The notes under the pieces were generated by a model, which did no database searches, was not told the origin of the DNA, and worked only from the letters and a program-made list of their open reading frames with translations. Positions 1-37,905 of a DNA stretch of 37,905 nucleotides are shown one piece after another. The position numbers and the translations under genes are program-made. The DNA comes from a virus. Location: the IMG/VR virus record IMGVR_UViG_3300005511_000880, positions 1 through 37,905 of that record. One strand, 5' to 3'. Positions within the stretch are counted from its first letter, which is position 1. Every line of letters begins with the position of its first letter.

Positions 1-156
1 CGTGCACCTCCGGGTCAAAGGGCTTACCAGCCTACGCCGGGTACGATAAGTCCGGATGTGCCGTTGACCCGGTCTTTGTGGTCTCGACGGTCCTGGGGTG
101 CGCGGCTAACATGAAGGGCTGCTGCGAGATCGGCCGTGCAATGCGGCTACAGCTCC
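1..156. other. Leading stretch with no assignable gene
   Basis: I see no RNA gene or recognisable protein in the bases before the tRNA. Forward frame 1 is open from the window edge to a stop at 112-114, and frame 3 stays open until it runs into the tRNA, but neither translation resembles a family I know. The stretch could hold the 3' end of a host gene, a tRNA leader or an untranslated region. Confidence 0.3.
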
Positions 157-232
<76 letters not shown>

Positions 233-356
233 TCTATTGCTCTCTAGGCTTCTCACAACATCTCGCCTCGGCATTGAATCTGCGAAAAATCAGCCATTTT
301 TGGCCCTTTATCATCTCACACGACCGCAGATCTACTCATCACAGCGCAGATTGGCC

Positions 357-377
357 GGTGGTACCTTTGGTGGTACC
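357..377 (+). repeat. Tandem GGTGGTACC repeat, possible integrase arm sites
   Basis: GGTGGTACC occurs at 357-365 and again at 369-377, a 12-bp period, between the tRNA and the integrase start. Each copy contains a GGTACC palindrome. Short direct repeats in this position often serve as arm-type binding sites for the integrase N-terminal domain or for autoregulation. That role is an inference from position. Confidence 0.4.
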
Positions 378-448
378 AATGTGCCAACATCCGGGAAACG
401 GACGAGATACCACCAGCTGGACCGCAGGTGGCGCTGTAGGAGAAAAAA

Positions 449-1705
449 ATGACGGAATTGACTGTACTGGCAGCGCGAAATGCGAAGCCACGTGACACGA
501 TGTATCGACTGGCAGCGGGTAAAGGCCTCTATCTGCAGGTGATGCCGAACGGCGCCAAATACTGGCGATTGAAATATCGACATCTAAAAAAACAGCCCAA
601 GATGATCAGCCTCGGCGTGTTTCCACAGGTTGGCTTAGCTGAGGCCCGCACCGAGCGTGATCGCCTACGCCAACTCATCGACGCGGGCATTGATCCAAGC
701 ACCCAGCGTCGCGCCGATCGCCTTGCGCGCGAGCTGGCTACTGAAAATAACTTTGAGGCCGTGGGTAGGGCCTGGTTCTCCGAAAAGAAAAGCGGTTGGG
801 TTGATAGCTATGCACGCGGCGTGATCAGCCGGCTCGAGAACAACGTCTTTCCGTGGATCGGCGCACTACCGATCGCGGAGGTCACTGCGCCGCAAATCCT
901 CGTCACGATGCAGAGAATCCACGAACGCGGTGCTACCGAAACGGCCCACCGCACTCGTAATTATCTCAGCGAGATTTTTCGCTTCGCCATTCGCAGTGGA
1001 CTCGCAGAACGTGATCCCGCCGCCGACGTCGTGGGCGCCATTCCTGCGGCGGAAACTTTTCACTTCCCCACCCTCACTGAACCTTCGGATATAGGTGGAT
1101 TGCTGCGTGCGATTGACGGATACCGCGGCACGTATATCACCCGTTATGCGCTAAAGCTCTCACCACTGCTATTCACAAGGCCTGGTGAGCTGCGCTACGC
1201 GGAGTGGTGCGAGTTTGATCTAACAAGTGGCTTTTGGACCGTACCTGGCATGCGGTTGAAGATGCGAAAAGCGAAGAAGGCCAAAGCTGAGCCACATGTC
1301 GTGCCTCTGAGCAGGCAGGCTGTTCAACTTCTGAAAGAGCTCCATGCTCTGACAGGCGCGGGGCGCCTCCTCTTCCCCGGAGAGCGCTCTTCCGATCGAC
1401 CAATGTCCGAGAACACAGTCAACGCGGCCCTACATACCCTTGGTTACAAAGGGAAGATCGTTGCACATGGATTTCGACACATGGCTAGCACTGCCCTCAA
1501 TGAGGCAGGCTGGGATAAGGATGCAATCGAACGCCAGTTAGCACACAAAGATAAGAATCGCGTCCGGGGCATCTACAACAAAGCCAAGTACGTCATGGAG
1601 CGGCGACAGATGATGCAGGCCTGGTCTGATTATCTGGACCGACTACGGCTAGGTGACGAAGCAACGATGCGGCGAACAAATAGGAGTAAGAAGGCAGCGG
1701 CGTGA
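449..1705 (+). CDS. int: P4-type tyrosine integrase
   Basis: Site-specific tyrosine recombinase that inserts the phage at the tRNA gene. The 418 residues show the usual P4-integrase plan: an N-terminal arm-binding domain of DUF4102 type (about 5-90), a SAM-like core-binding domain (about 100-190), and a C-terminal catalytic domain. Catalytic residues visible are R244 (TRPGELR), H340 and R343 (HGFRH), H366 (LAHKD) and the probable nucleophile Y376 in IYNKAKY. The length is normal. The start is supported by an AGGAG about 7 bases upstream of the ATG. The gene reads away from the tRNA, which is typical for this class and unlike P2, where attP lies between ogr and int. A strong hairpin follows the stop codon. 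Confidence 0.95.
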   Translation: MTELTVLAARNAKPRDTMYRLAAGKGLYLQVMPNGAKYWRLKYRHLKKQPKMISLGVFPQVGLAEARTERDRLRQLIDAGIDPSTQRRADRLARELATENNFEAVGRAWFSEKKSGWVDSYARGVISRLENNVFPWIGALPIAEVTAPQILVTMQRIHERGATETAHRTRNYLSEIFRFAIRSGLAERDPAADVVGAIPAAETFHFPTLTEPSDIGGLLRAIDGYRGTYITRYALKLSPLLFTRPGELRYAEWCEFDLTSGFWTVPGMRLKMRKAKKAKAEPHVVPLSRQAVQLLKELHALTGAGRLLFPGERSSDRPMSENTVNAALHTLGYKGKIVAHGFRHMASTALNEAGWDKDAIERQLAHKDKNRVRGIYNKAKYVMERRQMMQAWSDYLDRLRLGDEATMRRTNRSKKAAA

Positions 1706-1708
1706 GAG

Positions 1709-1735
1709 GGTCGCCGGCGACCGATGCCGGCGACC
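1709..1735. terminator. 10-bp hairpin between converging int and early block
   Basis: GGTCGCCGGC (1709-1718) and GCCGGCGACC (1726-1735) form a perfect 10-bp stem with a 7-base loop just after the integrase stop. The gene on the other strand ends at 1743, so the hairpin could stop transcription from both sides. No clear T tract follows on either side, so a classical intrinsic terminator is not certain. Confidence 0.5.
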
Positions 1736-1742
1736 GCGGAAG

Positions 1743-1952
1743 TCAGCCAGTCAAAGCCAGCAGGATATCCGCGCGAGCCTTGAGATCACTGCCGATCATT
1801 TCCAGCAACTGGTAGACAGCGTCGGGCTGCAGAACATTGAGACGCATGCCTTCGCAAATACCGGTGGCCACGACGTCGAGCGCATCAAGGCGTAGTCGCA
1901 GCGCCTCGAGTTCGCGAAGGAGGTCGGGGGAATGGCGGTCCGGTTCGATCAT
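1743..1952 (-). CDS. Small phage protein of unknown function, 69 aa
   Basis: The reading frame extends further upstream, but the ATG at 1952 is preceded by AAGGAG with suitable spacing, so a 69-residue product starting MIEPDRHS is preferred. It is mostly helical and acidic, with no cysteine pair and no membrane segment. It is the last gene of the leftward early block, 122 bp after the primase-helicase stop. Small proteins at the end of a replication operon in temperate phages are often regulators or host-takeover factors. I do not recognise the family. Confidence 0.6.
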   Translation of the reverse strand: MIEPDRHSPDLLRELEALRLRLDALDVVATGICEGMRLNVLQPDAVYQLLEMIGSDLKARADILLALTG

Positions 1953-2074
1953 TATTCTTAACTCCTTAGGTGACTCACGAGCGGTCGCTGTGCTGGCATC
2001 ACTGCGGAGCACAGCTAGATCGCAAGTTCCTTCGAGCAATGTTCGGACCACCCCGTCAATTCTTCGACGGCCGC

Positions 2075-4777
2075 TCAATCGTCGCTGGAGTGCACTGCAC
2101 CGCTACGACGAAACACCCAGCATTTCACCGTCACGCCCTGGTTGTCGCGCACAGTGATCTGACTGTTGACGCTCTTATAGGCCACGAATTTCCGCGCGCG
2201 GCTCTCGGGTAAGAGGCGTTTCAGGTCAGAGAGGCTGGGTATCTTGTTGATGCCGCGTTGCGAAGCGACGGCCATGAAATGCGGCAGACTGACCGCGATG
2301 AGCTGATCATCCCGACTATGGTTCAAGCGCGGCATGCCCTCGCCTTCTCCGTCAAGGAAGTCGAACAGCTCCCAAAACTCCTGGACCGTCGGATGGTCAG
2401 CATTGATTGCCTGCTGTCGTGCCACAGCCATCTGCGTGACGTGGTCGAAGGCTAGTCGTTTCTGCTCCGCAGAAATGGGCACAACATGCTCCAACGCGTC
2501 AATCAGCGCCAGGATCTGTGCGTGGTTCTTACAGATGCGCATGCTCTTAAGGCTGGGATGCGCTTTGAGGATGGCCTCGTATTGGATGGTGTATTCGGCC
2601 AGAGTATTCATGATCTTCTTTTCGCGACGTACGACAGCCAGCACGAAACCACTAAGCTGATCGACAGGCCAATTTTCCAGCCTCTTGCCTGCGATCGAGC
2701 CTTCGACGCTGTGGTGGCTTTTGTCGAAATACAGATGGACGATGCGCTGCAGAACCGCGTCACTGGCGTCGACCACGGCGTTCTGGCTGATCACCACCGT
2801 GCCGCGAAACGGCGGCTCGTAGGTTTCGTTTCCGGCGCTCTTGTGGCCGCGCGCGCGGCCGATGCGGCCGTTATAGAGGGGCTTAAGCTCGTCCCAGTCG
2901 AACTGCTTCGCATGCACCTTGTCTGACCCATTACTGCGGTCAGCCTCGATCATCACCATGGGCAGATTGCCCACCTGGCCGAAGGCGCGCGTGCGGCCGG
3001 CCAAGGTGGATTTCGTGGGATCCGTGCCTTCATAGTCTTCGCGGCCCAGCAGCTTCCACAAGAATTCGATCAACGTGGATTTGCCGGCGCCGGCCTCGCC
3101 GACCGCTTCGAGGAAGGGAAATGACTTGTCGCGCTGTCGGATTTGCTCCGCGAACAGGCTACCGAACCAGAACGCGAGGGCGACCAGCCCCTTTACGCCA
3201 AAAGCGGTCCATAGCTGACCGAACCACGCGTCCGTGTAGTCCTCGCGGCGAGTATTGATGTTGAGCTCGACGGAGTGCAGCAGGCTCTTGATGTTGAGCC
3301 GGCCGATCTCGAAGTAGTCCTCGCTGTTCAATTCGTACAACGCGCCGTCCTTGACCGCGACGTCGCCGAACACGTAGGTCGCGTGCTCCTTGCTATAACC
3401 GATGAAGTCGATGGTCTCTACCGTCTTGATGCCGTGCCGCATTTGCTCTTTGAGCAGATGCATCAGCTGCTGACTGGTGCCGGTGAACATGCCGCCCGGC
3501 GAAATGCTGGCCAGGCGCTTGCCGAATTCCGCGGCAGTCATGATCTGGCCGCCGGTGAAGGTATTCTTTACCGCGGGGCGGTCGCCCGGCTGGTTAACCC
3601 GGAAGAAATACCAGCTCTCATCGGTGATGTCGTTGCGCTGGTAGTACAGCGCCTGGGGATAGCAGGTGCAGATCTCGTACACCGCGTTGCATTCTTTCAG
3701 CGCCTGCTCGCGGATCTCTTCCTCGCTCAGCCCGGCGTCCTTATCCTCGAGCGCCGCCTTGGCCTTGGCATAACGCGACAGGTCGAGCTCGAACCACCAC
3801 AGGCGGTTGCCATACTCAAAGGGGAACTCCGCCCGCCCTTCCGCGCCATAGATAAGAAGTGCTTTCTCCGCGGGCGTCCGGGCGATCAGCAGCGCACCGT
3901 GGTGGCGGTACGCCTTCCTATCGTCCGGCGACAGGCGATCGCGCTGATGCAGGTCGTTCCAGTCCAGCTTGCTGCGGCCGTCCTGCGGGATCTGTGCGGC
4001 TGCGCAGTCCCAGCCCTGCTGGCGGGCCTGCTTCACCCATTTGCGGGTGTAGCGCTGCCCAGCGCCGTCGTTGGTGATGCCGTCCGCATCGAGCGCCCAC
4101 ACCAAAGTCGGGCGGTCGCCCGCGCGCTGCTTGGCCAGTTCGGCCAAGGCATGCTCGGGATAGTTGTTGCAGGTCAGCGCTGCCACCGCGGCGATGCCAT
4201 GCAACCACAACGCGATCGCGTCGAAGATCCCCTCGACGATCCAAACCTCATCCACGGTCGATAGGTCGAGGCCTGGCGGTACCCACCAGTGGCCGGCGTG
4301 CTTGCTGCCGAAGTTGAAGCGAGCCTTCTTCTTGCCGAACCGCTGGGGACGATCAATCAACCGCTCCCAGTAGCCGCCGCCGGGCAGGCGAAACCGCACG
4401 GTCGCCGTACTGGCGTCGAGCTCGCGGTCGACGTAGCTCTCCTGGGTATAGCAACCCTTGAGGCGAGAAGTGTCGAAGCCTCGGGCATGCGCCAGATAGG
4501 CATCGGCCGCCGCATGTGGGTTTGTTTCGCTGACGGTATAACGCTCCGACCAGTTCTCGAAGAGGTCCGGATAGAGCTCCTTGACGTGCCGCTCCCAGCG
4601 GCATTTATCGACGCGGCCGCAGCGGATCATCCAGGGCGCGTCTGCGTTGGTCCACACCTCACGCTTCTGACACTGGGGACACCGGCCATCGCGCAGCCAT
4701 TTGCCTTCGCCCTTGGCCTTCAGATCGAAGTCACGAGTCAGCTGCCGCGTCACGTCGGCATGGAGGCTCGGCATCAT
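2075..4777 (-). CDS. Primase-helicase replication protein (zinc finger, Toprim, SF3-like ATPase)
   Basis: Large replication initiator/primase fused to a helicase, 900 residues from the ATG at 4777, which overlaps the preceding alpA-like stop as ATGA. An N-terminal zinc ribbon uses C33, C36, C53 and C59. A Toprim domain follows, with E182 in VEGIFDA and D230/D232 in ALDAD. A helicase ATPase lies in the second half, with Walker A GEAGAGKS (560-567) and a Walker B-like VMIEAD near 608-613. This layout resembles P4 alpha-type and other phage primase-helicases. It replaces the rolling-circle nickase gpA found in P2, which implies a different replication mode. An upstream GTG at 4801 could add eight residues, but the ATGA coupling argues against it. 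Confidence 0.85.
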   Translation of the reverse strand: MMPSLHADVTRQLTRDFDLKAKGEGKWLRDGRCPQCQKREVWTNADAPWMIRCGRVDKCRWERHVKELYPDLFENWSERYTVSETNPHAAADAYLAHARGFDTSRLKGCYTQESYVDRELDASTATVRFRLPGGGYWERLIDRPQRFGKKKARFNFGSKHAGHWWVPPGLDLSTVDEVWIVEGIFDAIALWLHGIAAVAALTCNNYPEHALAELAKQRAGDRPTLVWALDADGITNDGAGQRYTRKWVKQARQQGWDCAAAQIPQDGRSKLDWNDLHQRDRLSPDDRKAYRHHGALLIARTPAEKALLIYGAEGRAEFPFEYGNRLWWFELDLSRYAKAKAALEDKDAGLSEEEIREQALKECNAVYEICTCYPQALYYQRNDITDESWYFFRVNQPGDRPAVKNTFTGGQIMTAAEFGKRLASISPGGMFTGTSQQLMHLLKEQMRHGIKTVETIDFIGYSKEHATYVFGDVAVKDGALYELNSEDYFEIGRLNIKSLLHSVELNINTRREDYTDAWFGQLWTAFGVKGLVALAFWFGSLFAEQIRQRDKSFPFLEAVGEAGAGKSTLIEFLWKLLGREDYEGTDPTKSTLAGRTRAFGQVGNLPMVMIEADRSNGSDKVHAKQFDWDELKPLYNGRIGRARGHKSAGNETYEPPFRGTVVISQNAVVDASDAVLQRIVHLYFDKSHHSVEGSIAGKRLENWPVDQLSGFVLAVVRREKKIMNTLAEYTIQYEAILKAHPSLKSMRICKNHAQILALIDALEHVVPISAEQKRLAFDHVTQMAVARQQAINADHPTVQEFWELFDFLDGEGEGMPRLNHSRDDQLIAVSLPHFMAVASQRGINKIPSLSDLKRLLPESRARKFVAYKSVNSQITVRDNQGVTVKCWVFRRSGAVHSSDD

Positions 4778-5025
4778 GCCGCACCACGTTCCGCCACCCA
4801 CCGCAGGATAGCGCTGAGTCGCCAGCCGACGGCTTTGCCACCAAGCGGTACGGGTCTCGGGAAATCGCCAGCCGCCACGCGCCGATAGATCGTGGCGCGG
4901 GACAGGCCTACGCGGGCCTCCACTGCAGGCAGTCGAAGGATACGGTCGTCATAGGGCATCACGGCCGCGGTCATATCGGTCACGCCTGGCTGACGCTGTC
5001 TATCAAGCGCTACGACCGAACTCAT
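4774..5025 (-). CDS. AlpA-family DNA-binding regulator
   Basis: 83-residue protein with a MerR-like winged helix-turn-helix of the AlpA family. The diagnostic run is ILRLPAVEARVGLSRATIYRRVAAGDFPRPVPLG, of which LSRATIYRR (41-49) forms the recognition part. The following segment of GGKAVGWRL type and the closing W are also typical. AlpA proteins act as excisionases or transcriptional regulators in P4-like and P2-like elements. The gene overlaps both neighbours by ATGA, the upstream 83-aa ORF and the downstream primase-helicase, so the three are translationally coupled. Here it could serve as the excisionase/Cox-type function, which is otherwise not evident in this prophage. That role is inferred. 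Confidence 0.85.
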   Translation of the reverse strand: MSSVVALDRQRQPGVTDMTAAVMPYDDRILRLPAVEARVGLSRATIYRRVAAGDFPRPVPLGGKAVGWRLSAILRWVAERGAA

Positions 5026-5273
5026 GGCGCTACCCCTGTGCCGGCGACATCTGTCGCCGCGCATTCCATGCTGACGGCGCGGTGATGATGAGCGGCTCGG
5101 ATTAGCGCCGAACCCATGTCGATGGCCTGGTCGGTGGACATCGACAGGGAGAGTGGTCCAAACCACATTGATACGGGCTTATGGTTGTCGAGATAGCCGG
5201 TGGTGTGTATGACGACCTGCAGGTCGTCAATCAGCACCTTCGCAGTCGAATAGGCGGAGTCGATGTAGGTCAT
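5022..5273 (-). CDS. Small phage protein of unknown function, 83 aa
   Basis: The product starts MTYIDSAYSTAK and has a GAGGGG ribosome site upstream. Its stop overlaps the start of the alpA-like gene as ATGA, which supports real translation. No domain, cysteine motif or membrane segment is recognised. Its place in the early operon suggests an accessory replication or control role, but nothing in the sequence shows the function. Confidence 0.6.
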   Translation of the reverse strand: MTYIDSAYSTAKVLIDDLQVVIHTTGYLDNHKPVSMWFGPLSLSMSTDQAIDMGSALIRAAHHHRAVSMECAATDVAGTGVAP

Positions 5274-5282
5274 GGCTACCCC

Positions 5283-5624
5283 TCAGTGCTGAGTCGCGGT
5301 GTCAGCGGCACGCACGGCCTGCTCGCGCGCCAGACGCAGCAGATCCGCCGCGGTGAAGGTGATCTTCGCGCCACTAATTGGATCGACCAGGAACACCGCG
5401 AAGCAGGTGGTGTGACTCAGATCGACGTAGACGCGGCTGCCCCGAGCGTCAAGTTCGCCCAACGCCTGCAAGGCGGTAATGTGCGCGGCGCTTCGTGTGG
5501 CACCCTGCTCCTGCAGATGCGTCGCGCAACGCTGCACCAGGTGGTGGCGATCATGGTGAAGGTGCTCGGCTTGGTGGGCGAGCAGGTAGCCGATAGCGAC
5601 CTCGTGCAGATTGGACTGCGACAT
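5283..5624 (-). CDS. Phage protein of unknown function, 113 aa
   Basis: The ATG at 5624 is chosen over the longer frame because AAGGAG sits about nine bases upstream. The product begins MSQSNLHEVAIGYLL, is rich in His and Ala, and has a histidine cluster near residues 16-26. The C-terminal half (VYVDLSHTTCFAVFLVDP) looks like a beta hairpin followed by an amphipathic helix. It lies nine bases before the 83-aa gene, in the same leftward operon as ogr and the primase. No family is recognised. Confidence 0.65.
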   Translation of the reverse strand: MSQSNLHEVAIGYLLAHQAEHLHHDRHHLVQRCATHLQEQGATRSAAHITALQALGELDARGSRVYVDLSHTTCFAVFLVDPISGAKITFTAADLLRLAREQAVRAADTATQH

Positions 5625-5667
5625 GGTTTCTCTCTCCTTGGGTTGGATGGTGGGGTGGAAGCCGGTA

Positions 5668-5955
5668 TTAACCGGCGGGGGCACCCTGGGTAGTGGCTGC
5701 GACGATCGGTGCGCCGATGCGGCACTCGAGCTCAATCGCCGGGTTGGGCGAGGCGCTGGGAATCAGCGTGCGCAGGATTTCGATCGCGGATAGCCAGACA
5801 TGACCGCAGGCTTCGTTGACGCACTCGAAGCGCGTCTCGATATAGATCGGCGTCAGACTGCGGCTATTACGTGCGCGGGCGAAGGCGCCGCAGTGCGGGC
5901 AGCGAACGCGAAGACGATTCGTGTCGTGCTTGTGGCCTTGGGGGTGACGGGTCAT
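5668..5955 (-). CDS. ogr: Ogr/Delta-family zinc-finger late-gene activator
   Basis: Activator of late transcription in P2/P4-type phages. It binds a dyad upstream of late promoters and contacts RNA polymerase. The 95-residue protein has the family zinc site C19-x2-C22-x22-C45-x4-C50, the same spacing as in P2 Ogr (C4, C7, C30, C35), and the surrounding RVRCPHCG and ECVNEACGHVW are typical. The N terminus is about 15 residues longer than P2 Ogr. In P2 ogr follows gene D. Here it lies in the leftward early operon between the RHH-like regulator and a 113-aa gene, so late activation is tied directly to early transcription. Probable target sites are the GTGTA-N12 elements at 17594, 21065 and 29757. 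Confidence 0.9.
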   Translation of the reverse strand: MTRHPQGHKHDTNRLRVRCPHCGAFARARNSRSLTPIYIETRFECVNEACGHVWLSAIEILRTLIPSASPNPAIELECRIGAPIVAATTQGAPAG

Positions 5956-5962
5956 GTGCGAT

Positions 5963-6199
5963 TCAAGCTCCGCGCTTTATTGATGCGGTCGCGGCGGCTG
6001 CTCTGGCAGCTTGTTCGCGTTCGTAGCTCTCCCATCCCCGCAGGTACATCTGCCGGGCGATCGAGTTGCTCGACGCACCGCTATTCGCGACAAGGACTTC
6101 GTGACGGGCCATCTCGGGGGCGAGAAGCCGCAGCGCGATCGGTTTTTTGACGACCCCGCGCGGGGCGTAACTGACAGAGGATTTGCGCATGCTCGGCAT
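5963..6199 (-). CDS. Ribbon-helix-helix-like small early protein
   Basis: 78-residue basic protein, the first gene of the leftward early operon and divergent from the repressor. The middle follows the ribbon-helix-helix pattern: a short beta strand (KPIALRL), a helix (APEMARHEVLVANSG) and a second helix (SNSIARQMYLRGWESYERE). Position and predicted fold suggest a Cro-like or antirepressor-type regulator of the lysis-lysogeny switch, which is an inference. The start could be either ATG at 6199 or ATG at 6190, and neither has a clear ribosome site. The next gene, ogr, begins seven bases after its stop. Confidence 0.6.
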   Translation of the reverse strand: MPSMRKSSVSYAPRGVVKKPIALRLLAPEMARHEVLVANSGASSNSIARQMYLRGWESYEREQAARAAAATASIKRGA

Positions 6200-6240
6200 G
6201 GGTTACGATGGCCCGGATGTGTCACACAATTCGCAGAATA

Positions 6241-6255
6241 CACGCAATTTGCGTG
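6241..6255. promoter_or_regulatory. Operator-like palindrome in the repressor/early divergent region
   Basis: CACGCAATTTGCGTG is a perfect 6-bp inverted repeat with a 3-bp spacer. Related half-sites lie close by, with TTCGCAG just to the left and TCACGCAG near 6270-6277. It sits between the divergent starts of the early operon (6199) and the repressor (6303). This is the expected place for the repressor's own operator, which would control both promoters. Confidence 0.6.
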
Positions 6256-6302
6256 ATTGCAATACGCGATATGAAGGAATCACGCAGGGTGAGGGGAAAA
6301 CC

Positions 6303-6701
6303 GTGGCTGATCTGAACGCCGGGCCGATCATCGACCGCATGCAGCAGGTCGCTGATGTCAGGACCGATATTGCCTTGGGCGCCTATTTTGGCCACGGGAC
6401 CAGCACGGTTTCCGGCTGGCGGACCCGGAATAAGGTGCCCTACGAAGAATGCGTGATCCTTGCAAAACGCAAGGGCGTCAGTTTGGACTGGCTCCTGCTC
6501 GGCCTCGGTGCGATGCAGCCTGCGGGAGATGCGGTGGCGGCCAATGACACCGCTGGCGACGACGAGCGTGTGCGCCGCATGGTGGCCTTTCTGCGCCATT
6601 GGAGCGCCACTAGCAGTTCCGACAGCACGGTTTGGCTCGAGATGCAGTTCGCCCGCACAGTGCCCGAATACGCCGAATGGGTGGCATCGCGAAAGAAGTA
6701 A
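6303..6701 (+). CDS. CI-type phage repressor
   Basis: Lysogeny repressor, 132 residues from the GTG at 6303, preceded by a GAGGGG ribosome site. The longer open frame up to 6183 would run through the operator and is not needed. The N-terminal half matches the CI-repressor helix-turn-helix domain (Phage_CI_repr): IIDRMQQVADVRTDIALGAY, a recognition segment around GTSTVSGWRTRNKVP, then ILAKRKGVSLDWLLLGLG. The C-terminal half is short and has no S24/LexA-type peptidase motif, so it is probably not RecA-cleaved and may be controlled by an antirepressor, as P2 C is. Only 47 bp separate it from the cargo gene at 6749 on the same strand. Confidence 0.8.
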   Translation: MADLNAGPIIDRMQQVADVRTDIALGAYFGHGTSTVSGWRTRNKVPYEECVILAKRKGVSLDWLLLGLGAMQPAGDAVAANDTAGDDERVRRMVAFLRHWSATSSSDSTVWLEMQFARTVPEYAEWVASRKK

Positions 6702-6748
6702 TGTAAGGCGACTACGGTCAGGAAGACGGGCGCAAGGGGGAGGAGGCT

Positions 6749-8932
6749 ATGGTCGAAAACATTCACCGGGCTATGGCTCAGCAATTCGACGTGCTCGATT
6801 GCTATGACGCCACCAAGCTTTGGCTTGACGAGGTATGCAAAGCCTCAGACGCCAACCGCAACGAACTGGGGTTCCTCGCGAGGAGTGTGTTCGACCAATT
6901 TGCCCGTCGCGATGGCTTGTATGTGCTGGTCGCTCAAACACCGACTGGCCCGCAGTACGTAGGCCACCTTTTGTTTGATCGGCATTTCCCACGCGCGCAT
7001 GTACGGCAGATGTTTGTTTTGGAAGAGTATCGCCGGAGTGGTGCCGCGTCGCAGTTACTTGATCATCTCCGCCAGTCATTGGCGCGAAACTGCTTCATCT
7101 CAATTTATGCTCGAGTGGCTGAGGACCTAACAACCGCTAACGCCTTCTGGCAAAAGCAGTGCTTCTATGTGCAACGGTCAGAAAAAGGTGGCGCTTCTCG
7201 GAATCGCCAAATTTTGGTCCGTAGTCACGAACTGGACTCACCCCAGCTGTTTCCGACCAGCGGACTGAATGACCACAATCCCCTGGGTTTGTTGGAGCCG
7301 GCGGCGAACGAACTGCCGATGTACTTGTTGGACATGAACGTGCTCTTCGATGTACAGCCGCGTCGCCTTCGGCGCAATGATGTCATTGGGCTGTTCCAGG
7401 CCGAGCGCATGAATTTCTGTCGCTTGGCCATCAGTAATGAAGTTCGCGATGAGTTGCAACGCAACCTCCAAGCGAAACATACAGACCCGATGGAGGCCTA
7501 TGTTGAGACATTCCCTTGCCTCCCCGTAGACAAGCACGACGACTCCGACCCAGTTTATTTGGATCTGGTCACACTAGTTTTTGCACAGACAGTTGGCCAG
7601 CGCGCGCTTACTGCCAATGAGCTCTCCGACATACGCCATGTCATCACGGCGATACAACATGGCCTAGCCGGCCTCATCACCAACGACTCGGCTCTGCTAA
7701 CGGCAGGGCCCGAGATTGAGAAGAAATACGGGATTCAAGTCTTGTCTTCTGGCGCTTTCGAGCTCGAAGATTCAGCCGCGCACAGCGACGAGGCCTTTGA
7801 AACTATCGAGAAGGATACGTTGCGTTTATTGTCGGTATCCACGGAGGCAGAGACTTCCGTGAGAGCTCTGCTAAGTCAAAAAATACGCTTGTCCGGCTCG
7901 GCGATCGCCGCCAACTGGCTGCCGATAGAAACTCAAGGTCGCATTGCGTCACGATGCGCTGTTTGGAGCGGTTCGTCTTGCGTTGGGTATATCACTTGGC
8001 CTGCACTTCTTACGGCCGAGAGTATGGTGATCGTCCGTGCAGCGGTGGACGAATCACATGCCCAGGCGCTTGGAGCAGCGCGCATCCTGTTGCTGCATCT
8101 GGTCGACCGCTTACGTAGTAGTGGACCTCGCCAAGTCAAACTCGAACTACCCCCGCACCAGTCGTATCTCCGGGAAGTTGGTGCCGTACTTGGCTTTGTA
8201 GGGAAGCCGCAAGCGCACTATCTGATCAAATCGATTCTCGGTATGGTGCTGACACCTACATCGTGGAAGGAAGGCCAGCTAGCACTGGCGGCAAAAGGTG
8301 GACCTCGTCTTCCTTCCAATGCGCCTACCTACAGCGGACCTGATCAGCAGTTGGTAGTGCATACCCCCGATGGCAATCGAGTCCATGTTTCCCTCGACAG
8401 ACTCGAATCATTGTTGGCTCCGGCCCTGTTTTGCCTGCCTGGGCGGTCGGCAATCATTAGTCCTATCCGGCGGACGTATGCGGAACCGCTACTCGGCCAC
8501 TCGCCGCAAGGCTCGCTTCTTCAGACATCGGCTTCGCTATATACCGACCGCATTTATCTTAGCGATCCAAAATCACTAAAGCACTTCAAGCGCGGCACAC
8601 TCATGTTCTTCTATGAGTCTGGAAAGTACGGGGGGCGAAGCCAAGTTGTCGCTGTGGCGCGGATTCGTGAAGCCTATCTCAAGGCGTGCGACGCGTTCGC
8701 GATATCTGATCTCGAGCAGTCCGTACTCACCACTACCAGTCTCGCTGATATCGGCAAATCTGACATGAAAGCCATTGCTGTCTTCGACAACATTTTTCCT
8801 CTACCTAAACCGGTCGATTTAAAAGTTCTTAAGCGCATGGGATGTGGTCGTCCGAATGATTTGATCACCACTCACGCAATCTCCGACGAACAACTACAAA
8901 CCATTCTCACTGAGGCGTTCAGTCGTGAGTAA
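6749..8932 (+). CDS. GNAT-PIN-GNAT-like-PUA-like multidomain protein (candidate defence or toxin effector)
   Basis: 727-residue multidomain protein that starts five bases after a strong AGGAGG. Residues about 54-160 look like a GNAT acetyltransferase, with the acetyl-CoA loop around LEEYRRSGAASQLL (91-104). Residues about 192-340 form a PIN RNase-like domain with a complete acidic set: D195 (LLDMNVLFD), E231 (SNEVRDEL), D294 (LSDIRHVITA) and D313 (TNDSALL). Residues about 360-500 resemble a second, divergent GNAT. The C terminus (about 595-645, around RGTLMFFYESG) resembles a PUA-like ASCH/EVE fold. Known GNAT toxins acetylate charged tRNA, PIN toxins cut tRNA or rRNA, and PUA-like domains bind modified RNA, so an RNA-directed role is likely but inferred. 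It overlaps the next gene by 8 bp and probably shares the repressor transcript. Confidence 0.75.
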   Translation: MVENIHRAMAQQFDVLDCYDATKLWLDEVCKASDANRNELGFLARSVFDQFARRDGLYVLVAQTPTGPQYVGHLLFDRHFPRAHVRQMFVLEEYRRSGAASQLLDHLRQSLARNCFISIYARVAEDLTTANAFWQKQCFYVQRSEKGGASRNRQILVRSHELDSPQLFPTSGLNDHNPLGLLEPAANELPMYLLDMNVLFDVQPRRLRRNDVIGLFQAERMNFCRLAISNEVRDELQRNLQAKHTDPMEAYVETFPCLPVDKHDDSDPVYLDLVTLVFAQTVGQRALTANELSDIRHVITAIQHGLAGLITNDSALLTAGPEIEKKYGIQVLSSGAFELEDSAAHSDEAFETIEKDTLRLLSVSTEAETSVRALLSQKIRLSGSAIAANWLPIETQGRIASRCAVWSGSSCVGYITWPALLTAESMVIVRAAVDESHAQALGAARILLLHLVDRLRSSGPRQVKLELPPHQSYLREVGAVLGFVGKPQAHYLIKSILGMVLTPTSWKEGQLALAAKGGPRLPSNAPTYSGPDQQLVVHTPDGNRVHVSLDRLESLLAPALFCLPGRSAIISPIRRTYAEPLLGHSPQGSLLQTSASLYTDRIYLSDPKSLKHFKRGTLMFFYESGKYGGRSQVVAVARIREAYLKACDAFAISDLEQSVLTTTSLADIGKSDMKAIAVFDNIFPLPKPVDLKVLKRMGCGRPNDLITTHAISDEQLQTILTEAFSRE

Positions 8933-9359
8933 AAGCGGACACATTCTCATCTCCTTGGAGTCACGGCACGCGGAGAACATCTTTGCAGGTTCCAAGCGCG
9001 TTGAGTTGAGGCGACGAACGATGAACGTCTCGCCGGGCGACACACTTTGGATATATGTCAAGCTTCCGGTGGGATCGATTGTCGGACACGCCAAAATAGG
9101 CAAGGTGCATGCATCCTCGCCCACCGCCCTGTGGCGGCGGTATGGATCGGTGTCTGGACTGTCGAAGCAAGAATTCTTTGCATATTTTGGAGAGATAGAG
9201 CAGGGCGTTGCGCTGGTTCTCGAACATTCGACGCGCCTGCGGAGTTCGTTGTCACTTGATGTGTTGAGGCAACTGGATGAAGGATTCCAGCCGCCGCAGT
9301 TCTTCGCCCGATTGACGTCCGAACATCCGTTGCATGAAGCGGTGACATCCTCAGCATAG
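8925..9359 (+). CDS. ASCH-domain protein, partner of the GNAT-PIN protein
   Basis: 144-residue single-domain protein of the ASCH/PUA-like group. The N terminus shows the expected strand (ILISLESRHAENIFAG) followed by the signature GSKRVELRRR (GxKxxExR). The next strand segment (PGDTLWIYVKLPVGSIVGHAKIGKV) is also typical. ASCH domains bind RNA, and some act as ribonucleases. The GTG start lies inside the 3' end of the GNAT-PIN gene, with an 8-bp overlap in another frame, so the two are translationally coupled and probably form one system. Whether this protein is antitoxin, targeting subunit or second nuclease cannot be told from the sequence. Confidence 0.8.
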   Translation: MSKSGHILISLESRHAENIFAGSKRVELRRRTMNVSPGDTLWIYVKLPVGSIVGHAKIGKVHASSPTALWRRYGSVSGLSKQEFFAYFGEIEQGVALVLEHSTRLRSSLSLDVLRQLDEGFQPPQFFARLTSEHPLHEAVTSSA

Positions 9360-9408
9360 AAGGTCGATCAGCCCAGTAGTCAGCCACCAAGATGTAAGGG
9401 AGTTCCAG

Positions 9409-10050
9409 ATGACAGCGTCTTCCATGGATGAAAGTCGTGCCAGATATACGTCGGCAATGGGCGAAGAGCTCGGCTCCAATTTTTTTGAGCTCCAGAGGAA
9501 GCTCGTAGAACTTCACATGATTTGGCAGCAGTATCGGCAGTTGTTTGGCACCGATGAAGAGACCATTCACCTTCTCAACAGAATGGCGGGCCTGTTCTTC
9601 AAGATTGTCCAAGATGAACTATGGGACAGCGTACTACTTGGCATATCAAGGATGACGGACCCCGCAACCACAGGTCGAAATAAGAATCTGACGATTCGAT
9701 CATTGATCCCTTTGATTGAGGATGTTTCCTTGCGAGCGGAAATGGAGATTCTTTGCGATGAAGCGGTACTTGCTGCGGAATTTGCTAGGGAACATCGGAA
9801 TAAGCGTATCGCACACCAAGACCACGACTATGTTAGAAACCAAAGCTCTTCTCCTCTCAGCGGGATAAGTAGGTCTCTAGTTGAAGACATGCTTTTCAAG
9901 CTAAGAGCGGCTCTCAATCGCATGGAAAACGTTTATTGCGACAACACTGTCATGTATGAGGAGTTTATTGATAGCAGCGGCGCGCGAGTGTTGATTTACA
10001 GACTAAAGGAGCTGGAGAGATTGCGGGCTCAGACCGCTGCAGCCCATTAA
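9409..10050 (+). CDS. HEPN (AbiU2-type) protein, putative abortive-infection RNase
   Basis: 213-residue, mostly helical protein. It carries the HEPN catalytic signature R-x5-H as EHRNKRIAHQDHD (R130, H136), which strongly resembles the AbiU2-like HEPN group. HEPN proteins of this kind are often metal-independent RNases in abortive infection or toxin-antitoxin systems. The gene follows the ASCH gene after 49 bp, has its own AAGGGA ribosome site, and is visibly more AT-rich than the tail genes next to it, which fits recent acquisition. It converges with gene D, whose stop lies only 43 bp away. It may be a third component of the GNAT-PIN/ASCH unit or an independent single-gene system. Confidence 0.75.
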   Translation: MTASSMDESRARYTSAMGEELGSNFFELQRKLVELHMIWQQYRQLFGTDEETIHLLNRMAGLFFKIVQDELWDSVLLGISRMTDPATTGRNKNLTIRSLIPLIEDVSLRAEMEILCDEAVLAAEFAREHRNKRIAHQDHDYVRNQSSSPLSGISRSLVEDMLFKLRAALNRMENVYCDNTVMYEEFIDSSGARVLIYRLKELERLRAQTAAAH

Positions 10051-10092
10051 TTCAAGCGGCTATCAGTTGCGACCACTCTCTCTCGGCATGGT

Positions 10093-11094
10093 TCAATGGT
10101 TCGGGTTGAGCTCGAGCTCGATATGTGAAACCAACCCCTGCTCCGCTAGCACATGCTCGATCTTCACTACGGTCCACGCCGCACTGTCGATCTGCGGCTT
10201 GTACCCGCCGACGGTAGCTGTCATTTCGGGATAGATATCCGGTCGACCACGAGCGATCCACATCTCGAACGATGAAACGCCACGCTCCATCTTCTGGTGC
10301 TCACTTCGTACCGCACGCATGGCATTCGCCTTCGTTGCATACACGTGGCGCAACGTCTTCAAACCTTGGCCATCGTCCTTGCCCACAAGGACTGAAGGCG
10401 TTTCGCCCGTGGCGTTGCTGTCGTACATCGCGCGGACGCCACCATAGGTGCCGCGATCCGCTTCATGCCAGCGATGATCGTCTCCAGACAATCGTCGAAT
10501 GGTCACCGTTGGTAGGGACTTCCCGCTCGGCGTTTGCCCTTGCCCAATCGGCGAGAAAAGAAGCGCTCCCGCCTTGATGGTGGCAAGCGCGTCGTACTTT
10601 CGCCCAAGCCGCGTCAAGAAGTTCAAATCGCTCTCGTTGGCCTGGTCGATGTGATCGACGACAAGCGGCGCAAGCGTCGCATGGCAGCGCGGTACCAGAC
10701 CGTTACGGCCCGCCAATTGCTCGACGATGGCACCTACGGTCAGGCCGCTGTAGCTTTGCTCACGCAGCTGCCGGATGGCCGCTTTCATCTGCACGCTGCG
10801 ACCACGCAAGGAAAGCTGATCCGGCGATCCGGAGTGCTCCACTTCATCGACGGTGAACGTGCCCATGTCCGTCAGGCCGCCACCTTCCCACCCCAACCAG
10901 ACCCGCAGCTTCGCGCCACGTGGAGGGATCGCCAGCTTGCCATCGGCATCGTCCAGCCGCAGGTCCAGCTGATCGGCTGCGTCGCCGCGGCAACTGGTGA
11001 TGCGGAGATCCATCAGCCGAGGTTTCAAGCGGTCCGTCAGATCCGTACCATCCAATGTCACGCGCCAGATCGCCTTCGGTAATTCGTCGATCAT
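10093..11094 (-). CDS. D: Tail protein gpD (baseplate hub)
   Basis: Counterpart of P2 gpD, the central hub of the baseplate and tail tip in contractile tails, similar to Mu gp44 and T4 gp27. The 333 residues begin MIDELPKAIWRVTLDGTDLTDRLKPRLMDL and contain the family segment DQLDLRLDDADGKLAIPPRGAKLRVWLGW. The start overlaps the gpU stop as ATGA. It is the last gene of the long leftward tail operon. In P2 it is followed by ogr, but here it meets the converging HEPN gene. The length is slightly below that of P2 gpD. Confidence 0.93.
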   Translation of the reverse strand: MIDELPKAIWRVTLDGTDLTDRLKPRLMDLRITSCRGDAADQLDLRLDDADGKLAIPPRGAKLRVWLGWEGGGLTDMGTFTVDEVEHSGSPDQLSLRGRSVQMKAAIRQLREQSYSGLTVGAIVEQLAGRNGLVPRCHATLAPLVVDHIDQANESDLNFLTRLGRKYDALATIKAGALLFSPIGQGQTPSGKSLPTVTIRRLSGDDHRWHEADRGTYGGVRAMYDSNATGETPSVLVGKDDGQGLKTLRHVYATKANAMRAVRSEHQKMERGVSSFEMWIARGRPDIYPEMTATVGGYKPQIDSAAWTVVKIEHVLAEQGLVSHIELELNPNH

Positions 11095-11543
11095 GCATAA
11101 CCCTGCATACGATTACCGTCATCGTCGGTGCTTACCGGATCACCTGGTGGCGCACTGGAGACCTGGGCATCTTCAGCGCGCTTAAGCTGGATGGAGAATT
11201 CCGTCCGACGGGCCACGCCTTCGGTGGTGAAGGCGGATCCGTTCTCTTCTAAATGAGCGATCACCCAGGCACCCATCACGCGTCCGGCCCCGTCCACCAT
11301 GGCGTAGGCGTCGCAGCGGTCGCCCATGGCGCGCAGCAGCGCCAGGCTGGACAGCTTGCCGGCCACCTCGGGCACCAAGACGCCGGAGAGCGTGATCTCG
11401 TCGTCCCCGGGCCCCACCGGCTGCAACGTGGGACGCGCGCCGACACGACTATTGGCGCTATGGCGCCAGGCCGTCGAGCGACGCAGCTCGCTGTAGGCAA
11501 GATCCGACAGCTGAAACACAAATTGACCCAAAGCCATAAGCAT
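11091..11543 (-). CDS. U: Tail protein gpU (tail terminator/tip assembly)
   Basis: 150-residue gpU, needed for tail completion in P2. It contains the typical opening MALGQFVFQL and the later segment RPTLQPVGPGDDEITLSGVLVPE, shared by gpU proteins. A good AAGGAAT ribosome site supports the ATG at 11543, and an in-frame ATG two codons later is possible. It lies nine bases after the tape measure stop and is coupled to gpD by ATGA. Confidence 0.92.
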   Translation of the reverse strand: MLMALGQFVFQLSDLAYSELRRSTAWRHSANSRVGARPTLQPVGPGDDEITLSGVLVPEVAGKLSSLALLRAMGDRCDAYAMVDGAGRVMGAWVIAHLEENGSAFTTEGVARRTEFSIQLKRAEDAQVSSAPPGDPVSTDDDGNRMQGYA

Positions 11544-11552
11544 GGTGATTCC

Positions 11553-14339
11553 TTACTCCTGATCCGATAGCAGCGATCGCCGCGCCGCGGCCTTGGCGCG
11601 CTCGCGCCGATCCAGTTCGGCGGATACCTCGCGCGCCACCGATCGCGCATCGCTGCCCGGGGCGGCGTACACCTTCACGTCGTAGCTGTTTTGGGTGCTC
11701 GATGCTGCGCCACCGGCTCGAAGGGGCTGGCTGTCGATCGCGAATCGCGGCGGCGGCACGGCGCCGTCATTCCAATCCCAATTGCGCTTTGCCGCCGGAC
11801 CCTCGTCGCTACTGACGCCCAGGCTGTTCTTGAGCCCTTGCCACTTGGCGACGATCCAGTCGATCTTCTCGCCGATCCACTGAAATGCGACGACAAAGGG
11901 CTGCTTGATCGCCTCGCCGACACCGGCCATGAACCCCACCACCTCGCTCCACTTCGTCCGCAACCACTCGACCGCCTGGCCGCCATGGATGACGATCCAG
12001 CCGATGCCCTCACCGATGGCGGCACCCAGCCACGTGAAGGCTTGGACGACCCAGGACACGCCGGTCACCACGCCGGCGAGGACGTAGCCGATGGCCTGGC
12101 CAAAGCTCACGCCATTCGCCTGTGCTGCGGCCAATTGCTCGGAGGTGGTATGCATTGGCTCGAACAGCGCCATGAACCAGCGCCACGCCGCACCGAGCCC
12201 GTTGGCAAGCCACGCCAGCGCCGGCTGCAGCGGTGCCAGGGCCTGGCCAAGCTCGGCGAACGCCGGACCCACCACATCGGCGATGCCCTGACCTAACCCC
12301 ACGAAGAACGCCTTGATGGGCTCCCAGTACTTCCAAACGATCATCGCGGCGACGGTCAAGGCGGCGACCAGGGCGAGTACCGGAAGACTGACGCCGGTGA
12401 TCGCCAGCGTGGCTGCGCGGGCACCGCCGGCCAGGGCCGGAAATACTCCGCGCGCTAAGGCACCTAGGCGCACGAACAAGCCGCCCCCCGACGCCCCGCC
12501 GCGAGCCAATAGCCCCAGTCCGCCGCGGCCGATCGCAAAACGCAGCAGCGCGAACTGCCCGACCAGGCCACCCAGCGCGATCATGAGGCCGCCGACCGCG
12601 ACCATCAGCAGTCCGGCACTGCCGGCGACCAAGGTCAGCCCCTTCGCGAGCACCGGATGGCGCGCGGCGAAACCCGACAACGACCGCAACATGCCCACCA
12701 GGTTCTCAAGCGCACCGACGTAGAGCGGCAACAACTGTGTACCGAGCTCCCGATACAAATCCGCCTTGCGCGCCTGCAGCGTGGCCTCTTGCCCCGCGGC
12801 GGTCCGACCGGCCTCGTTGTACAGCGCATCGACTCCGAACGCCTTTGGCGCCGCCGCCAGGTGCTTGGCGATGTTAGCGCGCTCGAGGTACATGGACGCG
12901 AACAGATCGCCGCCCTTGCGGCCCGAGAACAGTGCATTGATCTTGCTGACGACCTGTTTGTCGTCGAGTTTCCCGTCCGAATTGATGGCGGGAATCACCT
13001 TGTCCATCAAGTACTGGAACGGGTTGCTCTCGTAGAGCTCGATGTCCTTCAGCGCGCCAGGGAGGAGCTTGGTGATGTGACCGGTCTTGCCGTACTTCAC
13101 CGCCTCGGGGTTGATCAAGCCCAGTTTCGACAGCTCCTCGGCCGACTGCTGCGTGGTGCGCCCCGCGGCCCAGTTCTGGTAGGCGGTGGCCAGGCCCGTG
13201 CCGGTGCGGAAGCCGCCCATCTCCTGCATGGTGTGCAGCAGACCGAAGAAGAACGACTGATCGTCCAGCTGTTTGGCCGCCACGCCGCCGGTCTTGATCA
13301 TCTGCAGCATGTCTTCGGAGGTGATCATACCGCCGGACGCCACGTACGCCTGGGTCGCGAAGTTGATGACCCGTTTCAACGATTCGGGGCTCTTTGCGGC
13401 GCCACGCAGCTCGGCGGTTTTGAGCAAATCCGCGAACATGGTTTCCGCCTGGGCGCCATGGCCGTCGCCGTGGCCGCCCTGGGCCATGACCGTCTCGATC
13501 CCGAATTTCATCTTGGCCAGAAACGGCGTCACTTCCTCCGCTTCGTGCATGTCGCGCAGGACGGTATAGGCTTCTTTGAGCATGCGCAGGTTGTCCGTCG
13601 CGCTACTGCCCATGATGTCCATGCCCTTCGCGAACTGGATCGCATCGGCCACCGCGGCGTCGCCGATACCCTGCGAGCGCAGCTGCGCTTCCTGCGCCTG
13701 AAAGGCTTTCGCGGCGGCGATCGACGGATGAATGCCATCCAGCAGATGCCGGCCGGTTTGCATGGCACCGTACCCGGTGATCGATAGGTTCGCGGCCAGC
13801 GCCTGGCCGCGGCCCAGGCGCGTGCGCAGCGTGTCGAGCCGCTGCGCGTGGGCGGCCTGGGCGCGCAGCTGGTCGGTCTGCTGTTTCAGGCTCGCATTGG
13901 CCGATTGGGTCTCCCCGCGCAGGCGACGTTCCTCGGCGCTGAGGTTGCGTGTACTGACGCCGGCGGCACCGAGCTGGTTGCGCAGCTGCTGCAGCTTCTG
14001 CGCCTGAGCGGTCTCTTGCACTTTGAGCGCTTCGGCCTGCTTGGTCAGCTCGTCGAAACGCCGGGTAATCGCCTCGGTCGGCACGCCGCAGGCCCGCATG
14101 TCCTTGACGGTCTGCTGGATCTGCGCGTTGACCGCCTTTAGGCGCTGCGAGGTCGCCAGCGAGCCTTGCTTGAGCGTGCGAAATTCGCCGACCTGCTTTT
14201 GCACTTGGTCGAGCTGACGCAGCGCGTCGCGTGTTTGGCGCAGCGCATCGCCCGTCGCCTTCGAAGCGCCCTGCAGCCGCTTGAGCGGCGCACTGGCCTT
14301 GTCCAGCATCTGCAGGAGAACTTGCAGTTTCAGATCCAC
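11553..14339 (-). CDS. T: Tail tape measure protein gpT
   Basis: 928-residue tape measure protein that sets tail length. The start is GTG at 14339. The N-terminal 200 residues are coiled coil (KLQVLLQMLDKASAPLKRLQG, then repeated LRQ/QL patterns). A TP901-type tape-measure core follows around 200-540, with hydrophobic, probably membrane-inserting segments near 560-600 (GLTLVAGSAGLLMVAVGGLMIALGG) and 650-675 (LALVAALTVAAMIVWKYW). The C terminus is basic. It is somewhat longer than P2 gpT (about 815), which predicts a longer tail. It begins four bases after the E' stop. Confidence 0.94.
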   Translation of the reverse strand: MDLKLQVLLQMLDKASAPLKRLQGASKATGDALRQTRDALRQLDQVQKQVGEFRTLKQGSLATSQRLKAVNAQIQQTVKDMRACGVPTEAITRRFDELTKQAEALKVQETAQAQKLQQLRNQLGAAGVSTRNLSAEERRLRGETQSANASLKQQTDQLRAQAAHAQRLDTLRTRLGRGQALAANLSITGYGAMQTGRHLLDGIHPSIAAAKAFQAQEAQLRSQGIGDAAVADAIQFAKGMDIMGSSATDNLRMLKEAYTVLRDMHEAEEVTPFLAKMKFGIETVMAQGGHGDGHGAQAETMFADLLKTAELRGAAKSPESLKRVINFATQAYVASGGMITSEDMLQMIKTGGVAAKQLDDQSFFFGLLHTMQEMGGFRTGTGLATAYQNWAAGRTTQQSAEELSKLGLINPEAVKYGKTGHITKLLPGALKDIELYESNPFQYLMDKVIPAINSDGKLDDKQVVSKINALFSGRKGGDLFASMYLERANIAKHLAAAPKAFGVDALYNEAGRTAAGQEATLQARKADLYRELGTQLLPLYVGALENLVGMLRSLSGFAARHPVLAKGLTLVAGSAGLLMVAVGGLMIALGGLVGQFALLRFAIGRGGLGLLARGGASGGGLFVRLGALARGVFPALAGGARAATLAITGVSLPVLALVAALTVAAMIVWKYWEPIKAFFVGLGQGIADVVGPAFAELGQALAPLQPALAWLANGLGAAWRWFMALFEPMHTTSEQLAAAQANGVSFGQAIGYVLAGVVTGVSWVVQAFTWLGAAIGEGIGWIVIHGGQAVEWLRTKWSEVVGFMAGVGEAIKQPFVVAFQWIGEKIDWIVAKWQGLKNSLGVSSDEGPAAKRNWDWNDGAVPPPRFAIDSQPLRAGGAASSTQNSYDVKVYAAPGSDARSVAREVSAELDRRERAKAAARRSLLSDQE

Positions 14340-14342
14340 CGG

Positions 14343-14456
14343 CTACTCCGCTCCGCTACGAAGGCGCGCTCGCTCGCGCCACTCGATCAATTCGTCCAGG
14401 TCCAGCTCGGCCGTCGCGGTGGGCGGCCAATGGAACACCACCGCGATATCGGCCAT
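14343..14456 (-). CDS. Tail protein gpE' (frameshift extension of gpE)
   Basis: This segment is the -1-frame extension of gpE. From an internal ATG it reads MADIAVVFHWPP...LDELIEWRERARLRSGAE, the hallmark of the GpE family (DIAV-FHWPP and EL-WRE-A). In P2 it is made only as part of an E+E' fusion by -1 frameshifting on a T TTT TTG heptamer, and the same heptamer is present here at 14501-14507. The -1 frame is open from the heptamer to the TAG at 14343-14345, so the fusion would run from 14782 to 14343. Such E/E' or G/GT pairs act as tail-assembly chaperones that bind the tape measure. Confidence 0.88.
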   Translation of the reverse strand: MADIAVVFHWPPTATAELDLDELIEWRERARLRSGAE

Positions 14457-14464
14457 GTAGTCCT

Positions 14465-14782
14465 CTACGCGGAGAGGGAGGCTTTCACTTCCGACGGCAG
14501 CAAAAAACCCACAATCTCGCTACCGAGGCTCAGCAGATCCGGCAGCTCCAGGTTCTGCACGTCGTGGGTGGTCAAGGTGGGCTCGGTGATGCGCGGCAGT
14601 ACCTTCACCAAGGCGCCGACATTGAGCTGGACCAGCTCCGATAGATTCACGCCGAACAGCTCGCCGGACTTGGGGCGGCGCAGCACCAGCGTATGGATTG
14701 TCTGCTCGCCGCGGACGATGGGCGTGTCCAGCTGGACGCTGACCGTGCTGAGTTGAGTCGTCGGGATGGTGGACTTCTTCAT
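14465..14782 (-). CDS. E: Tail assembly protein gpE
   Basis: Counterpart of P2 gpE, the zero-frame tail-assembly chaperone. The 105-residue product starts at the ATG at 14782 (MKKSTIPTTQLSTVSVQL), which is preferred over an upstream ATG that would add ten unrelated residues. The segment RRPKSGELFGVNLSEL and the closing LGSEIVGFLLPSE match the family. Near its 3' end the codons GGT TTT TTG form a shift site that yields the longer E+E' product. It is separated from FII by a 66-bp gap that contains a strong hairpin. Confidence 0.9.
   Translation of the reverse strand: MKKSTIPTTQLSTVSVQLDTPIVRGEQTIHTLVLRRPKSGELFGVNLSELVQLNVGALVKVLPRITEPTLTTHDVQNLELPDLLSLGSEIVGFLLPSEVKASLSA
14501..14507 (-). promoter_or_regulatory. 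Programmed -1 frameshift heptamer T TTT TTG
   Basis: On the minus strand the gpE codons read GGT TTT TTG, so the heptamer is in the correct X XXY YYZ phase for simultaneous slippage. It is the heptamer described for P2 E/E'. Directly after it the -1 frame is open into gpE'. The position, about 10 codons before the gpE stop, is also as in P2. Confidence 0.85.
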
Positions 14783-14809
14783 GAGGACTTTCCTATGCGC
14801 AAAGGTGCA

Positions 14810-14834
14810 CATCGCCGGTGCGAGACCGGCGATG
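14810..14834 (-). other. 10-bp hairpin between FII and E
   Basis: CATCGCCGGT (14810-14819) and ACCGGCGATG (14825-14834) form a perfect stem with a 5-base loop in the short gap between the tail tube gene and gpE. No T tract follows on the minus strand. It could act as a partial terminator or RNA-processing barrier, giving more tube and sheath mRNA than downstream tape measure mRNA. That function is inferred from the stoichiometry these proteins need. Confidence 0.5.
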
Positions 14835-14848
14835 CGTGACGAGGGGAT

Positions 14849-15358
14849 TTAGACGCCGAGGGCGCGGCGCTGCTCGGCGAGGCGATCGACACCGTCGACC
14901 ATGAAGATCAGGTTGAGAAGATCGATCTCGATCTTGACCGCGCCGTTGATGCTGAGCTTGTAGTAGTTGCAGGGCGTGGTGAACTTGTGCTGGGTGTTGT
15001 CGCCGGGCTTGGCGCTGCCGAAGTCGAGCTCCTTATGCCGACCGCGTACCACCACCTCCACCGCGTCGACCGCGCCGGTATCGTCGCTCTGGTAGGCGCC
15101 GGCAAAGCGGATCATGCACCCGCCGACCTGGGTGATGCCGTACTGCGACAGGGCTTCTTTCAGCAGGCCGCCGCCGGTCCATTCCAGCGTGATCGCTTCC
15201 TGGCCCAGGTCGATGCTGACCGGGCCATCCATGCCGCCGCCGCGCCATTCCTCCATCTTGCGGCTGAGCTTGGGCAAAGTGACTTCCTCGACCTTGCCGA
15301 TGTAGTTGTTGCCGTCGTTGAAGACGTTGAAGTTCTTGAGCTTGCGGGGCAGTCCCAT
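14849..15358 (-). CDS. FII: Major tail tube protein gpFII
   Basis: 169-residue tail tube subunit, close to P2 FII (about 172). The product starts MGLPRKLKNFNVFNDGNNYIG, the usual FII opening, so the ATG at 15358 is chosen over the longer frame to 15472, which runs back into the sheath gene. Further matches are the KLSRKMEEWRGGGMDGPVSIDLG segment and the closing YYKLSINGAVKIEIDLLNLIF. The gene follows the sheath gene FI by 56 bp in the same leftward operon. Confidence 0.94.
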   Translation of the reverse strand: MGLPRKLKNFNVFNDGNNYIGKVEEVTLPKLSRKMEEWRGGGMDGPVSIDLGQEAITLEWTGGGLLKEALSQYGITQVGGCMIRFAGAYQSDDTGAVDAVEVVVRGRHKELDFGSAKPGDNTQHKFTTPCNYYKLSINGAVKIEIDLLNLIFMVDGVDRLAEQRRALGV

Positions 15359-15414
15359 CGCGCGAGGTTCCAGGTAAGGAATAAGGAGTGCAGCCTTCAC
15401 CGGGCCGCACGGGA

Positions 15415-16593
15415 TCAGCCGTTGATCGCGGTGGCGAAATCGGCGAGGTAGCGGTCGGTGATGCGCTGACACAGCAGGAGGTTCTCCAGCGGTGGCACCG
15501 GGGTGTAGTCGTAGTCGAGGTTGAGCTTGCCGTCGGACAGCGTGGCGGCGCTGTTGACCGTGTCGTCGTACCAGGCGCTGCCGTCGATCAGGTAGCCGTT
15601 CGCCTTGAGCTCGCGGAACTTGGCATTGATGCCTTCGAGGATGTCCTTCACCAGACTCGGATGCATCGGCTTATCCACCGCCCACAGATGGCCTTCGGCC
15701 AGGGTGTCAGCCAGCACCTGCGCGGTACGCGTCGCGCTCTCGAAGGCGAACTTCGGTTCGTCCGAACAGGTGCGCGAGCCCCAGAAGCGGAAACCCTGTG
15801 CATTGACCAGGGTGGTGATGCTGGCCTGATTGAGCAGGCCGGCATCCGTCGCCGGATCCTGCAGATCCCAGCTCACGTCGATGCTGATGCCATTGACGCC
15901 GTTGACGGCGACGTTGGAGAGCGTCTTGTGCCAGCCCTGCGCCTCGTCGATCGCGGCGCGAAGGCCCAGCGCATAGGCCGCCGAGGGCACCTCGACCGTC
16001 GCGTTGGCGGTGGTATCCCAGGCAGTGAAGTTCGGCCAAATCAGCATCACTTCGCGCTGGCTGAACGTGGCCTTGTAGGCCACCACGTCGCTGGCCTTGG
16101 TGAAGCCGTGGGCATTGATATAGGCCACGCCGCGCAGCTTTTGGGCGAGCGTCGCCAAGGCGATGGCGACCGGCGGCGTATCCAGGCCCGGCGCGCCCAG
16201 GATGCGTGGTTTGACGCCCAGGCTCGCCTGCGCAGCTAGCAATGCCTGCGCACCGGTCAGGCGACCATTGGCGTCGGTCCCGCCAATGACGTTGCTGTGG
16301 GTCTCTGCCTCGTCTTTACCCGCGGCCACGCGGACCACCACCACGAACGGGCTGGTCTGCGCGTCGATCGCCGTCAGGGCGGTGAACAGCGTGCCTTTGG
16401 CGGCGGTGCCGGCCTTACCGAGGGCGGTCTTCAGGTCCGTGAGCAGGACGGCCTTGTTGAGTGGGAAGGTCGCAGCGTCGGCGTCCTCGCCGGTGGCGAT
16501 CAAACCAATGACTGCGGTGGATACGGTGCGCAGCACACGGCTGCCCGTGGTGATTTCGACGACGCGGACGCCGTGGTGGTAGTCGGTGGCCAT
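15415..16593 (-). CDS. FI: Tail sheath protein gpFI
   Basis: 392-residue contractile tail sheath subunit, close to P2 FI (about 396). It opens MATDYHHGVRVVEITTGSRVLRTVSTAVIGLIATG, the typical sheath N terminus. Conserved pieces such as RILGAPGLDTPPVA, MLIWPNF and FRFWGSRTCS are present, as is the closing LENLLLCQRITDRYLADFA. The ATG has an AGG-rich ribosome site. It follows W by 21 bp, so in this phage the sheath is transcribed with V and W and not from a separate late promoter, as in P2. Confidence 0.96.
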   Translation of the reverse strand: MATDYHHGVRVVEITTGSRVLRTVSTAVIGLIATGEDADAATFPLNKAVLLTDLKTALGKAGTAAKGTLFTALTAIDAQTSPFVVVVRVAAGKDEAETHSNVIGGTDANGRLTGAQALLAAQASLGVKPRILGAPGLDTPPVAIALATLAQKLRGVAYINAHGFTKASDVVAYKATFSQREVMLIWPNFTAWDTTANATVEVPSAAYALGLRAAIDEAQGWHKTLSNVAVNGVNGISIDVSWDLQDPATDAGLLNQASITTLVNAQGFRFWGSRTCSDEPKFAFESATRTAQVLADTLAEGHLWAVDKPMHPSLVKDILEGINAKFRELKANGYLIDGSAWYDDTVNSAATLSDGKLNLDYDYTPVPPLENLLLCQRITDRYLADFATAING

Positions 16594-16614
16594 GTGAACC
16601 TCGCAGGTACGTAG

Positions 16615-16965
16615 TCAGGGAAGGGAGAGCGGGACGGTGAAGCGGCCGGAGCTCGCGATCGGGGTGTCAGTGCGTGTGCCATCCAGGGTCACCACCACCG
16701 CACCCGGTGTGTGGCCGAGCTCCACGGTCACGCGGCTGATCTGCAGACGGGGCTCCCAGCGCATCAACGCGGTGGCGATCGCCGCCACGAGTCGAATGCG
16801 GGTGGCGGCGTGGAAGGGTTGGTCGATCAGGCGGGGCAGCAGAGAGCCGTAGTCCCGACGCATCACGCGCGAGCCCACCGGCGTGGTGAGGATGTCGCCG
16901 ATCGACTGGACCAGGTGCGCGGTGCCGGATAGGGGCTTTCCGGTGCGGGCGTCGGTGCCGCGCAT
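16615..16965 (-). CDS. W: Baseplate protein gpW (gp25-like)
   Basis: 116-residue baseplate wedge protein of the gp25-like/GPW family, which initiates sheath polymerisation. Diagnostic pieces are HLVQSIGDILTTPVGSRVMRRDYGS and the acidic WEPRLQISRV segment. The length is normal for P2 W (115). It starts two bases after the V stop, so it is translationally coupled to the spike gene. Confidence 0.94.
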   Translation of the reverse strand: MRGTDARTGKPLSGTAHLVQSIGDILTTPVGSRVMRRDYGSLLPRLIDQPFHAATRIRLVAAIATALMRWEPRLQISRVTVELGHTPGAVVVTLDGTRTDTPIASSGRFTVPLSLP

Positions 16966-16967
16966 GC

Positions 16968-17555
16968 TCAGCTCGCCACCGGTAGGCCGGACAAGTCGCC
17001 ACCGCGCATGACCTGGTCGTGCGGATGCTTGGTCAGGCTGACGCCGGCGGCGACGACATCGGCGGCCGCGGTGATCGTCGTATCCACGGTGACGTCGGCG
17101 CTGACCTGCAACTTGCCTTCGATGCGCACGTCACCGCGAATCACCACGCCCGCCGGCGCGGTGACCTGTGCGGTGCCGCCGGCAGGGAGCGTGGCCGCCA
17201 GCGTGTGGTTCTGCGGGTCGTAAGCGATCGTGGCGCCATCCGCATAGACCGTGACGTTCGCATCGGACCCAGCGTCGGGAGCCGGCGCGCCGTCGGAATA
17301 GAGGGCGGGCAGCACGCAGCCGCGCGTGGTATCGCCGCCGGGGTTGAGCAGCAAGACCTGTTCGCCCGGGCTTGGCGCCCAGCGCGTACGCGCCGAGCCG
17401 GCGCGCAGCGTGATCCATTTCAACGGCGCGGTGAGCAACTGCCCGGTCTTTACCGTGCAGCGCTGCGCGGCATGATCGACGGAGGCGATCACGCCGTAGC
17501 GCAGAAGATTTTCGAGCAGGCGGGTGAGTTCGGTGGTGCGATCCATGGCCCGCAT
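16968..17555 (-). CDS. V: Baseplate spike protein gpV
   Basis: 195-residue membrane-piercing spike below the hub. An N-terminal OB fold (LLENLLRYGVIASVDHAAQRCTVKTGQL, PSPGEQVLLL) is followed by a beta-helical tip. The tip contains an HxH (KHPHDQV, around residue 178), the motif that in P2 gpV binds an iron ion at the needle apex. The two possible starts, ATG at 17555 and at 17546, are four codons apart. The first gives the same spacing to the OB fold as in P2. In P2 V and W precede J, whereas here they come after G. Confidence 0.93.
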   Translation of the reverse strand: MRAMDRTTELTRLLENLLRYGVIASVDHAAQRCTVKTGQLLTAPLKWITLRAGSARTRWAPSPGEQVLLLNPGGDTTRGCVLPALYSDGAPAPDAGSDANVTVYADGATIAYDPQNHTLAATLPAGGTAQVTAPAGVVIRGDVRIEGKLQVSADVTVDTTITAAADVVAAGVSLTKHPHDQVMRGGDLSGLPVAS

Positions 17556-17593
17556 GCTGCCGGCCAGGAAGCGGCAGAAGCCACGCGGGGAAT

Positions 17594-17615
17594 GTGTACC
17601 AGTGGACTTCTACAC
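17594..17615 (-). promoter_or_regulatory. Probable Ogr-dependent late promoter element upstream of V
   Basis: GTGTA-N12-TACAC is a perfect dyad that shares the central AGTGGAC with the element upstream of O. In P2 the Ogr site is a dyad with a 12-bp spacer (TTGT-N12-ACAA) centred near -55. This copy is centred about 50-60 bp from the two possible V starts, closer than expected, so the V transcript would have almost no leader if the -55 rule held. Confidence 0.6.
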
Positions 17616-18037
17616 TAGGCCGATGTCTGCGACCCAGGTTCGTCCGGTGGCAATGTCCCGCGTTCCCATTGCGCCACATCGTCACGCCATTGGAACGGAC
17701 CCTCCATGCCGCGCGGCGGCGGTTGCAGCGTGACGCTATCCGGCAGGGTCTCGCCAAGCATCAACGGCGACGCCAGGGCGCCGGTCGCTTTGTCGTAGGT
17801 GGGCACACCGGTGTAGTCGCAGCACGCCACCCATTGCCCTTGCGTCTCATGCCACACGTCGCGCATGAAGCTTCCCACCGGATGAATCGTCGGCGGGACC
17901 GCGGTGAGGTCCGAGGGCACGGGGTCGTCGGCAAGCAGATCCGCGCCGACCAGGTCGCCGGTGGTCTTGCGCCACAGCAGGGCGCATTCCCTGCCGCCAA
18001 GGAAGCCCCGGCAAATGGAGGTAGCAGGCGAAGTCAT
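17615..18037 (-). CDS. Probable tail fibre assembly protein (gpG position)
   Basis: 140-residue protein directly downstream of the tail fibre gene, with an AGGACC ribosome site. The C-terminal half has a layout often seen in tail-fibre assembly chaperones and related proteins: YTGVPTYDKATGAL, then a LGETLPDSVTLQPPPR segment and WRDDVAQWE. The N-terminal part (FLGGRECALLWRKTTGDLVGADLL) is not one I can place. Position between H and V is the main support. It could instead be a minor fibre or tail component. Confidence 0.6.
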   Translation of the reverse strand: MTSPATSICRGFLGGRECALLWRKTTGDLVGADLLADDPVPSDLTAVPPTIHPVGSFMRDVWHETQGQWVACCDYTGVPTYDKATGALASPLMLGETLPDSVTLQPPPRGMEGPFQWRDDVAQWERGTLPPDEPGSQTSA

Positions 18038-18046
18038 GGAGGTCCT

Positions 18047-19549
18047 TTAGTAGGCGATGCAGAAAAGCATGCTCACACCCGCGGCGAGATTGACGGTGCC
18101 GCCGGTGCTGTTGATGGTCAGGCCGTGAGTGTGGTCGCCACCTGCGTTGATCGTCACTGTGTGCGCGTGATCGCCGATGCCGCCGATGGTGATGTCGTGG
18201 GCATGAGCGCCGGCCCCGCCGATGCCGACGTTGTGTCCGTGCGTGCCGTTGCCGTCCGTGGAAAAACTATGGGCATGCCCACCGGCGGCACCGGTGGTGC
18301 CACCGTCGTACTGCATCCAGCTTTGGTTGGCCCCCTGATAGCCAACGCGGTTGTTGCCATAGCCCGGATAGGTCGTCCGGCTGTCCTGGGGATGGGTGTG
18401 ATCGCCGGCCCAGGCCGTTCCGCCGGTGTGGCCATGCCAGCCCTGTTGGTCGGTCCAGGCGCTATGGGCGTGGTCGCCCACCGCCGAACTCGAGGCGCTG
18501 TGGCCGTGGGCACCGGCAGCTCCCGTGGATCCGCCATGGGCGTGTACGCCCCCGTTGGCGATGCTGCCGCCATGCGTGTGGGCCATCACTGCGCCGGCAA
18601 CGGTGATACCGACGGTCTCGGCGGTATCGGCCGCGACCGCCGTGGTGCCGGCGGCAAACTTCGGTAGATTGAAGGTGGTGACGCCATCACCCTTGCCGTA
18701 GATCGTGCCGATCGCGGTGAACAGGTCGGCATAGGTCGCACGCGATACCGCGCCGCCGTTGCATAGCAGCGTGCCTCCCGGTGCGGTGTTGCCGGCGTAC
18801 ACGATGATCTGACCGGGGATATACCGTGTCCGCGCGCTGAGATAGAAGGCACCCTCCTTGCCATCAAGCAGATCGGCATCCAGGCCGTTGCCCGCCCCCT
18901 CATCTTTGAGGGCAGCCGACTTGAGGCCGAGCAACGAGCGGACATCCAAGTCCTTAGCAGCGGCGATCAACTTCTTCGCGAAGGCGGTCGGAGCCGTGGC
19001 GCCGAGGCGGTCATTGAAGGTGGCGAGCAGGCCCTTGGGCGTGACCGTGCAGCGCGCGTCGTTGCCAGCAATCGTCTCCGCGTCCGTCGCCAGGCGCGCA
19101 ATGCCCGGCATGTCGGTCGTGGCGAGATTGAGCTGGAAGTTGGTATCGCCGAAAACGAGGCTATCCGCGGCGATATCCGCGAAGATCGTGTCCGCGGCAA
19201 TCAGCATGCCGGCCTGGCTGCTCTTCTCGACCAGCACCGTGGCCTGGCCAAACACCGCAAACAGCGTGCCGTCCTGCAGATATAGCCCGATGCCACGTAC
19301 GCTGTAACTGTCGGTAGATAGGTCACGGATGGTGATGTGCACCGTGTCCGCCGCGGTGGCACCGCCGCTGAATGTGGTGAGCCGCTTGATTTCACCGGGC
19401 AGTGCGGTTTGCTTCGGGTCAGGGATAAAGGCGGTGGCGGTCACACCGATGCTGGCGACCGTCACCGCGACGGTGCCCCCATGATCCGGTGCCACCAGGG
19501 AGGCTCGGCCGGCATGGGTAACGATGAGCTTGAGTGCGGGGGACGGCAT
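18047..19549 (-). CDS. H: Tail fibre protein gpH with collar domain and His-x-His tip
   Basis: 500-residue receptor-binding fibre. Residues 1-150 resemble the P2 gpH N-terminal domain that attaches to the baseplate. A phage tail-collar domain follows at about 240-310 (PGQIIVYAGNTAPGGTLLCNGGAVSRATYADLFTAIG...FNLPK). The C-terminal third contains eleven spaced His-x-His motifs (HTH, HAH or HGH) in Gly/Ala-rich sequence, ending VSMLFCIAY. In the T4 long tail fibre tip, repeated HxH pairs hold a row of iron ions in a trimeric needle, and the same build is likely here. It is shorter than P2 gpH (about 669). Confidence 0.9.
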   Translation of the reverse strand: MPSPALKLIVTHAGRASLVAPDHGGTVAVTVASIGVTATAFIPDPKQTALPGEIKRLTTFSGGATAADTVHITIRDLSTDSYSVRGIGLYLQDGTLFAVFGQATVLVEKSSQAGMLIAADTIFADIAADSLVFGDTNFQLNLATTDMPGIARLATDAETIAGNDARCTVTPKGLLATFNDRLGATAPTAFAKKLIAAAKDLDVRSLLGLKSAALKDEGAGNGLDADLLDGKEGAFYLSARTRYIPGQIIVYAGNTAPGGTLLCNGGAVSRATYADLFTAIGTIYGKGDGVTTFNLPKFAAGTTAVAADTAETVGITVAGAVMAHTHGGSIANGGVHAHGGSTGAAGAHGHSASSSAVGDHAHSAWTDQQGWHGHTGGTAWAGDHTHPQDSRTTYPGYGNNRVGYQGANQSWMQYDGGTTGAAGGHAHSFSTDGNGTHGHNVGIGGAGAHAHDITIGGIGDHAHTVTINAGGDHTHGLTINSTGGTVNLAAGVSMLFCIAY

Positions 19550-19551
19550 GC

Positions 19552-20106
19552 TTAGGGAGAATCCGGGTCGACGGTGAACGAAAGACGGGCATAGGTGAGC
19601 GGACGCGCATAGGCGCTCAGGCCCACGGTCGAGGAGAGATTGACGCCCTGGGTGAAGGTGAAATGGCTGCGCACGGGTTTAGTGCGTTGGATCTCGGCGA
19701 TGACGTCGTCGACGTACTCGGCGGTGGCCAGCTCGCCACCCTGGCCGGCCAAGGTGAGCAGCAGGTGGAAGGTGTGGGGCACGCCCTTCGGCGTCTGCTG
19801 CCACCATTCGGTGACTTCGACTGCGCCACCGAAGCTGTCGATCACGTCGCGAATGCTCTGGATCGTGCCCTTGCGTCGTTGAATGGCGATCGCTGCCGCC
19901 ACGCGTGCACGCTTCACCTCGATCGGCCAGTACGCCTTCCACGAGTCGATCGACAGCGCCCAGGCCAGCCATGGCAAAAGCGCCTCGGGACAGGTGGCCG
20001 GATTCCATAGGTCGCGCAAGGGAACAGGAATATCGCCTAGGCGGGCCATCGCCGCTTCCAGTGCTCGCTCACCTGCGGTGGCATTGGGCGGCAGCAGGCT
20101 ACTCAT
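19552..20106 (-). CDS. I: Baseplate protein gpI
   Basis: 184-residue baseplate wedge protein that joins the tail fibre to the baseplate (P2 gpI, about 176). It opens MSSLLPPNATAGERALEAAMARLGDIPVPLRDLWNPATCP with LPWLAWALSIDSW next, a very typical start for the family. The later segment IQSIRDVIDSFGGAVEVTEWW also fits. It overlaps the 3' end of J by 8 bp and is followed by the fibre gene after two bases. Confidence 0.95.
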   Translation of the reverse strand: MSSLLPPNATAGERALEAAMARLGDIPVPLRDLWNPATCPEALLPWLAWALSIDSWKAYWPIEVKRARVAAAIAIQRRKGTIQSIRDVIDSFGGAVEVTEWWQQTPKGVPHTFHLLLTLAGQGGELATAEYVDDVIAEIQRTKPVRSHFTFTQGVNLSSTVGLSAYARPLTYARLSFTVDPDSP

Positions 20107-20995
20107 CGACGCCGCCGTAATGCAGCTCGACCGCGGTGCAGAACGGGGCCTGGGTACGGTCGATCGCGATGTCGCCCGCCGGCGAGGTCAGTGTCACCCG
20201 CTGAATGCCATCGCAGTGCAAGGCCGCGTAGAGCCCGCTCATGGTGATGTCACGGCCAATCCGGTGCGATTCGGCGACGTAGGCATCCAGCCGCTTACGG
20301 GACTCGGCAAGCACCACGGCGCTGTCGGGGCCGGCGAAGGTGGTGATCGTACCCTTCACCTCGTAGGGAACGATGACCGCGGATTGCACGGTGACCTCGT
20401 CCGTCATTGGCCGCACGTTATCGGCATTCACGGCGGTGGCGACGGCAGCGCATAGGTCGGCGGTCGCGGTGCCATCGCCCTTCCGCGACAGTACGGTGAC
20501 GACCACATGGGCCGGTTCCGGGCTGGTCGCGCTGGCATCGAGCACCTGCGACGAGGCACTCAGAGCATGGTAGATGTAGGCCCCTTCCGGGCCGGCGACT
20601 GAGAACCCTTCGGGCGCGAGCGTGATGCGACGGCGATAGTCCGTGTCGCTTTCCATCGTCGGTGGAATACCGCGATCGGGGTCGCCGGGGGCGAGTTGTA
20701 GTCGCCCCACGCCGAGCAGTGCGCCGAGGTGATCGAGATCCGATTTCTGCGCGTAGGCCAACATCACGGCCTTGGCGGCGTCGTTGATGCGCTGACGGAT
20801 CAGAAGCTCACGATAAGCCGCAACCTGAAGCGCCTTGTAGACAGGGTCGGATTCGATCAGCGCGGTGAAGGTGTCGTCGAGTTCGCGCAGCTTGGCAAGC
20901 ATCGCGCTGAAGATGGCCTCGAAATCGAGCGGCTCGACGACATCGGGCGCGGGCAGACGCGACAGGTCCACCGCGGTGTAACCAAACGTGCTCAT
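20099..20995 (-). CDS. J: Baseplate protein gpJ
   Basis: 298-residue baseplate wedge protein (P2 gpJ, about 302; Mu gp47/T4 gp6-like). It opens MSTFGYTAVDLSRLPAPDVVEPLDFE and contains RQRINDAAKAVMLAYAQKSDLDHLGALLGV. The later pieces YRRRITLAPEGFSVAGPEGAYIYHALSA and VVVTVLSRKGDGTA also match the family. It is the first gene of the leftward J-I-H-G transcript, and a late-promoter-like dyad lies about 80 bp upstream. Confidence 0.95.
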   Translation of the reverse strand: MSTFGYTAVDLSRLPAPDVVEPLDFEAIFSAMLAKLRELDDTFTALIESDPVYKALQVAAYRELLIRQRINDAAKAVMLAYAQKSDLDHLGALLGVGRLQLAPGDPDRGIPPTMESDTDYRRRITLAPEGFSVAGPEGAYIYHALSASSQVLDASATSPEPAHVVVTVLSRKGDGTATADLCAAVATAVNADNVRPMTDEVTVQSAVIVPYEVKGTITTFAGPDSAVVLAESRKRLDAYVAESHRIGRDITMSGLYAALHCDGIQRVTLTSPAGDIAIDRTQAPFCTAVELHYGGVDE

Positions 20996-21064
20996 GGGGA
21001 TTCAGCGAAACAGGGCATACCTGCATGCTGCCGATCTGAAGCGCGTCACCGCGACCCCGTTCGG

Positions 21065-21086
21065 GTGTAGGAGTGCACGGGTACAT
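21065..21086 (-). promoter_or_regulatory. Probable Ogr-dependent late promoter element upstream of J
   Basis: GTGTA-N12-TACAT with AGTGCAC in the spacer. It shares GGGTGTAGGAGTG exactly with the element upstream of O. The centre lies about 80 bp from the J start. With an Ogr-type site near -55, this gives a leader of about 25 bases, which fits well. Confidence 0.65.
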
Positions 21087-21180
21087 CGCGAGAAACCGCG
21101 CTTATCTCTCCTCGAGAAAATCTCACATGGACTATCCGCATTCACGCCATGCGGGTAAGCCGAGAGATATCGCTCCTCCC

Positions 21181-21726
21181 TTATGTGGGATTTTTCTTTG
21201 ACCGAAGCGCTTGCCTATGGGCGATGGCAGAAAGGCCGCCACCGAAGAAAGCGCAGACCAGAGCCGTGTACTCCCTTAATACGCTCTCGTATGGAGGTGA
21301 TTCGGGATACTCACCTCCGATGCTTCTGATGAACTCGATAAGGGGTTGGAAATCGTCTTCCGTAAGCGAGTAGTTGACTCTGTGTGCTAAGCGATTTCGC
21401 ACGACATTGAAGTGCTTGATCGAGGGTATGGGATCATAGGCAGCATCCTGGAAGCAGCTCGCAATTAGATCGAGCTTGGTGGCGAACTGAAGCTTTGCTT
21501 TCTGCCATTGTATTTGCGGTAAATCGTGCGCCATGAAGGCGTCCACGTAGTGCTCAATAATTAGATGCGAAGATAGGAAAAGCCCGAGCAACGCAAAATC
21601 CACGGCATTGAAGTCCGTCCACTCCACTCGGCCGTCCCTAATGCCATCAAAAAGCGGCGGGAGCCTGTCGTATGTATCTTCGCCAGGCATTTCGAAGTCT
21701 GGCAGATCAGCGGTTTCATCGCTCAT
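21181..21726 (-). CDS. HEPN-like cargo protein, 181 aa
   Basis: Helical, acidic protein in the cargo region between S and J. The segment KHFNVVRNRLAHRVNYSL carries an R-x4-H signature (R110, H115) of the HEPN fold. The preceding helices (LIIEHYVDAFMAHDL, KLQFATKLDLIASCF) fit a four-helix HEPN bundle of the MAE/AbiV-like kind. A C-terminal hydrophobic helix (ALVCAFFGGGLSAIA) may contact the membrane. It has an AAGAGGA ribosome site and overlaps a possible 87-aa upstream frame by ATGA. A role as an RNase toxin or abortive-infection protein is likely but unproven. Confidence 0.7.
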   Translation of the reverse strand: MSDETADLPDFEMPGEDTYDRLPPLFDGIRDGRVEWTDFNAVDFALLGLFLSSHLIIEHYVDAFMAHDLPQIQWQKAKLQFATKLDLIASCFQDAAYDPIPSIKHFNVVRNRLAHRVNYSLTEDDFQPLIEFIRSIGGEYPESPPYESVLREYTALVCAFFGGGLSAIAHRQALRSKKNPT

Positions 21727-21986
21727 AGCAATCCTCTTGGCGGCAACCCAGCATACATAAATAGGCCGACGACGGTCAGGATATAGTGGCCCTCGACGAG
21801 GGCTGGCTCTCTTGGCCGAACCTTGTGCGCTGCAAAAATAAGTCCGCCCGACAAGCGAGAGCCCGCGGGCTTACCTTTTGCGCGTCCCAAGTAAGGATGC
21901 CCGCCCATTGGACAAGTTCCGTTCCGCCCATTAAGGGCATACCTATCCGAAACGTTACTGACGACCAGCATCCGCCATGGACTCAC
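21723..21986 (-). CDS. Possible small ORF, 87 aa, coupled to the HEPN-like gene
   Basis: Open frame from a GTG at 21986 that ends in an ATGA overlap with the HEPN-like gene. The C-terminal part contains a hydrophobic stretch (YILTVVGLFMYAGL), so it may be a membrane peptide. The N-terminal part is low-complexity-like and resembles nothing I know, and there is no clear ribosome site. It may be real and coupled to the HEPN gene, or a chance frame. Confidence 0.3.
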   Translation of the reverse strand: MSPWRMLVVSNVSDRYALNGRNGTCPMGGHPYLGRAKGKPAGSRLSGGLIFAAHKVRPREPALVEGHYILTVVGLFMYAGLPPRGLL

Positions 21987-22052
21987 AGCGGCACTGCTCT
22001 TTGACTACTATTCGCATCGGCTGGGATAATGAGCCCAAGGAGGAGGGGCCGA

Positions 22053-22679
22053 ATGAGCGACTGGATTTCATCTTTCATTAGCGGCGCATCGGGCCTTGGA
22101 GGCGTTTTCCTTGGCGCATATCTGACAAGTCAGCGTGAAGAACGAGCGCGTGAAAAAGAGGCTGGAAAGCGAGCTACCTTACTTGTCATCATCGTTAGCG
22201 AGGCGCTCGATAAGTATGGCTTAGGATGCGCCCGCATAGTTGCCGATGATGGCTTAAGTGAGGGTCAGCGCAACGAAGGCGGCTTTCGCGAAGCGCAAAC
22301 CTTGCCGCCAACGTTCGACCCGACATCATTTGATGTGGATTGGCAGTCGATTCCCGCCAACTACACGGAAGACGTGCTCAGCCTTCCCGCTCGCATGGAT
22401 GAGGTGGAGGGGCGATTGTCCGACGTTTGGATGTATACGGCCGACCCGCCTGACTTTGACGAATATTTTGAAGAGCGCGCTCTGCTATATGCTGAGCTGG
22501 GACTATTCGCCCTGCAGACATCCTTGTATTTGCGCAGCCACGTCAAGCTACCAACTCGCCGAATTCGAGCATGGAGCGCAGAGACGTATATGACCAACGC
22601 CCAGCGCGACATCCGACAGAAGCGCGAGCTGCGGGCCCTGGAAGGATCTCGATCATTTTCCGCACCCGACGGCAATTAG
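22053..22679 (+). CDS. Membrane-anchored cargo protein of unknown function, 208 aa
   Basis: The ATG at 22053 follows a strong AGGAGG and is preferred over the ATG at 22029. An N-terminal hydrophobic helix (ISGASGLGGVFLGAYLT, residues about 10-26) is followed by a charged stretch (SQREERAREKEAGKR). This suggests a single membrane anchor with the body in the cytoplasm. The rest is acidic and mixed helical, with no motif I recognise. It lies 69 bp before the second HEPN-like gene on the same strand, so the two could form a pair. Composition is less GC-rich than in the tail genes. Confidence 0.65.
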   Translation: MSDWISSFISGASGLGGVFLGAYLTSQREERAREKEAGKRATLLVIIVSEALDKYGLGCARIVADDGLSEGQRNEGGFREAQTLPPTFDPTSFDVDWQSIPANYTEDVLSLPARMDEVEGRLSDVWMYTADPPDFDEYFEERALLYAELGLFALQTSLYLRSHVKLPTRRIRAWSAETYMTNAQRDIRQKRELRALEGSRSFSAPDGN

Positions 22680-22747
22680 TCCGAACCACAGGAAAAAGAA
22701 AGGCTCGTGCGTAACCTTTCGTACCAACCAAAATAGCGAGGACTAAA

Positions 22748-23410
22748 ATGCCCCCGGCCCGAGTAACTAAAGCGTTCGTTGCAACTCAGGTAGCGAGCTT
22801 CCAGGCAAATCTTTCTCGAGCTCGTGACCTGTATAAAAAAATCGTCATTCATGGTTATACAGGGACGTCAGCGGCTACGTCGTCGCGATTGACTAACCCC
22901 GATACGCGCGATGCTGCTCAATTCATCTTCTTCGAGGTCGCGGCGAAATTTGAGGAATTTGCAAAGACGATGTTTCAAGTCGAAGTTCGCTCTCGGCTGA
23001 AAGCAACAGTCAAACAAAGCCACTATGTAATGGGTGACCCGGATCAAGGTCTCAATAACAAGCTTGGATGGGGCAGTCCTGAAAGACTCAAAGAACGCGG
23101 AGGGAATATTCTTGGGCCAACCTCTTTTTTCGCCAGCTTGCATCCTGCCCTCGGTGCTCAAACGTACAATCATCTAGTTGCAGCACACATGGTTCGCAAC
23201 CGAATTGCACATTCGGGTGGCCAAGCTCAGAAGAGGTTTGTAAAGCATTTGGCAACAGAGGGTATTCCAACTGCCGAGCGACAAGGCATGAGTGTTGGAC
23301 GATACATTCGAGATTACCCCGCTACCGCTTCAGCCACCAACAAGCACTTCTTCGTGTATTTGCAGGCATATGAGGATTTCGCAAACAGGGCGGCAACGGC
23401 TCTGCCGTAA
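22748..23410 (+). CDS. HEPN-like cargo protein, 220 aa
   Basis: 220-residue protein with an R-x4-H signature in AAHMVRNRIAHSGGQAQ (R150, H155). The adjacent N-terminal helices (RDAAQFIFFEVAAKFEEFAKTMFQVEVRSRL) resemble the RiboL-PSP-HEPN/MAE_28990-type group found in toxin and defence loci. A GAGGA ribosome site lies about eight bases before the ATG. The gene converges with S and is clearly more AT-rich than S. It is probably a lysogenic-conversion or anti-phage gene, possibly working with the membrane-anchored protein just upstream. RNase activity is an inference from the motif. Confidence 0.7.
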   Translation: MPPARVTKAFVATQVASFQANLSRARDLYKKIVIHGYTGTSAATSSRLTNPDTRDAAQFIFFEVAAKFEEFAKTMFQVEVRSRLKATVKQSHYVMGDPDQGLNNKLGWGSPERLKERGGNILGPTSFFASLHPALGAQTYNHLVAAHMVRNRIAHSGGQAQKRFVKHLATEGIPTAERQGMSVGRYIRDYPATASATNKHFFVYLQAYEDFANRAATALP

Positions 23411-23451
23411 TGTCCGCTTCCGGCTCGCAGCGGACGTCTGCGCCCCTGCCC

Positions 23452-23910
23452 CTAAGGGCTCAGATGAGAAATTAGGATGTCACGAACCATCGCTCGGTTG
23501 TCCGGCGCAAAACCAAGTAATGTTCGTCGCGGATACCTCACGGACGGCCCTAGAGGACTTGCACGATCTAGTTCTCCGTATTGATGCACCGCGGCGATTC
23601 TTCCGGTGCGTCCGGTCCATTCGACTGAGGCTTCTTCAGCCGTTGCTTTCGCTTTGAGGTACCTGGCGGTGCGAAGCTTGGTAAACATCGCATCGCGTTT
23701 GAGGCGCCCTCGCTTGCCGCGTAAATCTTTCGGCCGCTTTCGTGAGACGAACGGTTTGCCGTCCGGTTCATGTTGAGCCGCGATGCGCTGTTGCTGGCTG
23801 CGACGGAGCGCGACCGTGATCGCCTTCGCCACCTTGCGTCGGCCGGGTGGCGCTAGTTTCAGCAAAAGCGCTCCGGCCCAGTCCTCAAGCAGCGACAGAT
23901 CGTGGGTCAT
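23452..23910 (-). CDS. S: Tail completion protein gpS
   Basis: 152-residue tail completion protein (P2 gpS, about 150). Family features are LEDWAGALLLKLAPPGRRKVAKAI, then LRRSQQQRIAAQHEPDGKPFVSRKR and a closing RTLLGFAPDNRAMVRDILISHL. The ATG at 23910 overlaps the gpR 3' end by 4 bp. The longer frame to 24087 is rejected because it runs through gpR. Confidence 0.94.
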   Translation of the reverse strand: MTHDLSLLEDWAGALLLKLAPPGRRKVAKAITVALRRSQQQRIAAQHEPDGKPFVSRKRPKDLRGKRGRLKRDAMFTKLRTARYLKAKATAEEASVEWTGRTGRIAAVHQYGELDRASPLGPSVRYPRRTLLGFAPDNRAMVRDILISHLSP

Positions 23911-24389
23911 GGCGTCGCTGTGTCCCATTCGGCCACCAGCTCCCCGCGCAAGAACAGCCGCCAATGGCCGACCGGCAGCGATGCCTCGGGTAAGGGTTCG
24001 GCGACCGGCTCGATGTCGAGCCGTCCGTCGTCGGATCGCTTCACGACCACCGACTCCGATAGCTTGATCTTGATGCTCAGGTCGCACTTCGCGTGGTCCA
24101 GCAGGTCTGCCTCAAAGGTGATGCCATCCCGGCGCTGATCGACATTGTCGAGTAGCTCCGGCTGGTTCGCCGACAGCCAGGCCAGTAGGGCCACCCACAC
24201 GATCAACGGATCCGCAGCAAAGTCGGTCAGGATGATATTGAGCGTGTAGGCGCACTCAAAGGATAGACCCGGGACGTAGGTGGCGTGCAGCGAACCCTGG
24301 TCAATGAAGACCAGGAAGCGCTCCGGATCGCGAGCGAGGTCGGGCAAGGCTGCCACCAGCGCGGCGCGCAGGCTATCGGGCTTCTTCAC
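23907..24389 (-). CDS. R: Tail completion protein gpR
   Basis: 160-residue tail completion protein (P2 gpR, about 155). It opens MKKPDSLRAALVAALPDLARDPERFLVFIDQG and carries the FECAYTLNIILTDFAADPLIVWVALLAWL core typical of the family. It overlaps the i-spanin stop at its start and gpS at its end, so it is part of the continuous leftward lysis-to-tail transcript. Confidence 0.95.
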   Translation of the reverse strand: MKKPDSLRAALVAALPDLARDPERFLVFIDQGSLHATYVPGLSFECAYTLNIILTDFAADPLIVWVALLAWLSANQPELLDNVDQRRDGITFEADLLDHAKCDLSIKIKLSESVVVKRSDDGRLDIEPVAEPLPEASLPVGHWRLFLRGELVAEWDTATP

Positions 24390-24874
24390 GGCGGCGTCCC
24401 ACTGTTGGTACGCACCCAGTCCTGCAGCGCTGTCAGCTGTTCGGCGATGGCATGGCAGGTGGTGTAGTTGTCGACGACGGTGCCGGCGACAGCAGAGAGC
24501 GCAAGGCCGCTGGCTTGCGCATCAACAGGTCCGGTGGGATCGGGCATTGCGGACTGCGCGGCGGCGTCATGAAGGCGCACGAAGCCGACAGGCACGATGC
24601 AAGCAGCATCGGCAGACGCAGGAACATAGACAGGTACCTTCTGAAGGATGGTTTGGCCCGTTGCGTGCACGATCTGCACGCGATCGACGTACTGGGTCAC
24701 GATGCGCTCGCTGCCGGTCTTGGCGGCTAGCTCGCCGGCCAGGTCGCGCGCATGGGTTTCCGCAGCGACGGCGCGGCTATCCGCGTCCTCGATTCGGCGG
24801 GACGTCACCGTGTGGTAGAGCCATAGCGCACCGAGCAGCGCGATGGCGAGCAGCCCTTGGCGCAGGTGGTTCAT
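24386..24874 (-). CDS. lysB: LysB-like inner-membrane spanin (Rz-like)
   Basis: 162-residue i-spanin that fuses inner and outer membranes in the last step of lysis. An N-terminal signal anchor (LLAIALLGALWLYHTV, residues 8-23) is followed by a long charged helix and the segment ERIVTQYVDRVQIVHATGQTILQKVPVYVP, characteristic of P2-group LysB/Rz-like proteins. The ATG at 24874 overlaps the endolysin stop as ATGA, so the longer frame to 25147 is rejected. A second spanin gene is embedded in another frame. Confidence 0.88.
   Translation of the reverse strand: MNHLRQGLLAIALLGALWLYHTVTSRRIEDADSRAVAAETHARDLAGELAAKTGSERIVTQYVDRVQIVHATGQTILQKVPVYVPASADAACIVPVGFVRLHDAAAQSAMPDPTGPVDAQASGLALSAVAGTVVDNYTTCHAIAEQLTALQDWVRTNSGTPP
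24433..24627 (-). CDS. lysC: LysC-like outer-membrane spanin lipoprotein, embedded in lysB
   Basis: 64-residue frame lying wholly inside lysB in a different frame. It starts MFLRLPMLLASC, a short lipoprotein signal with lipobox LASC and Cys12 as the lipidated residue. The mature part is proline-rich (TPPRSPQCPIPPDLL and TPPAMPSPNS), as in Rz1/LysC proteins. Embedded Rz1-type genes are the usual arrangement for two-component spanins. Confidence 0.82.
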   Translation of the reverse strand: MFLRLPMLLASCLSASCAFMTPPRSPQCPIPPDLLMRKPAALRSLLSPAPSSTTTPPAMPSPNS

Positions 24875-25674
24875 GCCGCCACCGCCGTGTGGCGGGCATA
24901 GGCCCGTGCAAGCTTGGCGTCGTATAGGTTGTCGGCGTAGGTCGGTCCGTTGTACCGACGAGCAAAGGCCACCCATTTGCGGCCACGCAGTGCTTTGTGC
25001 AGCTCCGCATCCGCCTGTACGAAACGCACGAACGCACGCAGGTGCTCCGCTTCGCCCATGGCAAACGCCGCCGCCATCGATGAGGCGCCGGCATAGCCCA
25101 GCGCGTGGGCGTGGTAGCCCATGATCTGAAAGCGTCCCCAGCTGCAAGCTTCCATGGCCGGTTCGTGGGCAAGCGCCGTGGCCTGAGCAAGTCGCATGTA
25201 CTCGGCGGCCCCGCCAAGGTATCCCCCGCGCTGTTGGCTGAGGATGGCCGTGGGCGCATTCAGCGCGGTGGGGTCCATGCGGGCGGCGACCAGGCGCTGC
25301 CAGAACACATGCCTCTCGAACAGGATCACGACACGGCCATCCGCCAGAAAACCACCCTGCGGACTTTCCACCTCGATCACCGCCTGCAGCGCCGCGACCT
25401 CGACTCCGAGCTGGTCAGCAGCGGAAGCGATGTCAGCCTGGGACAACGCGCGAGGATCGGAGCGGCCGGCGAGCGCCCGCTGCGTGCGAGGTCCGGCGAT
25501 GCCGTCGACGACGAGGCCGGCACTGCGCTGGAACTGGCGCACTGCGGCTTCCGTGGTCGGATCGTAGAAGCCGGTGCGTGCGACCGGGACGCCGGTGGCG
25601 GTGAGGCGCGTCTGCAGGACGGTGACGTCCGCTCCGTGATCGCCGGCGCGGAGCGTGCGTAGTTCAACGGTCAT
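24871..25674 (-). CDS. Endolysin: peptidoglycan-binding domain plus N-acetylmuramidase
   Basis: 267-residue phage lysozyme. An N-terminal peptidoglycan-binding domain (about 8-70; ADVTVLQTRLTATG, EAAVRQFQRSAGLVVDGIAGPRTQRAL) precedes a DUF3380-type N-acetylmuramidase domain (about 80-262). In that domain E102 or E100 of AVIEVES is the probable catalytic acid, and CSWGRFQIMGYHAHALGY is a family hallmark. No signal peptide is visible, so export depends on the holin. It differs from the P2 gpK type of lysozyme. It overlaps the second holin at its start and lysB at its stop. Confidence 0.93.
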   Translation of the reverse strand: MTVELRTLRAGDHGADVTVLQTRLTATGVPVARTGFYDPTTEAAVRQFQRSAGLVVDGIAGPRTQRALAGRSDPRALSQADIASAADQLGVEVAALQAVIEVESPQGGFLADGRVVILFERHVFWQRLVAARMDPTALNAPTAILSQQRGGYLGGAAEYMRLAQATALAHEPAMEACSWGRFQIMGYHAHALGYAGASSMAAAFAMGEAEHLRAFVRFVQADAELHKALRGRKWVAFARRYNGPTYADNLYDAKLARAYARHTAVAA

Positions 25675-25948
25675 AACGAGTCCGAAGGAGGTGGGCGATG
25701 TTGCCGCGGGCGCGCAGGCTCAGCAGGCACAGCACGAGGGCGATGCCCGCATCACCCAGGTGAATCGCCGGGGCCGGATACAGCCCGAGTCCGAGCTCGA
25801 GTGCGGTGGTGCCGGTGGACACGATGAGGATCCATGCGGCGGCGCTGATCGCGGGCCGGTAGCGCGACCCGTCGCGTCGATAGAGCAGCAAGCGCAGGCA
25901 GGTGGTGGTGTTCGCCACCATCATCACGAGAGCCAGTAGCGCCGCCAT
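25664..25948 (-). CDS. Putative 3-TM holin
   Basis: 94-residue membrane protein with hydrophobic segments at about 1-16 (MAALLALVMMVANTTT), 34-52 (ISAAAWILIVSTGTTALEL) and 62-76 (LGDAGIALVLCLLSL). The RYRPAISAAAWILIV segment resembles the putative 3TM holin family (Phage_holin_3_7-like). The start overlaps the upstream holin-like gene as ATGA. It lies directly before the endolysin, so it is likely a holin or pinholin. Which of the two small membrane proteins is holin and which is antiholin cannot be decided. Confidence 0.75.
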   Translation of the reverse strand: MAALLALVMMVANTTTCLRLLLYRRDGSRYRPAISAAAWILIVSTGTTALELGLGLYPAPAIHLGDAGIALVLCLLSLRARGNIAHLLRTRYDR

Positions 25949-26304
25949 CAGGAGTCCCTTCGCCGAAAGACTCGGGTCAGATCGATCGATCCGACCCGAT
26001 CCAGTAGTTGCACCGTAACGGCGACGATCAGCGCTGCGGCAAGAAAGGCAGCGACGCCGGTCTGCTGCAGATCGCAGCGCTTGGCCACCTCGGGCGCGGC
26101 CAAATAGCCGGCGATCCAACTGATCGCTAGGTACATCAGGCGCTTGGGAATCCCCAGATCGCGCGCATGCAGGGCCATCAGCGCGGCGCCGGCAAAGGCG
26201 CCGACGATGGCATTGCCATCCATGCCGGGCAGTAGGCTCGCCACACTGACCCCCGCTGCGGCGAAACCGGCGAGCGTGGTACTGGTGGTAGTCGGTTCGG
26301 CCAT
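25948..26304 (-). CDS. Putative holin/phage membrane protein
   Basis: 118-residue protein with several hydrophobic helices, near residues 11-26, 32-46, 57-70 and 84-101, and a basic C terminus (FRRRDS). It starts MAEPTTTSTTLAGFAAAG and occupies the position of P2 gene Y (holin), between X and the second holin. The ATG at 26304 is chosen over the longer frame because that frame runs through X. Its stop overlaps the next start as ATGA. Confidence 0.75.
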   Translation of the reverse strand: MAEPTTTSTTLAGFAAAGVSVASLLPGMDGNAIVGAFAGAALMALHARDLGIPKRLMYLAISWIAGYLAAPEVAKRCDLQQTGVAAFLAAALIVAVTVQLLDRVGSIDLTRVFRRRDS

Positions 26305-26321
26305 CAGGATTCCTTGGGGTG

Positions 26322-26531
26322 TCAGGTCCAGAGCTGCACGACGCCGGTTTCCACCGGCACGCGCATCACGGCGTCGTGCAACGTCACGGCGTAGCCCGTC
26401 GGCAAAAAGGGGCCGACGCCCGCCAGTCCGGGATTCGCAACCAGGGCCGCTTCGGTCACCCCGGCGGTGCGCCCCAGGGCGCGCAGGCACAGGGCATCCA
26501 GGGTTTCGCCTTGCAGGGCCCGGACAATCAC
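26322..26531 (-). CDS. X: Tail protein gpX (LysM-like)
   Basis: 69-residue LysM-like tail protein X. The GTG at 26531 overlaps the L stop as GTGA and gives VIVRALQGETLDALCLRALG, followed by NPGLAGVGPFLPTGYAVTLHD, the typical GpX sequence. Length equals P2 gpX (67) within two residues. It is probably part of the tail tip and peptidoglycan contact. The longer open frame upstream is only antiparallel overlap with L. Confidence 0.92.
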   Translation of the reverse strand: MIVRALQGETLDALCLRALGRTAGVTEAALVANPGLAGVGPFLPTGYAVTLHDAVMRVPVETGVVQLWT

Positions 26532-26992
26532 AGCAACTCGACCGTGGCACGCGGACGGCCGAGCAGGTCGCGGATCGCATACCGAGCGAGGCGGCGGTAG
26601 TCGTCCGCCGTGGACTCCACGATGTCGGCGCGCCGCTGCCCGGCGCCGGTGGTGTCGATATCCCGGTAACGCTCGGCCAGTTCCGCCTGGGCGGTCGCGT
26701 ACACCGCGCGGCGGTACAACAGCACCAGGCGGGATTCGCCAGCGATCACCTTGCTCGGCACCTCGTTGAGGGAGGCGCGACCGAAGGCTTGTTGCTGGTG
26801 CTGCCAGGCATCGAGTTCGTCCTCGACCGAGGCGATTGCGAGGCTCAAGCATTCGACCAGGCGCTCGGTGGTGACGGTACCGTCGATGCGCATCACCGCG
26901 CGCGCATCGGTCGGATTGATGGCCGGAAACCAATCGCCGGAGGTGATGGGGGCGGGCGCGGGCGCAGGCGCCGCGGCAACAAAAGCGTTCAT
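26528..26992 (-). CDS. L: Head completion/stabilisation protein gpL
   Basis: 154-residue capsid completion protein (P2 gpL, about 169). Family features include SGDWFPAINPTDARAVMRIDGTVTTERLVECLSLAI and AQAELAERYRDIDTTGAGQRRADIVESTADDYRRLARYAIRDLLGRPRATVELL. It is followed by X with overlap and preceded by M after a 100-bp gap in which I see no gene. Confidence 0.94.
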   Translation of the reverse strand: MNAFVAAAPAPAPAPITSGDWFPAINPTDARAVMRIDGTVTTERLVECLSLAIASVEDELDAWQHQQQAFGRASLNEVPSKVIAGESRLVLLYRRAVYATAQAELAERYRDIDTTGAGQRRADIVESTADDYRRLARYAIRDLLGRPRATVELL

Positions 26993-27092
26993 GGGCTCTC
27001 GTCAATCAAAGGTGCGGCGGTGGTCGATGGGTCAACGGGCGGGAGAGAGTCGGCCGGTGCCCACCGAGCCGCCGCGGCGCTCGGGGGCGAGC

Positions 27093-27749
27093 TCAGGTCG
27101 CGGGAGCCAGCTGCTTGGTCAGCTTGGCGATGTCGGCTTTTAGGCCGAGCCGCGGATTCAGTTGCAGCGCACGCTGCAGATGGTCGAGGGCTTGGGATGG
27201 GCTGACCGTGCGCAGCGCTAGGCCGATCGCTCGATGCAACTTGGCGCGCACTTCGTCGGGCATGTCACGCCCTTCCGTGAGCGCACCGACGCGCAACAGA
27301 TCGTCGACGGTGACCTGGCCGCCGTCCGGGAGCCCCGCACGTTCGGCCACTTCTTCCACCACCAGCGTGGGCAGATCGCGCTGATAGTGCTCGGGCAGGC
27401 GCAGATCGTGCTTCAGGAGGTGCTCGGCCATATCCAGCGCGTGGCCGATGTCGCCGGTGTCGATGCTCCACACCATCACGGTGGCGAAGACGTCGTCCTG
27501 TACCGGCTGGTCGGCCTCCAGTACACCGCGGATCCACGCACTGTACTCAGGCAGGCGCTGTCGCTTGACGGTGATCTTCTGCTCGATCGATTTGATGTCC
27601 TTCAGGACGCGCTTGTCTTCGGTCAGCTTGGCGAGCATGAGCTCGTAGGCCGAACCGCCGGCCAGGGACGGTTCGCCGTTCTCGGCGGCACGGGCCGAGG
27701 CCCGTGCCGCAAGGATCCGCTGGCGATGCAATTGAGCGGGGGACGGCAT
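27093..27749 (-). CDS. M: Terminase small subunit gpM
   Basis: 218-residue small terminase (P2 gpM, about 247), which recognises cos DNA. It opens MPSPAQLHRQRILAARAS and contains AYELMLAKLTEDKRVLKDIKSIEQKITVKRQRLPEYSAWIRGVLE, the usual core. The segment DDVFATVMVWSIDTGDIGHALDMAEHLLKHDLRLPE is also conserved in the family. It follows the capsid gene N by three bases. The large subunit P is on the opposite strand beyond O, as in P2. Confidence 0.94.
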   Translation of the reverse strand: MPSPAQLHRQRILAARASARAAENGEPSLAGGSAYELMLAKLTEDKRVLKDIKSIEQKITVKRQRLPEYSAWIRGVLEADQPVQDDVFATVMVWSIDTGDIGHALDMAEHLLKHDLRLPEHYQRDLPTLVVEEVAERAGLPDGGQVTVDDLLRVGALTEGRDMPDEVRAKLHRAIGLALRTVSPSQALDHLQRALQLNPRLGLKADIAKLTKQLAPAT

Positions 27750-27752
27750 GGC

Positions 27753-28775
27753 TTAGGCCGCGCCGCCCGCGCCGGCCAGCGCGATGTTCTCGATCAGGCA
27801 GCCGTGGCCGTAGTCCTCCACGACATAAGCATCGTTGGAGCTTTCGTAGTTCGTGACGCGCTTCCACTCCGGCTCTTCCTTGATGTAACGGCGACGCCCA
27901 CCCTCCTGCCAGTAGATCGACAAGTTGTCATAGCTGGTGACCAGGATCGCGTTGCTCGGGAAGAACGGCACACCGGCTGCGGCCTGGTTGCCGACCCGGC
28001 GCTGCGCCAAGATCAGGTCGGTGGCGAGCACTTCGGTCGCCGGCTGGTCGCGGTTGACCAGCGGGAAGTACTTGTCGTGCAGCAGATCGCGACCGATCAG
28101 CACGACCAGATCCGAGGCATCGCGGTACCACGGATCGATTAGGCTGGCGACAGCGTCGTAGACCAGCGCGTCGAGGTTGGCGTAGTCGCCGTCCTTGCCG
28201 ATCTGGATTTTGCCGGCGACTTTGCCGCTCGCCATCACACGATCCGGCGCCTGCGTGCGGTATTGCTGCAGCCAGCCGACATTGACATCCTGCAGCATCG
28301 GGTTCGTCGCGCGGTCGGTTTGCTTGGCGACATTGGTGCCGTTGAAGCCGATGGTCATGCGGTCCAGTGCCTGACGCTTAAGGATGGCGTCGCGTACGCG
28401 GGTCTGGAAATCGGGGAACTTCGCCCACGAATCGAGCTTGGCGTAGCCGAGGAAGGTGTCGTATTCGGTGTCGGCACAGCTATAGCGCTGGTCATCCAGG
28501 CCGCTGAGGTCGCGCGGCTGACGGGCGCCCTTGGTGACATCGGTGCGACCGGCGATCGGACCGGAGATCGACAGACCCAGCTTCTCGCCGACCAGCTCGG
28601 TCACCGGAGCGATATTGATCTTCGACAGGAACGCGCTGGATTCCTGCATCTTGGTTTCCAGGCGCTGCTGGACGCTGGGCTCCACGCTGAAATGCACGGC
28701 GGTGCTGTCCACCCCGTTGAGGGCGGCGATTTGCTGGGTGTACTGGTTGAAGACGAGGCGGGTGTCGTTACGCAT
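27753..28775 (-). CDS. N: Major capsid protein gpN
   Basis: 340-residue major capsid precursor (P2 gpN, about 357). It opens MRNDTRLVFNQYTQQIAALNGVDS. Conserved pieces include SGPIAGRTDV, WAKFPDFQTRVRDAILKRQALDRMTIGFNGT, LLHDKYFPLVN and the C-terminal YVVEDYGHGCLIENIA. In P2 the N terminus is removed by the gpO protease, and a similar site would lie within the first 40 residues here. It has a GGAG ribosome site and lies 55 bp after O. Confidence 0.96.
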   Translation of the reverse strand: MRNDTRLVFNQYTQQIAALNGVDSTAVHFSVEPSVQQRLETKMQESSAFLSKINIAPVTELVGEKLGLSISGPIAGRTDVTKGARQPRDLSGLDDQRYSCADTEYDTFLGYAKLDSWAKFPDFQTRVRDAILKRQALDRMTIGFNGTNVAKQTDRATNPMLQDVNVGWLQQYRTQAPDRVMASGKVAGKIQIGKDGDYANLDALVYDAVASLIDPWYRDASDLVVLIGRDLLHDKYFPLVNRDQPATEVLATDLILAQRRVGNQAAAGVPFFPSNAILVTSYDNLSIYWQEGGRRRYIKEEPEWKRVTNYESSNDAYVVEDYGHGCLIENIALAGAGGAA

Positions 28776-28824
28776 AGGTCAAGCTCCGGAGACGGGCGCG
28801 AAGGGGAGGCGAGCGAAAAGGTCG

Positions 28825-28843
28825 GACCGACTAGCAGTCGGTC
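28825..28843 (-). other. Hairpin over the O stop codon
   Basis: GACCGAC-TAGCA-GTCGGTC forms a 7-bp stem with a 5-base loop that includes part of the gpO stop codon, 50 bp before the capsid start. There is no T tract. It may help separate translation or mRNA stability of scaffold and capsid, which are needed in different amounts. That role is speculative. Confidence 0.35.
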
Positions 28844-29676
28844 TGTGCGGCACCGTTGCCGCCGGTCGCCGCGGGACGCCGGGGCGTAGCCTCGGTCTGA
28901 CCCAGCTGGGTGCGCAGCGTCGAGAACTCGGTCTGCGCGGTCTTGGCGTTGCGCTCCACGGTGGCCAAGCGTTCCTTCAGGGCGGAGAGCTCAGTCACCA
29001 GCACCGTGTCGCGCTCGGCGAAGGACTCGACCACCGCGGTCAGGCCATCCATCGCCGCGGCGACATCCGCCAGCTGCGCATCACTGGATCTGGCTCTAGT
29101 GGTGAGCTTGGCCAGGCGCTCCTTGATCTGAGCGAACAGCGCCAACGCCGGCGCCGGCTCGTCCTCGAATTCGATCTCGACGGCCTCGGTGGCGGCGGTG
29201 AACAGGTTGTCCGGCGATTGCTTGCGGGCAGTGAACGGGCTGATCGCTGGGTTGCCGGCCGCGAACTGCATCATGTCGGTGCCCAGACTCGCCGGGCTGT
29301 CAGTGATGCCGAGACCCACCAGGTAGGCGCGGCCCGTGTCGGCAAACTTCGGATTGACCTCAATGCTGGGGTAGATCTTCTGCTTGGCTTTCGCCATCGC
29401 GACGAGTTCGGGCGTCGGCTCGATCTGCGCGAACAAGGCCAGCTTGCCCTTGAGATCGCCCGTCGTGATCTCTTCGGCCTTTACCGCGGTGACATCGCCG
29501 TAGGCCTTGAACGGACCCTCGGGGAGCATGCCACGCAGGTGCTCCAGGAAGATACGAGCACCGTAGGTGTTGGGGCTGTAGTTTGCCGCGATGTCCAGAA
29601 TCCAGCTGCGCTCCATCGTGCGGCCATCGGTGGTCGCGCCTTCGACGGCGACGCGAAAAAACTTGCTCTTGGCCAT
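28831..29676 (-). CDS. O: Capsid scaffold and maturation protease gpO
   Basis: 281-residue scaffold/serine protease (P2 gpO, 284). It opens MAKSKFFRVAVEGATTDGR. D17, H46 (LEHLRG) and S104 (IYPSIEV) have the spacing of the catalytic triad known in P2 gpO (D19, H48, S107). The protease half ends near residue 140, and the C-terminal part (200-260) is coiled-coil scaffold. The ATG at 29676 is chosen over the longer frame to 29778, which would cross the late-promoter region. First gene of the O-N-M-L-X-lysis-R-S operon. Confidence 0.95.
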   Translation of the reverse strand: MAKSKFFRVAVEGATTDGRTMERSWILDIAANYSPNTYGARIFLEHLRGMLPEGPFKAYGDVTAVKAEEITTGDLKGKLALFAQIEPTPELVAMAKAKQKIYPSIEVNPKFADTGRAYLVGLGITDSPASLGTDMMQFAAGNPAISPFTARKQSPDNLFTAATEAVEIEFEDEPAPALALFAQIKERLAKLTTRARSSDAQLADVAAAMDGLTAVVESFAERDTVLVTELSALKERLATVERNAKTAQTEFSTLRTQLGQTEATPRRPAATGGNGAAQTDC

Positions 29677-29756
29677 GGGGAAACCTCGGTGACGTGGACG
29701 CCGTAAAAGGCGTGTCCATCGTCGGCACGTGCGCACACAGCGGCAACTCGAGGCGG

Positions 29757-29778
29757 GTGTAGGAGTGGACTCATCCAC
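29757..29778 (-). promoter_or_regulatory. Probable Ogr-dependent late promoter element upstream of O
   Basis: GTGTA-N12-TCCAC with AGTGGAC in the spacer, in the divergent region between O and P. It shares GGGTGTAGGAGTG with the element before J. The centre is about 92 bp from the O start, which leaves a leader of about 36 bases if the -55 rule holds. The promoter for the P-Q operon on the other strand was not identified. The same dyad lies only about 56 bp from the P start, so it may not serve both. Confidence 0.65.
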
Positions 29779-29823
29779 CCGCGCGAACCCTGCAAACGCG
29801 AAGCGCTCGGCGACGATGCCGCC

Positions 29824-31584
29824 ATGCTTATTCCGCCTCCCGATGTCGATCAGCGCCGCATGGCGCGTGCGCTGTATTGGCAGGGATGGCGCGTCACGGA
29901 CATCGCGCAGGAGCTCGTGATTCCACGCACCACAGTAGAGGCGTGGAAGACCCGCGATCAGTGGGATGCGGCGCCGGTGATCGAACGCGTCGAGACCTGC
30001 ATCGAAGCACGCCTAGTGCAGCTGGTCTGCAAAGACAAAAAGACCGGCGGTGACTTCAAAGAGATCGATCTGCTCGGCCGCCAGATCGAGCGCATGGCGC
30101 GCGTACGCCGCTACCAGGAGCCCGGCGGCAACGAAGCCGATCTGAACCCGAACGTCGAAGCACGCAACGCCGGTCCGAAGCGCAAACCTAAGCGTAACGA
30201 ATTCACCGAAGACCAGGTTGATCACCTACGCAAAACGTTCCTGGGCTCCCTGTTCGAGTACCAGCACCTCTGGCATCGCGCGGCCGACGAACGCACGCGC
30301 ATGATCTTGAAGAGTCGCCAGATCGGCGCGACGTGGTACTTCGCGCGCGAGGCGCTCTATGACGCCATCACCACCGGGCGCAACCAGATCTTCCTGAGTG
30401 CCTCCAAGGCGCAGGCGCATATCTTCAAGCAGTACATCCGGCAGTTCGCGATCGAAACCTGCGAGGTGGATCTCAAGGGCGACCCCATCGTCCTGTGGAA
30501 TGGCGCGCACCTGTACTTCTTGGGCCAGAACGCCCGCACCGCGCAGGGCTATCACGGCAACTTCTACTACGACGAGTTCTTCTGGACCTGCAATTTCGAG
30601 GAGATCAACAAGGTCGCCTCGGGCATGGCCATGCACAAGCAGTGGCGCAAGACGTACTTCTCCACGCCCAGCGCCAAGAGCCACCCGGCTTATCCGTACT
30701 GGACCGGCGAGCGCTACAACCGCCGGCGTCCCAAAGATCAGCGCATTGAGATCGTCACCGCCCACGAGGCGCTGGTGGCGGGGCTGCGCTGCGGCGACAA
30801 GGTGTGGCGCCAGATCGTGACGATCGAGGATGCCGAGCGCGGCGGCTGCAGCCTATTCGACATAGACGAACTACGGACCGAGTACACGCCGGACGAGTTT
30901 GCCAATCTGCTGATGTGCCAGTTCATTGATGATGGCGACAGCCTGTTCACACTGCGAATGATGCAGGACTGCATGGTGGACAGCTGGGTCGATTGGTCCG
31001 ACCTGCAGCCTCTGACCGCGCGGCCCTTCGGACATCACCCGGTGTGGGTCGGCTACGACCCGTCGCTCGGCAACGGTGGCGACAGCGCTGGCCTGGTCGT
31101 GGTGGCTCCACCGCGCATGCCAGGCGGGAAGTTCCGGGTACTCGAACGCCATCGGCTGAAGGGACTGGATTTTGAGGCCCAGGCGGAGTTCATTCGCACC
31201 ATCACCAAGCGCTACCACGTGACCTATATCGGCATCGACTGCACCGGCATCGGCGCGGCCGTGCACCAGTTGGTGGTGCAGTTCTTCCCGCTGGCCCGGA
31301 AGTTCGTCTACTCGGTCGAGCTCAAGGCCCAAATGGTCATGAAGGCGCAGCACGTAATCGGTAAGGGCCGCCTCCAGTTTGACGCCGGCTGGACCGACTT
31401 CGCACAGTCGTTCATGGCGATCCGCAAGACCCTGACCGACAGCGGCCGGCACGTGAAATACACGGCCGGACGTTCCGAGGAAATCGGCCACGCCGATCTG
31501 GCGTGGGCCTGCATGCACACCCTGATTAATGAACCACTGGAAGGCGCCAACGGGCGCAATTCCGGTTTTGTGGAGATGTTCTGA
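29824..31584 (+). CDS. P: Terminase large subunit gpP
   Basis: 586-residue ATPase and nuclease that packages DNA into the procapsid (P2 gpP, 590). An N-terminal helix-turn-helix (YWQGWRVTDIAQELVIPRTTVEAWK, about 18-42) precedes the ATPase, with Walker A-like LKSRQIGATW (162-171) and Walker B FYYDEFFW (247-254). The C-terminal RNase H-like nuclease begins VGYDPSLGNGGDSAG, with D412 as a likely metal ligand, and continues with YIGIDCTGIG. It is divergent from O, as in P2, and two bases separate it from Q. Confidence 0.97.
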   Translation: MLIPPPDVDQRRMARALYWQGWRVTDIAQELVIPRTTVEAWKTRDQWDAAPVIERVETCIEARLVQLVCKDKKTGGDFKEIDLLGRQIERMARVRRYQEPGGNEADLNPNVEARNAGPKRKPKRNEFTEDQVDHLRKTFLGSLFEYQHLWHRAADERTRMILKSRQIGATWYFAREALYDAITTGRNQIFLSASKAQAHIFKQYIRQFAIETCEVDLKGDPIVLWNGAHLYFLGQNARTAQGYHGNFYYDEFFWTCNFEEINKVASGMAMHKQWRKTYFSTPSAKSHPAYPYWTGERYNRRRPKDQRIEIVTAHEALVAGLRCGDKVWRQIVTIEDAERGGCSLFDIDELRTEYTPDEFANLLMCQFIDDGDSLFTLRMMQDCMVDSWVDWSDLQPLTARPFGHHPVWVGYDPSLGNGGDSAGLVVVAPPRMPGGKFRVLERHRLKGLDFEAQAEFIRTITKRYHVTYIGIDCTGIGAAVHQLVVQFFPLARKFVYSVELKAQMVMKAQHVIGKGRLQFDAGWTDFAQSFMAIRKTLTDSGRHVKYTAGRSEEIGHADLAWACMHTLINEPLEGANGRNSGFVEMF

Positions 31585-31586
31585 AC

Positions 31587-32579
31587 ATGACCGAGATCAA
31601 CACCGCCCCACCGCGCATGGAAGCCTTCAGCTTTGGCGATCCCATGCCGGTGCTCGATGGCCGTGATGTGCTGGAGTACATCGAAGCCTGGCGCAACGGG
31701 CGGTGGTATGAAACGCCGGTTTCCATGAGCGGACTTGCGCGATCGTTTCGATCGACGCCGCATCACTCCAGCGCGATCTATGTGAAGCGCAACATTCTGG
31801 TGTCGTGCTTCAAGCCGCACAAGCTGCTCAGCCGCGAGGCGTTTTCGCGCTGGGCGCTGGACTTCATGGTGTTCGGCAATGGCTACCTGGAGCGGCGTAA
31901 GAGCCGCCTGCGCACCACCATGGAGCTGCAGCCTGCGCTGGCGAAGTACATGCGGCGTGGCGCCGATGACATGGACGTGTATTTCCAGGTAACCGGATGG
32001 AAGGCGGAACATGAGTTCGCCAAGGGGGCCATCTTCCACTTGATGGAGCCGGATATTCACCAGGAGGTCTATGGCGTGCCCGAGTACCTGTCAGCGCTAC
32101 AGAGCGCATGGCTGAATGAAGCAGGCACGCTGTTCCGGCGCAAGTACTATCTCAACGGGTCACACGCCGGGTATATCCTCTATGTCACCGATGCGCTGGC
32201 CGACGAAGAGCAAGTGAATGGTATCCGCGACGCGCTGAAGAACAGCAAGGGACCGGGCAACTTCCGCAACCTCTTCATCTATGCGCCGAACGGAAAGAAG
32301 GATGGCCTGCAGCTGATGCCGATCAGCGAGGTGGCGGCCAAGGATGAATTCTTCAGCATCAAGAACGTTACGCGTGACGATGTCCTGGCTGCACATCGCG
32401 TGCCACCGCAATTACTTGGCTTAGTGCCTACCGGCACCACCGGATTTGGCTCAGTGGTGCCCGCGGCGCAGGTATTCGCCATCAACGAACTACTGCCGCT
32501 GATGGCGCGTTTCCGCCAGATCAATGACTGGCTTGGCGACGAGGTCGTAGCGTTCAACGACTATGCAGTGCATCAGTAG
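31587..32579 (+). CDS. Q: Portal protein gpQ
   Basis: 330-residue portal subunit that forms the dodecameric DNA entry ring (P2 gpQ, about 344). It contains the conserved pieces AFSFGDPMPVLDGRDVLEYIEAWRNGRWYETPVS, SPHHSSAIYVKRNIL-like sequence, HLMEPDIHQEVYGVPEYLSALQSAWLNE and DVLAAHRVPPQLLGLVPT-GFG, ending in FNDYAV. The length is normal. It is the last recognisable phage gene on the right, and it converges with the candidate immunity gene, whose stop lies 36 bp away. Confidence 0.96.
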   Translation: MTEINTAPPRMEAFSFGDPMPVLDGRDVLEYIEAWRNGRWYETPVSMSGLARSFRSTPHHSSAIYVKRNILVSCFKPHKLLSREAFSRWALDFMVFGNGYLERRKSRLRTTMELQPALAKYMRRGADDMDVYFQVTGWKAEHEFAKGAIFHLMEPDIHQEVYGVPEYLSALQSAWLNEAGTLFRRKYYLNGSHAGYILYVTDALADEEQVNGIRDALKNSKGPGNFRNLFIYAPNGKKDGLQLMPISEVAAKDEFFSIKNVTRDDVLAAHRVPPQLLGLVPTGTTGFGSVVPAAQVFAINELLPLMARFRQINDWLGDEVVAFNDYAVHQ

Positions 32580-32615
32580 CGGATGAGCTATCTGTTGAGA
32601 AATCCTGTAGCGCTG

Positions 32616-33320
32616 CTATTTCGTCATCCACATCGGCAATGCGAAGTCGGGATCAATTGTCTTATGTGCGGCTTTCAGATAACTGCTTCGTATGCGAGAA
32701 ACGTCTTGAATAGGCATTGTTTTCACAATGCGAGACCATAACGATAGAAACCTATCGTCGATAACATCCAACAACCCTGACAGGTAATCAGCAAGCATCA
32801 TGGGTAGATCTGGCGTCAGTGACCGTGTGTACGCATCCCACGAATCAGTTGAGCTCAAGCAAATTTGTTCAAAGTCGATGTCGCTACGACCATCGTTGGT
32901 CCACAGATTTTGGATTGCCCTCTTTAGCTCAACATCAATTTCAAGTAGGTCATCAGCCCCGGGCGCGCGCGCAAGTTGATCTGTCATCAGAGCAAGCATC
33001 GAACTGGAGGTCGAGTCATACGAACTCGTTAACTCATCGCTAGCTACAGTTTTGATGCATTCAATCAAAGACTTGTCAGCACCAGAGGCTATACAACCAT
33101 CAATGAGATCGGATTTGGTCCTCGCCAAACGATCGGGTGAGAAGGATACATTCCAGTACACATCCGCTCCCGACATCATCTTTTTTACTACATTCCGACA
33201 GGCAAGCTGAATTGACGCACGCTGTCCATCTTCGGCTATTAGTCCAATCATCGACCAATAATTAAAGAACCAATCCGTGCTTAGCAGCATGACCAACTTG
33301 TCGGCATTCGCTTCGTTCAC
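32616..33320 (-). CDS. Candidate immunity protein for the RHS C-terminal toxin
   Basis: 234-residue protein starting at a GTG one base after the RHS stop codon, so the pair is translationally coupled. It has no signal peptide and no recognised domain. It is acidic and helical (LVMLLSTDWFFNYWSMIGLIAEDGQRASIQLACRNVVKKMM at the N terminus). Composition is much more AT-rich than the phage genes or the body of the RHS gene. A small unknown gene directly downstream of an RHS variable tip is, by rule of context in polymorphic toxin loci, usually the cognate immunity gene. That assignment rests on context only. Confidence 0.65.
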   Translation of the reverse strand: MNEANADKLVMLLSTDWFFNYWSMIGLIAEDGQRASIQLACRNVVKKMMSGADVYWNVSFSPDRLARTKSDLIDGCIASGADKSLIECIKTVASDELTSSYDSTSSSMLALMTDQLARAPGADDLLEIDVELKRAIQNLWTNDGRSDIDFEQICLSSTDSWDAYTRSLTPDLPMMLADYLSGLLDVIDDRFLSLWSRIVKTMPIQDVSRIRSSYLKAAHKTIDPDFALPMWMTK

Positions 33321-33321
33321 C

Positions 33322-36300
33322 TTAATGTCCTCTTGGCATGCTGGGTAAAGGCCTAGTGGCTAAGCCCCACGCGCCTGGCGGTATAGGGCAACCGTTCTCA
33401 ATTGCTTTTTTTATCAGGTTACGTAGCCTATTCTGCCATCCTTGCGCTTGCTGAATATGACCCATCCATGTCCCAACCTCGGGGGGATAGGCAGGATTCC
33501 TAACGCTATGTGCTGTGTCATATAGCCGCCAAGAGTCCGATAGTAGGTCGTTGATGCGGCCCTGCAGTACCGTCATAGCCTCGTAAATCGCTCTCTGGAT
33601 AGCTTTGCATTTGTCACTGTCGCCGGGGCAGTTGAGCTCCGCAGAAGGGTGAGGCTCATCTGTGCATGAGTCGGCGGTGGGGGACGGATATATCAACGCA
33701 CCTAATGCACCAAGTGCTCGGCAAAGACCTCCGCCTATCGGTAGTGGCCTGGGCGCTAAAGGCTCGTTCGCGGCGGGCCCAAAGTTCGGCACACCGCCAG
33801 TTCCAGGAGCCGGCAGAGTTGTTGGTGCTGGTGCCGCTGGCGCTGGAACTGTTACTGCATCAAGCCCAAGCGGATCTACGCTAGTAAGCGGGTTGCCCCT
33901 CGCGTAACCAAATGTGCTGACACCTGCAGCCAGACCAACGGGATCACTTTGAATGTAGCGCCCACATTCTGGGCAATAATTTCGGTACCCGTTCTGGACC
34001 AGCCCCGACTCCGCATCTACGTACTGCCCGGGGAAACGCAAATTGAAAACGTAGCCGTTCGAAGAGATGGGCTGCTGCTCGCTGAACGGATTACCGGAGT
34101 TACTCAATTGCCAAATCGGAGCGCCTGTGGCGTCGGTAATCACGCGTGGTGTATTCAGGCCATCGGCGTGTACATAGCCCACGGTATTGCCGGCGCCGGA
34201 GTTGTCGATCACCGCCACCGGCAACGCTTCTAGCCAGACATAGCTACGACTGGTCGCTCCGTATTCACCGAGCAGCTGACTGTCTTCGTCGTAGGCAAAT
34301 CGCTGAGTGCTTGTCGCCGATTTCGAAACACGCTGCCCCATTGCATTGTAGGCGTAGCTACCGACGGTCTGGCCGTTGTGCCGCACTACTGTCATGCGAT
34401 TGCGGTCGTCGTAGCCGTAGCCAAACGTGTCGCTGCCAGTCGCATTACCCGTGGTGTTGCCATTGGCGTCATACGCTCGAGCGCTGTTGCCTATGCTTGT
34501 CAGCCAATGGGTGCCTGTTTGGTAACCGTAGGTGCCCGTGGCCAGCGCATTGCTCGCCTTGCTGAGGCGGTCGCCGGTTTTGTTATAGGTATAAGCTTCG
34601 ATCGCGCTCCCCTGGGCATCCTTGAGGCCGGTCAACCTATACAACGGATCGTAGCTGTAGGTCTCAATGGCCGGATTGGCACCCGATGCATTGCCCAAGG
34701 CCGTGATGTTGCCCATCGCATCGCGTGCGAAGTGCAGGTTCAGCGCCGGGCTGACGATGTCCGTCACCGCGTAGTTCGCATCGTAGGTGCGGGTGAGCGC
34801 TTGGCCATTGCCCAACGTGTAGCTGGCGATGGGACCGAACGGCAGGTAGCTGACATTGGTGACCACGTTGCCGGCGCTGCTGCCCGGTGATTGCGCAGTG
34901 ACGCCATTGATGCGGCCAGCGCTGTCGCGGCTGTATTGGATGATGGTTCCATCTGGCGTGCGGGTGCTCGCCAGGCGGTTGGCCAGTGTGTAGCCATAGC
35001 TGGCCATATCGACGGCCGTGCCCTGGGTCTGGCGCTTCTGCACCACGTTGCCGCGAGCGTCGTAGCAATAGACCGTGGTGACGGCCGTTTCCACCACGCT
35101 GGTCAGGCGGCCCACCGGGTAGGAACCCACGCAACCGGTGACGCTGTCAGCCTCGTCGTAGCGGTAGCTGATGTTAGCGTTGCTGTTCGGATAAGTGGTG
35201 GCGGTAATCCGATCCAGCGCATCGAAAATGCTGTGGCTAACCACGCCTCGCGCATCCGTAGCCTGGACGCGGTTGCCAGCCGCGTCGTAGGTATAGCTAG
35301 AAGTACCGGTGTCAGGGCTATGCACGGCCTTGGTGTTACCCAGGCCGTCATAGTCGTAGGTGGTGTTAAGGCCATCCGGATCGCTGACACCCTGGAGGTT
35401 GTCCCTTGGATCGTAGGCGAACACGCTCTGGGTGTTCTGCGTCGCCGGGTCCACGCCGTTGTAGTTGTCGATGGTGCTGACCAGGCGATTGAGCGCGTCA
35501 TAGCCTTGTTTGCGCTGGACGCCCAACGCATCGGCGCTGCGCACCAGGTTGCCGATGCCGTCGTAGCTGTCGCTGAAGCTGGCGTCGAAGATCGTGCGGT
35601 TGAAGCCATCCTTGATTCCGACCAGCTGACCCAGAGTATTGTAGCTGCGGGCCACGGAGCGGCGCAGCGTGCCGGTGGCGTCGAAAGTCTCTTCCTTGGT
35701 CTTATTGTCGGCCGCATCCAAGGTGTAATGGATACGGTTGCCAAGGGCATCGGTGATGTCTGTGAGGCGATGGGCGGCATCGTAGGTATAGCTGACCTTG
35801 ATGTTGTCCGGATCAGTAACCCCAATCACATTTCCCGCGCCATCATAATCAAACGTGGTGACTGCATTGCCGATCGCGCGGGTCTTCAGCCATCCACGAG
35901 GCGTATAGGTAAAGGTCGTCGCTACGCCGTTGGCATCGACCATTCCGGTGACGCGACCTGCCCCGTCATAGGACGTATAGGTCGTCACGTAGCCCAGTGC
36001 ATCAACCGTTTGATAGACATCGCCCGCTTTTGCCGAGGCACTGCTCGTGGTGTAGTACCGGATGCTGCTGACCTGACTTAGATCCGTCCGCGGCCCAGTT
36101 TCGCTTAAGCGCAACCCCACGAATGGGCAACCCGTGCCGATCGTGTCGCAGTAACTGTATTGGCGTTGCCGCACACCGTCGGGCGCTGTAGCGGTGCTGC
36201 CACACACGTAGCTGAGTGCCGCGGACTTGGATGCGTCGATCTCGCAGGCTGCCGTGACTTGGCCCCTGCCGTTATACGACCACGTGAACTTCTCTATCAG

Positions 36301-37905
36301 GTTGTTGTTGTAGTCATAGATGCGACGCTCCGTCGGAAGATGAAAAACGTTATTCCAATCGGTTTGGATGGTGCGGGGATTCTGACTTCCATAGTTGTCG
36401 ACGCTGCCGGTGAGCAATCCCTCGCTGTTGTGCTGATAGCTCGCGATGTTGCCGTTGAAATCGGTGGCTTTGCTGACCAACCCCGTGATGTCGTATTCGC
36501 GAGCACTTACAGTGCCGCAGGTCTTGCACGTTCCATTCAGGCCCACCGCTTTCGGCACGCCCTGGATGACCGTGAAGGTGTGATTTCGCGTCGCCCCGAG
36601 CGGATCTGTAACAGTGGCCGATCCATCGCTGTTGTAGGTGATAGCGAAGGCATCGACGCCTCCAGCCAACTCGTTTGCTATCGCTTTGCCATTCGCGTCA
36701 TAGCTGTAGCTGACGTACCGGACCTGATTCTCATCGATGATGCCGGTCAGCAAGCCCGGCGCCAGGGATCCGCCTACGCGCGACGGCTCGTTATAGAGAT
36801 AGGTTCGCTGCTTTCCATCCGGATAGCTTGTCGTCGACAGGTTTCCAGCCGCGTCGTAGGCGTAACCAATAGTTTGGCCATCTGGACTGGTCACCGTTGT
36901 CAAGCGACCAGCTGCGTCGTAAGTCAGATTGATGGAACGCAGGAACGGATCCGTCACGGAGATCAGGTAGCCCGCGCCTGGAGCGATATTGGCCGGCGTA
37001 GAGGCATCGCTGTAACCGAGGGAGATTAGGAAGCCTTCGGGATCCTGGATGGCGACTAGCCGGCCAGTAAGGTCGAATTGCTCCGTGCTGCGAGTGTCGA
37101 CTCGCTTGAGCAACCAACCGGTGCGGTTCCCCGAGCCGTCTTTCTGCTCGACCAATTCGTCGAAGACATCCGGCTCACCCGCCCAGACACCGGAGATCAA
37201 TTGGTAGATGACGACGCGGCCATCTTCTCGTGTGACCTTAACCGTATCTGGATTAGGAGCCGTACCAGCGATGAAGTTGACGGTGCGCTGATAGGTATGT
37301 CGCCAACGCAATCCTAACTGTCCCGCGCCACCGCTAGGCGCACTGTTGTAGTAGCGAGTAAAAACCAACCATCGTCCGGCCGCGATTTCCTCCTCACGTC
37401 GAAAGACATTGCCGGTACCTGCGTTGATCGGATCGCCTACGCAGTTCGGGCACGGCGGCTCGCCGTTGCTCTTGCCCGGATCCGGCGTGACGGGCGTCGG
37501 ACAAAGCCATTGATTGCCGACGCCAGTGTCATAGCTGCCGAGGCCATTCACATTGTTGTGCAGGCCGTATACCCACGACCCGATAAGTGCTGTCTGGGAG
37601 GAATTGTTCCATCCGACGCAGCACGTGTGGCATGAGGCAGTGACGACCAGATCGGGATACTGCGACATGGCGCTTGGCACCATTACATTCACGCAGTGAT
37701 CTTCGGCTTGGCTGTACGTCGGCCAGCCAGAACCATTAGGGGGACACCAATGACTATCGGCGAGCGCCGCCGTGGTGTGCATGGCTCCTGCGAGGAACAA
37801 TCCTAAGCACAGGCCTAGGCGCATGAAGCTAGTAGAGGACGTCGCTCCGGGAAGGCGCGGTAGGCACCGGGCGATCCATCCCTGAATAGCCTTCAAGCGT
37901 TTCAT
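33322..37905 (-). CDS. Secreted RHS-repeat protein with variable C-terminal toxin-like tip
   Basis: 1527-residue RHS/YD-repeat protein whose ATG lies at the window edge, so an upstream start cannot be excluded. The N terminus is a long Sec signal peptide (hydrophobic LGLCLGLFLAGA, predicted cut after TAALA-49). A CPNCVGDPINAGTGN segment (152-166) begins the DUF6531-like region. Many YDxxGR and YxYDxxGN repeats follow, building a large beta shell. The RHS-associated core ends GRYIQSDPVGLAAGVSTFGYARGNPLTSVDPLGL. The last 179 residues (from about 1349) form a proline-rich linker and a cysteine-containing helical domain. No PAAR domain is visible, so delivery is probably not through a type VI spike. 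Toxicity is inferred from architecture and the neighbouring immunity-like gene. Confidence 0.88.
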   Translation of the reverse strand: MKRLKAIQGWIARCLPRLPGATSSTSFMRLGLCLGLFLAGAMHTTAALADSHWCPPNGSGWPTYSQAEDHCVNVMVPSAMSQYPDLVVTASCHTCCVGWNNSSQTALIGSWVYGLHNNVNGLGSYDTGVGNQWLCPTPVTPDPGKSNGEPPCPNCVGDPINAGTGNVFRREEEIAAGRWLVFTRYYNSAPSGGAGQLGLRWRHTYQRTVNFIAGTAPNPDTVKVTREDGRVVIYQLISGVWAGEPDVFDELVEQKDGSGNRTGWLLKRVDTRSTEQFDLTGRLVAIQDPEGFLISLGYSDASTPANIAPGAGYLISVTDPFLRSINLTYDAAGRLTTVTSPDGQTIGYAYDAAGNLSTTSYPDGKQRTYLYNEPSRVGGSLAPGLLTGIIDENQVRYVSYSYDANGKAIANELAGGVDAFAITYNSDGSATVTDPLGATRNHTFTVIQGVPKAVGLNGTCKTCGTVSAREYDITGLVSKATDFNGNIASYQHNSEGLLTGSVDNYGSQNPRTIQTDWNNVFHLPTERRIYDYNNNLIEKFTWSYNGRGQVTAACEIDASKSAALSYVCGSTATAPDGVRQRQYSYCDTIGTGCPFVGLRLSETGPRTDLSQVSSIRYYTTSSASAKAGDVYQTVDALGYVTTYTSYDGAGRVTGMVDANGVATTFTYTPRGWLKTRAIGNAVTTFDYDGAGNVIGVTDPDNIKVSYTYDAAHRLTDITDALGNRIHYTLDAADNKTKEETFDATGTLRRSVARSYNTLGQLVGIKDGFNRTIFDASFSDSYDGIGNLVRSADALGVQRKQGYDALNRLVSTIDNYNGVDPATQNTQSVFAYDPRDNLQGVSDPDGLNTTYDYDGLGNTKAVHSPDTGTSSYTYDAAGNRVQATDARGVVSHSIFDALDRITATTYPNSNANISYRYDEADSVTGCVGSYPVGRLTSVVETAVTTVYCYDARGNVVQKRQTQGTAVDMASYGYTLANRLASTRTPDGTIIQYSRDSAGRINGVTAQSPGSSAGNVVTNVSYLPFGPIASYTLGNGQALTRTYDANYAVTDIVSPALNLHFARDAMGNITALGNASGANPAIETYSYDPLYRLTGLKDAQGSAIEAYTYNKTGDRLSKASNALATGTYGYQTGTHWLTSIGNSARAYDANGNTTGNATGSDTFGYGYDDRNRMTVVRHNGQTVGSYAYNAMGQRVSKSATSTQRFAYDEDSQLLGEYGATSRSYVWLEALPVAVIDNSGAGNTVGYVHADGLNTPRVITDATGAPIWQLSNSGNPFSEQQPISSNGYVFNLRFPGQYVDAESGLVQNGYRNYCPECGRYIQSDPVGLAAGVSTFGYARGNPLTSVDPLGLDAVTVPAPAAPAPTTLPAPGTGGVPNFGPAANEPLAPRPLPIGGGLCRALGALGALIYPSPTADSCTDEPHPSAELNCPGDSDKCKAIQRAIYEAMTVLQGRINDLLSDSWRLYDTAHSVRNPAYPPEVGTWMGHIQQAQGWQNRLRNLIKKAIENGCPIPPGAWGLATRPLPSMPRGH

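Follow-up and report, generated by a model that had tools for sequence, protein, structure and literature searches.

The question raised by this locus is whether a large RHS gene at the end of a prophage record encodes a toxin with its own immunity protein, and whether the pair belongs to the phage or to its host. The window (the whole stretch of DNA analysed, an IMG/VR record of 37.9 kb, 37,905 nt) holds a P2-like provirus with tRNA-Met and integrase at the left, followed by primase, tail genes, capsid, terminase and portal. Its closest phage, over the tail-gene segment compared, is Stenotrophomonas phage Smp131. The system itself is of a known kind, an RHS polymorphic toxin with immunity. 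We consider it very probable, from sequence comparison, that the pair is such a toxin with its cognate immunity protein, carried as accessory cargo (a 'moron') by the P2-like prophage of a Lysobacterales host. An earlier sequence-only reading had proposed the toxin and a coupled immunity gene; the prophage cargo context was absent from it. The features of the cassette are as follows.

33322 to 37905, minus strand: RHS polymorphic-toxin protein of 1527 aa (RHS_repeat 3.6e-67, DUF6531 1e-12, TIGR03696 1.2e-19)
37759 to 37905, minus strand: probable Sec signal peptide, residues 1-49, ending ALA/DS, with its hydrophobic maximum at FMRLGLCLGLFLAGA
37204 to 37437, minus strand: DUF6531 region, residues 157-234 (Pfam match)
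33862 to 34053, minus strand: RHS core-associated domain, residues 1285-1348 (NCBIfam TIGR03696), containing DPVGL...DPLGL
33325 to 33861, minus strand: variable tip of 179 residues (1349-1527), with proline-rich linker, short hydrophobic segment and helical domain of the putative toxin family
33325 to 33636, minus strand: conserved tip domain (alignments A1 and A3)
33328 to 33333, minus strand: Shine-Dalgarno-like AGAGGA within the RHS 3' end, 7 nt ahead of the immunity GTG
32616 to 33320, minus strand: immunity candidate P0002, 234 aa from a GTG codon; no signal peptide is apparent, and a low-confidence model predicts an all-helical protein

An RHS/YD repeat shell is present (PF05593 3.6e-67 in 13 stretches, with TIGR01643 also matching). 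A search at E up to 1 returned no PAAR match, in agreement with the sequence-only reading, and no MuF domain was found, RHS_repeat and DUF6531 being the only matches in that search. Judged by eye and hydropathy, the N-terminus is compatible with a Sec signal, having a hydrophobic stretch that runs up to ALADS, and a shorter start at Met28 would yield a canonical signal peptide. Signal-like segments also open related RHS genes, and a Sec signal on the protein is likely. Because the record ends exactly at the RHS ATG, the true start or promoter may lie outside it. The region between signal peptide and DUF6531 (37450-37750) is cysteine-rich. At the other end of the shell an autocleavage site is predicted after DPLGL, just before the tip, by analogy with Rhs proteins that have been studied.

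The TIGR03696 match ends at residue 1348 and the tip therefore starts at 1349, which gives the 179 residues previously claimed; the proline-rich linker, five cysteines and C-terminal ending described for it were all found in the translation. The helical domain was recovered as a hairpin of two helices with short flanking helices in a single-sequence AlphaFold2 model of moderate quality (mean pLDDT 71.7, pTM 0.65). An HMM and structure comparison of residues 1349-1527, which had been proposed as a check, returned nothing significant in the libraries or with Foldseek (best E 0.88 in PDB and 0.39 in BFVD). Neither the tip nor the 234-aa protein matched Pfam, NCBIfam, PHROGs, PADLOC or PDB sequences, and the label 'unrecognised type' thus holds across these five libraries. 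Weak PDB hits (best E 0.01 for one alignment member, 0.07 for the profile) were ignored. The described Ntox/Tox families in Pfam and NCBIfam, including the all-alpha Ntox34, left the tip unmatched. HEPN, PLA2 and HNH/xHH toxins were set aside on reading of the sequence, as their motifs are missing.

Direct look-ups of tip and immunity protein in phages, plasmids, viral contigs and GTDB contigs gave nothing, and relatives surfaced only by profile or six-frame search of Lysobacterales genomes. With a profile built from eight sequences, tip relatives were found in 11 of 399 Lysobacterales genomes, mostly as the C-termini of RHS proteins. A class-level draw of 369 genomes yielded only two with relatives, neither of them new to the Lysobacterales set, which suggests that the family is concentrated in that order. 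Tip relatives end seven RHS proteins (740-1788 aa) and one 237-aa RHS fragment. The alignment of eight (A1) has invariant Cys, Cys, His, Leu and Cys and a conserved end resembling AWxWAT-P-P; in a twelve-row alignment (A3), some rows of which are remnants, the His and last Cys are still invariant. In tip numbering the conserved residues are Cys78, Cys85, His135 and Cys158. By the helix order of the model, one end of the hairpin should hold the cysteines, with His135 close to the opposite end, and a single C2HC zinc site therefore looks unlikely, though this evidence is weak. The conserved His near the hairpin turn is, on the model, the best candidate for a functional residue. Taken together with the library searches, the tip appears to be a new toxin-domain family, undescribed in the libraries searched.

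The tip might instead work at membranes, with a Gly/Ala-rich hydrophobic segment inserting as in pore-forming Rhs toxins. Such a segment (GGGLCRALGALGALIY, tip residues 43-58) is present in the window, with Gly/Ala-rich counterparts at the same place in the relatives. However, it is short and could serve translocation instead, a role proposed for a glycine-zipper T6SS effector (PMC10240207). P0002 also has no transmembrane-like segment (best 19-residue mean hydropathy 1.1), and we regard action by membrane insertion as unlikely.

The immunity candidate lies where it had been placed, one base after the RHS gene (RHS stop TAA at 33324-33322, GTG at 33320-33318). Since AGAGGA lies inside the RHS gene, this arrangement suggests that P0002 translation is coupled to that of the toxin. 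The gene had also been called strikingly AT-rich, which is true relative to its surroundings: its GC content is 46.8%, against 61.1% for the window, 56.5% for the tip, 58.9% for the shell and 64.4% for the late phage genes. The structure model of P0002 (pLDDT 50.6) was too poor for a fold search. Both proteins have homology to independent loci, which excludes chance ORFs.

Tip relatives are almost always followed, at spacings of -47 to +18 bp, by one of several small genes, namely DUF6869 (six loci), a 98-aa family (three), the P0002 type (three) or a 179-aa protein (one). One tip family with several immunity families is the pattern that polymorphic toxins show. DUF6869-type genes stand directly behind tips at L042, L043, L045, L047, L049 (assigned by sequence similarity) and L038. 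Because of this position behind other members of the window's tip family, DUF6869 (PF21746) is probably an immunity family; no paper on it was found in the open-access literature searched. P0002 likewise stands behind such a tip but does not match PF21746 and is not a member. It appears to represent an immunity family of its own, undescribed in the libraries searched.

Relatives of P0002 occur in two other genomes, G097 and G293, with a tip relative directly upstream in both. The G097 relative (244 aa, pairwise E 2e-7) begins with an ATG directly behind the stop codon of a tip remnant that shares 44% identity with the window tip, and the same array holds a second P0002-type copy that has no tip. 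The G293 relative (profile search E 4.5e-6) overlaps the end of its tip remnant by ATGA; this remnant, from reading the DNA, scored 24 bits with the A1 profile and 21 bits with A3, while the best of 5000 shuffles against A3 reached 7 bits. A further match in G092 (E 6.8e-4), which falls within an 860-aa frame, was taken to be a chance hit. As only remnant tips are left in G097 and G293, the pairing is intact only in the window. Decay of this kind could also have reached the window, its tip being inactive and the downstream gene an orphan immunity kept as protection against others: the G097 and G293 tips are truncated or interrupted before open P0002-type genes, and G097 has immunity arrays without toxins. 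The window frame, however, is intact over 1527 codons, it has every conserved tip residue and its translation looks coupled, which makes a decayed window tip very unlikely. The G097 array (L038, G097:C1:3342001-3362000) consists of immunity-like genes and tip remnants beside a sucC-like gene, including two P0002-type genes and one DUF6869 gene, and resembles a graveyard where displaced RHS tip cassettes have collected.

For the reading of the proposed pair as phage cargo, two features of the provirus are relevant.

157 to 232, plus strand: tRNA-Met adjoining the integrase gene (449-1705), where the prophage probably has its left attachment site
31587 to 32579, plus strand: P2-like portal gene (Q), identified by phrog_68 (E 2.1e-153) and by sister proviruses

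The portal gene and the RHS cassette are convergent and 36 bp apart, and the portal gene marks the cargo site. No P2-type cos or attR was found within the record; attR is unseen because the record stops at the RHS ATG, with the RHS start, promoter and right attachment site beyond its end.

Comparison was extended to three sister proviruses, taken from IMG/VR by their related portal proteins. L058 is identical to the window over 26385-32615. The phage DNA of L059 shares 89.8% identity with it over 24168-32570; the match breaks off where the portal gene ends, and an RHS gene then follows in the same place and orientation as in the window. Within the RHS core, 1.9 kb of L059 match window 33935-35814 at 81.6% identity, up to 74 bp before the tip, whereas no comparable similarity is seen in the N-terminus, the tip or the downstream gene (166 aa); given this difference, the N-terminal domain may be exchanged too. 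L060, whose phage DNA is 73% identical, again carries an RHS pair at this site. Its tip is GIY-YIG-like (E 0.019, a score that misses the family cut-off), and behind it come Imm26 (E 3e-10) and then an RraB-like gene. Imm26 at the same position serves as a positive control and therefore supports reading P0002 as immunity, and the other tips and partners in L059 and L060 indicate an exchange of tip and immunity gene at one fixed position in the phage. The open-access literature searched gave no account of exchanged RHS tips at a cargo site in P2-like phages. The RraB-like protein occurs behind RHS cassettes in both a phage and a chromosomal setting (L060:9038-9400, minus strand; L039:4947-5303, plus strand, the latter by resemblance) and is possibly a further immunity family.

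These records also bear on whether the RHS gene is a host gene beside a defective prophage end, that is, a toxin pair but not phage cargo. The window and L059 records both stop at the start codon of the RHS gene, which could result from provirus trimming where host DNA begins, and no phage structural genes were seen near the RHS loci that hold the Lysobacterales tip relatives. Against a host gene, neither the 36 bp gap between portal and immunity gene nor the rest of the record contains another copy of the tRNA-Met attachment core, RHS genes occupy the same place and orientation in two further related proviruses, and the stretch past the portal gene carries accessory genes in Smp131, a related phage. 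Ownership by the host is thus improbable, and we retain phage cargo as the preferred reading. Recurrent RHS tips, paired small genes and the swaps in sister proviruses support the toxin with coupled immunity that had been proposed from the window's sequence, and the comparison shows, at sequence level, a modular shell and tip, joint replacement of tip and partner, and conserved pairing.

The nearest characterised relative in mode of action is, on our best reading, Bcn-A of Xanthomonas perforans, an RHS-family bacteriocin found in the supernatant and lost in an xpsD (type II secretion) mutant (PMC7259588). The likeness is one of description: both come from the same bacterial order, and Bcn-A is an antibacterial RHS protein of about 1400 aa with a downstream immunity gene and no reported T6SS part. 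In contrast, accessory ORFs 2 and 4 are required for Bcn-A, whose immunity protein has 145 aa and for which no prophage context is reported (PMC7259588). The Rhs/WapA systems share the repeat shell, swappable C-terminal toxin and adjacent immunity gene, and a Sec/T2SS route is listed for RHS toxins (Zhang et al. 2012, PMC3482391); the window tip and immunity protein, however, match no Pfam model, toxin and immunity families included. PAAR-linked type VI Rhs effectors (Tse5, TseI, Tse15) likewise have an RHS cocoon and a cleaved C-terminal toxin, whereas the window protein has an N-terminal signal-like segment in place of PAAR or a T6SS adaptor. MuF toxins (PMC5576092) are also polymorphic toxins of temperate phages near packaging genes, but they are fused to a phage head protein in Firmicutes phages, whereas that of the window is a separate RHS protein, probably secreted.

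From these comparisons we propose that the RHS protein would be exported by Sec. Release from the cell would follow either through type II secretion, the route reported for Bcn-A, or when a fraction of the lysogens lyse. The YD-repeat shell would enclose the tip and, as in other Rhs proteins, cut it free after DPLGL. The freed helical tip of about 100 residues would be taken up by a target bacterium and act in the competitor's cytoplasm, since P0002 and the partners of the tip relatives look soluble and lack signal peptides. In lysogens P0002, translationally coupled to the toxin, would neutralise the tip by binding. As to the activity, a toxin acting on nucleic acid with the conserved His is a tentative guess, membrane damage is doubtful, and some other activity has not quite an even chance.

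Polymorphic toxins would gain a toxin-domain family that seems not to have been described, together with an immunity family, and DUF6869, a family of unknown function, a suggested role in immunity. P2-like phages would carry RHS toxins as exchangeable cargo, and lysogeny may give the host a weapon by which non-lysogens are killed or excluded. The balance is even for the wider proposal that Lysobacterales P2-like phages keep a swappable portal-side site exchanging whole secreted RHS toxins, the window tip being a family of undescribed fold and activity neutralised by several unrelated immunity families.

Elsewhere in the window, a 727-aa ORF with a weak N-terminal acetyltransferase match lies between primase and tail genes (6749-8932) and is a possible second cargo site. 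ARAGORN called a tRNA-Gly at 20446-20536 (plus strand) within the tail-gene region, opposite a minus-strand ORF, which is probably a false positive. In L060, L039, L040 and L047 two genes share the RHS shell between them, with the break at the same point in all four loci (...LDNYNGTN stop), the second gene carrying the tip and opening with its own signal-like segment (in L060, 12308-15370 and 10000-12294, both on the minus strand), apparently a two-gene RHS shell reminiscent of TcB/TcC.
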